Source of the DNA: a virus
DNA length: 64,000 bases
IMG/VR virus record: IMGVR_UViG_3300030106_006238
Location: 1 to 64,000 of that record
Direction: 5' to 3' (one strand)
Under the pieces are notes generated by a model. That model did no database searches, was not told the origin of the DNA, and saw nothing but the letters and a program-made list of their open reading frames with translations. The position numbers and the translations under genes are program-made. Positions 1-64,000 of the stretch are shown here, piece by piece; the first letter of the stretch is position 1; each line of letters opens with the position of its first letter.

Positions 1-21
1 AGCTTGCGGCAGGAGTGATAG

Positions 22-273
22 ATGCGCATCAATACGATTGAAGTAGTTAGAGAGTTAGTAGAAAAACTCGGTGGTGGATACAGGCCGTGTGCTCGCATCC
101 TTGGAACCAGTCACACTGCATTGTGGCATGCTCTTGAAGGAGACAGGCCGCCCCCTACATTGGACACCCTTGCCCGATGGGCGAGCAATGCCAAAGAAGA
201 AGCGGGCATTGAACTTTCGTTTACAGTTAAGCCCGGTGGCGTGCTTGACTGGACCTTCACCCTGTCCGAGTAG
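22..273 (+). CDS. Small helix-turn-helix-like protein at the head of the replication genes
   Basis: An 83-residue protein with a good ribosome-binding site (AGGAG, six bases before ATG). Residues about 20-50 (ARILGTSHTALWHAL) resemble a helix-turn-helix in which the second helix follows a GTSHTAL turn, so a DNA-binding role is plausible but inferred. The upstream gene or promoter lies outside the window. It ends nine bases before the primase start, so the two are probably co-transcribed. It could be a replication accessory protein or a regulator; I do not recognise the family. Confidence is for a real gene, not for function. Confidence 0.7.
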   Translation: MRINTIEVVRELVEKLGGGYRPCARILGTSHTALWHALEGDRPPPTLDTLARWASNAKEEAGIELSFTVKPGGVLDWTFTLSE

Positions 274-281
274 AAGATGGG

Positions 282-1289
282 ATGTGGATTGAAAGTGCTC
301 AAAATATCTCGATTGTTGAGGTTGCACAACGCTTAGGTCTTGGCTCTCGACGAAGCAATTCTTTTAGTCCATGTCCTGCATGCGGGGCGGAAGAAAGGGG
401 TAGTTCGGACAAACGTGGACCTTTAGGTCAGACTCGAGACGCTAAGGGCTGGAGGTGTCATGTTTGTGGGGCTGGCGGTGACGTTGTTGATCTTGTATCG
501 CACGCCATTAAGGGTGATAGGTTTCGAAATCTGACCAAGGCAGACCAACAAGAAGTAAAGACTTGGTTTACTCAGGAAGGCGTAGTTCTAAACAACGCAG
601 TCAAACCTCAACCAAAGCCACCAAGACAAAGAGTTAGACCTCCTGTTTTAGAGGTAGCAGAGTTGTGGAAGGCAGCATCGCCATTGCACAGACTTCAGAA
701 CACCAAGCCCAACAACAGGGTCAAGAAGTTCTTGTCGGACAGGAGTTTTGACATTGACCTTTTGTCCCAAAGTAAGATCGTTAGAGTTCTTCCAGAGAAA
801 AAGAACTATCGGTGGCCTGCTTGGTGGCCGGGCACCTGGAGTTCCATATACAGGCTTGCCGTCCCAGCGTTTGAAACAAACGGTCAGCTTGCATCAATCC
901 ACGTTCGCGCCATCGGAGACAAACAAGTAAAGCCAAAAAGTCGATGGCCAAAGGGGTTTGAGGCGGGCGGGCTGTTCCTTGCAAACAAACAGGGAATCGA
1001 ACTTTTACGAGGCAACCCTTCTAAATCACTTGAAGGGTTACTGATTTGTGAAGGGATTACTGACATGCTTAGGGCTTGTTGTTCGGTAATCCATGAGAAT
1101 ATGAATATCGCTGTCCTCTCTGGAACCTCTGGAAGTTTCCGTGAGATGTCGAAGATTGTTATTCCTAAGAACCTTAATGTTTACGTTGCAACAGATCCCG
1201 ATGAACAAGGCGAGCAATACGCAAGTTTGATCCACAAGGCAGTTGCACCACACACCGTGTACAGATTGAATTTAGATGAGCTGGAGTAG
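282..1289 (+). CDS. DNA primase (CHC2 zinc finger plus TOPRIM)
   Basis: A 335-residue phage primase expected to synthesise RNA primers at the replication fork. The N-terminus carries a zinc-binding site with C31-x2-C34 and C59-x2-C62, as in CHC2-type primases. The C-terminal third has a TOPRIM fold: the acidic motif ICEGITD near residue 255 (E257) and ATDPDEQG with D305 and D307 for metal binding. It is shorter than bacterial DnaG and lacks a fused helicase, but the helicase follows two bases downstream, giving a split primase-helicase pair. Start is ATG just after an AAGATGGG stretch. The assignment is secure from motifs. Confidence 0.93.
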   Translation: MWIESAQNISIVEVAQRLGLGSRRSNSFSPCPACGAEERGSSDKRGPLGQTRDAKGWRCHVCGAGGDVVDLVSHAIKGDRFRNLTKADQQEVKTWFTQEGVVLNNAVKPQPKPPRQRVRPPVLEVAELWKAASPLHRLQNTKPNNRVKKFLSDRSFDIDLLSQSKIVRVLPEKKNYRWPAWWPGTWSSIYRLAVPAFETNGQLASIHVRAIGDKQVKPKSRWPKGFEAGGLFLANKQGIELLRGNPSKSLEGLLICEGITDMLRACCSVIHENMNIAVLSGTSGSFREMSKIVIPKNLNVYVATDPDEQGEQYASLIHKAVAPHTVYRLNLDELE

Positions 1290-1291
1290 AG

Positions 1292-2647
1292 GTGCCTGAT
1301 CTTGATAAAGTACTTGCGAATAAAGAAAACAACCTAAGAACACTTATTCACACCGCTAAACAGCAGGGGCCTATTGGGACCAAACCGATTGCTGTAAACG
1401 GCCAGATGCGTGTGATAGGAAATGCGGCAGCAGTAGGTCAACCCGAATCAAAGGTGGTCAATCTACTAGACACATATGTCACTAAGAATGGAGACATGGC
1501 TTTTAGGCCAAGCCGACGAAACGCTTACTTGGTTTTGTGCAACGACACTAGAGTAAGAGGAAAGATTTGGCACGATGACTTCAAGGGCACGTTGATGCGG
1601 AGCCAGGAGGAATACAAAGACACTGACGATACCAAGCTTCAGATGTGGCTTGAGGGCATCTACGGAATGAGGATGTCAACTGGGACGGTTTCTGAAGTGG
1701 CTCGACTTGTTGGAGAAGAGTTCTCTCGGAATCCTTTGCACGAGTATTTAGAGGGCTTGCAGTGGGATGGAATACCGCGCATCGATACCTGGTTGATTCG
1801 TGGAGTTGGAACCATAGATACAAGGCTTGTTCGAGATGTAGGCAAGCGATGGCTTATCTCTGCAGTGGCAAGAGCCATGCAGCCTGGATGCAAGGCAGAC
1901 ACTGTACTCATCTTTGTGGGACCACAAGGTGCAAAGAAGAGCACTTGCTTTCGAGCGCTGTGCGGAGACGAATACTTCTGCGACACGCCGATGGATATCG
2001 GATCTCCAAACGCCTACAGTCAGATTCGTAGAGCGTGGATTTACGAGGTCGCTGAGCTTGATTCAATCCGAAGGTCTGCCAACAGTGCAACCAAGGCGTT
2101 TCTTACAGCTCAAGAAGACACATACAGGCCAGCATACGGAAGACATGCAGTCACAACAAAGAGGCACTGTATCTTCTGTGGAACAACAAATGAACAGTCA
2201 TTCATTTCTGACATGACAGGTTCGAGGCGGTTCTGGCCAGTTCGAGTAGGGACTGTAGATCTCCAGTGGATCAAAGACAATCGAGATCAGTTGTGGGCCG
2301 AAGCGATGGCGGCTTACAAGAGAGGAGAAATCTGGTGGCTTGAGAATGAGTCGGAGAGTGAACTGCAGAAAATATCTGAGGACTACCGACAGATTGATCC
2401 GTGGCAACCAATGATAGAGCATTGGTTGGTGGCCAAGAATAACGTCACGGTCACAGAGGTAATGCAAGAGGGTTTGAAGCTTGATCCAAATCAAATGAGC
2501 AAACTTGCTCAAATGAGAGTTTCAGACATCCTTCGCCACTTGGGCCTAAATCGAGTGAGGAAAACTCGATTGGGCAAGAGGTGCTATGTTTGGTCAAGGT
2601 TTGACTCGAAAGATACAGATGAAGAAGATGAGCACATCGATTTCTAA
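1292..2647 (+). CDS. VapE-like (virulence-associated E) SF3-type replicative helicase
   Basis: A 451-residue P-loop ATPase of the virulence-associated E family. Walker A is GPQGAKKST (G210 to T218, lysine K216), followed by an IYEVAELD Walker B-like acidic motif. Next come a sensor-like stretch ending GTTNE and an arginine-finger-like GSRRFWPV. Proteins of this kind act as DNA helicases or replication initiators beside a TOPRIM primase in phages and mobile islands. Translation starts at GTG with GGAG five bases upstream, two bases after the primase stop, suggesting coupling. No DNA polymerase gene was found in the window, so this helicase would have to work with the host polymerase. Confidence 0.92.
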   Translation: MPDLDKVLANKENNLRTLIHTAKQQGPIGTKPIAVNGQMRVIGNAAAVGQPESKVVNLLDTYVTKNGDMAFRPSRRNAYLVLCNDTRVRGKIWHDDFKGTLMRSQEEYKDTDDTKLQMWLEGIYGMRMSTGTVSEVARLVGEEFSRNPLHEYLEGLQWDGIPRIDTWLIRGVGTIDTRLVRDVGKRWLISAVARAMQPGCKADTVLIFVGPQGAKKSTCFRALCGDEYFCDTPMDIGSPNAYSQIRRAWIYEVAELDSIRRSANSATKAFLTAQEDTYRPAYGRHAVTTKRHCIFCGTTNEQSFISDMTGSRRFWPVRVGTVDLQWIKDNRDQLWAEAMAAYKRGEIWWLENESESELQKISEDYRQIDPWQPMIEHWLVAKNNVTVTEVMQEGLKLDPNQMSKLAQMRVSDILRHLGLNRVRKTRLGKRCYVWSRFDSKDTDEEDEHIDF

Positions 2648-2843
2648 ATGCGTCCCAAGAGGCTTCACTTTTGTAGAAGAACAAGAATGTTGGTCAGTGT
2701 TTGATCCCGACCATGAAATGGTAATCGAAGCCAGACACTACGATGACTTGAAAGACCGACTTAGGACTATTCTTGAAGCAAAGAACGAGGTTGTTGAAGA
2801 CAGCCTGATGGATTTTATAGCGAAGAAAAAGGCAGAAGCCTAA
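2619..2843 (+). CDS. Small hypothetical protein overlapping the helicase 3' end
   Basis: A mixed alpha/beta protein of about 74 residues with no recognised domain. The C-terminal half is rich in D, E and K and probably helical. Its reading frame overlaps the last codons of the helicase; the start may be ATG 2619 (preceded by GAAAGA) or ATG 2628 (preceded by GAAGAAG). A longer version from 2586 is less likely because it lacks a ribosome-binding site. It is the last gene of the first rightward group and converges with a leftward basic peptide that ends one base after its stop. Function unknown. Confidence 0.6.
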   Translation: MKKMSTSISKCVPRGFTFVEEQECWSVFDPDHEMVIEARHYDDLKDRLRTILEAKNEVVEDSLMDFIAKKKAEA

Positions 2844-2844
2844 C

Positions 2845-2961
2845 TTACTTGCCGTATCCCACTTTTCTGTTCTTCAAGGGCTTAAGAACCTTTTTCTTAG
2901 TAGGCTTTTTCAGCTTGCTCTTTTTCATCGTAGTGCTGCTTTTATATTTTTTACCCGGCAT
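2845..2961 (-). CDS. Very basic 38-residue peptide
   Basis: A 38-residue peptide made largely of K, S, T and P (pI clearly above 10), ending KNRKVGYGK. ATG is preceded by GAGGAAC three bases away. Its start overlaps the end of the zinc microprotein gene by 11 bases, so it is probably the last cistron of a leftward three-gene operon. Short lysine-rich proteins are common in environmental phages and are often packaged or bind nucleic acid; that role here is inference. A longer frame start at 3048 exists but is less likely. Confidence 0.6.
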   Translation of the reverse strand: MPGKKYKSSTTMKKSKLKKPTKKKVLKPLKNRKVGYGK

Positions 2962-3070
2962 TTTGTTCCTCTTGTTTGATTGGCTCACCGGCAGGCTTTG
3001 AACAAGCCGGACAATATAAAGAGCCGTGATAGCGGTGGTCACATTCAAAGCAAATGCGATCTATTTTCAT
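2951..3070 (-). CDS. 39-residue zinc-ribbon microprotein
   Basis: A 39-residue protein with C7-x2-C10 and C20-x2-C23 (CFECDHRYHGSLYCPAC), a compact zinc-ribbon spacing, followed by a charged tail. The start ATG overlaps the upstream TGA stop in an ATGA junction at 3067-3070, a classic translational coupling, and its end overlaps the next basic peptide gene. It is below usual gene-calling length limits. Coding capacity is supported by the intact Cys pairs and the junctions on both sides. Function unknown; possibly a nucleic-acid or protein-binding adaptor. Confidence 0.6.
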   Translation of the reverse strand: MKIDRICFECDHRYHGSLYCPACSKPAGEPIKQEEQNAG

Positions 3071-3348
3071 TTCTTTTTGCTCGCAGGCTTTTTCTTGGCA
3101 GCAGGCTTGCGTTTTCGGGGAGCTCGCTTGAGCTTCACTTCATCGTCTTTGGTTCCAAACTTTCCGTCAGGCCCAGCATCGACAGTTGCTTCGATTGCGC
3201 CGACGCGAACCTTAATTTCGCCATCTTTCAATTGCTGTTCGAGTGCATCGATATGACTCAACAATAAAGGAACAAGGTTCTGACCTCTGTAATTGCTGTT
3301 CCAAAATTTACGGATGTTCTCAAGGCGTTTTTTACTAAGAAGTCCCAC
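3067..3348 (-). CDS. Basic-tailed protein with a D/G calcium-loop-like motif, GTG start
   Basis: A 93-residue protein. Residues 1-55 look helical with leucines (LVPLLLSHIDALEQQL); residues about 57-70 contain DAGPDGKFGTKDD, which resembles an aspartate/glycine calcium-binding loop. The last 20 residues are lysine-rich. The start is GTG at 3348 with AGGA eight bases upstream. It is the first cistron of a leftward operon, only 20 bases from the divergent gene at 3369, so promoters must overlap. No family recognised. Confidence 0.65.
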   Translation of the reverse strand: MGLLSKKRLENIRKFWNSNYRGQNLVPLLLSHIDALEQQLKDGEIKVRVGAIEATVDAGPDGKFGTKDDEVKLKRAPRKRKPAAKKKPASKKK

Positions 3349-3368
3349 TTAGTTTTTCCTTTGTTAAG

Positions 3369-3638
3369 ATGAAAAGAATGAAGGCTTGGAAAAGATATTT
3401 GTCTAAAGACAGTAACAAACCCGCTGTCATTCTACCCATAACTGGGAAGATTCTAAACTATGAAGACATGCCAGAGGGAACAATCTTTTATGTGGGAACC
3501 CTTTGGAAATACAAAGGAAACCTTGTCAGGATCTCTGGCCGGTCCTGTAAAGAAGGGTGTGGAGGATCGATGGTTTTCGAAGATGAAAAAGACAACGAGT
3601 TCTGTAGAACATGTGGTCTATTAGAGCCGAAGCTTTGA
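3369..3638 (+). CDS. Hypothetical protein with a C-terminal zinc ribbon
   Basis: An 89-residue protein. Residues about 60-83 hold C-x3-C and C-x2-C pairs (CKEGC and CRTC) and look like a zinc ribbon of the TFIIB or transcript-factor type. The N-terminal half is mixed beta-strand sequence. It is divergent from the basic protein gene at 3067-3348, and its 3' end overlaps the convergent regulator by 18 bases. The metal site is inferred from cysteine spacing. It could be a small transcription or translation modulator; function unknown. Confidence 0.65.
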   Translation: MKRMKAWKRYLSKDSNKPAVILPITGKILNYEDMPEGTIFYVGTLWKYKGNLVRISGRSCKEGCGGSMVFEDEKDNEFCRTCGLLEPKL

Positions 3639-3860
3639 TTGAAGACCAGGCCATTCTCTAACAGAAACAACGCCTCCGGTAACGTGCTCAATAGCCACAG
3701 CCAGTGCCAAGGATGGCACCTTTCGCCCACCTTCTAAATCTCGCAAATAAGCAATAGAGATTCGCTGACCAAGAGGATCGAGTTCATCATTTAACCAGCC
3801 CACAAAGGCTGCTCTCGTCGATTTTCCAGGTAAACTCGCTCTGTAGTCTTGAACTTGCAT
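3621..3860 (-). CDS. YdaS/Cro-like helix-turn-helix regulator
   Basis: A 79-residue protein from ATG 3860 (GGAG five bases upstream; a 115-residue frame from 3968 is less likely). The region IAYLRDLEGGRKVPSLALAVAIEHVTGGVVS matches the Cro/YdaS pattern, in which a recognition helix is followed by basic residues and an A-I-E-x-x-T-G-G-x-V segment. Such proteins repress divergent promoters. It lies head-to-head with the exonuclease gene across a 100-bp region carrying an inverted repeat, consistent with autoregulation and control of the recombination operon. It is the only clear repressor-like gene in the window, and no integrase accompanies it. Confidence 0.75.
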   Translation of the reverse strand: MQVQDYRASLPGKSTRAAFVGWLNDELDPLGQRISIAYLRDLEGGRKVPSLALAVAIEHVTGGVVSVREWPGLQSKLRL

Positions 3861-3867
3861 TGTCACT

Positions 3868-3960
3868 CCAATCTGATTGTTTTCTAGATAAGCCAAAATT
3901 TGTCCGCATGCAAAGTGATGCTCCTTGACGCACTTTGTGAACAACACTATTTTAAATACC
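3868..3960. promoter_or_regulatory. Divergent promoters and operator between the regulator and the exonuclease gene
   Basis: Rightward promoter: TTGACG (3925-3930), 17-bp spacer, TATTTT (3948-3953). This places the transcription start at about 3960, next to the exonuclease ATG at 3961. A leftward promoter can be read on the minus strand as TTGCAT, 17-bp spacer, TATCTA. The arms CAAAGTG (3911-3917) and CACTTTG (3931-3937) form an inverted repeat around the rightward -35 element, a natural operator for the Cro-like protein. The sites are seen in the sequence; binding is inferred. Confidence 0.6.
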
Positions 3961-4920
3961 ATGGACACAACAAGAGAAGAATGGCTTCAGGAACGACTCA
4001 AAGGACTGGGTGGTACTGATGTAGCAAACATTGTCATGAGTTCTGCAAGCTCAGCTCAAAAGGTTGGCTGTTTTCATAAAAGCCCGTTTGCTTTGTGGGC
4101 AGAGAAATCGCAGCTAACAAGACGTGATAGTTCTGAAGACTCGTCTATGAAGCGTGGTCGCGTCATGGAAAAATATGTTTGCGAACTGTATTTGGAGTTT
4201 CTTGGAGACGGAGCGAGCCTGATTGATCCAGGTCTTACTTGGCACCCAGAGCGAAAACGAATCTTTGGTACTCCTGATCGCCTGGTGCTTAAAGACGGAA
4301 TCGAATGGGGAATGGATGCAAAGACTCGACGCAACAGAAAAGGTTGGGGCGATGCCGGAACAGACCAGGTTCCATTAGACACAGAGGTTCAGATGCGAGT
4401 GTACATGGAAGTGTTCAACTCGCCTTATTGGGACGTTGCTACGCTCTTTGGTCTTGATGACTTCCGAGTGTACAGGCTTCAACGAGACGAAGATCTTGGT
4501 CAAGAGATCCTCAACATTGCTGACAAGTGGTGGAAAAACCACGTCGATGAATCTGTTCCTCCTGCAGTGGATTCATCAGACATCGCCAAGTCAGTCATTG
4601 GAAAACTTCATCCAAGAGTTGTAGATGAACAGCTTAGGGCTCCTACAAACATAGAGCTTGAGCTGCATAAAGAACTGGTTTCGATCAAACGAAAACACAA
4701 AAGAATCGACGATAAGAAGAAAGAGTTAGAGAATGAACTTCGTCGGTTGATTGGTGACTCGGTTGGCATTGATCGTGTTGCTACATGGAAACAGTCTAAA
4801 TCAAGACAGTTCTTTGATAAGACTCGCTTTAAAGAAGAGAACCCAGAAATGTACGATTCATACACCACGGAGAAACCCGGCAATCGGGTGCTCCGAATCT
4901 TGGAGAGCAACAATGAGTAA
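3961..4920 (+). CDS. YqaJ/lambda-type recombination exonuclease
   Basis: A 319-residue nuclease of the YqaJ/lambda exonuclease family, which resects double-stranded ends 5' to 3' for single-strand annealing. Seen motifs: the N-terminal REEWLQERLKGLGGTDVA signature, E70 in a GRVME segment, D106 in FGTPDRL, D119-x-K121 (a D in place of the usual E of the E-x-K motif) and Q144. The C-terminus has a charged helix (about residues 240-270). ATG 3961 is chosen because the family signature begins immediately; no Shine-Dalgarno is visible and the predicted transcript starts beside it. It overlaps recT by 8 bases, forming the usual exonuclease-annealase pair. Confidence 0.92.
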   Translation: MDTTREEWLQERLKGLGGTDVANIVMSSASSAQKVGCFHKSPFALWAEKSQLTRRDSSEDSSMKRGRVMEKYVCELYLEFLGDGASLIDPGLTWHPERKRIFGTPDRLVLKDGIEWGMDAKTRRNRKGWGDAGTDQVPLDTEVQMRVYMEVFNSPYWDVATLFGLDDFRVYRLQRDEDLGQEILNIADKWWKNHVDESVPPAVDSSDIAKSVIGKLHPRVVDEQLRAPTNIELELHKELVSIKRKHKRIDDKKKELENELRRLIGDSVGIDRVATWKQSKSRQFFDKTRFKEENPEMYDSYTTEKPGNRVLRILESNNE

Positions 4921-5836
4921 GAATGAAGTCTCACCCTTAAAAGAACTTGGAAGCTATCTTGAAAGCAAGAAGCCTATTTTAAAGAAGTTAGCCCCTAAAG
5001 GAGCAGACATCGACAAGATCGTTGCCCTTGCTACCTTTGAGGCCGCTAAAAACGAACAGCTTTTACAGTGCTCTCCACAGTCGATGTACATGGCTTTGTC
5101 TAAAGCATGCCAGTTAAACCTGGTTGCAGGCGGGGTGCTTCATCGCTCTCACTTGGTTCCGCTTTGGAATAAGAAGAGCCGGTCTATGGAGGCCGAACTT
5201 TGGATTGACTACACCGGCTTAATGGAGTTGGTTCGTCGGTCTGGAGAGATTGCAAACTTTGTTGCCCGAGTGGTTCATGAAGGGGAAGAGTTCGAGCACT
5301 ACTTTGATTTGGACGATGGAGAAGTGCTTCGCCATCAACCAAACTATGATGGAACGGTTGGAGAACCTAAGCTTGCATACGCTGTTTGTTTTTTCAAAGA
5401 CGGTCAGCGGCAAGTAGAGGTGATGCGCAAAGACCAAATCGAAAAGATTCGAGACAACTCTAGAAGCGGCAAGAGTGGCCCATGGGTGAGCCATACAGAA
5501 GAGATGTGGCGCAAAACTGTAATCCGTCGAATCTGCAAGTACTTACCATTGTCAGCAGAAGCAAAGACTGTTCTTGCATACGATACAAGCGCTGATGTCA
5601 CTGGAGAAAAATCGGAGCTGTTTACTCCCAAATCTGTTCTTCAGGATATTCAAACAGAACAAGTGATAGTTAATTCGGAACCAATCGATGTTGATGGTTT
5701 CGATCTTCCGCTGAAGAAAAAAACTAAGAAACGAACCAAGGCGGCACAAGTGGTTGCTGCCAAAGAAACCGCGACTAAATCTACTGAAACTGACAATCCG
5801 TCAGAAGATGATTTTGTAATCAACCCAGACAGATAA
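4913..5836 (+). CDS. recT: RecT-family single-strand annealing protein
   Basis: A 307-residue RecT-type annealase. Typical features include the SPQSMYMALSKACQLNL helix, the LVPLWNKKS segment, LWIDYTGLMELVRRSG, and a MWRKTVIRRICKYLPLS motif near residue 205. The C-terminal tail is lysine- and threonine-rich and likely disordered. ATG 4913 lies inside the exonuclease 3' end with GGAG upstream, so the two are translationally coupled and probably act as a pair in recombination, end repair or concatemer formation. The annealing role follows from the family. Confidence 0.93.
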   Translation: MSKNEVSPLKELGSYLESKKPILKKLAPKGADIDKIVALATFEAAKNEQLLQCSPQSMYMALSKACQLNLVAGGVLHRSHLVPLWNKKSRSMEAELWIDYTGLMELVRRSGEIANFVARVVHEGEEFEHYFDLDDGEVLRHQPNYDGTVGEPKLAYAVCFFKDGQRQVEVMRKDQIEKIRDNSRSGKSGPWVSHTEEMWRKTVIRRICKYLPLSAEAKTVLAYDTSADVTGEKSELFTPKSVLQDIQTEQVIVNSEPIDVDGFDLPLKKKTKKRTKAAQVVAAKETATKSTETDNPSEDDFVINPDR

Positions 5837-5845
5837 GGAACCCTA

Positions 5846-6490
5846 ATGTCTCTATTGAAAGAAATTGAAAACGAACGCCTTGGCGTTTTTGGCAAACAAA
5901 AGAAAGAAGCAGAAGAAAACAAAGAAGACGCAATGGTTATTTCTTCTACTGAATTTATGAACATTGCACGCCAGGTTTATACTAGAAACTGCATTGACAA
6001 GAAGACGTACTCAAAGATGAAGAGTCATCGGTTTCGTCTTCATTCATTCAACTGGCATTTCACCAGCCTGATTGGCAGTATTACAGCAGCTAATTTTGAA
6101 GAAACATGCCAAAGAAGCATTGAAGCTGGATTGAAAACAATTCGCCATTCACAAGGAAATGGAGACTGGAAGCTTGCAGAATATGAAGTCGCAACAGACA
6201 AGGATCGCGACAACAATGAGTTGTTGGTTATTGCAGCTCGTTACATCGATGTTCTGAATAAGGAAGACCTTCAGTATGTGAACGGCATTCCTGCATCCAA
6301 CGTCAACGTAAACGTTAAATCACCGGCTATTCCTAAAGAGGTCTTGTCTGCTCTTGGTGAGCGGGGAACGGACGACGATGAGCTCAAGGTGCTTCTTAAG
6401 CAATTGATTACAGTGATGGCTTCTGACGCTACGCCAACAACAGATACGAAAACACTGCCTCAGGGAGAGGAAGGCGTTGAAATGACTTGA
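5846..6490 (+). CDS. Hypothetical protein downstream of recT
   Basis: A 214-residue protein with no recognised domain. Residues 1-30 are a charged helix, residues about 30-150 are mixed alpha/beta, and the C-terminal region is acidic. It begins nine bases after recT, with AAGGAA before the ATG, and is the last gene before the terminator at 6504-6577. Genes in this position beside RecT often encode a single-strand binding or recombination accessory protein, but no OB-fold signature or acidic SSB-type tip is evident, so function is left open. Confidence 0.75.
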   Translation: MSLLKEIENERLGVFGKQKKEAEENKEDAMVISSTEFMNIARQVYTRNCIDKKTYSKMKSHRFRLHSFNWHFTSLIGSITAANFEETCQRSIEAGLKTIRHSQGNGDWKLAEYEVATDKDRDNNELLVIAARYIDVLNKEDLQYVNGIPASNVNVNVKSPAIPKEVLSALGERGTDDDELKVLLKQLITVMASDATPTTDTKTLPQGEEGVEMT

Positions 6491-6503
6491 GCGTTTCAAT
6501 GCC

Positions 6504-6577
6504 AAAAAAAGTAGGGGCGGTCACGTCGGGAATGCTTGCTGTAGGGTTCTGCAAGCGACCGTGACCGCCCCCTTTAT
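6504..6577. terminator. Bidirectional intrinsic terminator between convergent blocks
   Basis: A perfect 12-bp stem, GGGGCGGTCACG (6514-6525) with CGTGACCGCCCC (6560-6571), plus an inner 6-bp stem GCTTGC/GCAAGC (6534-6539 and 6551-6556). It is flanked by an A-run (6504-6510) on the left and a T-rich CTTTATTTAT on the right, so it can work in both directions. It lies exactly between the end of the rightward recombination operon and the end of the long leftward late operon. Confidence 0.9.
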
Positions 6578-6817
6578 TTATACAGGAGCCGCTTCTTCTG
6601 AAGCTTCCTCTGCGGGTGCCTCTTCTGCGGGTGCCTCTTCTGCGGGTGCTTCTTCTGCAGGAGCTTCCTCTGCAGGAGCCTCTTCTGCCGCATCAGGGGC
6701 TTTATCACCGTCATCCATAAGATGACAAGTACCCATGCTTGTTGAAATAACTACAACCCCTCCAATCAGAGCAACCTTTGGATTGAGTTTCTTCCAGAGT
6801 TCTTTTAGCTTTTCCAT
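6578..6817 (-). CDS. Small single-span membrane protein with an EAPAE repeat tail
   Basis: A 79-residue protein. Residues 1-14 are basic, residues about 15-32 form one hydrophobic span (ALIGGVVVISTSMGTCHL), and the rest is an acidic repeat of EEAPA units encoded by a 15-bp DNA repeat. It directly follows the endolysin gene (overlapping by one base) and is the last gene of the late operon, so a role in lysis, as a holin-like or envelope-anchored protein, is reasonable but inferred. The cysteine in the span is not in a clear lipobox. Repeat number may vary between relatives. Confidence 0.65.
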   Translation of the reverse strand: MEKLKELWKKLNPKVALIGGVVVISTSMGTCHLMDDGDKAPDAAEEAPAEEAPAEEAPAEEAPAEEAPAEEASEEAAPV

Positions 6818-7632
6818 TATGTCTCCTCAGACAGGTCGTCTTCGGTAATGAGTGTATATGTGAAAACCTCAGCACCTGACGCCTTCCAAATACTAACCGC
6901 TTCCTTCCAGTCTGCGATTCGGGCAAACACCTGGCAGCCAGCCGACCACTTATCTACTCGCGTTGAGTTCTCCCCGGCATGATGCAGATTCACGCCGTAC
7001 CACCCCTCGATTCCAGGGTCGTCGTCATGACCAAACGACAAAATGTTATTCCGATCATTGTCACGCCAGACGCGGATGGGCGCTGCCCGTTGACATAAAG
7101 TTAGGTACTTTCCACGGTGCATATCCCACTTGTAGGCACGGTAGGAACCAGGCACCATGATGGCTGTACCAGCGGAACTTCCATAGACTTCAGGATGCTC
7201 TAAGCAATAAGCCCCTGGGTCCGTGGTTATTCTGTACTTCTTGTGTTGCCACAATCCGTTGTTCACCCACACCAAGTGCATCTCATCGTCAAAGCTATTG
7301 GAGATCGTGTTGTTTGATCTGACGCCAATAATGTTGATTTGACCATCGGTATAAACCTCGTAGTCTTTTTTCTTCAACACATTGATGATAGGTGGTGGCT
7401 CATCAGACACTTCGGGCTGCTTTGGCTCCTCAGCGGCTTGTAAAGCCTTTAGGGTGTTAGGCCCTACGATTCCGTCTGCTGATAGTCCTGACGCCTTCTG
7501 GAAGCGCTTTACGGCCTTTTCTGTGCCTCGGCCAAAGATTCCGTCTACACCAATCTGGCCATAGCCTTTGTCGTTCAAAGCCTTTTGAATGTCTTTGACT
7601 TCATCTCCACGGGATCCGACTTTGATTAGCAC
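6817..7632 (-). CDS. Endolysin: peptidoglycan-binding domain plus L,D-transpeptidase-like catalytic domain
   Basis: A 271-residue predicted cell-wall enzyme. Residues 1-66 form a peptidoglycan-binding type 1 repeat (GSRGDEVKDIQKALN...GVDGIFGRGTEKAVKRFQ...DGIVGPNT). After a proline-rich linker, residues about 95-260 form a second domain ending in NLHHAG (H217, H218) and SAGCQV (S230, G232, C233). This H...S-x-G-C arrangement resembles the catalytic site of YkuD/L,D-transpeptidase folds. A phage lysin with such a site would be expected to cut or exchange peptide cross-links; a non-catalytic or amidase-like activity cannot be excluded. There is no signal peptide, so it needs a holin. Confidence 0.82.
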   Translation of the reverse strand: MLIKVGSRGDEVKDIQKALNDKGYGQIGVDGIFGRGTEKAVKRFQKASGLSADGIVGPNTLKALQAAEEPKQPEVSDEPPPIINVLKKKDYEVYTDGQINIIGVRSNNTISNSFDDEMHLVWVNNGLWQHKKYRITTDPGAYCLEHPEVYGSSAGTAIMVPGSYRAYKWDMHRGKYLTLCQRAAPIRVWRDNDRNNILSFGHDDDPGIEGWYGVNLHHAGENSTRVDKWSAGCQVFARIADWKEAVSIWKASGAEVFTYTLITEDDLSEET

Positions 7633-7639
7633 AGCTCAT

Positions 7640-8047
7640 TTACCCCATGTCTTTAATACCAACACGAACAATCACATCAGAAGTTGGTGAGGTTGGGCTT
7701 ACGCTAATAGCTCCTGCCTCAATAACGCCAGCAATTGCAAGATTGCCAAATGTCGTACTGCTTGGTGCGCCGCTGTTAATAATGCCAATAAACTGTCGGG
7801 TTACTCCGCCCTGAACTCGCAACAACAAGTCTGGATCATCAACACCTACATTAACGTCTGACCCATCGTTGTATAGAGCGGCGTGTACGGCATCGCTGCT
7901 GTTCTGTGTATTGTCCACCTCAACAATCATAATGCCAAGGTTAGCAACAGCACCGCTAATGTCCTGCGCTTCAGTCGTTGTAGCGTCAGTTTCTGTAGCG
8001 ACATAATCAATTAGCTTTGCTCTTTTAGTAGTAAAACTGGCTGCCAT
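7640..8047 (-). CDS. Small beta-rich virion surface protein (hypothetical)
   Basis: A 135-residue protein rich in V, T, S, D and G with alternating hydrophobic residues, typical of all-beta virion or decoration proteins. No domain recognised. It is tightly packed (2 bases) after the 122-residue gene and before the endolysin gene in the late operon. A structural role is inferred from composition and location. Confidence 0.7.
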   Translation of the reverse strand: MAASFTTKRAKLIDYVATETDATTTEAQDISGAVANLGIMIVEVDNTQNSSDAVHAALYNDGSDVNVGVDDPDLLLRVQGGVTRQFIGIINSGAPSSTTFGNLAIAGVIEAGAISVSPTSPTSDVIVRVGIKDMG

Positions 8048-8049
8048 TT

Positions 8050-8418
8050 TTAACTCCGCTTCAGAATGATAGTGAGTTTGTTGGTTCCCGATGGACCAGT
8101 GCTTGCTTCCTTTCCATTCTCTTCAGACACAAAGTAGCTGAGACCATTAGAAAACGTCACACCATCAGGAACGGTCCAAACAGTAGTATCGTTTGGCTTC
8201 ATTTGAAGAATCCAGTTTGGCTGTGTTGTTCCTGGTGTAATGTCAGCCGAATCAAACAACTTGAGGTAAGCAGTGTTGGCGTCTCCACTTACATAAACAA
8301 TTGTGTACCAAGTGCCCCCCCCGCCAGCCACGTCTTCAACAGCAGTAAGGCCAGGACCAGTATCATGAATGATGTCTGCGCCTAACGAAAGCGTTTGATT
8401 GGTTGCTGTAATAGCCAT
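8050..8418 (-). CDS. Small virion-like protein (hypothetical)
   Basis: A 122-residue beta-rich protein containing WYTIVYVSGDANTAYLKLFD. It overlaps the DUF2589-like gene upstream by one base, indicating coupled translation. No family recognised; a surface or fibre-accessory role is inferred from late-operon position and composition. Confidence 0.7.
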   Translation of the reverse strand: MAITATNQTLSLGADIIHDTGPGLTAVEDVAGGGGTWYTIVYVSGDANTAYLKLFDSADITPGTTQPNWILQMKPNDTTVWTVPDGVTFSNGLSYFVSEENGKEASTGPSGTNKLTIILKRS

Positions 8419-9056
8419 TAGCTACCTCGACCGGAAGGAGTAGGAGCAGGAGGATTAGGATTCGCAGCAGGAGCAGCGGCAGGTTTTTCCGCAATCGCAG
8501 ACTGCACAATATCAAGGCATCGTTTGAGGCCCTCAGGCATTCCGTCATCACGAGCAAGAACCTTAACGTTGTACTTCGCGGAGTTGTCGGAAGTCCGAGT
8601 ATTCTCGCTCTTTGCAGAAATAGAGCCGTGGATCTTCACGTCTACGCTAACTGGACCCCAGCCCGCTTTGACCTCAGTATCCATTGTCGCTTCGTAATCG
8701 CGACTAGATTTGGATGAAGTGCTAGACTTCACTTCCATAGTGAATTCAACTTCCACCTCTTTCACCGCCAATGAAGGAGTGTTTAGAATCGCAAGAATCG
8801 GAACATCAAGCTGATTCGTGACTTCAGTGTATCCACCAGCCCCGTCGTTCACGGGCTTAGAATAGGTAAAGTCCACCGTCCTCGCCTTCATCAGGCCATT
8901 GGCGTCAGTCTCCAAACCAACGGTTTGAATAAAATCCGCAGTAGCTTTAGCGAGCTGAACCTGGGAGTTACAAGCAGCCGCCAGCGGACCACCGATAAGT
9001 TGATCCATTGGAAGACCACCAAACTGGTCGGACATTTTTACGAGGCCATCAGCCAT
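8418..9056 (-). CDS. DUF2589-like protein
   Basis: A 212-residue protein that fits the DUF2589 family. The N-terminal helix has the pattern PMDQLIGGPLAAACNSQVQLAKATADFI, followed by a beta-rich region (VDFTYSKPV... VPILAILNTPSLAVKEVEVEFTMEV). The C-terminal tail is proline- and alanine-rich, probably a flexible extension. The family's function is not established and it is best known from bacterial genomes. A second protein of the same type lies at 9634-10122. Family assignment is from memory of the motif, so moderately confident. Confidence 0.75.
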   Translation of the reverse strand: MADGLVKMSDQFGGLPMDQLIGGPLAAACNSQVQLAKATADFIQTVGLETDANGLMKARTVDFTYSKPVNDGAGGYTEVTNQLDVPILAILNTPSLAVKEVEVEFTMEVKSSTSSKSSRDYEATMDTEVKAGWGPVSVDVKIHGSISAKSENTRTSDNSAKYNVKVLARDDGMPEGLKRCLDIVQSAIAEKPAAAPAANPNPPAPTPSGRGS

Positions 9057-9071
9057 TACAAGCTCCTAAGT

Positions 9072-9212
9072 CTATTTCTTTTTTCGTGTTGAGGTTTTTT
9101 TCGAACCAAGACCTTTCGCTACTTTTTTTACGGCTTTCGATTGCCGCGCATGCATCTTCGAGGCTTTCTTCAGCTCTTTACTAATCTTCGAAAGTTTTTT
9201 CTGTACAGGCAA
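9072..9212 (-). CDS. Very basic 46-residue peptide, TTG start
   Basis: A 46-residue peptide, about 40% lysine plus arginine, with a helical heptad-like part (VQKKLSKISKELKKASK) and a KKTSTRKKK end. Start is TTG at 9212, preceded by AGGGG at good distance; no ATG is available upstream. It sits in a run of three short basic genes. It is below common size cut-offs; nucleic-acid or capsid association is inferred from charge only. Confidence 0.5.
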   Translation of the reverse strand: MPVQKKLSKISKELKKASKMHARQSKAVKKVAKGLGSKKTSTRKKK

Positions 9213-9221
9213 AACGCACCC

Positions 9222-9368
9222 CTACTTCTTCTTCTTGGCTTTGAATGAGCCTGTTTTCTTCTTCATCTTACTGTAAGTCTTCGACGAGATGGTCGAGTTT
9301 GACTTGGAACGACTTGTCCCTGCTTTCTTACGCTTATTGATGTTTCCATACAAACTGTTTTTAGCCAT
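9222..9368 (-). CDS. Short basic phage protein (48 residues)
   Basis: A 48-residue protein, MAKNSLYGNINKRKKAG..., ending in a poly-lysine tail. I recall similar short proteins with a KNSLYGNINKRKKAGTSRSKS-type start from marine phage genomes; this recollection is unverified. ATG at 9368 lies five bases before the start-side neighbour's stop. Function unknown; packaging with virion DNA is a possibility. Confidence 0.65.
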   Translation of the reverse strand: MAKNSLYGNINKRKKAGTSRSKSNSTISSKTYSKMKKKTGSFKAKKKK

Positions 9369-9373
9369 GTGTT

Positions 9374-9628
9374 CTACTTCATGCTCTTAGTGCCTTTGCA
9401 CTTCCAGCGTTTTCTCGAAAGATTGTTTGGGGTGTTTGGGTCGTTCTGTTTTTTCTTAGAAAGCCGCTTCTTAATTCCAGAAGAGCGAGCGCAATAAGCA
9501 TCACCTTTCGATGTGCCAGGCTTTACACGACGACCGCCGCCTTTGGCTTTGCCAGCTTGGCCATAAGAAACTCTTTTGCCTGAAGCAGTAACTTTGACTT
9601 TCGCTTTTCCTTTTGCTGGTTTGGCCAT
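9374..9628 (-). CDS. Short basic phage protein with a GDAYCARSSGIK motif
   Basis: An 84-residue basic protein. It carries the strongly patterned segments GDAYCARSSGIKKR and NDPNTPNNLSRKRWKCKG, which I associate with a conserved small protein of environmental (marine-type) phages. Two cysteines occur in the second half. It sits between the two small basic genes and the second DUF2589-like gene. Function is not known; the charge and late position suggest a virion-associated nucleic-acid binding role. Confidence 0.72.
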   Translation of the reverse strand: MAKPAKGKAKVKVTASGKRVSYGQAGKAKGGGRRVKPGTSKGDAYCARSSGIKKRLSKKKQNDPNTPNNLSRKRWKCKGTKSMK

Positions 9629-9633
9629 GTTTT

Positions 9634-10122
9634 TTACGGGAGCAGTTTAATAAGTTGATTGTCGATTCGAGCATAACCTTCAGGAGGCTCTTGCCCTTTA
9701 AAAGTTATGGAAATCTTAGCAGTATTTCGTTTTTTAGCAAACCATCCATTGCCACCTACAGACGGATTTATTTTTAGCTTGCGATGAGTACAGCCAATGT
9801 CAGCGCCATCTTGCATGCCTTGAAGTTCAATATCCATTTCCACAGTAAGGGCTTCGATTGCTAAAGATTGTCCGGTAACAAGTGTTTGCATCGGGATTTG
9901 AATGTCCCGTTCAATTTGCTTTCCTTCCTCCCACACAGGAAGACGAACAGTCACCATTCTTGGTTTGTATATTGGGCTTCCGTCAGAAGTTTTTTCGCCT
10001 GTATCAATCCAATATTCTTCTTGCTGAATGTGATTCAGTTCGTGCTGTTCAGCGATATCTGTTGATTTAATTACGGCTTCTTGAATTGCTCCAACAAACT
10101 CATCTAACGAGAAGTGCGCCAT
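9634..10122 (-). CDS. Second DUF2589-like protein
   Basis: A 162-residue protein with the DUF2589-type layout. It has an N-terminal helix (FSLDEFVGAIQEAVIKSTDIAEQ), a short variable part, then VRLPVWEEGKQIERDIQIPMQTLVTGQSLAIEALTVEMDIEL, the strand-rich core of that family. It is divergent from the 212-residue paralogue-like protein at 8418-9056, so the two may form a hetero-oligomer. It overlaps the 87-residue gene upstream by 23 bases. Function unknown. Confidence 0.68.
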   Translation of the reverse strand: MAHFSLDEFVGAIQEAVIKSTDIAEQHELNHIQQEEYWIDTGEKTSDGSPIYKPRMVTVRLPVWEEGKQIERDIQIPMQTLVTGQSLAIEALTVEMDIELQGMQDGADIGCTHRKLKINPSVGGNGWFAKKRNTAKISITFKGQEPPEGYARIDNQLIKLLP

Positions 10123-10363
10123 CGTCCTTTTCCCTTATTTGGACTTTTCTACAAAAATCACACTGGCATACTAATGGCTTTGGTTGTTTTGCTTCTTGAT
10201 GCCCAGCACACCAAGCTTCATACATATAAAGCACTGCACCGCCGGTTAAGAAAGGGTAAACCTTATCTTCTCGAAGCTCTGCATATCGCTGTTCTAAAAG
10301 CCACTGAACAAAAGACTCATTGTCTTGCCATCGATTCTTATTAATCGGTGATTCTGTTGACAT
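10100..10363 (-). CDS. Small cysteine-containing hypothetical protein
   Basis: An 87-residue protein from ATG 10363. A CQCDFCRK cluster near residues 70-77 could bind metal with C60 nearby. It overlaps both neighbours (23 bases each side), as expected in a compact late operon. A longer frame start at 10459 would run far into the upstream gene and is rejected. Function unknown. Confidence 0.6.
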   Translation of the reverse strand: MSTESPINKNRWQDNESFVQWLLEQRYAELREDKVYPFLTGGAVLYMYEAWCAGHQEAKQPKPLVCQCDFCRKVQIREKDDGALLVR

Positions 10364-10727
10364 AACCAACCACGTTGATTTTGTTCGCAGTGTCGGCAAT
10401 AGCAGCGATTCTCCTGGCAGCGCTTCCAGTCCCACGAACAGAATGTCCAGAAAGCACAAGCATCAACCCTGTTTGGGGAGGAACTTTGAACATCACTTTT
10501 TCAGCGTTTGCTGCAGACGCGCTGCTTACATAGCCAATGTGTAGAGTTACTAAAATAGAAGCTGTATCAATATTGGTCATCCACAACCAAACTTCATCTC
10601 GAATGTTTGGAGACGTTCCTGTGTCGTGAATAAAGGAACCGTTTCCGGCGGTATCCGTGATAGGAATCGGGTTTCCGTCTCCTTCTGTTCCACCAGGTGA
10701 CAGGTTAATTTTTGCATAGGTTGCCAT
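10341..10727 (-). CDS. Small virion-type protein, paralogous to the one at 12373
   Basis: A 128-residue beta-rich protein. The pattern DEVWLWMTN...VTLHIGY...GYVNRIT at the middle and end is shared with the 125-residue protein at 12373-12750 (DEVWLYAKN...LTIEWGE...GFVNRID). This suggests a duplicated decoration or fibre-accessory module. Translation of the next gene begins within its own ATG (ATGA overlap at 10727). Confidence 0.72.
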   Translation of the reverse strand: MATYAKINLSPGGTEGDGNPIPITDTAGNGSFIHDTGTSPNIRDEVWLWMTNIDTASILVTLHIGYVSSASAANAEKVMFKVPPQTGLMLVLSGHSVRGTGSAARRIAAIADTANKINVVGYVNRITD

Positions 10728-10888
10728 CAGTCACGTTCTCTCTTTAGTACTCGCTCAAAAAGCTCTTCATACTTTCGAGTCATTTTTGTGAGCTGGCGGC
10801 CCATCCGCCGGTTTTGATTGATGAGGTAGCCAATAAATCCCATGGTCATACCCAGGTCCAGGTACTGAGCTACAACATCTCCTTCCAC
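10727..10888 (-). CDS. BhlA/UviB-like small membrane protein (putative holin partner), GTG start
   Basis: A 53-residue protein from GTG 10888, preceded by GGAGGGG. Residues about 5-24 are hydrophobic (VVAQYLDLGMTMGFIGYLI) and are followed by a basic and charged coiled helix ending KRERD. This layout is that of BhlA/UviB-type holin-like proteins. The start abuts the stop of the XhlA-like gene and its stop overlaps the next start (ATGA). It is too short for most gene callers. The pairing with the XhlA-like neighbour strengthens the lysis inference. Confidence 0.6.
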   Translation of the reverse strand: MEGDVVAQYLDLGMTMGFIGYLINQNRRMGRQLTKMTRKYEELFERVLKRERD

Positions 10889-11080
10889 TTACCCCTCCAT
10901 AAAAATCGCAATGCACTGCATGATGACGATAGTTGCGAGAATCAGCCCTTGGGCTTTGTGGATTTCCTTCTTAATGCCTTGAATATCAACACGAATTGCA
11001 GACACTTCAGCCTCCGTAGTATCAACGCGCTGACCTAATACAGCAACATCAGTTTCAAGTTTTCGAACACGTTGTTCCAT
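10889..11080 (-). CDS. XhlA-like coiled-coil membrane protein (putative holin/lysis accessory)
   Basis: A 63-residue protein. Residues 1-42 form a heptad coiled coil (LETDVAVLGQRVDTTEAEV) and residues about 45-62 a hydrophobic span (GLILATIVIMQCIAIFM). This is the layout of haemolysin XhlA-type lysis proteins, which sit in the cytoplasmic membrane. It is immediately followed by a second small membrane protein, but it lies about 3.3 kb away from the endolysin gene in the same operon. Function inferred from topology. Confidence 0.7.
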   Translation of the reverse strand: MEQRVRKLETDVAVLGQRVDTTEAEVSAIRVDIQGIKKEIHKAQGLILATIVIMQCIAIFMEG

Positions 11081-11090
11081 CTAAGGCCCC

Positions 11091-11381
11091 CTAGTCGGCT
11101 ATAACGCCTCGTAAGTACCACATTTTCCCCATAACGTCAGCGTCTGTAAAAGACTCTGGATGAGAAGTGAAGGCGCTAACTGAAATATCCTCGCGGTCAT
11201 AGTCACCGACAACAATGTTGTCTGCTCTTGTATCAGTGCATTCGACAAGAGCCCATCGACTGTATGAGGCAGCTTTTGAGGTTGTTCCCATGCTGACTGA
11301 AAACAAAGTGCCTGCTTGTACATCCGACGCAATCGACGATGCTGTCTCTGACGTGTTGCAATAGAAAAGGAGGAACGCCAT
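11091..11381 (-). CDS. Small hypothetical late protein
   Basis: A 96-residue beta-rich protein with no recognised domain. It overlaps the 330-residue gene upstream by one base. It could be a fibre or capsid accessory; only position and composition support this. Confidence 0.65.
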   Translation of the reverse strand: MAFLLFYCNTSETASSIASDVQAGTLFSVSMGTTSKAASYSRWALVECTDTRADNIVVGDYDREDISVSAFTSHPESFTDADVMGKMWYLRGVIAD

Positions 11382-12373
11382 TAGAGTGCCGCCCGGTGCT
11401 GTAGCGGCTGAATCAACATGCGAATGCGCTTAATCCTGATCTGGCCCCTAGTTGCTGAGGTAGAAACACCCCCAATAAACAAAGCAGGGTGAAGGTAGTG
11501 ATCTTGCAGTGTCTGAGTGAATGTATCGCTCCACGCAAAAGTAGATGAATACAACTGACCAAAGGGATCGCCAGTAGAGTATGCTCCTCCAGTAAAAGCT
11601 ATCTTGCCATTTGATGCTTCAGCAGAAGTCCTAAGAGGAACAGTCGCAAGACAAATGGCGTCAAGGTCAGTCGATGCAGAAGAGTTCTGTCCTCGCCACT
11701 TCAGGCCACCGGCATTCACTCCGTTTGTCCAGTACGACCGAAAGCCACTCTTGTACAGATTCACATTCGTGCTGCTCGATGGCAAGGCATTTAAGTTCTT
11801 GAAGACGTAAGCGCCACCCCAAGTCGTATCCGTTCCGCCCGTTGTGGGGTCACCAGATTGGTCGGAATCAAACGCCTGAAACCCCACACAGACGGACAAA
11901 GCGGTTCCATTTGGCCCCGCTCCGTTTGATGCCAGACCAATAGGCCCATTGGTCTGATCGAACAGGACCTCGATCTTGAACTGGATCGCCTCGGGTTGCA
12001 GCCCGTATGCTGTCTTGCCGGAAGGAACACTAAGTCCAGCTTCAGCCCACCAATTGATGTGCGTCTTTTTGACGATGGTCACGCCATGATGTTCGGAGCC
12101 CTGGATTCGATGGTTCGTATTGCTTGAGCCACCAAAGTCAATACGCATGTGGTCGCTGTTCAAGTCAACCGTGGTATCGGCGGTGTTCGCGTTTCCCATC
12201 TTCATGACCTTCCAATAATTATTACTGGGATCAATAGGAAGCTCCACCCAATTTGCATAAGGATCCCCGCCCCCTGCACTTGGAGTTCGAGGACCACGGT
12301 TTGGGATGTGATCTGCGCGTCTTGTCACTCTTGGGGCGTAAAGCCCAACGTCGTCTCGGCTTCGCCTACTCAT
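11381..12373 (-). CDS. Beta-rich tail fibre or surface protein (hypothetical)
   Basis: A 330-residue protein. The first 35 residues are basic and glycine-rich. The remainder looks like a lectin or jelly-roll type beta sandwich with many N, G, S, T and W residues (WVELPIDPSNNYWKVMKMGN, ALSVCVGFQAFDSDQSGD). Such proteins often bind the host surface or other fibres. It is flanked by the paralogous small proteins. No specific family recognised. Confidence 0.7.
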   Translation of the reverse strand: MSRRSRDDVGLYAPRVTRRADHIPNRGPRTPSAGGGDPYANWVELPIDPSNNYWKVMKMGNANTADTTVDLNSDHMRIDFGGSSNTNHRIQGSEHHGVTIVKKTHINWWAEAGLSVPSGKTAYGLQPEAIQFKIEVLFDQTNGPIGLASNGAGPNGTALSVCVGFQAFDSDQSGDPTTGGTDTTWGGAYVFKNLNALPSSSTNVNLYKSGFRSYWTNGVNAGGLKWRGQNSSASTDLDAICLATVPLRTSAEASNGKIAFTGGAYSTGDPFGQLYSSTFAWSDTFTQTLQDHYLHPALFIGGVSTSATRGQIRIKRIRMLIQPLQHRAAL

Positions 12374-12750
12374 TAGTAATCAATCCTGTTTACAAAACCT
12401 GAAATGGCAACAACATTTGCAGTCGCAGCAAAGCATCGTATTTCAAGGCTGTTTTGAATAATAAGGCCAGGAATGACCTGAACTAAGCCAGCGTCCTCGT
12501 CAAGATTTACTTTGATAACTTTGTTGGCGGTTGTCTCCCCCCACTCGATTGTCAGCATTACATCACCACTGTGGGTGTTCTTAGCGTAAAGCCAGACTTC
12601 GTCCCAGTCCGTAGCGTTAGCAACAGCAGTGTGAATCACATTGGCCGTGCCGAGCCCCGCGTCACCAGTTCCATCACTCGCGGTTGTAGTGATAAGGATT
12701 GACTTACCGTTTGTTGATCCGCTTAGTTTTTCTTTAGTAATGGTAGCCAT
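12373..12750 (-). CDS. Small virion-type protein, paralogous to the one at 10341
   Basis: A 125-residue beta-rich protein sharing the DEVWLYAKN... and GFVNRID pattern with the protein at 10341-10727. Its stop overlaps the next gene start by one base. A small decoration or fibre-cap role is plausible. The duplication is a direct sequence observation; the function is not. Confidence 0.72.
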   Translation of the reverse strand: MATITKEKLSGSTNGKSILITTTASDGTGDAGLGTANVIHTAVANATDWDEVWLYAKNTHSGDVMLTIEWGETTANKVIKVNLDEDAGLVQVIPGLIIQNSLEIRCFAATANVVAISGFVNRIDY

Positions 12751-12759
12751 TTAGTAGTC

Positions 12760-14469
12760 CTATGAGAAAACTTGCATGTGAAGAATAAGGCTTGCATCAT
12801 CACGATCAAGATCTTCTTCCCAAGATAAGTTGCCGGATGAATCTGATTGAAGAATCTTTGGTGAAGCAGGAGGGGCGGCCGGAAATGTATAAGTGTGGTT
12901 AGACGCGATGTTCGCGGCTGCCTGGAACTTCATAAAGTTTGTACCGTTGTCCGAATCCTCGTTGAAAAGAAGAGATGCCGCAGCAGTAGTAGACCCAAAG
13001 ATCCGCACACCGCCAGTTCCTTTGGGCTTCAAAGACATCGTAATGTTGGTTGAATCTCCCAGCACGCTGATTGCAGGAGCAGTACCGTCTGCTGCGTTTT
13101 CAACCTCAACGTAGTTTACTGCGTTGCTAACGGAACAGAACTTCAAAAGCTTGTTGTTGTTCTCGTCATTAACCGCACTGCTGTCCGTCATGTTGACATC
13201 GCCAGGAACGGTAATGTCTCCGTCCGACTCGACAGTAAACTTGGTTCCAAGAGTTCCGTTTTGTGAAAGTTGCAGCTCAAACTTGGCGTCTTGAGTGCTT
13301 GCTGTATTCGTAAATGCAGCTTCTTTAGAAACCAAGAACTTAGCAGCATCCACAGCGTTTCCGCTGGTGTCTTCAAGGTCAAACTGAAGACTGACTTTTC
13401 CAGTCGTATCGTTAGCGTCAGACTCATTGCCAAGCTTCAACGCTACAAACTCTGCATCTGAATCTGTAGAAATGTGAAGAGCGTTGGTGGGAGCAGCCGT
13501 TCCAATACCAACATTTCCATCAGTGTGGATTCGCATGCGTTCGGCAACATCATCAGTACCGCTAACCTTTGTCCTAAACTGCATGCTTGCGGTGCCGGTG
13601 CCATCTCCTTGCCCAGTAGACAAGATCAAGTCACCACCGTTAATGTTGTTGGCCCCGCCCATGACGCCGCTTCCAGCGCTGATAGACAAGTTCTTTCCTG
13701 CGGTGGTGCCTGAGTCTTGATTGCGAGCAGAAAGGACCGTTAAGTTTGCGTTCCCTGCTGTGCCTAAAATAAGGTCGGCAGTAGTGCCGGTAATCATGGC
13801 ACCATAGTTTGAGTCTGCCCCGCTAGCGCTAATGTCTAAACCAATGTTGGTTTGTGTTCCAGAAGTTCCACCAACCAAATCAACATCAATACCCGTATTG
13901 ATAACAGTACCAACCATGGTTGGTGAATCTGAGTTGATTTCTAAATCAAGACCAATGTTTTGTCCTGTTTGGCCTGTAGCAATGATTCCCGTAGCGTCGT
14001 AATCAATCTTTGCAGCAACGGTTGTGTGGTTGCTTGTTGCTGTAACATTGGTGTCCACAACAAGGTTGCCGCCACCGACATGTAGATCACCAGCAAGTGT
14101 TGTGTCCTGGGTGTCATCAATAGTCAAAGCAGCAATAAGCGATGACCCTGTATGTGTGGACAGGATCATCTTGCCTTTGGTGTCATCAGAATCGCCGTTA
14201 TGGCTTACCTCAATCTGTCCAAGAGCAACATCGGCGTGGTCTTCAAAAATCAACTTTGATTCACAACCACCATTTGAGTTCTCGGATGTTGAGTTCTTCA
14301 GAGTGACATACGGAGCGTTGTCTTCAACCTGTAGCTTTGTCCCAGGAGAGGCCGTACCAATACCAACACGATCATTGGTTTCATCAACTACAACAGTTGG
14401 GCTATCGACCTCAAGGTCGGTAAGGATCTGTGATCCACCACTGCTGTTAAAGGCACTATTGAAACCCAT
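12760..14469 (-). CDS. Tail fibre-like protein
   Basis: A 569-residue protein whose N-terminus (NDRVGIGTASPGTKLQVED) and repeated IGTAAPTNALHISTDSD-type and NLVVDTNVT segments are typical of long beta-rich tail fibres. It lacks an obvious S74 intramolecular chaperone at the C-terminus; the end (SWEEDLDRDDASLILHMQVFS) is short. It probably trimerises and takes part in host binding. Function from pattern and location. Confidence 0.78.
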   Translation of the reverse strand: MGFNSAFNSSGGSQILTDLEVDSPTVVVDETNDRVGIGTASPGTKLQVEDNAPYVTLKNSTSENSNGGCESKLIFEDHADVALGQIEVSHNGDSDDTKGKMILSTHTGSSLIAALTIDDTQDTTLAGDLHVGGGNLVVDTNVTATSNHTTVAAKIDYDATGIIATGQTGQNIGLDLEINSDSPTMVGTVINTGIDVDLVGGTSGTQTNIGLDISASGADSNYGAMITGTTADLILGTAGNANLTVLSARNQDSGTTAGKNLSISAGSGVMGGANNINGGDLILSTGQGDGTGTASMQFRTKVSGTDDVAERMRIHTDGNVGIGTAAPTNALHISTDSDAEFVALKLGNESDANDTTGKVSLQFDLEDTSGNAVDAAKFLVSKEAAFTNTASTQDAKFELQLSQNGTLGTKFTVESDGDITVPGDVNMTDSSAVNDENNNKLLKFCSVSNAVNYVEVENAADGTAPAISVLGDSTNITMSLKPKGTGGVRIFGSTTAAASLLFNEDSDNGTNFMKFQAAANIASNHTYTFPAAPPASPKILQSDSSGNLSWEEDLDRDDASLILHMQVFS

Positions 14470-14477
14470 GCTACCCC

Positions 14478-14909
14478 CTAGTGGTTACCTGCTTTTGAAT
14501 CAACCCAATGCAGCCTGGCTGTAGCGACCTCTGGGCTTCCTGTTGCATCATCAACCAAAACCCAAAGATAGCACGCCCCGGCAGTTGTCTGCGCGGTAGG
14601 CGCAGTCACTACAGCATCCAGCGCAATCGAGACATGCTTGAGGTTTCCTGTGCTTCCAGCCTGAAGCTTCTGACCTGTAGCCTCACCAGTCATCGGATGA
14701 TCCCTGCCGCTGTCCCAAGTCAGAAAACAAGAGACAGTCGCGGCAGAGTTCGCGTTTGTAAGCGAAATATCAACATGTGACAGGTAACAAGCTTGAGGCA
14801 TCGCCTTCGACTTAGGGTCAACAGCAGAATCTTCGTGAAGAAGAAGACCGTTTCCGTAACTGCCGGTAATTTCAGTTGTAGCGTTGTCGTTGCAAATGAA
14901 GCCCTGCAT
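14478..14909 (-). CDS. Small virion-like protein (hypothetical)
   Basis: A 143-residue beta-rich protein with no recognised domain, placed between the fibre-like protein and the 151-residue gene. Composition (A, T, D, S) resembles decoration or head-fibre proteins. Structural role inferred. Confidence 0.68.
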   Translation of the reverse strand: MQGFICNDNATTEITGSYGNGLLLHEDSAVDPKSKAMPQACYLSHVDISLTNANSAATVSCFLTWDSGRDHPMTGEATGQKLQAGSTGNLKHVSIALDAVVTAPTAQTTAGACYLWVLVDDATGSPEVATARLHWVDSKAGNH

Positions 14910-14938
14910 TCCGGCCTCCTAGTTAGAAGGTGGAAGAA

Positions 14939-15394
14939 TCAGGTTGCGCCGCCAACAAGTCCACGCCATGTGGTGCCATCGCAATAAACCAAACATTGTT
15001 CGGCTTCCTCAATAGTAGCAATTGTGGCTGCAGCGTCATTACGAAGTGTAATGGTCTCAGAAGAACTTCCGGTGGCATTGTTCATAATGAGAAGAAGGAG
15101 TCCAGTGCAAAGAGCCTCAGCCGGAAGATCCAGGTTCCTGTTACCAGTAGGGTCAACAATCAAAAAGTTAGATGTGATGACAGTCTGGTTTGCAGCAGCG
15201 GTTCCCGTAACCAACAAGGTATGAGTCGCAGCCGCAATAGTGATGGCTTCGCCCCTGAACGACAGAAGGCTTGTTGCGCCGCTAAGAGCAGTCAACAAAG
15301 GGGTCTGCCCTTTGACCTTCAAGCCAAAGCCAGGCTCAACGGGAATATCGTGATTGAGAGCGTTACCGTTCATCATTTCGGGAATTTGGGACAT
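14939..15394 (-). CDS. Small virion-like protein (hypothetical)
   Basis: A 151-residue beta-rich protein. The segment TGNRNLDLPAEALCTGLLLLIMNNATGSSSETITLRNDAAATIATIEEAEQCLVYCDGTTWRGL is a pattern I associate with repeated phage surface proteins of fibre or capsid-decoration type. It is the first gene after the 91-bp gap that follows the giant protein gene. Role inferred. Confidence 0.68.
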   Translation of the reverse strand: MSQIPEMMNGNALNHDIPVEPGFGLKVKGQTPLLTALSGATSLLSFRGEAITIAAATHTLLVTGTAAANQTVITSNFLIVDPTGNRNLDLPAEALCTGLLLLIMNNATGSSSETITLRNDAAATIATIEEAEQCLVYCDGTTWRGLVGGAT

Positions 15395-15485
15395 TGTAGT
15401 GGTCTCCTAGTAGGGTAGAGGGATCTTAAAAAAATAATAGCACGTTGCGATTAATCAGCGAATACCAAAGTGATAGGGCCTTGTT
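15395..15485 (-). promoter_or_regulatory. Gap with candidate leftward promoter ahead of the fibre/lysis genes
   Basis: The only sizeable gap between 6.6 and 40.8 kb. On the minus strand an A/T-rich TATTAT element stands 17 bp after TTCGCT, followed by a T-run, so a weak promoter or a weak terminator could be read. No strong hairpin is seen. Low confidence. Confidence 0.3.
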
Positions 15486-18400
15486 TTACCATTCTTCATA
15501 GTTTAGTCCCTGCCTAAATCTGGAGCCACGACGAACTCTTTCTTCTTCAGCCTGTAATTGAGCTTCTTCAAGCGCTTCTTTCTTTTCTGCAGAGTACGTC
15601 TGTTCAACGTTTGGATCAATACTAAGGGCTGCTTGGCGCTCTTGCATAAGCATTCTGTTCTTAGCTCTTGTCTGAGACCTGGCTCTCACAGTGCTTCGTG
15701 TTGGAAGATAAACTGGCTTCATTCCAAACATTCCAGCAAGCTCTGACAAACTAAATGCTGTTGCTTGTTTTTCCATCAACAATGTAATGACATCATTCAA
15801 GTGAATTTTATATTCGCCTTCTGTGTTTTTCATCCAAACGTCTTTTACACCAACCGATGCTGCTTTAGAGCGAACTTCATCTTCACTCATGTCGCTTGTA
15901 AGAGTCAGCTCCATCATGTTCATTCGAGGATGAAGTTGTCTCATCGGCCTATCTAAAGTATGCCGGGCTGACATTGGATCTCCATAACTGTCAACATACG
16001 CTGTTGGATCGGCCCTCATTTCAGACCATGTTGGACCAAACGGCTTGAGAATAGGTCTGTCTAACTTACGAGATGCGGATCTTGTTGCAGCAACAAACGC
16101 TTCTAAAATACCCGTGTTGGCCCTATCCAACCAATTGAAGGTATCCATTGACCTACCGCCACCAGGGGTTTGCATAAGATTGCGCCAAATCCACCAAGCT
16201 TTTCCGTTTTTAGCGTGGAACCATCCCTGTTCTGGCAAACCAATTTGGTCTGCTTTAGTAGCATCCAAATGACTTCTGGGCGTAATGTTAAACGCTCCAT
16301 CAACAATCATTCCGCCAGTTATTGCTCTGTCGAGCTCAACAAGCCAAGGCGGAACTTTATTGTAGTCATCAAGAGATCTGTTGTAGAAAATATCTTGACC
16401 TGTTGCCAAGACAGGAAGGGCTTGAATGTGTGGCATAAATCGTGACGCCAAACCACGAAGAGCATCTTCTCTGGTGGTTTTTCCTCTCAACGGACCAGCA
16501 GCATCCACAATGTCTACATACAAGTTCAAAGCATCCATCATTGGAAGCGGCGGCGTAATGTAGGCTATTTGTGCATTTCTTTGCGTGTTTATCTGCGTGT
16601 TTCTAATAAACACGGGAAGCCTATTGATCTGATACTCCTTCATCATGATCTCTGGGTCATCACTAAGGTAGACCTGCTGCACACCACGAACCAATCTAAT
16701 CTGACCAATGAGTCGGGCTGGGTTGGTAAGCAATGTTTCCCAGAAATGATCCAGGTTCTTTCTCATGTAGGAATAGAACATGATCAAGTTGCGGCCAACC
16801 GACTTTTCGGCTTCGCTTAGATCGGCGTAATCATACAGAAACTTTCTTGCTCGTTCTGCCGCATGAGCTGGAGTAAATCCTCTTTCAAGGTAATCAAGAA
16901 AAATGCTTACGCGATAGAAATTGTCCATCGCGGTGGCTGTTTCAATAAGAGTCCTTTGCCATTCACGACCTCCACGACCAACAGTTTTTGCCCATACTGG
17001 TTTTCCTGAAAACATTCTTTCAAGGTCTTTAGTTAAAGCCTGAATTGTTTCAGCATGAATAAAGCTTGATTTTAGTCCAGCGTTTTCAGTCAACCGAATA
17101 AGTTGTTCCGTTGAATAGACCATTCCATGTCTGGTCACTAACGGTGGAGCATCAGGAGAATAATCAATAGACATTCTACGGCCATTCTTTGTAAGACCGT
17201 CTTTATACAATGCCACCACAACCGCTTTCGTTTGACTGGCGTTTCTAAACAAAGCTCTAATTGTTCCAGTAATGCCCATTCCTTGGTACATCTGGAAGAA
17301 CCCGCCCATTCCAACACCCATATAGTAAGCAGGGTTTGGAATACCGATTCCGGTAGTTACGCCCATTCGAACGTTTCGAAAGGTCATGGGAAACAAAGCG
17401 GCAAGAGTTTGGGCTGCTTCGTTAACAGCCATTCCAACTCGAACATTTAGATCTCTTTCTTGAATCCTTTCCGAAACGCTTTGAGTCAATCTGTCTGTGT
17501 TTGGTGTAGCAGCCCTTGGACCATAGGCGGAACCAACTCGAGATACCCGGTCATAAGCGTTTTCAATTTCCATAACCACAGCAGAGGGCATAAACATTTC
17601 TTGCCCATCAGGAGTGACGTATCTTTCGAATCCTCTTTTCGATGGCTCTATGCCAAGACGATCAAGAATATCCATTGCGGCTTCATAAGCCATCATGTCG
17701 TGGACGTTATCGAGAGTGTCTCTTGGAAAAAAGTTGTCTGCTGCTTTAGTAATTTCGTCAGAAGGAAAGATGCCTTCCGTTGTAGTGTCTTGTCGCGGTG
17801 CGTCTGGAAACTCTTGGTATTGATACTCTACTTCTCCGCTTTCTACTTTTTTGAAATAGACTCTTCTTGCTAACAAATAATGTTGTTCTTGATTTAGATA
17901 AAAAAGAACTCTTTGGTAGTAAAGATCCTCATTAATACCAACATGTTCAGCACCTTCTGGTCCTTGTTCAAGAATCTTGCCTCGCCCGGATCTGGCAATG
18001 TCCCATGTGCTAAGACCGATTCCTGATCTAAGAAGAGTCTTGTTCAACCCTTCAACCAAGTCCATGCACCGAAGCCGAACCATGACTTCCATCATTGCAA
18101 GGCCGGGGTTGAAGTTGGGCATTTGATCGGGTCTTGTACCAACCTTGGTCTTAAAGTTGTTGGACACATAAGCCATCAACTCATCGAGCTTTCCTGTATA
18201 GAACAAACTGTAGACAGCCCCCAAATCAACGTCTGGGACTCTCTTAGTTAGCTCAACACCCATTCCACCAACAAATGCTCCAAGAATGATTCGACCGCGC
18301 TGTATTACCGCTTCTTCTTTTTCTTTTACGCTTTTTCGCAAACGATAAAGGGCGTCTCCCATGGCTCGACGGTCTGCTTCAGAGAAGTCTGGAGTTTTTC

Positions 18401-21400
18401 CTTCTTCAAAAGCCTTGTACGCTTTTCGTCTATAAAGGCCAAGGATTCTTAAGGCTTCTCGTTCTTGTTCTCTAAGTCGTCGTTTTTGAGGCCCTCCCTT
18501 TCCGGTCAAGTCTCGAGTCGTAATGATGTCTTGAAGCTCTTCTAAGCTATCAAGAATCTCAATGAGCATAGAGCCTTGCTCAATATCAACATCCATTCCA
18601 TCTATAGGATCTACAGCATCTTTGGGGTTTTGCGGAATGTATGAATCGCTATCAATGTCAGCATTTCTAAGTTCTTGAACAAACGAGTCAAACCGCTCTC
18701 TAAATGGTTGAACAAATTCAATTCCCTTGTCTTTGTTCTTTCTGGAACCAAGAAGCCTTGTAACTTTTGCAGGATCCACTGGCGCTTGAAACATGTGCTC
18801 GAAAAAAGCAAACAACTCGCCTTCATCAATTTCTACATTAGAACGCATTGCTCGAACAATAAGAGCCCTAAAATCTTTATCTACGTTTCCAATTTGAGCG
18901 ATGATTTCGTTAAGAGCTTCAACTGCTTCTGGATTCAAATCTCCACCAGCGAACTGCTCTTTTTTAAGCGAAGAAAGCACAGACCTAAACCTGGTCATTA
19001 CGTTGTCGCCTGAGTCTGGACCAAATTTCTCAAGGGCTGCTGACCCACCTTGTTTAAGAGCGTTCCACCAAGCATACCCAAGTGATTTTGGTATCTTGTG
19101 TGTATAGCTAGTCTGACGAGCTGCGGGGCCAGCAAGGACATCTACTGTTGCTGTTTGAATCGCATTCCATTCATCTGCAGTTACCGTAGTTAGGTCTCTG
19201 TCCCAATCGGTAATGTGCCTTCCAGTTCCTGCAGGAATAGCCTCTAAGGTTGCAGCACCAAGAGGTTCTCTTGCAAGAGATCGGATGTGAATCCTTAGAC
19301 CTTCTGCCTCGAAATCGTTGAATGTAAAAGTGTTGGTAGATGGGTCATAGTTCTTGGTTGCATCGTTGTGTCCAAAGATTTCTCCGAACATTTCATCTAC
19401 AGCTTTTTGGATTTCTTTAACCCTGTTTCTTGGAACAATGCTTTTGGTTGTCATTGGAACCATATCCATTGGATGGCCAAATGTTTTCCGTGCATGTTCT
19501 CCGCTTACATAGCCAAGAATCCTTGCAAACAGATCCACAGGATCAACTTCGGCTTCTCCTGGTCTGTATCCAATTGCTTGTAGAACGTTCTCAAGCCTTC
19601 TATCTACCTGATAAAAGGTTCTTTTTTGAGCTTGTGCAATAGCCGATTCTTCTTCCAGAGCTTTTTCTGTTTCAAGCCTAATCTTGTCGCCAGGAAAAGT
19701 TCGACCCAACTTAGAAGTCATGTCGGAAACGTCTCTTCTAAGAGCCTCTTCTGGCCGCAAAAACCTATCCCAGAATGCGCGACTCTTTGGACTGATTGTA
19801 GACAAACCACGCTGGCGATGCTTGATCCAAAAATCTTGCATGCTTCTATACAGATCGTCCATGGCTCGAGGACTGATTCCGTCTGGAGTTTCAAGCGTAT
19901 TGACGTAGTTCTCAAACACATCCGCAGCATGAGCTGCACCAGATGGGGTCAACACTGGAGAAGTCTTTCCTGAATGGTCAAAGTTTTTAGCAAACGCTTT
20001 GTACCAGGTTTCGCCCATAAGTCTTGCTATGAGCCTTCCGTTTGCTGAAAACAGCTTTCTAAAATCACCAGTCTGAAACAACTCTGTAAGATGAAAAACA
20101 TCTTCATTGGTCATCAGCAATTCATCTAAGACATCATCAGGGTTGCTGTACCTGACCTCATATCTGGAGGTTTTTCTGGGAACCTTGTCAACGTCACTTC
20201 TGTATGTAGAAAACAAATATGGTTCAATGTCTCTTGGAACAGATCCGGTTTTCCCGCCAGAAATAATATACTTTCTAAAATCTTGAGTAGACCACAGTCT
20301 TTCATTTAGTTTGTATTGTTTGATAACCGCATCAGCCAAATTCAGTTTTTCAATCAACGGAAGATCGTCAACCGATTGAATCCAATCAGGAGCGATTCTT
20401 TCGTTTGTTCGCAGTGGACCAAACAACTCTAAACGCAGGTCTGCGTTTCGCCACGAAACATTAAGCCTATCAACATTGCCAAGGCCAAGCACTGATGCAT
20501 CAGCTCCACTTGGACGACCCATTACTGCAACAAAGGAAACAGCAGTTTCGAAATCATGACCAAAGGCCATAAACTCGCCTACTTCAGAAAGAACCTCATT
20601 GATGACCTTCTGCGACGACTCATTCTCTGAAAAGTCAAACCTTCCTTCTCTGATCTTGTTTTGAAGAACTTCAAAGATTCTTTGGTTGTTTTTAGAAATG
20701 CTTTCAGGGGTGTTCTTGATTGGTCCAGAAACCGCTGAAGACATTTCTGCCACAATAAAATCAAGAGCAGCTTGCCTTCGAAACAGAGCTTCTCTTTCCG
20801 CAAAAGATACATCAGAACCAATGTTTATTTTGCCTTCAATAAGTCTTTCTGAAATGTCCAAAATTTCTGGTGGAAACTCTTCAGAAACCTTGTCGTTTCT
20901 AATGTATTTCATCAAGGCTTTAAACTTCTTAACGAAAGCGTCGAATGTTCTTTTCCAATAAGTTTTGTTTTCTGCAAACTCTTTTTGAGCCATCAAAGAC
21001 TTAGGAAGTTCTTTAGTAATCAAATAGTCAGACAAGGTATCAGCAAGCCACTCTGAAAAAGTAGCTTCAGTACCATACCTTCCTTTGAAATCAAGAGACC
21101 TTGACCAGTCTGGAAATCCTTTTGAGGCTTCACGCAAATATGCCGTTCTTAGGGCTCTAATGTCTGTTTCTGGAAGGAAGCTGGCATGAAGAGCATGAAC
21201 TAATTCATGAATGAAAGTTGAAGCTCTCGTTTCTGAATCGGAAAGAGCCAGCATTTCATTCTTAGTCAAACTGGCAATTGTTTCGTTTATTACCTCAGAA
21301 GTTTTGATTCCTATCGAATCTTTTCCTGGGGCATTCCATTTTTTGCTAATCTTCCCAACACTCAAGGTCATTTGCGATGCAAGGGCTAATATAATTTTTT

Positions 21401-24400
21401 CTTCTTGACCTGCAGCGCCAGGACCAAAAACCCTTTCCATGACTTGTTGAGCTGAATGAGAAATGTGTCTTCCCAATTTCTCTTTCAATATTTCTTTGAT
21501 TCTTCTTCCAATTTCTAATCTTGACTTATGGCTTTTGGCATCCATCATGGCTTGAGTCAAAACCGAAACTTGATCAAATACTTTATCGACTTCTTCGGCA
21601 AACAACTCACCGAATTGTTTAAAGTCAATATCTGCAAACTCTTCAATCGGGCCTTCGTTTAAAGGCTTGGCGAAGTTCATTTTAATTTCGCCAGTTCTAA
21701 CGTTGTAGAAGCCTAAATCGGAAACACCAGCGTCCAGGTCTAAAGAACCGGAATCCGACAGGAAAACTTTCCTAAACAATTGATCAGGAAGAATGTCAAC
21801 AAAAGCCATCGTCAACAAGTAGTTGGGCTCATCAATAAAGCCTTCCTCATGCCAAATTGTCAGCTTTTCTTCGAACTCCCTTCTTTGTTTTTCGTATTTT
21901 TTAGTAGGGCCAGCGTCCATCAATGAGTCAGCGTCATCGGCCTTTACAACCCTAAGCCTCTTTACAGCCACTCCGCTAACGTCTTCAACCTCGGCTGATT
22001 CAACTACAGAATAAGGCGCTTTAGGTTTTTTCAGCACGTCTTTGAATTTGTTCTGAAACTGAGCAGACAACTCAACATCAGAAAAAACAATCGCTGCATC
22101 AATGTCTGGAAAGGAATCAACCATCAACTCGATTTGAGCAAGAATAGAATCCAGGGTGACATCTGCAACACTGAAACCTTTGCCCTCAAAAAGAGGCTTG
22201 GCGTCTGTTCCTTCTAAGGTTCTGATTTTAAAAGTAAGCCTATGATTTGGCCCGCCTTTATCAGTCTGCTCCATAAAAACAGCAATGACTGGTTTTCCGT
22301 CAGGACCATCGATAACAACAAAGAGATCCATTGATTCTGGTACTGGGGCTTCACCTTCTTTTAGTCGCCAAGGACCATCAGCTTCTCCTCGCATTACCTC
22401 TTTTAGGACAGGATCTACTTCACCATTTTTTCGAATGACGCTTCTGCGCAAAGGCCGTTCTGTATATCCTTTGCTGTTTGCTTTTGGAGAAAACTCAATT
22501 GGCTTTCCTAAACCAAGATCAAAATCAATCCAAACGCCGACATTGCCCAAATCAGGCTCAAACTTTCTTGGACCAAAATCGGTTTCAATAGTGGTCGGCC
22601 TACCGGAATGAGTTGGTGGCGGAGCCGTTGGTGTTTCTCCTGCTTCTGGATCAACATCAACATCAGGGTCGGCCTTCTTAGGCTCAAAGCCGTCTCTTTC
22701 AAACTTAATACTGACGTATTCAAAGAACTCAATGGGATCGTAGATTCGATCTTCCATTGCATATCGCCAAGCTTGTTTCTCAAGACTTGTAAGAATCGTT
22801 GGAATCTCTGCCCGATCAATAAACCCTTTGTCGGCAGCGTTATACAAATCAGTTTCTACACGCTTATATGCATCTGATTGACGTGTATTAATAATGTTTG
22901 GGTCGCCGTAAGTAAGCAAGTGCTCAATAGTTTTGAGCGCTACATCTTTTCTTTTTGCGGCAGTGTTCTTGAGATTCTTTAAAATCGTTTGTCTTGGAGT
23001 GCCGGTAACGATTTCATAAATAGTTAGAACTTCATTTAGAACGTGACTTGGAACGGTTTCAAGAAATTTTTCCGCCTCAATGCTGTTGAGAGAACCATGA
23101 GCCATAAGCTCAATCCCTCTTGAGGCCAAGGCATAAATATCGTTGTGCTTAATCTCAGGGATTGAGTTTATTGAATCTCCAAAACCCTCCCCGGTTTCTT
23201 TCATTCGAGAAACTACAGCATCTAAAACTCTTCGCTCATGCACACCAAGCCGGTCATCGTCAGAACGACTAAGCCTTTCTAAAGCTTCAACATTGTCTAA
23301 ATCAGCGTCACCAACAATGTCTCGAATATGATTTACAGCCCGAGTGACTTCTAAATCTACACTAAACCGTTTAGACCTAAGCCTCGGAAACATTGAAGAC
23401 AGTGTGGCGTCTAATCTAAACGCTACCGTGGGTTTCTTTTTGGCATCAAGAGCAACACCACTCGCGTCGTCTTCCCAAAAACCCTTTCTTCCTGTTGGGT
23501 GGCTCCAATAACTCCATGTGTTCCAGCCTCTATGGGCGGTTCTATAAACTTGACCAGTAGCCCAAAGAGGCGGCGCTTCCCAAGGAACCAACCAATCTGC
23601 AAGGATTCCGACGTTACCCCAGAACAGAAACTCTCCAGAGTTTCTATCAACACCCTTGGCATACATAAGGTCGGTCATGTGCCTAGAAAGACCCATCTCG
23701 CCAGTGTAAATGTTGGCAAGAACACGAGCTAAATAAGACGTGTTTGGATCTCTTACTCGCTTGTTTGGAGACCGGGCAAAGTCGATTCCTGCTGGAGTAA
23801 ATGGAAGAGGAGCCTCCATAAAGACTTCTTGAAATCCACCAACGACTCGCATGATTCTGCCGATGCTGCTTTCTTGAATAACGATTTCGCCATTTTCAAT
23901 GGCGGTTTCCATAAAAATCGTTCCAAATGCTCTTGCTGCGGGAACCGTTGTTCTGCCGCCACTCGTAAAGATTGCATCTATGTCCGCACCAGCCGCAAGC
24001 AAAATGGAGTCCATAAAGCTTTGTTCAGACGGAATAAGGTTGTCTAAAAGCTCAGGGAAATACTTTGCAATCAAACCAATCGGAACAGCACGAAGGTGCC
24101 TACGAATTTCGTGGTCAGTAAGTTCGTTGTTCTCAACAGCTATAAGAATCGTTCGAATCGCTGGAGGAACATCCGATTGAGTGAGCTCATCGTACTTTTG
24201 CTGGCCGAGAAGCTTAAACTTAGCAAGGTCTAATCTGCCTCGAATAACGTGCTCAGGCATTTCTGAAATAGTAAGACCAAGGATAAGGTGTCGAACAGCG
24301 TTCTTTACATCTTCATCTTTAGATGCTTGTTCAACAGACATTCCATTGTCTAAATATACACGAACAGATTCGATTACCCTGTTCCAAGTCTCCGCTGGCC

Positions 24401-25859
24401 TCGACCTATTAATCTCGAGCTGAAGACGCCTAGCATCTTCTTTATTGTCAGCGAAAAAAGGAATGTATTGATCAGCGATGCCGGTAAGGATTTGAAACCG
24501 CGTTGATAAGTCTACAAGACCTTGTGGTGCTTTGATTTGAGCAAGGAGGCCATCTCTTCCCATTGGAATGCCTCTCCAGAAATCTGGAGTGTTTCTTGAT
24601 GTCCTTGACAATCCGTAGCCAATAAAACCAAACAGTAGAGCCGAGCCAGTAATTTTTAAAGCGCCACCGCCAGAAAACTTTCTAAGTCCTTTAAATCCTG
24701 GGTATTTTTTACCGCCAGGATCCGGTGCAAGAAAATAATCAGCAGGCCCCACTCTCGGAGGAAGCTTGCCTTGATACTTGTGCCCTTCTGGAAGAAGAAC
24801 AGTTGCTTTGACTTCTGGATAAAGCCATTGACCAAGACGGGTTTGAGCAGGCCCTTTTACTTTTCCGCTGGGAGCAACCGCCTCAACGGCCTTGGATGCT
24901 GTGTAGCTAAAAGGGCTTCTTGTAAACGGGTTGGCTTTAACTGATGGAATAAAGTACGGAGTGCCCGTAACTTTTGTTGCTGCCCAAGCTTGTGGTCTTC
25001 CTGTGACCAATGACGCGCCAATAATACCAGCACCAACTCCGACTGTTCTATCAATCCAGTCTGCACCGTTTTGAATCGCGTCAATATCAAAACCTAAGTT
25101 TTGAGCCTCCTCTCCAGTCATCATGGTCTGACGACCCATCGCCATAGCAAATGCTGGGAGAATGCCCTCGGCTCTCATTGCGGTATCGATGTCTCGAGCC
25201 AATTGGCGACGATTTTCAAACCTTGCTTGAGGTGTTGGGGTTGCTTCAGCAATATCAATTGTTCGATAATTGAAGATCCCTGAAGCCATAGTAAGCGTGC
25301 TTACATTGTTTTTTAGAGTTGATGGAATCAGGCTGGCATCGATGTCATCAATCATAGACTCGATTTCGCTGTCTTCAGCTCCAGCATCTATTGCATCATA
25401 AATTCCAAAGACAGCGCTGTCAGGATTGGTAGTAAGCCTCAACCCCTCACGCCTTTCTCCATATCTATTTTTAAAATCTGAAAGACTGGGCTTTGTTCTT
25501 TCTGGTATTCCGTGCAGGTTTCCAGAAAACTCTTCGTTGCCGACATGGGCAAATTGAAGTTTTCTCCTTGCTAATTTAAGTGCGTCTTCTCGACTAAGAT
25601 TGTCGTCGATTCTCATCGATTCATCAGCAAGCGTTCTAATCGTCTCCTCTGCCTGGTTCGACATCTCAAGAGGAGTGACACCAGGAAGCGCAGGAGATGA
25701 AACCTCACCGGCAATTTCTATCTCTGACGCGGTTACTGACCTGCCGGTGCCTTCAGAACCTTCACCTTCTTCTGGCTCTCCAAGAAGCCGTGTTTCTGCT
25801 CTTCGCTCTTGCCGCTCTCTCCATACTCGAGCCCGTCTTTCTTCTGTAGTTTCGGCCAT
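15486..25859 (-). CDS. Giant (3457-residue) virion-associated protein, probable DNA-ejection protein, with an HExxH metallopeptidase site
   Basis: A single 10.4-kb open frame, the largest gene in the window, with hydrophobic segments near residues 280-300 and 400-425 (ALKITGSALLFGFIGYGL) that could insert into a membrane. Residues 1551-1555 are HELVH, a zinc-metallopeptidase HExxH motif, with a downstream EWLADTLSDYL stretch that could supply the third ligand. The C-terminal 900 residues contain many helical segments typical of large polyvalent or internal virion proteins. Size recalls N4 virion RNA polymerase (about 3500 residues), but I could not find its DxxGR or RxxxK-type polymerase motifs. 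Located between the ejection-like proteins and fibres; function is inferred. Confidence 0.78.
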   Translation of the reverse strand: MAETTEERRARVWRERQERRAETRLLGEPEEGEGSEGTGRSVTASEIEIAGEVSSPALPGVTPLEMSNQAEETIRTLADESMRIDDNLSREDALKLARRKLQFAHVGNEEFSGNLHGIPERTKPSLSDFKNRYGERREGLRLTTNPDSAVFGIYDAIDAGAEDSEIESMIDDIDASLIPSTLKNNVSTLTMASGIFNYRTIDIAEATPTPQARFENRRQLARDIDTAMRAEGILPAFAMAMGRQTMMTGEEAQNLGFDIDAIQNGADWIDRTVGVGAGIIGASLVTGRPQAWAATKVTGTPYFIPSVKANPFTRSPFSYTASKAVEAVAPSGKVKGPAQTRLGQWLYPEVKATVLLPEGHKYQGKLPPRVGPADYFLAPDPGGKKYPGFKGLRKFSGGGALKITGSALLFGFIGYGLSRTSRNTPDFWRGIPMGRDGLLAQIKAPQGLVDLSTRFQILTGIADQYIPFFADNKEDARRLQLEINRSRPAETWNRVIESVRVYLDNGMSVEQASKDEDVKNAVRHLILGLTISEMPEHVIRGRLDLAKFKLLGQQKYDELTQSDVPPAIRTILIAVENNELTDHEIRRHLRAVPIGLIAKYFPELLDNLIPSEQSFMDSILLAAGADIDAIFTSGGRTTVPAARAFGTIFMETAIENGEIVIQESSIGRIMRVVGGFQEVFMEAPLPFTPAGIDFARSPNKRVRDPNTSYLARVLANIYTGEMGLSRHMTDLMYAKGVDRNSGEFLFWGNVGILADWLVPWEAPPLWATGQVYRTAHRGWNTWSYWSHPTGRKGFWEDDASGVALDAKKKPTVAFRLDATLSSMFPRLRSKRFSVDLEVTRAVNHIRDIVGDADLDNVEALERLSRSDDDRLGVHERRVLDAVVSRMKETGEGFGDSINSIPEIKHNDIYALASRGIELMAHGSLNSIEAEKFLETVPSHVLNEVLTIYEIVTGTPRQTILKNLKNTAAKRKDVALKTIEHLLTYGDPNIINTRQSDAYKRVETDLYNAADKGFIDRAEIPTILTSLEKQAWRYAMEDRIYDPIEFFEYVSIKFERDGFEPKKADPDVDVDPEAGETPTAPPPTHSGRPTTIETDFGPRKFEPDLGNVGVWIDFDLGLGKPIEFSPKANSKGYTERPLRRSVIRKNGEVDPVLKEVMRGEADGPWRLKEGEAPVPESMDLFVVIDGPDGKPVIAVFMEQTDKGGPNHRLTFKIRTLEGTDAKPLFEGKGFSVADVTLDSILAQIELMVDSFPDIDAAIVFSDVELSAQFQNKFKDVLKKPKAPYSVVESAEVEDVSGVAVKRLRVVKADDADSLMDAGPTKKYEKQRREFEEKLTIWHEEGFIDEPNYLLTMAFVDILPDQLFRKVFLSDSGSLDLDAGVSDLGFYNVRTGEIKMNFAKPLNEGPIEEFADIDFKQFGELFAEEVDKVFDQVSVLTQAMMDAKSHKSRLEIGRRIKEILKEKLGRHISHSAQQVMERVFGPGAAGQEEKIILALASQMTLSVGKISKKWNAPGKDSIGIKTSEVINETIASLTKNEMLALSDSETRASTFIHELVHALHASFLPETDIRALRTAYLREASKGFPDWSRSLDFKGRYGTEATFSEWLADTLSDYLITKELPKSLMAQKEFAENKTYWKRTFDAFVKKFKALMKYIRNDKVSEEFPPEILDISERLIEGKINIGSDVSFAEREALFRRQAALDFIVAEMSSAVSGPIKNTPESISKNNQRIFEVLQNKIREGRFDFSENESSQKVINEVLSEVGEFMAFGHDFETAVSFVAVMGRPSGADASVLGLGNVDRLNVSWRNADLRLELFGPLRTNERIAPDWIQSVDDLPLIEKLNLADAVIKQYKLNERLWSTQDFRKYIISGGKTGSVPRDIEPYLFSTYRSDVDKVPRKTSRYEVRYSNPDDVLDELLMTNEDVFHLTELFQTGDFRKLFSANGRLIARLMGETWYKAFAKNFDHSGKTSPVLTPSGAAHAADVFENYVNTLETPDGISPRAMDDLYRSMQDFWIKHRQRGLSTISPKSRAFWDRFLRPEEALRRDVSDMTSKLGRTFPGDKIRLETEKALEEESAIAQAQKRTFYQVDRRLENVLQAIGYRPGEAEVDPVDLFARILGYVSGEHARKTFGHPMDMVPMTTKSIVPRNRVKEIQKAVDEMFGEIFGHNDATKNYDPSTNTFTFNDFEAEGLRIHIRSLAREPLGAATLEAIPAGTGRHITDWDRDLTTVTADEWNAIQTATVDVLAGPAARQTSYTHKIPKSLGYAWWNALKQGGSAALEKFGPDSGDNVMTRFRSVLSSLKKEQFAGGDLNPEAVEALNEIIAQIGNVDKDFRALIVRAMRSNVEIDEGELFAFFEHMFQAPVDPAKVTRLLGSRKNKDKGIEFVQPFRERFDSFVQELRNADIDSDSYIPQNPKDAVDPIDGMDVDIEQGSMLIEILDSLEELQDIITTRDLTGKGGPQKRRLREQEREALRILGLYRRKAYKAFEEGKTPDFSEADRRAMGDALYRLRKSVKEKEEAVIQRGRIILGAFVGGMGVELTKRVPDVDLGAVYSLFYTGKLDELMAYVSNNFKTKVGTRPDQMPNFNPGLAMMEVMVRLRCMDLVEGLNKTLLRSGIGLSTWDIARSGRGKILEQGPEGAEHVGINEDLYYQRVLFYLNQEQHYLLARRVYFKKVESGEVEYQYQEFPDAPRQDTTTEGIFPSDEITKAADNFFPRDTLDNVHDMMAYEAAMDILDRLGIEPSKRGFERYVTPDGQEMFMPSAVVMEIENAYDRVSRVGSAYGPRAATPNTDRLTQSVSERIQERDLNVRVGMAVNEAAQTLAALFPMTFRNVRMGVTTGIGIPNPAYYMGVGMGGFFQMYQGMGITGTIRALFRNASQTKAVVVALYKDGLTKNGRRMSIDYSPDAPPLVTRHGMVYSTEQLIRLTENAGLKSSFIHAETIQALTKDLERMFSGKPVWAKTVGRGGREWQRTLIETATAMDNFYRVSIFLDYLERGFTPAHAAERARKFLYDYADLSEAEKSVGRNLIMFYSYMRKNLDHFWETLLTNPARLIGQIRLVRGVQQVYLSDDPEIMMKEYQINRLPVFIRNTQINTQRNAQIAYITPPLPMMDALNLYVDIVDAAGPLRGKTTREDALRGLASRFMPHIQALPVLATGQDIFYNRSLDDYNKVPPWLVELDRAITGGMIVDGAFNITPRSHLDATKADQIGLPEQGWFHAKNGKAWWIWRNLMQTPGGGRSMDTFNWLDRANTGILEAFVAATRSASRKLDRPILKPFGPTWSEMRADPTAYVDSYGDPMSARHTLDRPMRQLHPRMNMMELTLTSDMSEDEVRSKAASVGVKDVWMKNTEGEYKIHLNDVITLLMEKQATAFSLSELAGMFGMKPVYLPTRSTVRARSQTRAKNRMLMQERQAALSIDPNVEQTYSAEKKEALEEAQLQAEEERVRRGSRFRQGLNYEEW

Positions 25860-25872
25860 TTTTATTCCAAGG

Positions 25873-28683
25873 TTACCGAGATTCTAACAACGGAGAATAT
25901 GGTTGAGAAGTTCCCATCAAAAACTGATTCATTCTTTCAATCGAAGACGGTCGCGCATCATACCCACCAACAGCTTGAATAATAACCCTTAAGGTCTGAA
26001 GATCAGAAGAATAAGCGTTGCGATACATTTCCATTACAGACCGTGTAGCGCCAGGCATTGTGTTTGAGGCTCTGCCCAACAAACTCATTCTGCGATGAGA
26101 AGCAATTTTCCATGATTCTCTTAGGGAATTTAGAAGCTCCGAGCGCTCGTTTGGAGAAAGCTCTCTTGCGCGTTCTGCAATATTTCCAACGTCATCGTTT
26201 GGACCAACAATCATTCCCCATGAATGAGCCTCAGAAACCCTGCTGTGCTCGGCTTTTTGCCAGGGCCTTAGTCCTTCTGGCTGGGCTTTCCCATATCCAA
26301 AACTAGCCACATCATATCCACCCTCTTGAGGGTCGTACTGATAATAATCTTCTTGAAAAGTAGGAAGCCAGTCGTCTTCTAATTTCTGATTTATATCAGC
26401 AACTAAGCCCGAAAAAACTGTTCCTTGCCCAACAAAAGGTGGCCTGTTTGATTCATTGGTTAGTTGTTCTTCTAAAGAAGCAAGCGGGCTAAGAACAGCT
26501 TTTCTTGACCATTTGCCTTGCATATACGCATCAGCAATAAGGCTTGGGGCTCCATCAACATTCTGCAGACCTAAGGTGGTGACGTATTCTTGCTGAACAG
26601 GAACCCCGAACTGTTCAGTTGGAAGAGCTGCTACTTCTTCTGGAGAAAGACGTTCACCAGTTGGGCTAAACACCTCTCGTAAATTTCTATCGTCTTTATG
26701 TTGCCCCGGCCCATCATACTGATCATGGAACCCAGCGCCTGGCGCTTGATAAACAGGGTTCAATAGCTCATCAAACCCCATGCCCGGCTGAAGCGTTCCT
26801 TTGTGGGTGTCCAAAGTACCAGATGTTCCGGTTTGATAATGCGAAAGATAAGAGCCTATTGTTCTTTGAACTTCCTGATAAATCTGCCCGTTTATAAAGC
26901 TGACTTGCATTTTGCGCCTGATTTCTTCTTCTCCGCCAGGCTCTAATGCTGAAGCTAAATCAAAGTACTGACCTTGTTGCTGCGCTAAGTGAAAAGACAA
27001 ACCCTCTGCCCCTACCGGCGTGACACCCCCCATTTGAAGAGCAGCATCAAGGTCTTGGTCTTTTAAGTTGGGAATCAAAGAGTTTATTGTGTCCCGAAGC
27101 ATCTCAAAGCCTGTAGCTGCGGCTGGTGCTGGGCCATCAATGGTGTCATACATTTGATTGATATCAAAATCGAAACTAAACCCGCCTTCATTTACAGCTT
27201 TAATAAACTGAATCCCCATAAGGATGTGTTGCTGTTCCCTGGAGTCTCTCAAGTGGCTTCCTACTTGTTCTCCAATTGCAGTGTCTAATTCTAATAGTCG
27301 TTCAATAAAAAGTTCAGGTGTTTCGGATTCTTCTCGAAGATTTTCTACATACATCCATATGTTGGACCGAGTGTTGTTTAGAAGATCTTCATCTATGTCT
27401 CCTGGGGTAGGGACATACCAAGAAATGTGTGACCCCACACCGTCCACTTCTCTCCAAAGGTCTCGCGATCTTTGAATGTCGATGGCCCGCATTCTCTCAC
27501 CAAAAGGCAACTTCCATCCTGCCATATCAGAATAAAAGTAAGGAAGATATCCTTCTCTTGGCCCTGTTGGTCTTTCGTAGGGGTTTACAGAAGCGATTGA
27601 GCCTTGCCTGCTAAAGTTTCCTAAAAAATATTCTTTATGCCATGGGTCTAATGGCATTGTGAATGGAATCCCTAAAACAGGTGAGCTGGATGCAGTTGCT
27701 GTAAAAGGCAAAGCACCAGTCTGTGCTAAAGCCGATGTTTGAGCATATCTCTGAACCTTCTGTAATTTTGCAGCGCCAGTAGCAAACCCAATGCCGCTAA
27801 GAATAGGTTTTCCAAACCCGTACCAAAGCGAGGCTACATCTAAAGCCATTTGTGCGGTGGCAGCAAGCTTCCCCACAGTGCCTTCATCAGGCAACACTGG
27901 GTTTAGTCCAGCCACCCCAAGAGAGTGATCAAGGACTGTTTTAACAAACCCAGTTGGAGGAGTATGATAGGTCGAATCTTTCCAGACCGAATCATACATC
28001 ATGTTGGCCCATTGGTTTATTTGGCCCCTTTGATCGTCTTCGAGCATCATCCATGTTGGTGATTTCAAATAATCGGCACGATTCTCTTCAAAGTGCTCAG
28101 CAAGTTCTTGTGCGGCTTGCTCTCCGCCTCCTTGGGCTTCTTCTAATCTAGCAACCTGCTGTACTTGCTCTACTACAAACCTATCGAAAAGTTCTGCTTC
28201 GTTTATGTCTGTTGAAGGATCGTCTTCCATCCAAGAACTTTGAGAGACAAACCGATGCGTAACGTCTCCTTGACTAAGAGCCTCCAAAGCGTTTTCTGGC
28301 TCTGTTTTAGCCATCAAGTCGCTTTTTAATTCATCTTCTTGTCTCCACAATTCATCAGCTTCTCTGTGGCTTAATGCGGTGTTAACTTGGTCAATATAAT
28401 TAAGAACTGCCTGTCGAGCTTTTTCAGCATCGCCATATGATTGAAGAGCTCCAGGGAAAAGTTCAGCCAAGTGCTCATCATCGGTTTTTGAATTCCATTC
28501 TTCAATAAAAACTTCTTCTTCTGCTTCCTGTTGACTCCTGACTTCTTCAAGAACCTCAGATTCAGACTTCCGCGTTTTGGGCGCAAGCTGCAAAGAACCC
28601 GACAGTTCGGCGTCTTCAGGAGCGACTGGAGCTGTCGGCTCAGGCGTCACGTCCAATCTGGGTTTGGTAGAAAACCTACCCAT
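25873..28683 (-). CDS. Large internal virion protein (hypothetical)
   Basis: A 936-residue protein rich in E, Q, D and helical segments, with a hydrophobic stretch near residues 260-320. No enzymatic motif found. It lies two bases before the 1102-residue gene's stop and 14 bases ahead of the giant gene, so the three are co-translated. In podoviruses such triplets of large proteins form the core or are ejected into the host envelope; this role is inferred from size, order and lack of other function. Confidence 0.75.
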   Translation of the reverse strand: MGRFSTKPRLDVTPEPTAPVAPEDAELSGSLQLAPKTRKSESEVLEEVRSQQEAEEEVFIEEWNSKTDDEHLAELFPGALQSYGDAEKARQAVLNYIDQVNTALSHREADELWRQEDELKSDLMAKTEPENALEALSQGDVTHRFVSQSSWMEDDPSTDINEAELFDRFVVEQVQQVARLEEAQGGGEQAAQELAEHFEENRADYLKSPTWMMLEDDQRGQINQWANMMYDSVWKDSTYHTPPTGFVKTVLDHSLGVAGLNPVLPDEGTVGKLAATAQMALDVASLWYGFGKPILSGIGFATGAAKLQKVQRYAQTSALAQTGALPFTATASSSPVLGIPFTMPLDPWHKEYFLGNFSRQGSIASVNPYERPTGPREGYLPYFYSDMAGWKLPFGERMRAIDIQRSRDLWREVDGVGSHISWYVPTPGDIDEDLLNNTRSNIWMYVENLREESETPELFIERLLELDTAIGEQVGSHLRDSREQQHILMGIQFIKAVNEGGFSFDFDINQMYDTIDGPAPAAATGFEMLRDTINSLIPNLKDQDLDAALQMGGVTPVGAEGLSFHLAQQQGQYFDLASALEPGGEEEIRRKMQVSFINGQIYQEVQRTIGSYLSHYQTGTSGTLDTHKGTLQPGMGFDELLNPVYQAPGAGFHDQYDGPGQHKDDRNLREVFSPTGERLSPEEVAALPTEQFGVPVQQEYVTTLGLQNVDGAPSLIADAYMQGKWSRKAVLSPLASLEEQLTNESNRPPFVGQGTVFSGLVADINQKLEDDWLPTFQEDYYQYDPQEGGYDVASFGYGKAQPEGLRPWQKAEHSRVSEAHSWGMIVGPNDDVGNIAERARELSPNERSELLNSLRESWKIASHRRMSLLGRASNTMPGATRSVMEMYRNAYSSDLQTLRVIIQAVGGYDARPSSIERMNQFLMGTSQPYSPLLESR

Positions 28684-28684
28684 T

Positions 28685-31600
28685 TTATTGGTCCGATTCT
28701 TGAGCTTGTTGTACTGCTTGTTTTAAGTCTCTAAATTCTATAGAGCTTGAATCGATTTCTTGGAAGTTGTTTTCAACCGGCTGGTCGCCCATTTGCCTTT
28801 GAAACTGTTGCTGACGAATAGGGCTGCCTTCTTGAACAATCATCTTGATTGCTCTCGCTGGTAATCTCTGTTCAGGCTGATCAAAGTAGTATCGATAATA
28901 AAAACCATGATGCATGCCGTCTTCTGGAGCGCTGTCCCATCTCACATAGTCCATATATTTGCCACCAAAGGAATCTTGCCCTTGAGAGTTTAAATAATAA
29001 GTACCTTGGTTCCTTTGTCCCTGGGTAAGGTTTGGAACCTGACCAGTTGTAATGTCAGGCTCGCTTCTGGAACCACCGCCAAGGCGTGGAAGAGTAACTT
29101 GCAAACTTGGAATTTTTAAGAAATCAAACCTCCCACGTCTACGACGCCTTGTAGTCTTTGGTTTTTCAGTTGGGTCCGCATCTTGTTTTGACTCTTCTAA
29201 AGTATATGTAGGATCAGGAGTGATAGTGGTAACCTCGCTTTCAGGTTCGCCTTCTTCCTTAGGCTTTGGTTTTTCTTCTTCTACATCCGGCACAGTTTCT
29301 TCAAAAAGATCACGGTCAGGTTCGTCTTCTATCTTTGGCTCAGGGACGATTCGTCGCACTTCACCAATTTCTCCAGTCACACCTGGTGTCGGAGCTTCAG
29401 GGACGATTCGTCGCACTTCACCAATTTCTCCAGTCACACCTGGTGTCGGGGCTTCAGGGACGATTGGTTTCCTGGTTACTTCAGCAAAACCACCTCCCTC
29501 TGTTTCAGTAGGCTCTAAAGGATCACCTGTTTCAGTCTGCTCAATCTTAATCTCAGGCTCAGGCTCAGGCTCAGGCGTAGGCGGAGGCTCAGGCGTAGGC
29601 GGAGGCTCAGGCGTAGGCGGAGGCTCAGGCGTAGGCGGAGTTACAGGCTCTTGTGCCATTCCTTCTGAAAGCTGTCCCGCCAGCCTGGAAATACGATGTT
29701 CAAACAACGTAGGTCTGGCCCCTTCCTTAAGGTTTCCTTGTTCGTCAAACGTTCTGGCAATCTCTCGTAGGGCCTCAGTTCCTGCTGCACCTCTTTGCTC
29801 TGCAGGCAAAGCCATAAGAAACGACTGTAGTTCGTCTAGTTGGGCCTCATAGCTGACGCCTCTGTTGATAGCGCCCTCAATGCTCATCAGCTTATCAAGA
29901 AGGTTTCCTCGAATGTCTCGTTCAGCCTTCATTTTAGAAAAGCTATCTTCTCTTGCACCAGGGGCTGATCTTGCAGATTTATCAGCAGAAGCGAAGACCC
30001 TGTCTGTAACATCAGAAGATACGTCTTCAGAAAGAAGCTTCAAGATATTAGAAGGCTGTCCACCGATCTTCTGAATGTCTTCGTCAGTTAGACCTGGAAA
30101 CTTTTCTTTTAGCTTGGCTGCGTCATCCAAAATTTCTGGGTTTGCTACAGCCTGATCATAAAAACTAAGAGCGCCTTTTACTTCATCAATCGTGTCTTGA
30201 TTAAAAATAGCGCCAGCATCTGATCCGCTTGCCCTTAAGTTTTCAGCCCGAGAAAGAAAAGTCGCAAACCTATCTCTGCTCTGTTGTGCAATATCGGCAT
30301 TTTCTTCGGCACTAAGATCGGGGTTGTACCCAAAAGCAGTCCCGCCTTGAGGCATAATCGAAGACATTACGCTTCCAACAACGTCTCCTTCTGAAAAAGA
30401 CAAGTTGCCTCCTTCGTCTATTCCTGAAGAAAGAAGATACGGATCTGGATCTTCAGGAATCTGAGGAGTCTCTCCAAAAGGTTCTGGATATCTTTGTCTA
30501 AACCTGTTTGGATCAGCATCTAGTTCAGTTTGAAGGCGAGCTCGAATCTCTGCTACTTTGTTGAGCTGGCTTTGTGATGCCCACTCTGGAGCTGAAGCAA
30601 GACGTTCGTCCAATCCTTCTCGGGCCAACTCATGTCGAAGAGCAACATCTACAGGCTCTTGGCTGCCAAAAACGGTTTCTTCATAAATATCAGAAACGTA
30701 TTCAGCGTCTGGACGAGGCTTGATTGCCTGAAAAAGAGAATCAAGACGACCCCGTCTTTCGCCTTCTGGAGAAATTACTTCTCTGTTGGCGCGATATCTG
30801 TCAGCAACACTCTCCATTTCCTTCTGTTCGTTTGTTTCCATCTGACGAACGATTCTGTCAACCGCATCAGGATCAACCTCTCTCAGCATCCTGGTTCTTC
30901 TTACAGCGCTAAAAGCAGGGCTTGTAAACTGAGAAAGAGATTGGGTGGCCATATTAATGCCGCCCATCGTGTTCATAAGTGAATCGTACTGCTGATCCGC
31001 GATCTCTTGACGATCATAAAGATTGTCTACTTTGTTTTGAAGCCGCTCAATGTGCCTATCAATACGACTAAAATCAACCGGCTGATTGAAGTAGGAGTTC
31101 TCGTCAGTAGGTAAAACAGAACGAACCTGAGGAGCCGTGCCTCCCGCTCTCAATCTATCGTAATGTTCCTCAGAAACATCTCCATAGTTGTTCGCCATCC
31201 ACAAATTCATAAAGTCAGAAAGCTTATCGTCAGGGATTGTTTGCGAAACCCCAGGGCTTGCGTTTGGATCTTGCCCAAGCATTCCTCCGCTATACAGCAT
31301 TCCAGCAAGATCGTTACTGACAGTTGGGCTGCTTCCTCTTGAGATCACGTTCGTGTCTACGCCAGTAAATGAATTAATAATAAAGCGAGCGCCAGCGGGA
31401 TCGCCTGAATCTAAGGCTCTTTGAACTAAAGCTTGTGCAACTGCGGCTCTTCGGATTGAGCTTGGATTTCGAACAACACCGGCTGCTGCGTCTCCACCAA
31501 GCTTCGTCATTGCTTCTTGGTATTTTCCGCCCCAATATTCGGAGGCGCTTTGGGCATTGTTTCCTTGCGCTCTTTGTGCGCCTTCAATTACTGCAGTCAC

Positions 31601-31993
31601 GTTTTCTGGAAGAACTTTTTGGGCATTGTAGTCCTGCCGAGCTTTGAGTTCTGCTTCCCTAAGTCTTGACTGCGCAGTAATGCTGGTAGTCAAAACGTCT
31701 TTCTGCATCTCAGCATTCTTTCGAGCAGTCTCTTCAAACTCCTGCATCAATTGGAATTTTCGCTCAGCATCAGCACCACGCATCTCTTCACGAAGCTTTT
31801 CAAGCTCAGTAATCTGCTCTTGGTACGCCAAGATAAGCTTGCTTCTTTGAGACGGGCTCGCATCGTTGAGCATCATCTCCCAGCGCTTCAAATTAAACTT
31901 TGTTCGAACGCCTAAGAACTTTGAGAAAAACGCAGAGAACGCTGGAGTGCCAGCATCAAAGCTTGAGTTGAAGTATTCTTGTACTACGGCCAT
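28685..31993 (-). CDS. Large internal virion protein with proline-rich repeats
   Basis: A 1102-residue protein. Start at ATG 31993 overlaps the upstream stop by one base; a frame start at 32020 is less likely. The first 700 residues are helical and charged. Residues about 800-830 hold PPPTPE units encoded by four 18-bp repeats, and about 844-881 hold two exact 19-residue copies (57 bp each, 29341-29454) of a VPEAPTPGVTGEIGEVRRI unit. An arginine-rich stretch (TRRRRRGRF) follows. Probably an elongated structural or ejection protein; no enzyme motif seen. Confidence 0.75.
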   Translation of the reverse strand: MAVVQEYFNSSFDAGTPAFSAFFSKFLGVRTKFNLKRWEMMLNDASPSQRSKLILAYQEQITELEKLREEMRGADAERKFQLMQEFEETARKNAEMQKDVLTTSITAQSRLREAELKARQDYNAQKVLPENVTAVIEGAQRAQGNNAQSASEYWGGKYQEAMTKLGGDAAAGVVRNPSSIRRAAVAQALVQRALDSGDPAGARFIINSFTGVDTNVISRGSSPTVSNDLAGMLYSGGMLGQDPNASPGVSQTIPDDKLSDFMNLWMANNYGDVSEEHYDRLRAGGTAPQVRSVLPTDENSYFNQPVDFSRIDRHIERLQNKVDNLYDRQEIADQQYDSLMNTMGGINMATQSLSQFTSPAFSAVRRTRMLREVDPDAVDRIVRQMETNEQKEMESVADRYRANREVISPEGERRGRLDSLFQAIKPRPDAEYVSDIYEETVFGSQEPVDVALRHELAREGLDERLASAPEWASQSQLNKVAEIRARLQTELDADPNRFRQRYPEPFGETPQIPEDPDPYLLSSGIDEGGNLSFSEGDVVGSVMSSIMPQGGTAFGYNPDLSAEENADIAQQSRDRFATFLSRAENLRASGSDAGAIFNQDTIDEVKGALSFYDQAVANPEILDDAAKLKEKFPGLTDEDIQKIGGQPSNILKLLSEDVSSDVTDRVFASADKSARSAPGAREDSFSKMKAERDIRGNLLDKLMSIEGAINRGVSYEAQLDELQSFLMALPAEQRGAAGTEALREIARTFDEQGNLKEGARPTLFEHRISRLAGQLSEGMAQEPVTPPTPEPPPTPEPPPTPEPPPTPEPEPEPEIKIEQTETGDPLEPTETEGGGFAEVTRKPIVPEAPTPGVTGEIGEVRRIVPEAPTPGVTGEIGEVRRIVPEPKIEDEPDRDLFEETVPDVEEEKPKPKEEGEPESEVTTITPDPTYTLEESKQDADPTEKPKTTRRRRRGRFDFLKIPSLQVTLPRLGGGSRSEPDITTGQVPNLTQGQRNQGTYYLNSQGQDSFGGKYMDYVRWDSAPEDGMHHGFYYRYYFDQPEQRLPARAIKMIVQEGSPIRQQQFQRQMGDQPVENNFQEIDSSSIEFRDLKQAVQQAQESDQ

Positions 31994-32691
31994 TAGTCCA
32001 ACTCTCCAATGATGGACCACCCGGTCCCATTTGATATAATTGTAATGGAGTGAAATTGAGAACCGAGAGACTTGGTGGCGGAACCATCAATTGCCTCCGA
32101 TGCGTTGCCATCAATAATAACAGCGTTCCCGCTTGGGTCTTGCTTCTTGAACGTAAGAACTAAGCCCACACAAGCTGCACATGGAGGCAAGGTGAAAGTA
32201 ACAGCGCCGCTAGCAGCATTGCCGATATAAACAGACCCTTCTCCCTGAACAACAGTGTAGTCTGCTGTTTTGCTCACAATAGTTTTCTGAAACGTGTTTG
32301 CGCTTACAATCGTAAACTTTGGAAGACCATCGTTAGGAACACCGTTTCTGGCTATTTGTTCGACGTTCTGTATTTTCTGTTCAAGCTCGGAAAGGCTTCG
32401 TTTTAGCTCTTCGATTTGGAGCAAAGCGGCATATCCCGCGTTCTTCATTCTTATTTGATCTTCAACAACTCTTAGCTTTCTTTTGAGTTCTTCCGTTTCC
32501 GCGTAAGCAGAAAGCCCCGCATTTGGGTTGATGATTACGTCATCAACATTTCTGCTTGTAGTGCTTGTAGTGTTTGCCGTGACATCGTCAGACACACTTC
32601 GTATTTGCTGAGTAATATCGAGGTTTTCGGTGTTTCTTTCAATAGAAGGAACTTCCCGCACCCTTCTTGTTCCGTAAGGGATGCTGGGCAT
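31993..32691 (-). CDS. Coiled-coil structural protein with a beta-rich C-terminal domain
   Basis: A 232-residue protein. Residues about 60-105 contain two similar leucine heptad stretches (ELKRKLRVVEDQIRM and ELKRSLSELEQKIQN), and the C-terminal half is beta-rich with CAACVGL and NAVIIDGNASEAIDGS segments reminiscent of fibre-tip domains. It sits between the head/tail genes and the large internal proteins. Structural role inferred. Confidence 0.68.
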   Translation of the reverse strand: MPSIPYGTRRVREVPSIERNTENLDITQQIRSVSDDVTANTTSTTSRNVDDVIINPNAGLSAYAETEELKRKLRVVEDQIRMKNAGYAALLQIEELKRSLSELEQKIQNVEQIARNGVPNDGLPKFTIVSANTFQKTIVSKTADYTVVQGEGSVYIGNAASGAVTFTLPPCAACVGLVLTFKKQDPSGNAVIIDGNASEAIDGSATKSLGSQFHSITIISNGTGWSIIGELD

Positions 32692-32693
32692 GA

Positions 32694-34034
32694 TTACTGT
32701 CCTTGAGCTGCTTGTGTTTGGTCCTCAAGCAGTTCAAAAGACAACCAGACCCTTCCCGCAGAGTTTCCGTCAATGTCGTATTCCCATGCTTTTGCCATAG
32801 AACTGTTTGGCGATGAGCCAATAATAATCGCGTCTGAATAGTTTTCTTCTTCAATCTTGTCGCTATCGTCCAACCTTAGGGTTGAAGCAGCGTCTGAATA
32901 GTTTTCGTTAAACCAGTCCCTAAAATCTAAAGCCATTTCTTTGCCGTCATTACGATCAATGATTGCTTTTTGCAAACCAGTGTCTTCTTCAGGCAAATCA
33001 TTTAGCGCTTCAAGAAATTGTTCCTGAGTTCTTGGGGCTTGTGCTTCTGCTTCGCCCTGGCCTTGTTCTTCTTCTTGTTCTCCCGCCTCTTCTGCAGTAG
33101 TGGCCTCTGCCCTTCCAGGGTCAAGAAGGCTTGTCAATTTACCAGACTCAAGTTCTCTTTCTACTTCTAGCTCTGCTAAATACTTACGCCGCTGTTTTGG
33201 GCTCATTCTCCTGAGCTCTCCAATAATCATTACCCTTTCAGGGCCTGAAAATGCAGCCATCATTTGCCCAGGATTGTCTGGATCAGGCATCTCCATTTCT
33301 CGAAGTTCATTGACCAATTGGCCAACGTTCTCACCAGGAGCAAAGGCCCGGATTGTTCCGTAAGCCTCAGCGGCAGAGCCTATGCCTTGAGCTGTAGTTT
33401 CAAGCAAACCGCGAACACGCCCAGTTGCAGTTTCCTTAAGCTGGTCGTATTGCTGCAGCTTTTCTCTGGTAGCCTGAAGGTTCGCAGAAGTAATAGCCTT
33501 GCCCGCTTCTTTGGCGGCTTCAAACTGCCTTCCTTCTTTGACCCTGGCGGCTTCTCTCATGGTTTCTACACCGCCCTGTCCTGTAACTGCGGTGCCCCCA
33601 ACACTACCAGCCAAAGCCTCCATTCTGGCCTGCTCTTCTTCCGCCAGAGTTCCGGCCTGACCCATGAACGCTTGTTCAGTTGCCTGTCTTTCAGCAGGAT
33701 CAAGGAAATCACGAGTCTTCATCTGTTGTTCAATTTGACCAGCCAACTCTCTTTCTCTTCGGGCTGAAGGGCTTGCGTACATCAATGCTTGTGCTCCAAG
33801 CTGAGCGCCACTAAGCGCAGTAGCCCTCAAAGCCTCCCTGCCAAGCTCTCGTCGCTCAATGTCCTGCATCATCATCTGCTCTTCTGCACTGAATTCGCTG
33901 CGGCCAAAAGGCCCGCCCATCACGGCAAGCTTTCGCTGCATTCCTGGCTCAAGGCTTTCCCACTCCTCTTCGGTAAACTGGGACATGTAAGAACCAGTAG
34001 GAGCGTTTGAGTCGTATCTATTTCGTCGTGCCAT
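32694..34034 (-). CDS. Structural/ejection-type protein (hypothetical)
   Basis: A 446-residue protein with a helical, alanine- and glutamate-rich middle (AEEEQARMEALAGSVG...) and an EE/Q-rich tail near residue 320. No enzymatic signature. Position between the small hydrophobic protein and the coiled-coil protein suggests an internal virion or tail role. Inference from context only. Confidence 0.68.
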   Translation of the reverse strand: MARRNRYDSNAPTGSYMSQFTEEEWESLEPGMQRKLAVMGGPFGRSEFSAEEQMMMQDIERRELGREALRATALSGAQLGAQALMYASPSARRERELAGQIEQQMKTRDFLDPAERQATEQAFMGQAGTLAEEEQARMEALAGSVGGTAVTGQGGVETMREAARVKEGRQFEAAKEAGKAITSANLQATREKLQQYDQLKETATGRVRGLLETTAQGIGSAAEAYGTIRAFAPGENVGQLVNELREMEMPDPDNPGQMMAAFSGPERVMIIGELRRMSPKQRRKYLAELEVERELESGKLTSLLDPGRAEATTAEEAGEQEEEQGQGEAEAQAPRTQEQFLEALNDLPEEDTGLQKAIIDRNDGKEMALDFRDWFNENYSDAASTLRLDDSDKIEEENYSDAIIIGSSPNSSMAKAWEYDIDGNSAGRVWLSFELLEDQTQAAQGQ

Positions 34035-34043
34035 ATCTAAATC

Positions 34044-34520
34044 CTAACCCATGTTCCTTGAAAGAAAATCGTCGTACCCACTGCCTCCACCAGAATACTG
34101 AACAGAAGAAACTGACGGATCCTGTCCGGCGTCGTATCGCGGACTTCGTGTGGCTGCTGCCCTGGATTTGCTGGCTCTAGCCTTGGCTTTCTGATCTTGC
34201 CGTGCTTCTGATGCTTCTTTAGCTGCAACCTTTTGAGCGTCATAAGCTTCTACTTGCGCTTTTTTTTCTGAACCAGCCTTGTAGGCCGCAGCCCCACCTG
34301 CCGCAAGAGCGCCAGTAGCTAGAATGCCCCATCCAACAGGACCAAGAGCAGCAAGAGCAGCAGTGCCGCCCGCACCCATTATAGAACCAACAGATCCAAG
34401 CGCGGTTGTTGTGGCTGTAATTCCGCCAGAAAGAGCACCCGTTTTCGCGCCCTTAGAGGCCGCGCTCTCGGTATCCGTTCGTTCTACTTCTTCGTCTTGA
34501 TAATACTGTTGTCTGGCCAC
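34044..34520 (-). CDS. Small glycine/alanine-rich hydrophobic virion protein
   Basis: A 158-residue protein. Residues about 27-78 are strongly hydrophobic and small-residue rich (LSGGITATTTALGSVGSIMG, GPVGWGILATGALAAGGAAA), followed by a basic, alanine-rich tail. This resembles the small membrane-active ejection proteins of podoviruses. It precedes the large internal proteins in the transcript. Role inferred. Confidence 0.68.
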   Translation of the reverse strand: MARQQYYQDEEVERTDTESAASKGAKTGALSGGITATTTALGSVGSIMGAGGTAALAALGPVGWGILATGALAAGGAAAYKAGSEKKAQVEAYDAQKVAAKEASEARQDQKAKARASKSRAAATRSPRYDAGQDPSVSSVQYSGGGSGYDDFLSRNMG

Positions 34521-34522
34521 AA

Positions 34523-35407
34523 CTATCTCCTATCTACATGCACAACGAGGTTTCTTCCAGCAACAAAAACATGCTTCCAACTACCCGCAACAAAATCTGG
34601 AGTAACATTTGGAGAGTCTCTACCAAAGCTTATGGCGCTTCCGTTTGGATAGTATTCGCCCATGCTGCTTTGCAGTGTTTTCATTTTTACTCGAATACCA
34701 ATGTTGTGCACACCAATGGGCAATTTAACGTTTTTCATTATTGAAAACTGTTTTCTGGCACCAATCCAGTTTCGTCGTGTGCCGGTATACAAATACCTAT
34801 CGGTGCTTTCCAATCTGTTGTCGTTTACAAACAGAGCAAATTCAGCAGCAAGAGTGTTTTCGTAAGTGCCGTTTTGATGCCTAACGTCTGAACTGTCGTC
34901 TTTTCCAGTAAGAGAGCCTTCAACATTCTCTCCATATTCACTACCAGAACCACCCATATCAAACGCATAGAAGCTGGCTAAAATAGTAGCGATATGATCT
35001 TCTGAAACAAACCTTGATTCAACCTTGGCGTTGTTAACTGCTCGTTCGAATGGTGGTGTGACTTTCACAGTTGATACAAGACCTGGAACCCAAACCCAAT
35101 CGTCTTGTGTTGCTTGTGAATGGTGAATAGAGCGCTTTTCGGTTCCATGGTCTACATGTCGATGATAAACCAAACAACTGACCCCTTCCATTCTTGGAGA
35201 AGGGGCTCCATAAAACTCAGACTTAAATATGTGCTGTGTCTTCACCCATCTCTTGTCAGATGAACTGGCCGAAGTTCCTGTGCCCTGAAGATCAGACGAT
35301 TCGATGCCATAGTTGACATAGTTTTGCATGCCATCGTAAGCATCATCAAAGTACCCAACATCTACCTGATCTCCGCTTACTGGGTCGTTTGGAAAGTACT
35401 TTGGCAT
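34523..35407 (-). CDS. Fibre- or tail-associated protein, one of three with related ends
   Basis: A 294-residue beta-rich protein. Its C-terminus (FVAGRNLVVHVDRR) shares a pattern with the ends of the two genes upstream (YDRELIIHARYR, NANLNCAHYKR), so the three are likely distant paralogues. No catalytic motif seen. Probable tail appendage or fibre base; its start follows the frameshifted gene's stop by two bases. Confidence 0.65.
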   Translation of the reverse strand: MPKYFPNDPVSGDQVDVGYFDDAYDGMQNYVNYGIESSDLQGTGTSASSSDKRWVKTQHIFKSEFYGAPSPRMEGVSCLVYHRHVDHGTEKRSIHHSQATQDDWVWVPGLVSTVKVTPPFERAVNNAKVESRFVSEDHIATILASFYAFDMGGSGSEYGENVEGSLTGKDDSSDVRHQNGTYENTLAAEFALFVNDNRLESTDRYLYTGTRRNWIGARKQFSIMKNVKLPIGVHNIGIRVKMKTLQSSMGEYYPNGSAISFGRDSPNVTPDFVAGSWKHVFVAGRNLVVHVDRR

Positions 35408-35409
35408 AC

Positions 35410-36074
35410 CTATCTCTTGTAGTGGGCGCAGTTAAGATTAGCGTTTCTAATCGTAAAGTAACATTGGTTGTTTCTAAAAAACCTGGTGTCTCCTTCGTAT
35501 TCGTAGACTCTAAACTGAACACCAATCCAAATAGAATCACCAGGCGAGGGTTTTGGCCACGCTCTTCCGTCACGGCCAGTAGAAGAATCGTTTAGAACAA
35601 GTGTGGTGCAAATGTTGTTCTTGTACCGTGAGCTGCCGATAGCTTGCCTAGGATATGCAGATAAAGCCTGTACCCCATTGTCATTTTACCAAACTTGGGT
35701 ACTGCTTTATGGCCGTTTACATCAGTAGGCATAATGAGCCCGGCATTAAATCTTACTACAACAGTAGATTCAGTTGTGTTGTATTTAATTGGGCCAATAA
35801 CAGAAGGAACGTTGCCTCCACTTGTGTACCAAACGACACGCCATTCATCTTTGTAGTCTGGGGCATATTTTTGAATACTGCCGCCGTACTGCCATTCATG
35901 AAACTCGCTTGTAATTGCAGCAGTTTGAGGAGCAAACATTCGCTCATCAAGGCCTTCGTCGCGAACATTAGAGCCATTCACCGTAGAAGATTTCCAAGAA
36001 TCTACAGTGTCAGTCACATCTGAAGGGTTCATTGTAGACCCTTCTGTGATGTCTGTAATCGTAATCTTACTCAT
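35410..36074 (-). CDS. Fibre-like protein with an apparent -1 frameshift
   Basis: The 160-residue frame from 36074 stops at 35592. A second minus-strand frame, open from 35685 to a stop at 35410-35412, encodes a protein-like sequence ending IRNANLNCAHYKR, matching the ends of both neighbours. It has no ATG, GTG or TTG start. Joining the two requires a -1 shift between about 35592 and 35688, giving a protein of about 220 residues. The gene would then end exactly two bases before the next start, as its neighbours do. I see no classical slippery heptamer, so a sequencing error, a mutation or an unusual shift are all possible. Confidence 0.6.
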
Positions 36075-36076
36075 AG

Positions 36077-37036
36077 CTATCGATACCTCGCATGAATAAT
36101 GAGCTCACGATCATACATAACAACTGGCTTTTTTAGGTTTAGTGTGAAGATGCCTGGTTCATCGTTAGAAACAAACGCTTTTCTAACCTCAACAACAACC
36201 TCATGAAGTCCTGCATCAACAGGGATAGCGCCCACTAAATACACGTTTTCTTTTTGGCGGTGGTCACTAAACCATCCACTTTCACAAACAGTAGTTCCGT
36301 CTACAACTACACGAAAAGCACACGCCCCATATAGAGCGCTTGGGCCAATCACAAAAGCTTCTCGTGTTTTTACAGTGTCACTTCTTAGGCGATCAGTATC
36401 CTGATAAACCGAGCTTTCATGAATCGCTGTTCCATCATAGGTAGCATTGATAGAACCATGAGACCCTGTGGCTTTAAAAAACCCGTAACCATTTTTAAGA
36501 TGAGTGTTTCCGTTTCCCTGGTAATCGATGGCTTCACACAGATAAAACAATTCGTTATCTGGATGTTCAGGCGTAGCAACACCCGTAGGCTCACTGTTCG
36601 TATCAAACGGAACCCAGTTGTGTTCTGTTCCTTTCAGTCTGTCTACAGGGTTCCATTCAAAATGACAGCTAAACTCAATAGATAAAAGAGCTTCTGATTC
36701 AAGGTCTATAGTGGTTCTGGCATATTCTTGGTTTGTCTGAGTTGCGTTTTCAAATCCCAGACTATGCCAGCCAGATGAGTCGTTATCAAAAGTAGTAAAC
36801 TGACTACAGTATTCACTATTAAACTGGTTTTTAAAAAACTGATTGAAAGCATTGTGAGCAACAAGAGGAGCGTTGTCCTCAAGGCTTCTTTCAACAGAAA
36901 AAGCCTCTTCCCTAAAGTTGTCCCGATCCAAATAGCCATTGAACTCAGAAGCCACCTCTTGATTGTTTAATTCCCAATCTCTTGGATAAACGGTGTCTCC
37001 AGAGGCTGGCTTGAACTGTTTATATCGCCACGCCAT
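36077..37036 (-). CDS. Fibre- or tail-associated protein
   Basis: A 319-residue beta-rich protein, N-terminus MAWRYKQFKPASGDTVYPRDWELNNQE, C-terminus YDRELIIHARYR. It shares a terminal pattern with the two genes that follow in the transcript. It directly follows the nozzle-like gene (two bases), fitting a tail appendage connected to the nozzle. Not recognised as a known family. Confidence 0.68.
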   Translation of the reverse strand: MAWRYKQFKPASGDTVYPRDWELNNQEVASEFNGYLDRDNFREEAFSVERSLEDNAPLVAHNAFNQFFKNQFNSEYCSQFTTFDNDSSGWHSLGFENATQTNQEYARTTIDLESEALLSIEFSCHFEWNPVDRLKGTEHNWVPFDTNSEPTGVATPEHPDNELFYLCEAIDYQGNGNTHLKNGYGFFKATGSHGSINATYDGTAIHESSVYQDTDRLRSDTVKTREAFVIGPSALYGACAFRVVVDGTTVCESGWFSDHRQKENVYLVGAIPVDAGLHEVVVEVRKAFVSNDEPGIFTLNLKKPVVMYDRELIIHARYR

Positions 37037-37038
37037 GT

Positions 37039-39510
37039 TTATCTCCTAGATGGTGCAAGGGCTTCGTTGAGAGGCTTAATGTTTCTTTGCTCACCCATCT
37101 TTGCTTCGATGTCATAACCAACGATTTCAATTCTACGCGATTCGCTTGTAATCTCAATTTGTAATTCTCGAGCTGGACCTTTTTCTGCAGCACTTACATC
37201 GAAACGAACAACAGTTGGCCGGACTTTACCCCAAACACCAGTTCCCCAAAGAGCATCGTTATACACAGACATTCTGTCATTAGGGTCTTGCTGGTCTGCG
37301 CCTTGAACAGAAGACCTTACCGTAGATAAAGACCTGTTTACGTTGTAGTTCAACTGCATGTTGTTGTTTCCGTTTGAAATCGCGTAAACAAAAACATGAG
37401 CCGGTTGAATCGAGTGATAGACGCTTCCAAAGTCTAAAGACACAGTTTTAAAAGAAGGAGTAATCGAAGCGCTTCCTTTGGAAGAAAACCCACGAGAATA
37501 AGCATACAACCCAGGATAATCAGGATCGTTGCTTCCAAAATATACATAGCCGCGATGATCTCTGGTTTCGATCATGCACTGAATGGGAAAGTTCTCCCTT
37601 TTACTCCAAGAGCCAGATGCATAATGATAAACAAGAACAGTATCGTTTTCTTCACTGTCTCCATATGGCACAGCCAGCCAAAACTCTTTGTCTCTGTGGT
37701 AGATAGTTGCGCAGGCTCCAACCGCAGAAGACAGGTTGATTTGTTCAATCTCGTTTGGAATCGGGGTTGAAAGTTGAACAAGCCTGGTAGGCGTTCCTGT
37801 GTTTTCAAGAGCGCCTTCAAGAATCCAAACCCCGTCTGTTCCAAGAAACGCCAATCCTAAACTTGGAATTTCTGCCAAACTTTTTGGGGCCATACACCCA
37901 ACATCTCGACTGAGCGTTTCAGCATAAAACCCATCAGAAGGATTTCCTTTTAGCAAATAAACGCCACGGCTCTTTAGTACAACAAGAGCGTTTTTGGTAG
38001 CATACAACCCTGTGATCTGACCCCCATCAGCATCACCAATGTTGATTACGTTAGCAGGCGGAAAAACCTCTGGATACAAAGGCGCACTGTATCGAAGAGT
38101 GTTGTCATTCTCTCCCGCAACAAACATTGTGTTTTTGAAAACAGCCAAGTATTTTGAGCCTCTTGGAAACTCTCCAAAAGAATCTTCTACTAACAAAGAG
38201 CCAAGAAAAGCATCTGGTCTTCCGTCTTCAAATCTTGAAGTAGCGTTGTCTTGGATTTCAGTAAGAAAGAAATAATCTTCACCGTATCCAAGGTTGTGAA
38301 GGTTTCCGCTTGAAGCAATCATGTTGCGCGTTCTGTAGACTCGACGAGCAACAACTTCTGGACCGCCAACAGGAACATCAAGAAGAATAAAGGTTCTTCC
38401 ATCTTCATTGACTTGCGACCAACCGTCGTCACTTTTGGTTTCAACGTCATAGGCCATCCATCCATTTTCAAAAAATATGGTTTCAGATGGAGCCGAAGCA
38501 GGAGATTCTTGACCTCGCTCGTTTACAAAAGTAACGACATACCGATATGCGTTTCGCCGCTTGTTGTCTTCTCTTTCAGTGTCTGTGTTTAGATTAGCTT
38601 CGACATAAGCGTTTTGTGAACCAACACCAAGAACTGGAAGTTCCTTGTATAGCTTCGCTTGATCACCCAAAGCACCGTTATGTGATGGAATTCTAAACAT
38701 AGATGCGTGACATGCCATTTCAGATCCAACTTCACTAAGAGGCGTTCCTTGTGGTGTGCCGGGTGGTGTTTGAAATCCGGCAATCTCTGCCTTCGAGCCA
38801 TCAAAAACAATGGGAGCATCATACCCATTGACAATGTAAATTCGATTTCCCCATGTTTGAGAATGACTTCCAGCAGACGGCCCATCGATAACAGTCCTGC
38901 CCGTCACTGCCAAAGGAACGTTCGAGGCGAGAGAGTTGTCGTAATAACGATCTCGATCAGACTTCTGTAGTTTGTATACCGGGCTCCAGGGATCCAAAGA
39001 TGATGCTTCTGAAACTCTTGAACCATTGAAATAGTACAAGCCACCCAGCTCGTCTTCCCAAAGAGTCCATTGTCGAGCCCCGTTGTGCTGAGCAAACCAA
39101 TGAAGACTAATGATGTCTTTAGTGCCGCTCGCCCAAGGGTTTACCCTGGTAAAAGAAGACCAACCAGATGATGCCGCTGTCCAGGCTTTAGCTGCTCCAT
39201 ATGAGCTTGCCTGTGGATACGATGTTCCAAACCCGGCTTCTACATCTTTGTTTACTCGTTTTTGAGAATCATCGGTTCTGTCTACATACCTTCCGTAGTC
39301 ATTATCATCAGGAACCGAGCGAGTTTTTTCTGAATCTGGTGGCTCTTTGTATTCAACATGGTTTACCGACAAACCCCAACCACCAGAGTCCTTCCATGAA
39401 TCCTTGGGACTCCATGTCATGTCAGTAATTGTTTCAGCCTGTGTAGCATTGGCTTGCCAACGCTGATCCATTCCGCGAAGACTTTTTACTGAGAATGTTT
39501 GAGTCTTCAC
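37039..39510 (-). CDS. Tail nozzle-like protein (podovirus tail tubular protein B / P22 gp10-like)
   Basis: An 823-residue protein beginning MKTQTFSVKSLRGMDQRWQ with beta-propeller-like repeats. The stretch around NVINIGDADGGQITGLYATKNALVVLKSRGVYLL is typical of podovirus nozzle proteins, which extend the short tail below the adaptor. It is next to the adaptor-like gene, the expected order. Assignment is by pattern and context, without alignment. Confidence 0.78.
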   Translation of the reverse strand: MKTQTFSVKSLRGMDQRWQANATQAETITDMTWSPKDSWKDSGGWGLSVNHVEYKEPPDSEKTRSVPDDNDYGRYVDRTDDSQKRVNKDVEAGFGTSYPQASSYGAAKAWTAASSGWSSFTRVNPWASGTKDIISLHWFAQHNGARQWTLWEDELGGLYYFNGSRVSEASSLDPWSPVYKLQKSDRDRYYDNSLASNVPLAVTGRTVIDGPSAGSHSQTWGNRIYIVNGYDAPIVFDGSKAEIAGFQTPPGTPQGTPLSEVGSEMACHASMFRIPSHNGALGDQAKLYKELPVLGVGSQNAYVEANLNTDTEREDNKRRNAYRYVVTFVNERGQESPASAPSETIFFENGWMAYDVETKSDDGWSQVNEDGRTFILLDVPVGGPEVVARRVYRTRNMIASSGNLHNLGYGEDYFFLTEIQDNATSRFEDGRPDAFLGSLLVEDSFGEFPRGSKYLAVFKNTMFVAGENDNTLRYSAPLYPEVFPPANVINIGDADGGQITGLYATKNALVVLKSRGVYLLKGNPSDGFYAETLSRDVGCMAPKSLAEIPSLGLAFLGTDGVWILEGALENTGTPTRLVQLSTPIPNEIEQINLSSAVGACATIYHRDKEFWLAVPYGDSEENDTVLVYHYASGSWSKRENFPIQCMIETRDHRGYVYFGSNDPDYPGLYAYSRGFSSKGSASITPSFKTVSLDFGSVYHSIQPAHVFVYAISNGNNNMQLNYNVNRSLSTVRSSVQGADQQDPNDRMSVYNDALWGTGVWGKVRPTVVRFDVSAAEKGPARELQIEITSESRRIEIVGYDIEAKMGEQRNIKPLNEALAPSRR

Positions 39511-39512
39511 GA

Positions 39513-40853
39513 CTACCCCGTTTTAGATGGTATTCCCCACCGTTCGCGTTCATACAGTTGTTTATCAAATCCTCTTCGAACCAAGATTCTTTCGTTTCTG
39601 GCCAAATATTTAGCCTTCATTTGGTTCAATAGAATATTTGCTCTGCCTTCAAAGATTCCAGCTTGCTGAGCCATTCCGTTCATAAGACAGATGTCTTGAA
39701 GCGATCTGTATACAAGCAAGGAGTGATAGGCGGCAGGCCATTCTGGAACATCTTGATCAGCGTGCAAGCGTCTCATTCCAATAAGATATCGAACCTCAAC
39801 ATCCATATCAGAGCCTGGTGTATACCAAAACCTCATGTATGGACGAGGCTGTTGAAAATCTAAAATCAGATAATCGCCGTAGTTGTATGCTGTAGATGTT
39901 CCGTTTTCTGAACTAAAAGCCGTAAAGAGCTCATCATCAACATACGTTTGATCTGTAGAAGGCATTTCTGCAATTCTAAACCAAGCTCCGTTGTTGGTTT
40001 TATCTCTTCGATAGATATTGCTTGTGACTCCAGAATCCTGCCATGACGCAGCGGCTACAGTGTTTCTAAACTGAACATTGTCAAGACCACTGATAGTAAT
40101 CTGAGGCTCTCCTGAAGACGCAGTGGTCACAGAAGAAACCAAAGAAGGAGGAGTCTCTCGCCCTTCCCGAGTATGCGTATAGCAGTACTGGTATTCAGTA
40201 CTATTCAAAAGAGGATTAGTAGCAGCAGCGCCTTGAGTTGTAGCAGACAAAGTTAGAGCAATCTCAGGAGGACGGTCAATAATGAACTCATCTTCAATAT
40301 AGATCGTGGCATCCCCTGTGATGTCTTTGTCTAAGAAATGCTCTTCTTCTTTTCTCCTGTCGATGTACATAAGACGACCACGATCATCGTGTCTTGACAT
40401 GACGCCAAGAACCTCTGTAGCCAAATCTGGAAGAGGATAGCGTCTAAACTCAACGCTCCAGGTGGTGCTTGCATTAAACCTGGCTGTGGGCGTAGTAGAC
40501 AAAATTACTTGAGTGCCGCTGATATACTGTTGAATTGTATATTCTGAGGCACCATCAACAAGCGTTTGTCCTTCCATCTCTTCAGTAAAAGCCGACGTAG
40601 AACAAGTTACAAGCCGCCAGTTCTGGCCAGCGTCTGTTAGCGCTGGAGTTGTGATCGTTGAGGTGGAAGAACCACTAACAGTTCCCTTTAGACTAAGAGT
40701 CGTCACCTTCTGCAAGAAAAGCCAAGGAAACTGTGTACTGATGTGTTGGTAATGGCGGTTTACAACACGAGAAACTTGGTCACGATACGCAGCCAAATCA
40801 GGGTTGTAATCAAGAGCTGAAAAGATCTCTTGTCTTATTTCTTTGAAGTTCAT
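39513..40853 (-). CDS. Tail adaptor / connector-like protein
   Basis: A 446-residue protein. The N-terminal 50 residues (FKEIRQEIFSALDYNPDLAAYRDQVSRVVNRHYQ) form helices typical of head-tail connector adaptors; a beta-rich insertion follows and the C-terminus is helical (YHSLLVYRSLQDICLMNGM). Sits between the terminator after the capsid genes and the nozzle gene. Consistent with the gatekeeper or adaptor that joins portal to nozzle in podoviruses. Confidence 0.72.
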   Translation of the reverse strand: MNFKEIRQEIFSALDYNPDLAAYRDQVSRVVNRHYQHISTQFPWLFLQKVTTLSLKGTVSGSSTSTITTPALTDAGQNWRLVTCSTSAFTEEMEGQTLVDGASEYTIQQYISGTQVILSTTPTARFNASTTWSVEFRRYPLPDLATEVLGVMSRHDDRGRLMYIDRRKEEEHFLDKDITGDATIYIEDEFIIDRPPEIALTLSATTQGAAATNPLLNSTEYQYCYTHTREGRETPPSLVSSVTTASSGEPQITISGLDNVQFRNTVAAASWQDSGVTSNIYRRDKTNNGAWFRIAEMPSTDQTYVDDELFTAFSSENGTSTAYNYGDYLILDFQQPRPYMRFWYTPGSDMDVEVRYLIGMRRLHADQDVPEWPAAYHSLLVYRSLQDICLMNGMAQQAGIFEGRANILLNQMKAKYLARNERILVRRGFDKQLYERERWGIPSKTG

Positions 40854-40864
40854 AGGCAGCTCCT

Positions 40865-40908
40865 AAAAAAGAACCGGCGACCAAGGTGAGTCTACCCCAG
40901 TCGCCGGT
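40865..40908 (-). terminator. Intrinsic terminator after the capsid and decoration genes
   Basis: On the minus strand a 9-bp perfect stem, ACCGGCGAC (loop) GTCGCCGGT, is followed by TCTTTTTT. It separates the decoration gene from the adaptor gene and would reduce transcription into the tail genes relative to the capsid genes. A second short GGGG/CCCC hairpin lies just upstream in the transcript. Confidence 0.85.
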
Positions 40909-40945
40909 CATGGGGTAAGGGAAACCCCGTGTGGGAGGCTATTGC

Positions 40946-41392
40946 CTAGAAGTAGCCCTGGTTGATGATCATGACATCCGCCAAGTTGGCGGTATCGTCC
41001 TCAAGAGCGATTCCGCAAATGGGGGCAAGGTCACTAGCAACATAGATCTGTCCGCGACCAGCAGCACCAGTTCCTGCGTTGGAAACCACAATGCTTGACC
41101 CAGCGGCCATGGTGGCATCAACGGCAGCATTTTCATACTTGCCAGCAATCTGGACCACAACAGGTCCAGCCGCCGTAGTCGTTGTCGCAGCAACGCCAAG
41201 AACAAGCTGCTCGCCGTTTGCGGTGTTGGCTGCCGTCACAACAGAACCACCGAGACCATTGGTCGTATCAGTGATGTCAAACATCACCCAGTTGCCTGCA
41301 GTGATTGCTGCCGTGCCATGCAAGGTCACAAACTTTTTAGGGAAATGAGGGTTTTGACCACCAGGGCCACCATCAATCTTATGTACTGCCAT
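40946..41392 (-). CDS. Capsid decoration-like protein (DUF2190-like)
   Basis: A 148-residue, strongly beta-rich A/G/T/V protein (QLVLGVAATTTTAAGPVVVQIAGKYENAAVDA) of the type placed next to major capsid genes and thought to stabilise the capsid. Located directly after the major capsid gene and before a terminator, so it should be made in high amount. The DUF2190 comparison is from pattern only. Confidence 0.75.
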   Translation of the reverse strand: MAVHKIDGGPGGQNPHFPKKFVTLHGTAAITAGNWVMFDITDTTNGLGGSVVTAANTANGEQLVLGVAATTTTAAGPVVVQIAGKYENAAVDATMAAGSSIVVSNAGTGAAGRGQIYVASDLAPICGIALEDDTANLADVMIINQGYF

Positions 41393-41436
41393 TTTTCAAT
41401 CCTCCACTCTTTCGATTGGTTTGACTGTTGATAAAT

Positions 41437-41461
41437 GGCGGGGGCCACCATGACCCCCGCC
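41437..41461 (-). terminator. GC-rich hairpin between major capsid and decoration genes
   Basis: GGCGGGGG (41437-41444) pairs with CCCCCGCC (41454-41461) across a 9-nt loop. There is no T-run on the minus-strand side, so it is more likely an RNA-stabilising or processing hairpin, or a partial attenuator, than a complete terminator. Confidence 0.55.
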
Positions 41462-41474
41462 AAAAGATTAGAAC

Positions 41475-42533
41475 CTAGAAGGTTTCCATGTCGAATGCGA
41501 CACCGCTCGAGCCAAGGTGCTTGGCAATGAGCTGTCCACGGCAACGGAGTTTCGCGGCACGAACGTCGTACTCACCAGACACCGTCTCGAAGTCCGAGAG
41601 GTCAAAGTATCCCTCTGGATCCCACAGACAGTGAATGTCATTCATGTTCAAGAAGTAGAAGCTGGCTGGATCTGCGGTCGTACCAGGAGTACCACCAGCA
41701 GTTGGCATGTTGTACTCGACATCAATCTGGATGCCGTCCCACAACTGAACCATACGGCCACCGTCAATCGCGCTTTGATCAACGTAGCGCTCCTGTGCCG
41801 AGAGAGCTCGCTTGAGGTTCTTGAATCCAGCACGGGAAGCAAGAATCACATTGGGCGGGCCAGACGGGCTCACAGAGTTGATTTCAACGAGAAGGTCATA
41901 AAGACCAGCCAATCCGTTCGCATTGAACGAGGCGGCTCCATCGAAAGATTGGTTCTGCCAACCAGTCTTGTCCTGATGGTTTGTCTTGTTGACGCCACCA
42001 ACAGCGTTGGTTTGCTGACCTGCACCCAATTCCTCAAGGAAACCGTTTGCAACACCAAAGTTGTTATCGATACCGTTGAGAGTGTTCCAGTCTTCCCAGC
42101 CGGTAACGCTTCCCTGCACGATTTGTTTTACAAAATCACGCTTGAGAGCGTTTGCAGTCATCTTGACGCGAGACTCAAGAATAGAAAGAACCGCAGATTC
42201 GCCCTGGTTAATAAACTCTTCTTCTGCCGAAATGGCCACTGGGCGCACAACGTGACCCCAAGTGTACACTGCAGGCACGAAGACATCGCTCACAGACAGA
42301 TCGATTCGTTCGAAACCAGTCTGAATACGAGTGGTGCTGGAATGCTCACCAAATCCGAGGGGAACCACAATCTGAGTTCCACCTGCTTGAACAGGGTTGC
42401 CTGCTCCATGCACGCGCTCAGCAGCGTCAAGAAACGCAACAGACTCATGTACGTTGTCACGAAACTCCTTCATAAGGACGTGCATTGTCGTAGAGAGTAG
42501 TTCATTACCGAGGGTAAGTTGGGTAGTTGCCAT
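41475..42533 (-). CDS. Major capsid protein
   Basis: A 352-residue protein. The N-terminus (TQLTLGNELLSTTMHVLMKEFRDNV) and the segments QIVVPLGFGEHSSTTRIQTGFERIDLS and SPSGPPNVILASRAGFKNLKRALSAQERY are typical of HK97-fold capsid proteins. It lies between the scaffold gene and the decoration gene, in the order scaffold, capsid, decoration along the leftward transcript. No protease gene is seen, so a separate prohead protease may be absent or unrecognised. Confidence 0.88.
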   Translation of the reverse strand: MATTQLTLGNELLSTTMHVLMKEFRDNVHESVAFLDAAERVHGAGNPVQAGGTQIVVPLGFGEHSSTTRIQTGFERIDLSVSDVFVPAVYTWGHVVRPVAISAEEEFINQGESAVLSILESRVKMTANALKRDFVKQIVQGSVTGWEDWNTLNGIDNNFGVANGFLEELGAGQQTNAVGGVNKTNHQDKTGWQNQSFDGAASFNANGLAGLYDLLVEINSVSPSGPPNVILASRAGFKNLKRALSAQERYVDQSAIDGGRMVQLWDGIQIDVEYNMPTAGGTPGTTADPASFYFLNMNDIHCLWDPEGYFDLSDFETVSGEYDVRAAKLRCRGQLIAKHLGSSGVAFDMETF

Positions 42534-42553
42534 TTTCGGGTCTCCGTAGGATT

Positions 42554-43567
42554 TTACCTAAGCTGGTTTGAGATTTTTTTAGCTGCTTCGGGGTGACTTT
42601 GAAGCCATTTAGCAATTGCTGCCGCTCCACCCTTTCTAACATCAGGTGGAATGGTAGTCGCGCTAGGGCTCCCGCTCGACGTTGCTGCACGAATCTGACG
42701 AGCAGACTGTGCTCGGGCTCGACTTTCTTGTTGAGCCCTTTGTTGTCTTTGCGCTAAAACCCTACGCGCTTTGACCAGTTGATAGGCATCCTGAGTCGTA
42801 ATGGGATTTCCCGATCCCTTCCTCGTCGATACAAGACGATGAACCTCACCTTTAAATGAAGCGTCTCGCATTTCAGGGTGCTTGTTAATAAACTCTAAAT
42901 ATTTGGACTGCCTGGCTTTATCAGCGGCAGCGTGCTGCATTGGCTCAAGAACCCGGCGCATGCCCATTGCAATGCCGCGCTCGATACGGGCTTGAATTCC
43001 TTCTTCCGTGTAGATGTCTGGAAGGTTTTCTTCAGGCATGTTCAGGATTTCTTGAACACGAGGATCCTCAGAAACTGCAGCAAACTCAGCCTGACGCCTT
43101 GCGAAGTCTCTTTCAAGCTTCTCAAGATGCGTCTTGCGATCAGTCATTTGGCTTTCAAGCTCACGCACTTGTTTGGCGTGATCGCGCTTCATTACTTCTC
43201 GGTCTACACGAAAGTTATGAAGAATCCGGCGAGCTGTTGAAGGAAGATCCTTGATGTGAGACTCGTCAATCTTGTCCCAAAAACCGTCATGCTTAAGTTC
43301 CTCAATGTCACCAAGCTCAGCTTCGAGCGCATTGAAAACACGCTGAGCGTCAGCAACATTAAGATCTTGTTTTTTTGCAATCTGGCTAAGGTCTGCTTTC
43401 GGTACTTCCGCTGGAGCCGTTGAAGCTGGAATATCTACAAGGTCAACAAGAGCATCAGTTCGAGCGTTCACGTCAAGTGATGGCTCGGGCGAAGATACAG
43501 GTACGGGTTCAGAAACCTGTACAGGTTCTTGAATCAATGGTGCTGTTTGTTCTGCTGGTGTACTCAC
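42554..43567 (-). CDS. Scaffold-like protein (GTG start)
   Basis: A 337-residue protein, proline-rich at the N-terminus, coiled-coil and charged in the middle (VMKRDHAKQVRELESQMTDRKTHLEKLERDFARRQAEF), ending in a basic and helical tail. This is the layout of podovirus scaffolding proteins, which assemble the procapsid and are removed. It precedes the major capsid gene in the transcript. Start is GTG 43567 with AGGGA upstream. Function inferred from composition and location. Confidence 0.78.
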   Translation of the reverse strand: MSTPAEQTAPLIQEPVQVSEPVPVSSPEPSLDVNARTDALVDLVDIPASTAPAEVPKADLSQIAKKQDLNVADAQRVFNALEAELGDIEELKHDGFWDKIDESHIKDLPSTARRILHNFRVDREVMKRDHAKQVRELESQMTDRKTHLEKLERDFARRQAEFAAVSEDPRVQEILNMPEENLPDIYTEEGIQARIERGIAMGMRRVLEPMQHAAADKARQSKYLEFINKHPEMRDASFKGEVHRLVSTRKGSGNPITTQDAYQLVKARRVLAQRQQRAQQESRARAQSARQIRAATSSGSPSATTIPPDVRKGGAAAIAKWLQSHPEAAKKISNQLR

Positions 43568-43633
43568 AAATGTTTCCCTATTTGTAAAACAATCCTATCA
43601 CTGCGATTTCACGCTGGGCAAGGTTTGTCAACA

Positions 43634-44263
43634 TTATTCCATATTTTCCATAAGTTCTTGATCTTCATCTTCCATTGCATCTGGTGCTGGCGGAGGAGCT
43701 TCTTCTCCACCCTCTTCGCTTGGCAACTCACCGATAGGCTGTTGCATTGCTTCCATAAGCTTTTTGTCTTTAGCCATTTTACCCAAAGACGCTGTAACTT
43801 TACGAATAGAGTTGTTGTCACTTAACTCGGTGGCTTCAAAACCGTACTTATCAAAAAACTCTCCGCCGCCAATCATTTTTAATGCTTCATTTAGAGCAAC
43901 AAGCGGAACAAAGATTTCGGGAGGAAGCGGGGCGTTGATCTTGTTTTCACCTTCTGGAAGAGGAACCTCAACATCTGGAAGATCTGTTCCACCAAGAGAG
44001 TCTACAGTTTCGTTAAACTGATCCACAAGACCTTCAACAGCACGAACATCAAAAGGCTCGGTAGGCTGAGGAGCCATTTCAGCAATCGCTTGAGCGCGTG
44101 CCTGGGCTTCATCCTGCATTGATTGTTCAACGTCTTGAGGCGACGGGCCACCTTCCATTGGCGCACCCTCAGGTCCGCCTGGAGGCATTGGTGGGGCGTC
44201 GGGTGGAGCACCTGGTTCGCCAGCATAAGGAAGTTGTTCACCAGTTTGTGGATCAATGGGCAT
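43634..44263 (-). CDS. Acidic, proline-rich hypothetical head protein
   Basis: A 209-residue protein; residues 1-60 are rich in P, G, A and E (APPDAPPMPPGGPEGAPMEGG) and the C-terminus is strongly acidic (EEAPPPAPDAMEDEDQELMENME). Located between the zinc-ribbon gene and the scaffold gene. Possibly a scaffold accessory or internal head protein. No domain recognised. Confidence 0.65.
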   Translation of the reverse strand: MPIDPQTGEQLPYAGEPGAPPDAPPMPPGGPEGAPMEGGPSPQDVEQSMQDEAQARAQAIAEMAPQPTEPFDVRAVEGLVDQFNETVDSLGGTDLPDVEVPLPEGENKINAPLPPEIFVPLVALNEALKMIGGGEFFDKYGFEATELSDNNSIRKVTASLGKMAKDKKLMEAMQQPIGELPSEEGGEEAPPPAPDAMEDEDQELMENME

Positions 44264-44272
44264 GTGGAACTC

Positions 44273-44860
44273 CTAAATCAGTCCAAGGTCTTGTTGTTTT
44301 CTATAATCTTTATAAGCTGGATGATTATCGAGCATATCGCAGTATTCATCGTATTCAGCCGTTTCTTGTTCAACCTGACTATCCCACTTTGAATATTGTG
44401 ATTCAAGGTCGTAGTCACCCTCAACAGGAGTCAATCCTCTTGTTTTGCAGATATCTCTTCGATGCTGTTTGCTTTGAAGCATTACACCAAGCCCCCTGTC
44501 ATAGTACGGAAACTGCTCGCTAAATCTATCGATTCTGCAAGAGGGCTGCCAAACAGCGTGCGCACCACATTCTACGCAGTCACGCCCATCTTGTGGTGGA
44601 GCATCCTCATCCCGGTCAACAACCTCTGCCCATTTCGTGTTGCATTCTCTGCAAACAAAAGAATGGGTGGTGAGTTTAATTGGTTTAATGTCCTCCCATT
44701 TCTTCAACTGTTTTGGCTTAGGCTTAAAAGACGGAGTAAACGCAAACTTCGCAAGAGCGCCGCATTCTTTACAATCAACAGTTTCTGTCTTTGAAGACAT
44801 GTGACTAAAAACTTCGGTCACACAATCACACTCTGTGCATTGGTAATCATACAGCGGCAA
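44273..44860 (-). CDS. FmdB-type zinc-ribbon protein within the packaging genes
   Basis: A 195-residue protein. The N-terminus is the FmdB-type zinc ribbon MPLYDYQCTECDCVTEVF, with C8-x2-C11 and C33-x2-C36. A second zinc-like cluster follows (FVCRECNTKW... DCVECGAHA). The C-terminal half is charged and helical. The start overlaps the end of the portal gene by 14 bases, so they are co-translated. In phages such ribbons are often of unknown role; nucleic-acid or protein binding is inferred. Confidence 0.75.
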   Translation of the reverse strand: MPLYDYQCTECDCVTEVFSHMSSKTETVDCKECGALAKFAFTPSFKPKPKQLKKWEDIKPIKLTTHSFVCRECNTKWAEVVDRDEDAPPQDGRDCVECGAHAVWQPSCRIDRFSEQFPYYDRGLGVMLQSKQHRRDICKTRGLTPVEGDYDLESQYSKWDSQVEQETAEYDEYCDMLDNHPAYKDYRKQQDLGLI

Positions 44861-47198
44861 CGTCTACTCCAAGCGCTTCAGCGAACATAACTAGAGCCTC
44901 AGCTTGTTGTTCTGGTGGAAGTTGTTCGATTTGATCAATCGCCTCAATCATAGCTGGATCTTCTGCAAACAAAGTCCTAAGGGCATCCAGGGCTTCTTCA
45001 GGTGGAAGCTTTAGAATCTCAATTAAAACGGCTTGTACTTCTTCTGGCGGCGTTCCTTCAGGAGGAGCAGCTTGAGCTGGATCGGCTCCCTGAGGGGGCG
45101 CTCCCTGAGGAGGTGCTGCTTCAGGAGGCATTCCTGGGGCTCCGCCTGGTTCTGCTCCCGGTGGCATCCCTGGGGCTCCCGGTGGCATCCCTGGGGCTCC
45201 TGGCGGCATCCCTGGGGCTCCCGGCGGCATTCCAGGGGCTCCCGGCGGTGGCGCAGCGGGGGCCTCTCCAGATTGTTCAGCCTGTTTAGCCTCATCCTCA
45301 ACAGCCATTTCTAATTCATCAGGGTGTAAGTCTCTTGGCAAATCAAACCGTTCAGCAATCGTTTTCATGTAGGCCCTGGCAAGAGGTGCCATAGGTCCAC
45401 CACCATTCACGGCCTCCCAAAGCTGTGAATAGGGCTGAAGAAGACCAACAAGGTTTTGTTGCATCGATGCATCATCAAGAGGACGACGACCGCCCTCTAC
45501 AAAACTAATCTCAAAGTCTGCGTCTAAATCTTCGACATAAATCTCAACCATGTCGTTTCTGTCGCGCAACATAATGCTTGGGGCAACGATTTCGGATTGA
45601 TCTTCATCAATCTCTAATGAGCCGATTTCTTCAAATGCGTCTTCATCTACAAAAGGAGTCTGAACACTGCCCTGCTCGTCTTCTTCAAGCTGGCTCTCTT
45701 GGGTCTCGATTTCTTCTTCACTGTCTTGAGGAGTGTCATCTTTGATTGCACCAACCTCTGCAAGCTCGACATCTTGTTCATCATATGCACCAGCAGAGTC
45801 TCCTCTGTCCTGCATTGCTGCGATGAACGCCCTCAAGACCACACGAATCACAGAAGAAAGCCATTCGTCTTTAATAGACGCATGCATTCCAAAATCAGAC
45901 TCAGTGTATTGCTGTACAGTCTGCATCTCAAAGGCGGTTGCTTTAGTAACAATGCCTCGAGCATTAGGAGACGAACCAATGGTTCTTTCTAAATCGCTCT
46001 CGACTGTTGCCATGTAACGGTCAATATTTCCAGAGATTGGTGCGTTTAGAATGGGCCTAATTGCATCATCAAGAGAACCATTAAACTCAGCATCAACTTC
46101 AAGAATCAATCCATCATACCCTTCTGTAAGCTGAGTCAGTTCCTCTGCGTTGAAGGTGCCAGCCCGAGTAACATACTGACGGGTGTCTTTTCGCGTAGCC
46201 ATGGCCATGTAGGATCGGTACGCATTCAACTCTTGAATCTGCGGAATAATACGACGCGCATGAGCAAGACCCTTCAAAGGAAACTCAGGCTCGTGGTTGA
46301 AGATAAGCGGAATAATGTGAGGCAGTGGACTTCCGTCTGGCCCTGCAAATGGAAGCGGACCCATCCAAACCGGAGTCTTAGAAGTCGCGCCTTGGCCGAG
46401 AATATAGATTTCGAGGCGGCCCTGATATGTAATCTCGGGATCGTTCTCGTCCTGAAAGGTATCTTTTAGATTGCAAAGCTCTAAGACACGAACAAAGTTT
46501 GAACGGTCTGCGTTTTCGCCTTCCTTTGTTTTGTTCTTTCCAGAACCAAACTCGCTGCTGTCATCCATGTAAGCATCGAGAAAGTCAACGCGAGAAGTGC
46601 CAGACAAGTCTTCAAGACCATATTCGTCTTCAACTTCTTGTACTGGTCGATAGTAGAGGTGTCCTCGAAAGCGCTCATCGTCTGCGTCACTAACGTCAGT
46701 GTCCAGAAACATCTCCCACCAAGGAATGACGCGCATAAAGCATCTGTCCAGTGGGTTTCCGTGTCCTGGGTGATAACCAATCTTTGCCCCAGAGCCTGGA
46801 TACAAAAGCGCCTGGCGAAGCGTAGACATGATTCTGCTGTGAATGCGCTGCGAAGAAAGCCATCTGTTGGCCGCAAGCTCAGACTTGAATGGCTCACCCT
46901 GTCCGGCAGGGTCGGGGCCAAGCACAGTGCGATTAGCGCGAGGGTAAAGCGATGCGAGATACTGACCAATCACACCCCAAAGGCGATTGACTTCAACGTT
47001 AATGTTGAAACCATATTCATCAAACGCCCCGTCTTCTCCGCGAACATGGTCCCAATAGTTGGTTGTGTAACAAGCCTTGGTCAGCGCCCAGTTTTTACGT
47101 CCACTCTTCATTGTTTGATCGTGGCGACGAACCATTTGTTCTATAAAATCAGGATTAATCTGATCAGTAGAAAAGTCGCGTTCTTCGTAATTGGCCAT
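44847..47198 (-). CDS. Portal protein with a collagen-like C-terminal repeat
   Basis: A 783-residue protein with a typical portal pattern in the N-terminal half (WDHVRGEDGAFDEYGFNINVEVNRLWGVIGQYLASLYP, WWEMFLDTDVSD, AMATRKDTRQYVTRAGTFNAEELTQ). The C-terminal region holds repeated PPGAPGM units (near-exact 21-bp DNA repeats about 45160-45260), then AAPPQGAPP. Such a tail is unusual for a portal and may be a flexible internal or crown extension. Located directly after the large terminase in the transcript. Confidence 0.85.
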   Translation of the reverse strand: MANYEERDFSTDQINPDFIEQMVRRHDQTMKSGRKNWALTKACYTTNYWDHVRGEDGAFDEYGFNINVEVNRLWGVIGQYLASLYPRANRTVLGPDPAGQGEPFKSELAANRWLSSQRIHSRIMSTLRQALLYPGSGAKIGYHPGHGNPLDRCFMRVIPWWEMFLDTDVSDADDERFRGHLYYRPVQEVEDEYGLEDLSGTSRVDFLDAYMDDSSEFGSGKNKTKEGENADRSNFVRVLELCNLKDTFQDENDPEITYQGRLEIYILGQGATSKTPVWMGPLPFAGPDGSPLPHIIPLIFNHEPEFPLKGLAHARRIIPQIQELNAYRSYMAMATRKDTRQYVTRAGTFNAEELTQLTEGYDGLILEVDAEFNGSLDDAIRPILNAPISGNIDRYMATVESDLERTIGSSPNARGIVTKATAFEMQTVQQYTESDFGMHASIKDEWLSSVIRVVLRAFIAAMQDRGDSAGAYDEQDVELAEVGAIKDDTPQDSEEEIETQESQLEEDEQGSVQTPFVDEDAFEEIGSLEIDEDQSEIVAPSIMLRDRNDMVEIYVEDLDADFEISFVEGGRRPLDDASMQQNLVGLLQPYSQLWEAVNGGGPMAPLARAYMKTIAERFDLPRDLHPDELEMAVEDEAKQAEQSGEAPAAPPPGAPGMPPGAPGMPPGAPGMPPGAPGMPPGAEPGGAPGMPPEAAPPQGAPPQGADPAQAAPPEGTPPEEVQAVLIEILKLPPEEALDALRTLFAEDPAMIEAIDQIEQLPPEQQAEALVMFAEALGVDVAAV

Positions 47199-47205
47199 AA
47201 GTTGT

Positions 47206-48765
47206 TTAACTTCCAGCAGAGAATGGGTGCTTTATTGCTGTATAACGTCGTCTATTGGGGTTGGTGGGCAGTGCTTTGGCTTCAGGCATATCTCGACGGT
47301 TCCATTCGGCCAGCATTAGAGCATCTGCGTGATCATCATGGTAGCCATCTTGACCTTCAATCTTTCCGCCCTCTTCTCGAATGTGCATAAGTTCCTGCAC
47401 AGTAGTCATATCATTTAAAGTCAAAGCATCACCATTTACCATTTGGCGAAGGTGCGCGTAACCATGTTCCTTGGATCCTCTAGATGTTGTCCAGTATCGT
47501 GGTCTCTTGGATGCTTTTTGACCAGGCTCCGATGGTTTAGTCCAAAGGGGCATTCCGCATTTTATGAACTCTCTAATAATAACTGTGCCCGCTCCGCCTG
47601 GGTTTGATTCAATCAGTGCGCGAGCCTTGTTGAAGTGCTGTGCCAGCTCAATCACTTTTTGCGCAAACAGCAACTCTCCCCCCTGATTCATAGACAATGT
47701 TGCAACCTGACGTCCATCTGCAGACAAAACCTGAGCAACAGCGTAGTCGCCACCATTGCACCATGACGGGTCAATACCTATTGAATAGTTCAAACCAGGA
47801 TAAGGTCTTTCAAAGATTCTCAGTTCCTTATTAGTCTGAGGAAGAGAAGAAAGAACCTCATTGAGGTAGTCTCCGTCAAACCAGGCACCATCAAATACAG
47901 CAAACCCATCTTCAAGGGTAAGCGGATACTCACGACGGAACTTGTGAAGTCCAACACCGTTGACGCCATTAATCTTCTGATGACGCCAATAAAGCTGTGC
48001 TGGACTTAGACGGTGGACTTGTGCTAACTCATATTCCTCTTGATCTGGTTCCCAATCACTTGGAGGAAGTGCCGCATACGCTGGATGGTCGCACCAGCGG
48101 AAGAAACGAAAGACGACTGAGTCGTCGCCAGATTGGATAGCGCGTTGCGCAGATAATACTTTTTCATGGAACAAATTCCCTGGTCCGTTTGCAGTTGAAA
48201 GAATGATGACCTTACGATGCGGACCCTCATGCATAGTAGAGGTAACAGATGCCCAGACTTCTTCCGCGTTTGGCCAATAAGCTAGCTCGTCGGCGTGCAA
48301 ACGCTGAAAGGTCCAAGCGCGTGCTCCGCCCTTACCGCCAGCCGTCATACAACGGAATCCGGCATTTGTATCATCAAAGATCAATTCTTTTCGTGAAGAT
48401 CGTAGTGTTGGCCGCTTTAACAATGTCGGCAGCGTGCGATAGAAGTACTGCAACTTATCAAAAATAGCATCAGTTGCATCGTAAGTATGCGCAACTACTA
48501 ATGTTTTTACTGGATCCTTTGCCCAGTAGGTATAGTCAAAGTTGTACGCGCAAGCGACAGTGGTATCTCCAATCTGTCGAGGCTTGTAATGAACAATCGT
48601 TTTAGCCTGGGGATTTAAGAAATCATCAAGTGCAAGAACCTGCTCAGGGAAAGGATTGTTAAAATACGCATCCATCCCCTTCTCATCGACCAGACGGAGC
48701 CGTGAGATAAACTCGGCGGGATCACCAGCGAGAGCGTTTAGCTTTGCATCAAGTGAAGCAGACAC
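47206..48765 (-). CDS. terL: Large terminase subunit
   Basis: A 519-residue packaging motor. The ATPase region shows a deviant Walker A, KPRQIGDTT at residues 61-69 (aspartate where GKT/GKS usually has the lysine), and a Walker B-like RLHADE with D159 and E160. The C-terminal nuclease shows D332 (GIDPS), E386 (IESNPGG) and DDHADAL with D477-D481. These three acidic positions are the classic terminase nuclease set. Stop and start overlap with the neighbouring genes. The missing canonical lysine may be replaced by K61; otherwise all motifs are as expected. Confidence 0.88.
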   Translation of the reverse strand: MSASLDAKLNALAGDPAEFISRLRLVDEKGMDAYFNNPFPEQVLALDDFLNPQAKTIVHYKPRQIGDTTVACAYNFDYTYWAKDPVKTLVVAHTYDATDAIFDKLQYFYRTLPTLLKRPTLRSSRKELIFDDTNAGFRCMTAGGKGGARAWTFQRLHADELAYWPNAEEVWASVTSTMHEGPHRKVIILSTANGPGNLFHEKVLSAQRAIQSGDDSVVFRFFRWCDHPAYAALPPSDWEPDQEEYELAQVHRLSPAQLYWRHQKINGVNGVGLHKFRREYPLTLEDGFAVFDGAWFDGDYLNEVLSSLPQTNKELRIFERPYPGLNYSIGIDPSWCNGGDYAVAQVLSADGRQVATLSMNQGGELLFAQKVIELAQHFNKARALIESNPGGAGTVIIREFIKCGMPLWTKPSEPGQKASKRPRYWTTSRGSKEHGYAHLRQMVNGDALTLNDMTTVQELMHIREEGGKIEGQDGYHDDHADALMLAEWNRRDMPEAKALPTNPNRRRYTAIKHPFSAGS

Positions 48766-49289
48766 TACGCCTCAGCAGAAGGCAGTCGCCACTTTGAACC
48801 AGAGGATCCTTTACCAAGGTAATCTTTCAACTCGGACATCTCTGCAGATGCTTGCTGAGCTTCTTGTTTAGCAAACCGAACCTTAGCGTATTTGTCGAAC
48901 GCCCAAGACTCTCCTTCGTTCATTCCGTTGCTTACGCCCTGCCACCACTGCCTGTCCAGCATGCGCAGCTCTTCTTCACTTACTGGCTCAACCTCTGGAA
49001 AGTCCTCGTAGAACCAAGTTCCGAACCGAGCCTCTTTGCACCACTTCCGCCATTCCTTTGGATTGACAGGGTGTCCCTTTAAAACTTCAGATTCAGAACG
49101 ATTAGACTCCTGATACCAAGAAGTCTTGAGAAAACAGCCATTGCTAACCATTCTCCTCGCGATTCTACGAAAAGCCTTTTGTCGTGCCGTAGGCTTAAAC
49201 CCAAGCTTTTCAGGATTGATCCACTGGACCAACTCGCCCTTAAAGCCTTGCCCATTCCCATCGTTACCGTTCGAGCCATCTGAGGACAT
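48765..49289 (-). CDS. Putative small terminase subunit
   Basis: A 174-residue protein. The stretch TARQKAFRRIARRMVSNGCFLKTSWYQESNRSESEVLKG and the charged, helical remainder are compatible with a small terminase, and its stop overlaps the large terminase start by one base. No helix-turn-helix could be assigned with confidence. Function relies on position; it could be another packaging accessory. Confidence 0.6.
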   Translation of the reverse strand: MSSDGSNGNDGNGQGFKGELVQWINPEKLGFKPTARQKAFRRIARRMVSNGCFLKTSWYQESNRSESEVLKGHPVNPKEWRKWCKEARFGTWFYEDFPEVEPVSEEELRMLDRQWWQGVSNGMNEGESWAFDKYAKVRFAKQEAQQASAEMSELKDYLGKGSSGSKWRLPSAEA

Positions 49290-49318
49290 GTTCTACTCCA
49301 TATGATACTATACTAAGC

Positions 49319-49507
49319 ATGGAAAACGATGAGAACAAGACAGAGATTGAAGAACCTTGGATTCCTCACTCTGAAATCGTTGAAAAAATGATGAAGGAAA
49401 ACCCTGATGTGCTTAGAATGGATGCGACAGATAAAGCAAGATTCTTGGTCAATGCAACTAAGCTATTTTCTGCGAAATACGCTGAGCTCAATCGCACTAA
49501 AGACTAA
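49319..49507 (+). CDS. Small acidic protein on the opposite strand, between late operons
   Basis: A 62-residue acidic protein (MENDENKTEIEEPWIPHSEI...) divergent from the small terminase gene and convergent with the HNH-like gene. TATACT at 49309-49314 is only five bases before the ATG, and no Shine-Dalgarno is visible, so a leaderless transcript is possible but no -35 element was found. The amino-acid composition looks protein-like. It is the only rightward gene in a 48-kb leftward stretch. Function unknown; low-to-moderate confidence. Confidence 0.5.
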   Translation: MENDENKTEIEEPWIPHSEIVEKMMKENPDVLRMDATDKARFLVNATKLFSAKYAELNRTKD

Positions 49508-49603
49508 ATCCAGCAGGTGGTGACCCGCTCGGCATAGCTTGACCTACAGCGGCGGACACATTCGGTACAGCCTCAACCGGACTTAGTGGTAGGCAGGAGG
49601 CAT

Positions 49604-50461
49604 TTATTTTCCATTCATGTCTTTCAACACTTGCGCCCTGATTGACTCGTAAAGAGGATCGCCTGGTTTTACTTGAGGTTGTTGAGGTTTCCCGTCTGGA
49701 CCATAGACTTGAAAAAGATCCCCTGGAGGAACTTCACCTGGACCATAAACTCCAAACTTATCATCTGGCGCAGGCATTTCACCTGGACCATAGACCCCAA
49801 ACTCATCTCGAGGGGGAATCATCTGCTCTCGAGGAGGCATTGGCATTGGCCTACGAGGCATCCGTTCTTGTGGAGGCATTGGCATTGGTGCCCGAGGACC
49901 ACGCTCTTGAGGCATTGGCGGGGGGCCAGGATCTAAATCACGTTGGCGCTGACGCCTACGAAAAACATCCATGACATTAGGTCGCTGTTCCATCTCAGAA
50001 CCTAAACCAGAATCAGTATCAGTATCTAAATCTTGTTCAGGGTCAGCTCCCTCTTGAGGCCCACCCGAATCCGACTCTCTCAAATCGGGACCGCGCATCG
50101 CGCCCAAAAGTTCAGAAAGACCCAACTGCTCCAAAACGTTTGCAATCTGACCAGACCCCCTGTTCTCATCCATGCCTTCTGCTAAGTCTCGGTCTTCACG
50201 GCTTCGTGTTTCAGGTTTTCTTGTTGTTTTTTCAGCCCGTGCCATTGGCTTGGCTCCTTTCTCGCGGTTCGTCGTTCGACTTACGGCCCGTAGGTTTGAT
50301 TTAGAATTATTATTTGGGTTTCCGTCTTTGTGATCAACTTCTCGAGAATCACCGTTCTTCAACCCAACCTTTCGACGAGCCTTGTTACGATTGTTTCTCG
50401 CATCTTTTTGCTTTCGAGTTCCGTGGTACTCGTCGTATTCTTTGCGGTAATCACGAGCCAT
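49604..50461 (-). CDS. HNH-like nuclease domain fused to a proline-rich repeat region
   Basis: A 285-residue protein. Residues 5-70 (YRKEYDEYHGTRKQKDARNN, then EVDHKDGNPNNNSKSNLRAVS with D43, H44 and N48) match the small HNH-like nuclease module found near packaging genes in marine-type phages. The rest is unrelated low-complexity: PMPPQERMPRR-type repeats and three FGVYGPGE(M/V)P-like units around residues 230-270. The fusion of an HNH module with such a repeat is unusual. It lies leftward, near the small terminase, and may help genome end processing; that is inference. Confidence 0.68.
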   Translation of the reverse strand: MARDYRKEYDEYHGTRKQKDARNNRNKARRKVGLKNGDSREVDHKDGNPNNNSKSNLRAVSRTTNREKGAKPMARAEKTTRKPETRSREDRDLAEGMDENRGSGQIANVLEQLGLSELLGAMRGPDLRESDSGGPQEGADPEQDLDTDTDSGLGSEMEQRPNVMDVFRRRQRQRDLDPGPPPMPQERGPRAPMPMPPQERMPRRPMPMPPREQMIPPRDEFGVYGPGEMPAPDDKFGVYGPGEVPPGDLFQVYGPDGKPQQPQVKPGDPLYESIRAQVLKDMNGK

Positions 50462-50739
50462 CAGGACTTGTCCGTCTTGATTCCGTTGTAGGCCCCGTTG
50501 ACACCAACACCAATAGGCTGATGCTCAGGCTTCAGCTTATTAAACTCGGTGTTTAGCGCGTCATCCAACTTGGAAGACCAGTCTTTACCGTTTTGATCAA
50601 GTAGCCCACTTCGAGCTTTATCAGCAGCATCAGAATAAACGCCATCGGGCAATACACCATCACCAAATACATCTTTAAAAGACTGGACATACTTGCCTGC
50701 TGCTAAAAGTTGAGCACCACTAAGTTTTGGTTTGGCCAT
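50461..50739 (-). CDS. Small hypothetical protein
   Basis: A 92-residue protein with no recognised domain; helical at the N-terminus (LSGAQLLAAGKYVQSFKDVFG) and mixed further on. Overlaps the HNH-like gene by one base, indicating coupling. It is part of the four-gene group 52009 to 49604. Function unknown. Confidence 0.6.
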   Translation of the reverse strand: MAKPKLSGAQLLAAGKYVQSFKDVFGDGVLPDGVYSDAADKARSGLLDQNGKDWSSKLDDALNTEFNKLKPEHQPIGVGVNGAYNGIKTDKS

Positions 50740-50741
50740 AA

Positions 50742-50924
50742 CTAACTCCGCTTTTTCCTTCGAACACCAAAGCTATTCATCAAATCAACGTCTTCTTCAG
50801 CCTTCTTGTATTCTTCTTTGCTCGGAACAGGCGCTTCTTCTTGTACTCCAACCAAATATCCATCAGGATGACCTAAGGTTTGGAACAAGCGGCTGCGGTG
50901 CGAAAGACGTTTTTTCTCGCTCAT
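50742..50924 (-). CDS. Small basic hypothetical protein
   Basis: A 60-residue basic protein (MSEKKRLSHRSRLFQTLGHP...), ending RRKKRS. Its start overlaps the stop of the 362-residue gene by 4 bases (ATGA). Function unknown. Shortness and charge are compatible with a nucleic-acid or portal-associated peptide. Confidence 0.55.
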   Translation of the reverse strand: MSEKKRLSHRSRLFQTLGHPDGYLVGVQEEAPVPSKEEYKKAEEDVDLMNSFGVRRKKRS

Positions 50925-52009
50925 GCCTTCCTCTCAACCTGCATGCGCTCAGCTAAATCTGGAAAGTCAGGCTGATATTTGAAGTGATACTTGCCCATTT
51001 GTGGGTGACCAACCTCATACACATACTGACGAAGACCGTTCTCATACTTCCGGCCAATCAACTCGATAACGTATTCGTCAGCAGGACGATGAGCATTCGA
51101 CTCCAGCATCATGCGGGCTACCGAGAGTCCCTCGGCAACAGACGACAGCTCAACATCATCAAGAGTACCAAACTCATCAAGCGTGTTGATTAAGTCCGTG
51201 TCCTCAAGATTAAGATCATCCATCGCTTCCGTGTAGTCCATCGTCGTGTCGTATGGAGACTCCATCGAACCCGCAGTCATCCCTCCACCTTCAAGCGCTG
51301 CCATCTCAGCATCACTCATACTAAGAGAAGAAACCCTCGCAGCCTCATCACGAACCTTGCCGCCAATCTTGCCAGAATGAATGTTCGAAAGCGTGTCGTA
51401 TGAAACATCTCCAATGTCGCCACCATACTTGCCAGCAATGCCCCGAGTAAGATCAACGTCGCTACCATCCATGAAATTGGAATAAAGCTCGTCCTCCTCA
51501 ATAGGCATCATGACCGTCTGACCCTTCGGATCAATAATCTCCAGAAACTTACCGCTACCCGTAATGTCGTGGCTGCGCTGAATCTCACCCAAATCAGGAA
51601 TCGTCATCATAGAAGTAGAAGTGTCCAGAGGAAGGTAGTGCATGTCACCACTTTCTAAATCAATAATGATCATCTCGCCCTGGACAGAAGTAACGCCCTC
51701 GTCAGTCATGACCTCACTAGGCAAGCCCAGCTCAGCACGAAACCGACCAGAAGCCTTCGGCGCATTCCTCTTGTCATCACGAGTCTTCAAAGGACTCTCC
51801 AAAGACATGTCCATCGGACCCATGTCGTCAAAGAACTGCTCAACACCCGAAAGATCTTTACTAAACGGACGACGAAAACCAGTACCAGACGGACCAGACT
51901 CTTTCGCGTATCCCTTCAAGTCATGAGCCATACGAGTAGCCTCTTTTTCAAAAGGCCCAAGACTCATAGTATTCCGCCTGTTCTTAATAAGATCATCAAA
52001 CGTCATCAT
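50921..52009 (-). CDS. Hypothetical protein (362 residues), first gene after a terminator
   Basis: A 362-residue acidic, D/E/M-rich protein with no recognised fold. Its upstream region holds the rusA-operon terminator (52052-52084) and a possible -10 element GCTAAGAT also seen in the rightward promoters, so it may have its own promoter. It heads the four-gene group leading to the HNH-like protein. It could be a structural or regulatory protein; function unknown. Confidence 0.62.
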   Translation of the reverse strand: MMTFDDLIKNRRNTMSLGPFEKEATRMAHDLKGYAKESGPSGTGFRRPFSKDLSGVEQFFDDMGPMDMSLESPLKTRDDKRNAPKASGRFRAELGLPSEVMTDEGVTSVQGEMIIIDLESGDMHYLPLDTSTSMMTIPDLGEIQRSHDITGSGKFLEIIDPKGQTVMMPIEEDELYSNFMDGSDVDLTRGIAGKYGGDIGDVSYDTLSNIHSGKIGGKVRDEAARVSSLSMSDAEMAALEGGGMTAGSMESPYDTTMDYTEAMDDLNLEDTDLINTLDEFGTLDDVELSSVAEGLSVARMMLESNAHRPADEYVIELIGRKYENGLRQYVYEVGHPQMGKYHFKYQPDFPDLAERMQVERKA

Positions 52010-52051
52010 GCCTCCGTTCTACCAATACCAAATCTTAGCATCTCAAGCATG
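52010..52051 (-). promoter_or_regulatory. Candidate leftward promoter for the 362-residue gene
   Basis: On the minus strand the sequence GCTAAGAT precedes the ATG by about 30 bases. The same -10 block (CTAAGAT) occurs in the rightward promoters at 59780 and 60584. The -35 region overlaps the terminator and is weak, so this is only a candidate. Confidence 0.35.
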
Positions 52052-52084
52052 AAAAAACCCCCCGGCGAAGGACACACCGGAGGG
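52052..52084 (-). terminator. Intrinsic terminator after the methyltransferase-rusA operon
   Basis: On the minus strand CCCTCCGG pairs with CCGGGGGG (one T-G pair) across a loop of about 11 bases, followed by six T. It lies about 120 bp after the rusA stop in the transcript and separates it from the 362-residue gene. Confidence 0.78.
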
Positions 52085-52202
52085 TTCGGAACACAACAAT
52101 GAGTCGTTGCATGAAACCCAGCTACTCTACTGCCGCTGGACACCACACCCAACGACTTCGCTAAGAATCATTAAAACACCTTATCAGTACAACGTTTCAA
52201 CG

Positions 52203-52664
52203 TCAATCGAACCAACGACAATCATCTGCAACAGAAGAATCAACACGGCGCAAACGGAAATAAACACTCGGTCCCTCTACCTTAGAAGAGTACCTCTTTT
52301 TTTTTCGCACATCACAAACAGTCTTGTCGTCTCGCAACACACCAGCCATCACCAAAGCATCCAGCAAACACTTCTCAATGTTGTCTATGTCTGGCTTGGC
52401 TGTGTGAAGCAATCGACCCTCAGGATCTTTCTTGCGCAACAAACGCTTTGGCCTTGGAAATACAGCAACAAACTCAACCTCTACTGGCTCCTCAATCGGA
52501 GCACCACTCCACTGACTCCTTACTACAAACGCACATGAACGCTCCCAGTCTGCTGTCTTCTTCGGCGTGTACAACTTGATGAAACCACCCTGAGTTGTAC
52601 CCCTTGGTCTTCCCTTACCAATCGGTGGACCTGGCACGTCACACTCAAACAACCAATCACTCAT
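52203..52664 (-). CDS. rusA: RusA-like Holliday junction resolvase
   Basis: A 153-residue resolvase from ATG 52664 (a longer frame reaches 52742 but has no reason to start there). The RusA pattern is clear: GPPIGKGRPR near the N-terminus, then KPDIDNIEKCLLDAL with D92 and D94, and RDDKTV with D112/D113 as catalytic acidic residues. It would cut branched DNA made by recombination or late replication. It is the last gene of the operon starting at 55165, followed by a terminator. Confidence 0.9.
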   Translation of the reverse strand: MSDWLFECDVPGPPIGKGRPRGTTQGGFIKLYTPKKTADWERSCAFVVRSQWSGAPIEEPVEVEFVAVFPRPKRLLRKKDPEGRLLHTAKPDIDNIEKCLLDALVMAGVLRDDKTVCDVRKKKRYSSKVEGPSVYFRLRRVDSSVADDCRWFD

Positions 52665-53070
52665 TGCAAACCATCTCCTCAAACTCAACAACCATTTCAT
52701 ACAAACGCATAGAATCCGGTGACTCATCAACCTTCTCAGCACTCGTATGAATGTTCCAAATTGTCTGACACACAGCTCTCAAATCCATCGGTGAATCCCA
52801 CCAACCCTCACGATTCATAATCAAACAAATCGTAGACAACTCCTTTGGAACTCTCTGCTCCCACCAATCAACGTTCATCCATTGATCAATATAAATCGCC
52901 TTAGATGACAAGTACGAATACCACTCGCTGAGAAACTCATGGCTCAATCTTCGAATATGACCAGCCCTTCTCTCAACATCACTAATGCCACTTCTGGCCA
53001 GTTCGTACTCTTCCCTCTTCTTTGACTTTGAATGGCGCTCTACCTTCTGTCCACTCTTTCCAAAAAGCAT
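52657..53070 (-). CDS. Hypothetical protein
   Basis: A 137-residue protein from ATG 53070 with GAGGAG upstream. It overlaps the upstream 324-residue gene by 89 bases and the rusA start by 8. The sequence has W- and E-rich helical parts (SEWYSYLSSKAIYIDQWMNVDWWEQR). No family recognised. The large overlap is unusual but both frames look coding. Confidence 0.6.
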   Translation of the reverse strand: MLFGKSGQKVERHSKSKKREEYELARSGISDVERRAGHIRRLSHEFLSEWYSYLSSKAIYIDQWMNVDWWEQRVPKELSTICLIMNREGWWDSPMDLRAVCQTIWNIHTSAEKVDESPDSMRLYEMVVEFEEMVCNE

Positions 53071-53956
53071 ATGACAACGACTCCTCTACATCTCTCACAC
53101 TTACCATTACCCAACGCAAACTTGGATGTTCCATTCTCATTCTCAATGGATACGGTAGAGACGCACCGTCTTCCCATGATTCTTTCAAACGTTCCCACCA
53201 AGCAGAACAAGATGGAGCATGAGACACTCGCATCTTCAATAGCCTGTCGTTGTATCCAATAGATTTAGATAACGATGACCTTATCTCAAACACTTGATCT
53301 GCAAGCAATGTCAATGCATCCCAATCAACAGAACCTTCTTTGTCTTGCATCTCAAACGCTCGACCATGAATAGCTTTGATTGCTAACCAACCAGCAACTT
53401 CTAAATCTACATCTGGTCTACACAATCTTGAACACAAAGCTCTGTCTAGAATCTTACGCCATCTCTTCATTACAAATGTTTCTACAATGATCAATGCTCT
53501 ACCAAATGGATCAATGATCACAAGCTGACCACGACGAGCATTCAACTTCTTTCGATCAATAGTCCACTTGTTTCTTTCTATAGATGAACGACGACTCAAC
53601 TCTATAGAATCATAATCAATCAATGACTTACTGTTTCTTTCAAGAAACCAAACGTCATCTACAAGACGAACAATGTCAGACAATGGTTCATCAATAGATG
53701 AGTAACGACAAACAACATCACCTTGAAGAAACCATTTACTCGCTCTTCCATTACAACGTTGTATTGATGACAACTGAATAGATGATGAATCTTCTACATC
53801 AAGTTCATTCAATACTTCTTGATATGTCTCATCATCAACTGATGTTTCTGAAACACCAATCAATCCTTCTGTTGGAAACAACTGACCAAGAACAATCCAT
53901 CTTCTTAATGAATCGTCTCTTCCATCCAACGCCAATGACCTAGACCAACCCGACAT
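52982..53956 (-). CDS. Hypothetical protein (324 residues)
   Basis: A 324-residue protein, S/D/E/R-rich, with a central beta-strand region (RGQLVIIDPFGRALIIVETFVMKRWRKIL) and conserved-looking W residues. No motif recognised. It lies in the methyltransferase-rusA operon and overlaps its neighbours by 52 and 89 bases. Could be a DNA-modification or recombination accessory, but nothing in the sequence shows this. Confidence 0.6.
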   Translation of the reverse strand: MSGWSRSLALDGRDDSLRRWIVLGQLFPTEGLIGVSETSVDDETYQEVLNELDVEDSSSIQLSSIQRCNGRASKWFLQGDVVCRYSSIDEPLSDIVRLVDDVWFLERNSKSLIDYDSIELSRRSSIERNKWTIDRKKLNARRGQLVIIDPFGRALIIVETFVMKRWRKILDRALCSRLCRPDVDLEVAGWLAIKAIHGRAFEMQDKEGSVDWDALTLLADQVFEIRSSLSKSIGYNDRLLKMRVSHAPSCSAWWERLKESWEDGASLPYPLRMRMEHPSLRWVMVSVRDVEESLSYAFWKEWTEGRAPFKVKEEGRVRTGQKWH

Positions 53957-54189
53957 ACTTCCAACTTAATCGAAAGATGATCATTGATTTTCATTGGCAA
54001 GTAAACACACATGTCTCCATCATCATCTATTGAAACTTTCTCTGGAAAGACCTCAACAACTTTGAAGTCTTCTTGAACCTTAGAAATGATCAACATCAAA
54101 TGGTTCTCATAGATATCTCTTGCTGCTACTGAAAGCTCAACACCTTCAATAGATTCAAACTCAATGTCATCAGATTCACATTGCATCAA
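53905..54189 (-). CDS. Small acidic hypothetical protein
   Basis: A 94-residue acidic protein (MMQCESDDIEFESIEGVELS...) between the methyltransferase and the 324-residue gene. It overlaps the methyltransferase 3' end by 14 bases and the next gene by 52. Function unknown; coding status supported by operon fit only. Confidence 0.58.
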   Translation of the reverse strand: MMQCESDDIEFESIEGVELSVAARDIYENHLMLIISKVQEDFKVVEVFPEKVSIDDDGDMCVYLPMKINDHLSIKLEVCRVGLGHWRWMEETIH

Positions 54190-55165
54190 TCACTGCCTTA
54201 CCAAGAACTTCAGATACTTGTGGACATACAGCATTACCTACTTGCCTGTATAAACTCTTCTTTGTCTTACCTTGAAATGGATGATTATCTGGAAAGCCCT
54301 GAAGCTTTGCGCATTCTCTCCATGTCAATCGTCTAAGCTTAGACAATGAATCTAATGATAGTTCATCATCTGGCTCTGCAACAAACGGTCCTGCATTACC
54401 AATCTGTACAGCAGCTACTGTAGTAGATGGTTCATCACTAATGTTCCTATAAGTTCTCTTCTCTCTTTCTTCTGATGTTCTTGGATTCGTACCACCACCA
54501 AGAAACTGACCAGAACCTAATGCATCACTAATAGTGTTCCATGGTTTCAATCGTGAACTAAACATTGTTCCTTGTAGTGTAGAACTCAATGAACCATGTG
54601 TAGCTTCTGGCCATCTAATCTGTTGAGCACCAGCAACTAAGAAGACACGACGCCTATGCTGTGGCACTCCATAATCAGAAGCATTCATCATGATGTGTCC
54701 TACCCAATCAAACCTCTTCTGAAACTCTGGAACAATCCAATCTTCCCAGTAGCAACCTGGACATTTATTAGCATCGCCAGAACAATCAGCAGAATGATAC
54801 GTCAACCCTGGTACGTTCTCACAGATGACATAGCGTGGACCTATGCCTCTTTCTATAAAGTGGTCAATGATGTTGAGAGTCCATGGCCAACCGTTCCTCT
54901 CGTCTAATGCTCCGAGTCTACTACCCGCAGTAGAGAATGCCTGACATGGTGGTGATGCCCAAAGCAAATCAACACGCTCTATATCTTTATACAAAGACAA
55001 GTCTCTTACATCTCCGCATGTACCTGGAAAGCCAGCAGCAACTAAAGTCTCCGCTGCATCAGCATCCCATTCAACACACAGCTTGTGATCAAAGCCTGCT
55101 CTTCTCAATCCAACAGAAGCACCACCTGCTCCTGCGAATAGATCGACACTAACAAAGTCCTTCAA
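54176..55165 (-). CDS. Cytosine-C5 DNA methyltransferase
   Basis: About 329 residues from TTG 55165, chosen because GGGAGG lies just upstream; a TTG at 55177 lacks a site. All the classic motifs are present: DLFAGAGG (I), ASPPCQAFS with catalytic cysteine C74 (IV), ENVPGL (VI), QHRRRVFLVA (VIII), LTWRECAKLQGFPDN (IX) and QVGNAVCPQVSE (X). An extra CSGDANKCPGCYWED insertion carries cysteines. No restriction enzyme is adjacent, so it is an orphan that could protect phage DNA from host restriction. Recognition site unknown. Confidence 0.92.
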   Translation of the reverse strand: MKDFVSVDLFAGAGGASVGLRRAGFDHKLCVEWDADAAETLVAAGFPGTCGDVRDLSLYKDIERVDLLWASPPCQAFSTAGSRLGALDERNGWPWTLNIIDHFIERGIGPRYVICENVPGLTYHSADCSGDANKCPGCYWEDWIVPEFQKRFDWVGHIMMNASDYGVPQHRRRVFLVAGAQQIRWPEATHGSLSSTLQGTMFSSRLKPWNTISDALGSGQFLGGGTNPRTSEEREKRTYRNISDEPSTTVAAVQIGNAGPFVAEPDDELSLDSLSKLRRLTWRECAKLQGFPDNHPFQGKTKKSLYRQVGNAVCPQVSEVLGKAVIDAM

Positions 55166-55192
55166 GTGTCCTCCCAATGTGGTGTGTCTACT

Positions 55193-55221
55193 ACCTTATC
55201 AATACGATGCTTTGTTGCCAA
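55193..55221 (-). promoter_or_regulatory. Leftward promoter of the methyltransferase operon
   Basis: On the minus strand TTGGCA, 17-bp spacer, TAAGGT: the -10 is at 55193-55198 and the -35 at 55216-55221 in plus coordinates. It points at the methyltransferase gene (start 55165) with a leader of about 20 bases. The match to a sigma70 consensus is good. Confidence 0.65.
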
Positions 55222-55543
55222 GAAGCTCGCAGCTCGTGTGGGGGTTACTCGCTGCATGGGGGGTTGTGGGGGTATCCCCCTTCGTAAGTGATAGTGTGGG
55301 GGTTGACGTGTCAAGGCATAGGCCCGAAAGCTCATTAGGGGGGGGTGTGGGGGGTGTGGGGGGTGACAAGTCAAGAGACCCTATAGAACGGGGATCAAAG
55401 GTATAGCTAAGAGAAGATTTTGGGGTTCAAATGTCAAGGAAATGTCAAGAGGTGTGTATTTTATGGTTTCAACGTTGACAACACGGGGGGCACGGGTGAA
55501 GATGGATCATCGGAATCAACCGATGACCAAACGGAGCAACACA
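55222..55543. promoter_or_regulatory. Divergent intergenic region with G-runs, TGTCAAGG repeats and a rightward promoter
   Basis: Non-coding region between the leftward methyltransferase operon and the rightward accessory genes. It holds G-runs (55338-55363), several TGTCAAGG-like sites (near 55306, 55370, 55432 and 55443) and a rightward promoter TTGACA (55475-55480), 17 bp, GAAGAT (55498-55503). No reading frame of note was found here. Confidence 0.65.
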
Positions 55544-56161
55544 ATGCAAACCACACCAAACACCATCGCCCTCCCTACCAACCTCGAGCAAGCCTTCTCG
55601 CTGACCAGAGGCGGCCAGTTCTGCTTCCTCGCCGAGCACGAGAACAAGGACGGATTCAAGTGCGCCAGCCGCCTTTACCAGACCGGCTTCAGCTACAAGG
55701 CTCTTTTGCAAGAGGCCCTCGCCGACTTGGCCAACTTGACCGCGAACCAGGTGATGGCTCAGTGCCGACACTGCGATACTCAGGCCCTCGCTCAGACTGC
55801 TATCGACCAACAGAAGGCATCCTGGGAGCGCTCGCTGGACAAGATCGCTAAAGGCACCCTCGAGTCTAACTACACCGAGGCGACTCCTGGCGTGCTCGTC
55901 AACGCGAACAATCCCGGCAGGCTCTACGTTCGTGGCCTCCTGGTGCGGGAGCAAGTCATCTGGCGCAAGGATCGCCCAGCGACCAAACACCGTAGCCCGC
56001 TGACCCCTACCAAGGCATGGATCAAGAATCAGTCTCGCATCAGCGACTACAAAAACTTCAGCCTCACCCCTGAGTCTAACTTCAAACACTTGGCGCTGGG
56101 TGGTCGTATCATCACCCCCGCCGATATCACCCGATACCTGGAGGATGTGTTGGGGGCGTAA
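55544..56161 (+). CDS. Hypothetical accessory protein
   Basis: A 205-residue protein from ATG 55544, which follows an ACGGAG leader at good distance; a longer frame from 55442 lacks one. Two cysteine pairs occur near residues 62-65 and 76-80 (QCRHCD). No family recognised. It is the first gene of the rightward accessory block and uses the promoter at 55475-55503. Codon use is more GC-rich than in the late genes. Confidence 0.72.
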   Translation: MQTTPNTIALPTNLEQAFSLTRGGQFCFLAEHENKDGFKCASRLYQTGFSYKALLQEALADLANLTANQVMAQCRHCDTQALAQTAIDQQKASWERSLDKIAKGTLESNYTEATPGVLVNANNPGRLYVRGLLVREQVIWRKDRPATKHRSPLTPTKAWIKNQSRISDYKNFSLTPESNFKHLALGGRIITPADITRYLEDVLGA

Positions 56162-56275
56162 GCCCCTGGGGGTGGGGGCCTGGTAACCTCCACCCCCTCC
56201 GTCCGAGGCTGTACCGCCTCGCTGATGAGACTCATGGAGAGTCGAAACGGAAACTCCAAACGGAAACACAACACA

Positions 56276-56494
56276 ATGCAACCACATATCAAACAACTGA
56301 TCTCAGAAGGTAAAGTACAACAGAGCAAACAGCTCTGCGCAGAGGAAGGATGCCAAGAACCTCTCTACGAGTTCACCGTCCCGATGTCTGAACCTCTCGT
56401 AATCAACGCAACACGGAGCCACCCTTTCGGCTACATCTGCGACAAGTGCGACAATAAGCGAACCCAAAAAAGATTCTTCGCTATTACTCGATAA
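56276..56494 (+). CDS. Small zinc-ribbon-like protein
   Basis: A 72-residue protein from ATG 56276. It has two cysteine pairs, C-x4-C (LCAEEGC) and C-x2-C (YICDKC), which could form a zinc site. It is followed by a UUCG-loop hairpin. Function unknown; the family is not recognised. Confidence 0.65.
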   Translation: MQPHIKQLISEGKVQQSKQLCAEEGCQEPLYEFTVPMSEPLVINATRSHPFGYICDKCDNKRTQKRFFAITR

Positions 56495-56501
56495 CAACAC
56501 C

Positions 56502-56519
56502 GCCCCCCTTCGGGGGGGC
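56502..56519 (+). terminator. UUCG-tetraloop hairpin between accessory genes
   Basis: GCCCCCC and GGGGGGGC flank a TTCG loop, making a very stable hairpin between the stop at 56494 and the next ribosome-binding site. There is no T-run, so it is more likely an RNA-stabilising or translation-insulating element than a terminator. Confidence 0.5.
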
Positions 56520-56540
56520 ACTTACACGGAGCACAACACC

Positions 56541-56939
56541 ATGCACACAAGAAAAGAATACATGTCCGGCGACTGCACACACCAACAGTTCTATGAGCAG
56601 ATGGTGACCGATGAAATCAAGGAAGGGGTTCGAAAGAGTATCGGCCTGGGCCGCATCATGCACTCAACGTGCGAACACTTCAACGATATACCTCTTAGCT
56701 TCTGGGATACCTTGGGCTGGAATCTAAGCGGTGCGATTGACCCTCAAATCAAAGCGGCATCTGACCACCCATCCCTTGCCGGTAGGGTGTGTGTGGTGAA
56801 GGCAGCAGCAAAAATGCTGAAGCGGGAAGAAGAGGATTTGACACCTTACGAGGTTCTCAAACGCATGAGACGGATGCATGCGATAGCTGCGGTTGATCGT
56901 TCGAATGCTTGGCTACGGGAAAAAGAAGGGGGTGAGTAA
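56541..56939 (+). CDS. Conserved phage accessory protein (hypothetical)
   Basis: A 132-residue protein from ATG 56541 after a CACGGAGCACAACACC leader. The stretch THQQFYEQMVTDEIKEGV...FNDIPLSFWDTL is a pattern I associate with a small phage protein family of unknown function. It overlaps the next short gene in a TAATG junction. Possibly a host-takeover or early protein; function unknown. Confidence 0.7.
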   Translation: MHTRKEYMSGDCTHQQFYEQMVTDEIKEGVRKSIGLGRIMHSTCEHFNDIPLSFWDTLGWNLSGAIDPQIKAASDHPSLAGRVCVVKAAAKMLKREEEDLTPYEVLKRMRRMHAIAAVDRSNAWLREKEGGE

Positions 56940-57016
56940 TGGATCCTCAGTTCTGGATTGAATGGCTCTTCTTGGTCAGCCTACTGTTCGCCGGATGGTG
57001 GGTGCTACCAAACTAA
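56939..57016 (+). CDS. 25-residue membrane microprotein
   Basis: A 25-residue peptide starting in a TAATG junction, with GGGGG upstream of the ATG. Residues about 8-23 are strongly hydrophobic (EWLFLVSLLFAGWWVLP), giving a single membrane span. Its size and coupling suggest a real microprotein, but the short length leaves considerable doubt. Confidence 0.5.
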   Translation: MDPQFWIEWLFLVSLLFAGWWVLPN

Positions 57017-57022
57017 AACAGA

Positions 57023-57053
57023 GGCCCTGAGCTCAGCTCGGGGCTTTCTTGCG
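57023..57053 (+). terminator. Intrinsic terminator with a short T-run
   Basis: GCCCTGAG pairs with CTCGGGGC (one T-G pair) around a CTCAG loop, followed by TTTCTTG. It closes the first accessory operon. Strength is moderate because the T-run is interrupted. Confidence 0.6.
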
Positions 57054-57060
57054 TCTGGGG

Positions 57061-57110
57061 CAGCTCAACCTATCACTTGTCAGAAAACGGTCCAAGTCGC
57101 GCCAGCTCAA
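57061..57110 (+). repeat. Intergenic element 1: one copy of the 16-bp motif with CAGCTCAA motifs
   Basis: Contains CGGTCCAAGTCGCGCC at 57088-57103, plus CAGCTCAA at 57061-57068 and about 57103-57110. It lies upstream of the 76-residue gene at 57175. It is the first of six groups of this repeat family. Confidence 0.75.
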
Positions 57111-57174
57111 AAAAACAAAACTTTTTTGTCCGCCTAAATCATGCGAGCTCGTCTTGTATTGTAGGAGAACAACA

Positions 57175-57405
57175 ATGAGTAAGTTTGAAGAGAGAGAAGA
57201 CGAAAACCGCGACCTAGCAAAAAGCTTTATTGGCCTATTCGCTAAGAAGTTGAGTGAAGAGCTAATCGAGATGCGTGATGCTGGTGTCGATGCTGGAGAA
57301 GAGCATGTGCAAGAGATGATTGGTCTCCTGCATGGACTCAACGTCATTGCAATAGAGCAAGAGCTTGGTGAAGCAATGAAGAAAAGCATGGAGGCAATTA
57401 CATGA
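57175..57405 (+). CDS. Small acidic helical protein
   Basis: A 76-residue charged helical protein from ATG 57175 with GTAGGAG upstream. No domain recognised. It follows one copy of the 16-bp repeat but no convincing -35/-10 pair was found. Function unknown. Confidence 0.65.
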   Translation: MSKFEEREDENRDLAKSFIGLFAKKLSEELIEMRDAGVDAGEEHVQEMIGLLHGLNVIAIEQELGEAMKKSMEAIT

Positions 57406-57430
57406 ACCCCCCTCCGTAACCGTCAGAAGA

Positions 57431-57474
57431 CGTACCAGGTCGCACCATCGTTAGGGGACGTACCAGGTCGCACC
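57431..57474 (+). repeat. Intergenic element 2: two tandem copies of the 16-bp motif, 28-bp period
   Basis: Two copies of CGTACCAGGTCGCACC start at 57431 and 57459, exactly 28 bp apart, with GTTAGGGGA between them. They lie about 70-115 bp upstream of the -35 of the promoter at 57544. Confidence 0.85.
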
Positions 57475-57510
57475 ATCGCTAAAAGACAAAAGACTTCGCA
57501 CGGGTCGAGT

Positions 57511-57572
57511 TGTCAAGGAAATGTCAAGGGTGTGTTTTAGGTGTTGCCAACTCCGATACCACGTGGCATATT
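57511..57572 (+). promoter_or_regulatory. Promoter with a TGTCAAGG direct repeat
   Basis: TGTCAAGG repeats at 57511-57518 and 57522-57529 (11-bp period) precede TTGCCA (57544-57549), a 17-bp spacer and CATATT (57567-57572). The pair of repeats one helical turn apart is a likely binding site for a dimeric or co-operative regulator. The same arrangement occurs at 55432 and 59726. Confidence 0.72.
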
Positions 57573-57614
57573 GTGAGAGTAGCAAGGACGCTACAACAAC
57601 ACGGAGCAAAAACA

Positions 57615-57854
57615 ATGAGTCAAAAACCACAACGCCCAATCAACGTAATCGCAAAGGAAATCGTCGCTGATTGGAAAGTCGTAAACTATGCCGCCGTTCC
57701 ATATCTGGAAGCAATGTTTTCACTCGATAGCATTGACGACAACTTCCACTATGACTCCGGCAAGTCTGTAGTCCGCTACTTCCTTGCCAATGCGCAAGGG
57801 TGGCGAGGCGAGAAAGCACGAAGCATCAAAGCTGAACTCAAGAGCATGATGTAA
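57615..57854 (+). CDS. Conserved small phage protein (hypothetical)
   Basis: A 79-residue protein from ATG 57615 after an ACGGAGCAAAAACA leader. The pattern IAKEIVADWKVVNYAAVPYL...DSGKSVVRYFLANAQGWRGEKARSIKAELK is one I associate with a family widespread in phages and plasmids, of unknown function. It is served by the promoter at 57544-57572. The repeated alanine-rich helix at the end is typical. Confidence 0.75.
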   Translation: MSQKPQRPINVIAKEIVADWKVVNYAAVPYLEAMFSLDSIDDNFHYDSGKSVVRYFLANAQGWRGEKARSIKAELKSMM

Positions 57855-57862
57855 ACCTCAAC

Positions 57863-57880
57863 GGGGGGCGCAAGCCCCCC
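57863..57880 (+). terminator. GCAA-tetraloop hairpin between accessory genes
   Basis: GGGGGGC-GCAA-GCCCCCC, a 7-bp perfect stem with a GNRA loop, lies between the stop codon of the 79-residue gene and the next ribosome-binding leader. It has no T-run. The same hairpin recurs at 59043 and 61992. Confidence 0.6.
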
Positions 57881-57901
57881 ACCACACCACGGAGAAAAAC
57901 A

Positions 57902-58213
57902 ATGACATTCGAAACACACAATGAGACCACAGTACTTAGCGGCGGAACATGCTTGCAAGGCTACATCACGATTGACTTTGATAAACTGGTAGCTGTATTC
58001 GGAGAGCCTTGCGAAGGCGATCAATACAAAGTCGATTGGGAATGGGAAATCGAGTTTGATGACGGTACGGTTGCAACTGTCTACAACTGGAAGAACGGAC
58101 CCAGCTATTGTGGAGAGCAAGGTTTGAACCAATATCAGATCAAAGAATGGCACGTTGGAGGCCGTTCCCGCACTGCAGTCAATCTTGTAGAGAACGCACT
58201 AAACATCGCATAA
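57902..58213 (+). CDS. Conserved small phage protein (hypothetical)
   Basis: A 103-residue protein with ATG after a CACGGAGAAAAAC leader. The pattern GTCLQGYITIDFDKLVAVFGEP...DDGTVATVYNWKNGPSYCGEQG...WHVGGRSRTAVNLVENAL is one I recall from many phages, with no established function. Likely a small cytoplasmic enzyme- or ligand-type fold; no catalytic residue can be assigned. Confidence 0.75.
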   Translation: MTFETHNETTVLSGGTCLQGYITIDFDKLVAVFGEPCEGDQYKVDWEWEIEFDDGTVATVYNWKNGPSYCGEQGLNQYQIKEWHVGGRSRTAVNLVENALNIA

Positions 58214-58220
58214 CCGTGGT

Positions 58221-58255
58221 GGGGTGGCGGGTAGCCCGCAAGGGTCCGCCACCCC
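58221..58255 (+). terminator. Long GC-rich hairpin with an inner GCAA loop
   Basis: GGGGTGGCGG (58221-58230) pairs with CCGCCACCCC (58246-58255), with an inner CCC-GCAA-GGG. It lies after the 103-residue gene and before a short gene. No T-run follows. Confidence 0.55.
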
Positions 58256-58271
58256 TATTGGAGCAAGGAAA

Positions 58272-58385
58272 ATGGAAGAGCAAGAATGGTTAGCAGAGGT
58301 CTGCAGGAAATTTAGCGAGCAAGACTTAGCATTCACTTTATGGCATCGCGTGTTTGTGTCGTATCAAACCCCAGCGATAGCTTAG
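58272..58385 (+). CDS. 37-residue microprotein (candidate)
   Basis: A 37-residue acidic peptide starting at ATG 58272, preceded by AAGGA. It follows the hairpin at 58221-58255 and precedes a strong terminator. No similarity recognised. Coding status rests on the ribosome-binding site and context, so it remains a candidate. Confidence 0.42.
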   Translation: MEEQEWLAEVCRKFSEQDLAFTLWHRVFVSYQTPAIA

Positions 58386-58500
58386 AAAGCATGCGCTATT
58401 GGATGTGCTTCTAGTGCAGGAAGTAAATGATCTTCTCCATTGTAGGGTCGCGCCCATGAATGGCACGAAGAACAGCTAAGAAAATCACCAATAGTGGCGG

Positions 58501-58536
58501 CCCGATCATCGTGCACAGATGATCGGGTTTTCTTTT
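58501..58536 (+). terminator. Strong intrinsic terminator
   Basis: A perfect 10-bp stem, CCCGATCATC and GATGATCGGG, with a GTGCACA loop and TTTTCTTTT after it. It ends the second accessory operon. Confidence 0.9.
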
Positions 58537-58564
58537 GAGCTGCAGTACTATCACTGTTTGGGGA

Positions 58565-58636
58565 CGTACCAGGTCGCGCCGTCGTTAGGGGACGGTCCAA
58601 GTCGCACCGTCGTTGGGGGACGTACCAAGTCGCACC
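58565..58636 (+). repeat. Intergenic element 3: three tandem copies, 28-bp period
   Basis: Copies at 58565, 58593 and 58621, exactly 28 bp apart. Variants are CGTACC, CGGTCC and CGTACC followed by A(A/G)GTCGC(A/G)CC. The intervening bases (GTCGTTAGGGGA type) are also conserved. A CAGCTCAA motif follows at about 58637. Confidence 0.88.
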
Positions 58637-58676
58637 AGCTCAACAAATCACCAGCTCCTTTTTTCTGGTGCCAAGG

Positions 58677-58705
58677 TTGACAACGGGGGTGAGAAATGCG
58701 ACATT
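58677..58705 (+). promoter_or_regulatory. Rightward promoter (TTGACA-N17-GACATT)
   Basis: TTGACA (58677-58682), 17 bp, GACATT (58700-58705). The -10 is imperfect, but position, spacing and downstream gene are consistent with the other promoters of this block. It serves the genes at 58751-59597. Confidence 0.55.
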
Positions 58706-58750
58706 GGGGGTGGGAGAGGACGGTCTTCTCTCAATCACCACGGAGCACCA

Positions 58751-59026
58751 ATGAGTAGTCAAAACACAATCATTTCAAACCCAGAGTTCTACACTCCACT
58801 TTCTGAGTTGCGCCAGTACTCCGACAAGTACTTAGCAGAGGCCATCAAATGGGAGCCACTCTACAAAGGCTGGACCGTATACGGAGACGCCACATTGTAC
58901 GAATGCCACATCCAAGGCGACGAGAACACCATTGTAATGGTCATTGGCGGTAAGGCTTATGACACAGGGCATTGGGAAATCTCAGATCTCCGAGAGCACG
59001 AACCAATCCAAATCAACTTCTTTTAG
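58751..59026 (+). CDS. Hypothetical accessory protein
   Basis: A 91-residue protein from ATG 58751 after a CACCACGGAGCACCA leader. Mixed alpha/beta with WYxG-type turns (YKGWTVYGDATLYECHIQGDE). No family recognised. Followed by the GCAA hairpin at 59043. Confidence 0.68.
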   Translation: MSSQNTIISNPEFYTPLSELRQYSDKYLAEAIKWEPLYKGWTVYGDATLYECHIQGDENTIVMVIGGKAYDTGHWEISDLREHEPIQINFF

Positions 59027-59042
59027 AACTACAAACCAACCA

Positions 59043-59059
59043 GGGGGGCGCAAGCCCCC
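59043..59059 (+). terminator. GCAA-tetraloop hairpin between accessory genes
   Basis: GGGGGGC-GCAA-GCCCCC between the stop of the 91-residue gene and the next leader. Same design as at 57863 and 61992. Confidence 0.6.
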
Positions 59060-59079
59060 AACACCACGGAGCACAAAAA

Positions 59080-59343
59080 ATGAAATGGTCTTATCAAAGT
59101 CAAAGCCTTCACTACACGTCGATTCACTCTTCGGACCCGGATCCCGCAAAATGCATTTGTAAGGGTAGCGGTTGGTGGCTTTCCAACTATGACACCTGGG
59201 AGCAGTGCAGCTACACCGCTCATCGCAAGGGTAACGAACGTCATCCAGAAGACGTAGCATACGAAGAGTCCATGAATGAATGGGCGGCTGAATGGGAAGC
59301 TGAGAAAGCAATGGAAGCCGAACAAAACAAAGGAGGTGAATAA
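59080..59343 (+). CDS. Small cysteine-rich accessory protein
   Basis: An 87-residue protein from ATG 59080. A CICKGSGWWLSNYDTWEQC segment (residues about 25-44) resembles short treble-clef or DnaJ-type zinc modules found in phage proteins. The C-terminus is acidic. It overlaps the next gene in a TAATG junction. Function unknown. Confidence 0.68.
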   Translation: MKWSYQSQSLHYTSIHSSDPDPAKCICKGSGWWLSNYDTWEQCSYTAHRKGNERHPEDVAYEESMNEWAAEWEAEKAMEAEQNKGGE

Positions 59344-59597
59344 TGGAAACCATGCAAGCGCTAGTAGTGAGCGTTGTAGACGCGATTGGAAACGATCCTA
59401 AACCAGACTGGAAAGATTCTTTGATTGATGCATGCGATGCTGTAGAAGCGGAGTTTGATGAGATGAAAGAAGCACTAAAAAAGCAGAAAGCCTGCACAGA
59501 AAGCACTGAAACAATGTTCGAAGCTTTCGATGAGGAAACAGGGGAGACCTGGGCATTGTGTTGGCATCTCGTCAAAGAGAAAGGGGGTGATGGATGA
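59343..59597 (+). CDS. Small acidic hypothetical protein
   Basis: An 84-residue, E/D/K-rich helical protein starting in a TAATG junction with GGAGGTG upstream. No domain recognised. It closes the operon; repeats follow its stop. Confidence 0.62.
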   Translation: METMQALVVSVVDAIGNDPKPDWKDSLIDACDAVEAEFDEMKEALKKQKACTESTETMFEAFDEETGETWALCWHLVKEKGGDG

Positions 59598-59628
59598 GCA
59601 GCTCGCTTTCGATTCAACAGCAGCGCGA

Positions 59629-59722
59629 CGGTCCAAGTCGCACCGTTGAAAGCCGTACCAAGTCGCACCGTTAGGGGCCGTACCAAGTCGCACCACAGTT
59701 AGGGGACGGTCCAAGTCGCATC
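59629..59722 (+). repeat. Intergenic element 4: four copies of the 16-bp motif
   Basis: Copies at 59629, 59654, 59679 and 59707, spaced 25, 25 and 28 bp. They are followed directly by TGTCAAGG repeats (59726, 59737) and the promoter of the 246-residue gene. It is the densest four-copy group. Confidence 0.88.
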
Positions 59723-59725
59723 GAA

Positions 59726-59785
59726 TGTCAAGGAAATGTCAAGGGCAAAATAAGTGTTGCCAAGACTGATAACAGCAGCTAAGAT
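59726..59785 (+). promoter_or_regulatory. Promoter with a TGTCAAGG direct repeat
   Basis: TGTCAAGG at 59726-59733 and 59737-59744 (11-bp period), then TTGCCA (59757-59762), 17-bp spacer, TAAGAT (59780-59785). Strong match to the pattern at 57511 and 55432. Confidence 0.75.
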
Positions 59786-59813
59786 AAAGACACCACAACA
59801 AAGGACACCACAA

Positions 59814-60554
59814 ATGAGAAGAATTGTTTTATACGAAGGACCATCAGCCATTGACGGCGCACCAATTGTCGCATTGACAGCAGACATTGATCGCAAGTCT
59901 AAAAACGTGAAAACTGCAGACGAAGTCCAGACTTATATCCTGCGCCAGGATGTCAAGCCTAACGCGGCGATCAAGTCAGGAGAGGACACGTCAATTTGTG
60001 GCGGATGCGCACACCGATCAGAGGCATCGGGCGGATCGGGCGCATGCTATGTGATCGCCTTTCGTGGCCCGCTCGCAGTGTGGTCCGCTTACAAGCGAGG
60101 CAATGTGATCAGGCCATCGGATGCTTTGATCTCCGCTATGGTAGCAGACCGGACGATCCGTCTTGGATCCTATGGCAATCCGTCTGCTATCCCTGCGGAT
60201 CGTTGGGAGGTCTTGCTTGCACAGTCGAAGGGCCACACAGGATATGATCACAGGTGGCGCGATATTGACCCTGCAGTGTGGGCACACCTTGTTATGGCAA
60301 GCGTTGACACGCCGGAAGAAGCACACGAAGCGATCGCGATGGGATACCGGACGTTTCGAACCCGTTTACCTGACGAAGTATTGATGCCACACGAGCGAGT
60401 GTGTCCTGCCTCTCATGAGTTTGGGCAAGTGTTGACTTGCGAGCAGTGCAGGGGATGTGACGGCACACGACGCGGACAAAAACGAAAGTCCTACGCCATC
60501 ATAGCCCATGGCCCTATGGCAAAAAGATACGAAAAGTGGAGGGCAAGCCTGTAA
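59814..60554 (+). CDS. Conserved phage protein with two cysteine clusters (hypothetical)
   Basis: A 246-residue protein from ATG 59814 after AAGGACACCACAA. An N-terminal ICGGCAHR...ACYV cluster and a C-terminal CPASHEFGQVLTCEQCRGC cluster could each bind metal. The central part (GPLAVWSAYKRG...SYGNPSAIPADRWEVLLAQSKGHTGYDHRW) is a pattern I associate with a recurrent phage protein of unknown function. No known catalytic motif. It is the largest gene but one of the rightward accessory block. Confidence 0.75.
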   Translation: MRRIVLYEGPSAIDGAPIVALTADIDRKSKNVKTADEVQTYILRQDVKPNAAIKSGEDTSICGGCAHRSEASGGSGACYVIAFRGPLAVWSAYKRGNVIRPSDALISAMVADRTIRLGSYGNPSAIPADRWEVLLAQSKGHTGYDHRWRDIDPAVWAHLVMASVDTPEEAHEAIAMGYRTFRTRLPDEVLMPHERVCPASHEFGQVLTCEQCRGCDGTRRGQKRKSYAIIAHGPMAKRYEKWRASL

Positions 60555-60560
60555 TCGGGT

Positions 60561-60610
60561 TTGACACCACACAGAACACAAGCTAAGATTCAAAAGTAGG
60601 ATGAACCTAC
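60561..60610 (+). promoter_or_regulatory. Promoter plus 5' hairpin
   Basis: TTGACA (60561-60566), 17-bp spacer, TAAGAT (60584-60589). Seven bases further the transcript begins with GTAGG-ATGAA-CCTAC (60596-60610), a short perfect inverted repeat. The identical 15-nt element occurs at 61650-61664. Confidence 0.75.
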
Positions 60611-60628
60611 ACACCACAAGGAGCAACA

Positions 60629-60919
60629 ATGTCATTCGACCCACACAAATCAGCATACGTTTTCTATTCGGACCCTGGTCACGAATGGTTAGCAGTGCCT
60701 TTCAGCGCATTGAAAGACTTGGACATTGAGCAGGAGATCTCATCCTACTCATACACCAACAAGCACAAAACCGTCGCATATCTGGAGGGGGACTGCGATG
60801 CAGCAGTGTTCCTGAAAGCCTTCCAAGAGAAGTATGGCTTTCGTCCTAAGTGGATTGACAGTAGCACTAACGGTCAATCACACGTCCGCCGCATGCCACA
60901 CTACATTCAGCCACAATAA
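60629..60919 (+). CDS. Small hypothetical accessory protein
   Basis: A 96-residue protein from ATG 60629 after AAGGAGCAACA. The pattern DPGHEWLAVPFSALKDLDIEQEISSYSY...YLEGDCDAAVFLKAFQEKYG is one I associate with small phage and plasmid proteins of unknown function. Ends nine bases before the next gene. Function unknown. Confidence 0.7.
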   Translation: MSFDPHKSAYVFYSDPGHEWLAVPFSALKDLDIEQEISSYSYTNKHKTVAYLEGDCDAAVFLKAFQEKYGFRPKWIDSSTNGQSHVRRMPHYIQPQ

Positions 60920-60928
60920 GGAGAGATC

Positions 60929-61333
60929 ATGGGATACTGTATCTTTCAAAGAGATGGAAAGTTCAAAATTGCCTCCGCCGACAAGGCGGGGGCGCTATCG
61001 GCCCTCAAAAAACTATCCAAAGGCGATTATGCATGGGTAGATCACTTGGGATTGGAGCAAGCAGACACACTGGAGCAAGCGATTAGGGCATGGCGATGGC
61101 ATGCCACGACGGATGAACAGGGAAACATTGACGATCTGTATTTCAACGGAGAAAAATACGGAGACGAAGAGGTTTTGCTCAAAGTGCTCGCACTCTACGC
61201 CGAAAGTGGCTCGTGGGTAGAAATGCAAGGCGAAGACGGCGAACGATGGATGTGGAAGTTCGAAAGGAGACAGCTTGTAACCTACAACGCAAAGATCACC
61301 TTTGATGAACCGTCATACAGCTACGAAACATAA
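60929..61333 (+). CDS. Hypothetical accessory protein
   Basis: A 134-residue protein with a beta-rich C-terminal half (WVEMQGEDGERWMWKFERRQLVTY). GGAGAG precedes the ATG. No domain recognised. It is followed by a strong terminator. Confidence 0.7.
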   Translation: MGYCIFQRDGKFKIASADKAGALSALKKLSKGDYAWVDHLGLEQADTLEQAIRAWRWHATTDEQGNIDDLYFNGEKYGDEEVLLKVLALYAESGSWVEMQGEDGERWMWKFERRQLVTYNAKITFDEPSYSYET

Positions 61334-61346
61334 AAGGCATGCTCCG

Positions 61347-61379
61347 AGGGGTCAGGATTTCGGTCCTGGCCCCTTTTTT
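61347..61379 (+). terminator. Strong intrinsic terminator
   Basis: AGGGGTCAGGA pairs with TCCTGGCCCCT across a TTTCGG loop and is followed by TTTTTT. It closes the operon that ends at 61333. Confidence 0.9.
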
Positions 61380-61467
61380 CGGCGCGAAATCCGGCCCTCA
61401 GCTCAAGATGTGAAGTAAGCAGTGATAGTTTACATTCGGACGCGGTTGCGCCAGCTCCGTTAGGGGT

Positions 61468-61569
61468 CGGGCCAGGTCGCATCACCATAGTTGGGGGGCG
61501 GGCCAGGTCGCATCATGTTCCAATAACATGCATTATGTTCAATGGTTGGGGGGCGGTCCAAGTCGCACC
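61468..61569 (+). repeat. Intergenic element 5: three copies of the 16-bp motif
   Basis: CGGGCCAGGTCGCATC at 61468 and 61499 and CGGTCCAAGTCGCACC at 61554; spacings are 31 and 55 bp. The longer second gap holds the ATGCAT palindrome. A partial copy (GCGCCAGCTC) occurs at about 61448. Confidence 0.82.
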
Positions 61570-61613
61570 AAACGATGGACGGGAAACTATTTTGGCTAAT
61601 ACTGTTATCTTCC

Positions 61614-61664
61614 TTGACTACTCAAATGAATCAATGTTATGGATATGGGGTAGGATGAACCTAC
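61614..61664 (+). promoter_or_regulatory. Promoter plus identical 5' hairpin
   Basis: TTGACT (61614-61619) with TATGGA (61638-61643) at an 18-bp spacer, or TTATGG at 17. With the first choice the GTAGGATGAACCTAC element (61650-61664) begins seven bases after the -10, exactly as at 60596. The exact repetition supports a functional 5' element. Confidence 0.62.
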
Positions 61665-61686
61665 AAACAACAAGTGAGACACCACA

Positions 61687-61983
61687 ATGGAATTCGAAAG
61701 ATTCAACCACTGCCCAGGCAACATGACCCGATACGATTTGCTGTTCGCGAAGAACGGGAACGGAGGGTTCATCCTTGTCTGGCTGAACCGAAGCGGGATT
61801 AGCGGCCCAGCGATCAACTACGACGGTGGAGGCATGGTTACTCCTGGCTACCTCGAGGCGAAGCTTGATCATCCTGAAGGCTTGAGGGGAGACATGAATG
61901 CACTGTGTGCCTTCCTGGCCTCGAAGGGCGTTCACGCAGAAGTGACCGGAGGCTTCAAGGCTGACGGTACATACCGACGATAA
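61687..61983 (+). CDS. Hypothetical accessory protein
   Basis: A 98-residue protein from ATG 61687. Beta-rich (DLLFAKNGNGGFILVWLNRSGISGPAINYDGGG) and without a recognised domain. It follows the promoter with the 5' hairpin and is followed by a GCAA hairpin. Confidence 0.66.
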   Translation: MEFERFNHCPGNMTRYDLLFAKNGNGGFILVWLNRSGISGPAINYDGGGMVTPGYLEAKLDHPEGLRGDMNALCAFLASKGVHAEVTGGFKADGTYRR

Positions 61984-61991
61984 ACTCTAAC

Positions 61992-62009
61992 GGGGGGCGC
62001 AAGTCCCCC
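61992..62009 (+). terminator. GCAA-tetraloop hairpin between accessory genes
   Basis: GGGGGGC-GCAA-GTCCCCC, one G-T pair, between the stop of the 98-residue gene and the next leader (ATAAGGACACCACA). Same design as at 57863 and 59043. Confidence 0.58.
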
Positions 62010-62031
62010 ATCACCACATAAGGACACCACA

Positions 62032-62826
62032 ATGGAAAACAGACGATACTTTATCTTCAAGGACGGAGAACTCTTTGGTTTCTCCGTAGACATCGAGGGG
62101 GCACACAAGATTCTCCTCGGCCAACTAACCAAGTCGAGCGGTAACTTCGCAATCATGTACATGAGCGAAGAAGACTACAGAAGAATCGGTGACTTCGATT
62201 ACAGATGCGCCGAGTCGATTCGACTGACACACGACAGCGAAGTACTGTCAACAACCCAACCACTCTGGAGTGAAGAGAAGATCCAGAAGTGGTACGGCAA
62301 ACAACCTGGGACAGCTAAGTTCAAAGCAAAGCCGGTCTGGTTTTCAATCGATGATCTCTTCGAGGTGGAAGGATACTCGATTGGACAGACTTGGAATGGA
62401 TGGGCGGTGCCTTACTTCACCAAGAGCCAAGTAGAGAAGGTCAAAGAGGCGTTGACTAAGTCCGGCGTTACTCCTTGGGTACGATGGAAGACAGAGGAAG
62501 ACGGGACCATCGTTGTTCAAAGCACATCTCCCTATGATGATGAGCCCGACGACATCTGGTCGCCCCAAACAATCGATGGCGTTGACGAACCTGTCTGGTG
62601 CATCGGTGGCTTTGCCTGGGTTTGGGAGGCATTCGAACACAAGCGGTGTGAATCCTGCGGAGTCGATGTGCCAGAGGATGAGCACTGCGGCAACGACAAT
62701 CCCGATGGAAGCGCCGAGTACTTGTGCTCCGACTGCTTCACTCCCGAAGAGGAAGAGGAGTCCATCATGGACATCGTTGTCAACATGAAGCGACTGGCCG
62801 ACGAAATCATGGGAGGTGGACTATGA
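62032..62826 (+). CDS. Hypothetical accessory protein with a C-terminal zinc ribbon
   Basis: A 264-residue protein from ATG 62032. Near residues 208-240 it carries C-x2-C (CESC) and C-x2-C (CSDC) pairs with a CGND segment between, a zinc-ribbon layout, followed by a charged helix. The N-terminal part is mixed and unrecognised. Its stop overlaps the next start. Function unknown. Confidence 0.7.
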   Translation: MENRRYFIFKDGELFGFSVDIEGAHKILLGQLTKSSGNFAIMYMSEEDYRRIGDFDYRCAESIRLTHDSEVLSTTQPLWSEEKIQKWYGKQPGTAKFKAKPVWFSIDDLFEVEGYSIGQTWNGWAVPYFTKSQVEKVKEALTKSGVTPWVRWKTEEDGTIVVQSTSPYDDEPDDIWSPQTIDGVDEPVWCIGGFAWVWEAFEHKRCESCGVDVPEDEHCGNDNPDGSAEYLCSDCFTPEEEEESIMDIVVNMKRLADEIMGGGL

Positions 62827-63050
62827 TTTCGAAGGAATGCTTTCGACTCGTAGACGAACTCTGGGCCCAGGTCAACGAAGCGCATCAGAAAAGTGACGAG
62901 GGCGAAATATCCTCCGAACTTGCCGCACAGAGATGTAGAAAAGCCTGCAGCGAGTTCGTGCATTCGCACATGATGATGATGGATACCCCTCGTTTTTTCA
63001 ACGGGCGCTGGTACTTTCCGGCCCGGTGGAACCTTGAGGAAAACGAATGA
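62823..63050 (+). CDS. Small hypothetical protein
   Basis: A 75-residue charged protein starting at ATG 62823 inside the stop of the previous gene (ATGA), with GGAGGTGG upstream. A helical first half with C and H residues (AAQRCRKACSEFVHSHMMMM) is notable. No domain recognised. Confidence 0.62.
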   Translation: MISKECFRLVDELWAQVNEAHQKSDEGEISSELAAQRCRKACSEFVHSHMMMMDTPRFFNGRWYFPARWNLEENE

Positions 63051-63329
63051 ACAAACAGGAGCTGAGCTCCGCCTGTCGGTGTGATGTGGTGTCCGCCGAC
63101 AGGTTTGTTTGGGGTCGAACCAAGTCGCACCGATCTTCTGGTAGAAAGTCGGGCCAAGTCGCACCGGCCAAGTTCGGGGTCGGGCGAAGTCGCACCGATG
63201 CCATATGGAAACAGCTCAAACCAACCAGCTCAAGTTGGGGGTCGAACCAAGTCGCATCGATGTGTGGTGTCAAGTAGAGAACAACAAGGGGTTACTTGCT
63301 GAGCGGGCCGGGTCGCACCGCCGGATGGG
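63051..63329 (+). other. Gene-free stretch made of the repeat array
   Basis: No convincing gene. The 76-codon frame starting at ATG 63047 only reads through the repeats. It holds five copies of the 16-bp motif (63116-63319) and CAGCTCAA motifs near 63212 and 63226. No promoter was found before the gene that starts at 63621. Confidence 0.6.
63116..63319 (+). repeat. Intergenic element 6: five degenerate copies of the 16-bp motif
   Basis: Copies start at 63116, 63150, 63181, 63243 and 63304 (spacings 34, 31, 62 and 61 bp). The variants are CGAACC, CGGGCC, CGGGCG, CGAACC and CGGGCC before AAGTCGCACC-like ends. It is the longest and most degenerate group, and has no matching promoter nearby. Confidence 0.82.
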
Positions 63330-63629
63330 CTAACCGGACTCTCGACTGCCCAGACTACCTGTTATCAAGCCGAGAACACGCTGCCTATACCGCTGTTTGG
63401 CCTTGCTTTCGGGTTCAAGGCGCTTTTTTTGGGCGATTTTGGCCCGTAAACCATTGAAATAGCTCGTTTTTTTGCTAAAACGGTGCCATGCGGCATGAAT
63501 CGAGGATGCAGGCACGCCTTCGAGGGCCGCCGGAGCACTATTTCCACACATCCCACTGACCCTGGCTACCCATCCATCCTTTGCCTGTGGGACAATATGT
63601 AGGTATTGGGGTTCTTTCAAATGCAACAT
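63330..63629 (-). CDS. Hypothetical protein, uncertain, overlapping the gene at 63621
   Basis: About 99 residues from ATG 63629, with GGAG six bases upstream. The C-terminal half is basic and helical (WHRFSKKTSYFNGLRAKIAQKKRLEPESKAKQRYRQRV). It overlaps the divergent gene at 63621 by a few bases and is the only leftward candidate near here. Codon use does not settle which one is real, so treat it as a candidate. Confidence 0.4.
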   Translation of the reverse strand: MLHLKEPQYLHIVPQAKDGWVARVSGMCGNSAPAALEGVPASSIHAAWHRFSKKTSYFNGLRAKIAQKKRLEPESKAKQRYRQRVLGLITGSLGSRESG

Positions 63630-64000
63630 TATCATCTCCGAATCCGTCGTTTATCAGCGCCTCCTTCATCTTACCGTCGTTTGAGCGAGTCTGAGTTGGA
63701 AGATTTGGTATCTGATTGTGAAGCTGCACTGACTGGAGATCATTGGCGTGATGAGATTCAGGCATGTTCGATTCGCATATGGAGATTGTTCCGCACATTA
63801 GACATTGAGTACGGTGGTAGTGGAAAGTTCGCGAGGTTTGCACGAGCGATAGACGAGTCACCTACAGCGATTGCTGCATACTTTCTTGGTAAGGACAAGC
63901 CTACTCGGTACAACACAGATGTTCTTCACAGGTGGTGTTGTGGCATCAGCTCACTATGGCTTGAGGAGTTTGGTGGACCTCAGGTTGATCTACATTTGCG
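63621..64000 (+). CDS. Partial rightward gene, cut by the window end
   Basis: About 126 residues are visible from ATG 63621 before the window stops. The part FARFARAIDESPTAIAAYFLGKDKPTRYNTDVLHRW looks like a helix-turn-helix or repressor-like region, so this could be a regulator or the first gene of the next operon. The ribosome-binding site is weak (GGGG nine bases before ATG), so the start may be TTG 63606 instead. Function not assigned. Confidence 0.58.
   Translation, partial: MQHYHLRIRRLSAPPSSYRRLSESELEDLVSDCEAALTGDHWRDEIQACSIRIWRLFRTLDIEYGGSGKFARFARAIDESPTAIAAYFLGKDKPTRYNTDVLHRWCCGISSLWLEEFGGPQVDLHL

Follow-up and report, generated by a model that had tools for sequence, protein, structure and literature searches.

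A gene divided between two overlapping reading frames

Is a phage gene that lies in two overlapping reading frames decoded by programmed frameshifting, or is it a broken gene? This question is raised by IMG/VR virus record IMGVR_UViG_3300030106_006238, for which we analyzed bases 1-64,000 of a 69,735-base (69.7 kb) viral contig; this whole stretch is called the window below. On the minus strand, an upstream ORF of 160 aa runs from an ATG at 36074 to a stop at 35592. A downstream frame opens at 35685, directly behind a TAA at 35688, and runs to a TAG at 35412-35410; no ATG, GTG or TTG start codon was found in it between 35685 and 35410. Relative to the upstream ORF this frame is in -1 register, and the two overlap by about 94 bases. 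Gaps of two bases separate the previous gene (36077) from this middle gene and the middle gene from the next one (35407). The split frame is real: we recovered all coordinates of a preliminary description of the locus, with the startless downstream frame and the two-base gap before the next gene.

The setting of the gene was defined from its neighbours. The minus strand encodes a terminase (47206-48765), a major head protein (41475-42533) and a 446-aa protein (39513-40853) with a weak, below-cutoff match to the SU10 adaptor. These are followed on the same strand by an 823-aa virion protein matching phrog_511/phrog_3287 (37039-39510), an intact gene of 319 aa with intact homologues in all relatives (gene 1, 36077-37036), the broken middle gene, an intact gene of 294 aa (gene 3, 34523-35407), and further genes. 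Judged from these neighbours, the broken middle gene is part of a tailed phage's cluster of virion genes. Its product is probably a tail or other surface/virion protein, and the label of tail gene, which comes from position, is probably reasonable.

The middle gene lacks 103 bp present in its nearest relative

The alignment with relatives that had been proposed as the deciding check was carried out, and both the near relative and eight distant ones proved to have one undivided middle ORF. The nearest relative found, IMGVR_UViG_3300030107_006089, is about 92-94% identical in DNA in the middle-gene region, and its middle gene is one uninterrupted ORF of 255 aa (locus L002:630-1397). It is the same gene between the same neighbours, with protein pieces 88-96% identical to those of the window, and differs in being uninterrupted and in having 103 bp that are absent from the window. 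This intact homologue bears out the earlier proposal that one ancestral gene extends over the two frames, the downstream one encoding its C-terminus. In the DNA alignment of the window with L002, a single gap of 103 bases was detected in the window, and all other differences were substitutions.

The junction lies at 35664-35667 on the minus strand, where 4 bp are common to both ends of the absent block, as seen from the overlapping ends of the HSPs (window 35664/35667 against G001 47110/47010). The breakpoint is ambiguous over these 4 bp, which gives five equivalent positions. End homology of 4 bp is found in only 1.8% of random (all possible) deletions of 30-300 bp in the middle gene; short homology of this kind is a common, though not a necessary, mark of genes disrupted by a deletion. 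At the protein level, residues 1-143 of the relative matched one frame at 90% and residues 171-255 matched the other at 96%; the first match overruns the junction by a few residues, the native sequence stopping at residue 137. The native 5' part (35664-36074) corresponds to residues 1-137 of 255, with 88-90% identity to the intact ORF, and the native 3' part (35410-35667), in -1 register and without a start codon, to residues 171-255, with 96% identity over 85 residues. Residues 138-170 of the relative are missing from the window. The truncated ORF closes with an out-of-frame tail of 23 residues and a stop (35592-35663), which has no match to the relative in the ORF frame; in the -1 frame the same DNA is native coding DNA, 96% identical to the relative there. 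The switch at 35664-35667 has the first frame native upstream and the second frame native downstream. A -1 shift between about 35592 and 35688 had been proposed to join the frames: the -1 register holds, but its cause is the 103 bp missing at 35664-35667.

Comparison with the near relative also brought out features elsewhere in the window. A single ORF of 3457 aa (15486-25859, 10.4 kb) is 92% identical in the near relative. Within a 1111-aa gene, short repeats at 29250-29640 (PTPEPP and EAPTPGVTGEIGEVRRIVP units) carry many insertions and deletions between the two genomes, and repeats of about 28 bp at 58496-59650 (units such as CCAAGTCGCGCCGTCGTT...) differ in copy number.

One uninterrupted middle ORF in the distant relatives

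To find more distant relatives, the 823-aa neighbour was used as a search bait. This gave eleven more viral contigs, and eight of them cover all three genes of the set (L008, L010, L012, L013, L014, L016, L017 and L018). Each of the eight has one uninterrupted middle gene, of 227-383 aa, with the same neighbours, and none of the nine relatives, the near one included, shows the overlapping two-frame layout. Since all eight agree in this, the single ORF appears to be ancestral and the window the exception, that is, the derived state. The missing segment belongs to a variable region of the protein, and its alignment to the distant relatives is poor and loose. Direct homology of the segment is therefore weak evidence that it was present in the ancestor; the strong evidence, on which the case mainly depends, is the continuity of the reading frame.

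The three small virion genes

We then considered the three small adjacent genes as protein families. In all relatives (eight spanning loci), these three virion genes (34523-37036 in the window) come after a virion protein of 700-1240 aa. The preliminary description had noted that the end of the middle gene resembles those of both flanking genes and had called them paralogues. The C-terminal likeness is real, but it is short (NLNCAHYKR, ELIIHARYR and NLVVHVDRR), and proteins of the three families mostly finish with a short strand and, after it, basic residues. Profile comparison showed genes 1 and 3 to be alike over their length (92%), and about 54 N-terminal residues of the middle family to match gene 1 (62% probability, E 7e-5). 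Paralogy is upheld for genes 1 and 3, and for the N-terminal region that the middle gene shares with gene 1, but not for the middle gene and gene 3, which have hardly any likeness (17%).

Searches of PHROGs and Pfam with the three small genes gave no family above cut-off, only sub-threshold chance matches, and because of this the three look like undescribed families of virion proteins. The middle gene had no DNA or protein match among named phage records and no match in GTDB genomes, and comparison of a low-confidence, beta-rich model of its protein with the PDB gave nothing convincing. The model of gene 3 (pLDDT 54.5), a weak one with a jelly-roll-like predicted C-terminal domain, was compared with BFVD, where its matches were to viral collagen-like/C1q proteins and to phage tail-like proteins, with poor TM-scores. 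It suggests, with low confidence, a jelly-roll knob or beta-sandwich like C1q-type domains. Our guess from these models is that the three genes may encode small fibre- or knob-like virion proteins.

Origin of the split frame

Programmed -1 ribosomal frameshifting, by which one gene yields a short and a long product like those of lambda gpG/gpGT, is what the -1-register overlap and the startless downstream frame call to mind. In lambda, this shift operates in the tail assembly chaperone, which works with the tape-measure protein (PMC5009743). The window is similar in having two overlapping -1-register frames within a virion-gene cluster, but differs by its missing DNA block, by a layout that is not conserved in any relative, by the kind of gene, and by the absence of a slippery site: no XXXYYYZ heptamer was found in the 0 frame over the whole ORF (36074-35592). 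Likewise, the fold of 35580-35690 was no better than shuffles (z = +1.0) as a stimulatory RNA structure, a feature frequent in programmed frameshift genes and not obligatory. Moreover, the -1 fusion product would be short of 34 residues present in the nearest relative. The absent block is not a multiple of three (103 = 3x34+1), and because 103 mod 3 = 1 the apparent -1 join is a coincidence. We consider frameshifting very unlikely, and the earlier suggestion that it makes two versions of a tail protein fails on the missing 103 bp, the single ORFs of the relatives and the lack of a slippery site. The converse history, in which the window has the ancestral state and two genes were fused in the relative by a gain of 103 bp, draws its only support from the weak alignment of the missing segment to distant relatives; with a single middle ORF at the same place in eight of them, and a downstream frame in the window that lacks its own start codon, it is just as hard to credit. 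A sequence error had also been suggested. Runs of AAAA (35687) and GGGG (35676) are both near the frame junction, but the relative has the same two runs, and the gap measures 103 bp rather than a single base. A one-base error in these homopolymers is excluded by this alignment, and we give it practically no chance; the idea of an error survives as an artefact of assembly or a chimera.

A 103-bp out-of-frame deletion, biological or assembled, is by contrast very probable as against any programmed shift. Weighing against it, the parent sequence is deduced from one close relative about 8% different. Most likely, either the deletion is recent and took place between short repeats, or the assembly took in a molecule that was chimeric or in the minority. 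Short direct repeats are known to give rise to deletions by slipped mispairing or illegitimate recombination, and amplified libraries too can give short-homology junctions. The window resembles such deletions in that one block is lost with 4-bp homology at its ends, and nothing notable differs; a biological event and a library artefact both fit. A literature search on short-repeat deletions in phages found nothing of use. That the deletion is present only in the assembly or library, the phage gene being intact, is a serious possibility, though a little short of even. All nine relatives have the middle gene intact, the junction sequence had no match in any other viral contig searched, and all other compared genes of the contig are intact. 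Of the roughly 30 ORFs (100 aa or longer) that the window and the near relative have in common, only the middle gene is split between frames, so errors are not widespread in the contig. Against an artefact, assembler overlaps far exceed 4 bp, so that some read or amplicon must have carried the junction; substitutions flanking the junction also look like normal divergence. We rate a real and an assembled-only deletion as close to equally likely, with a slight lean to a real one, since no assembler would join on 4 bp without a junction-bearing molecule. After the junction, 3 synonymous and 3 non-synonymous changes were counted, too few to date the break.

If the deletion occurred in the phage, slipped replication or illegitimate recombination between the 4-bp direct repeats would probably have removed the 103 bp, which lie midway through a domain predicted to be beta-rich (weak model, mean pLDDT 48.7). 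The shortened gene would yield only a truncated product of 160 aa (137 native and 23 foreign residues), and its 3' third would be left as an unread frame. We infer a loss of function of the middle gene.

These results call for caution, as a startless downstream -1 frame that mimics programmed frameshifting may be the trace of a larger deletion with a length of 1 mod 3, which one close relative suffices to expose. Annotation of this contig should flag the middle gene as disrupted. A real and fixed deletion, with a phage viable on a truncated middle protein of 160 aa, is improbable in our view; if true, it would mean that the neighbouring small virion proteins cover the role of the middle gene, or that its loss is neutral or useful to the phage.
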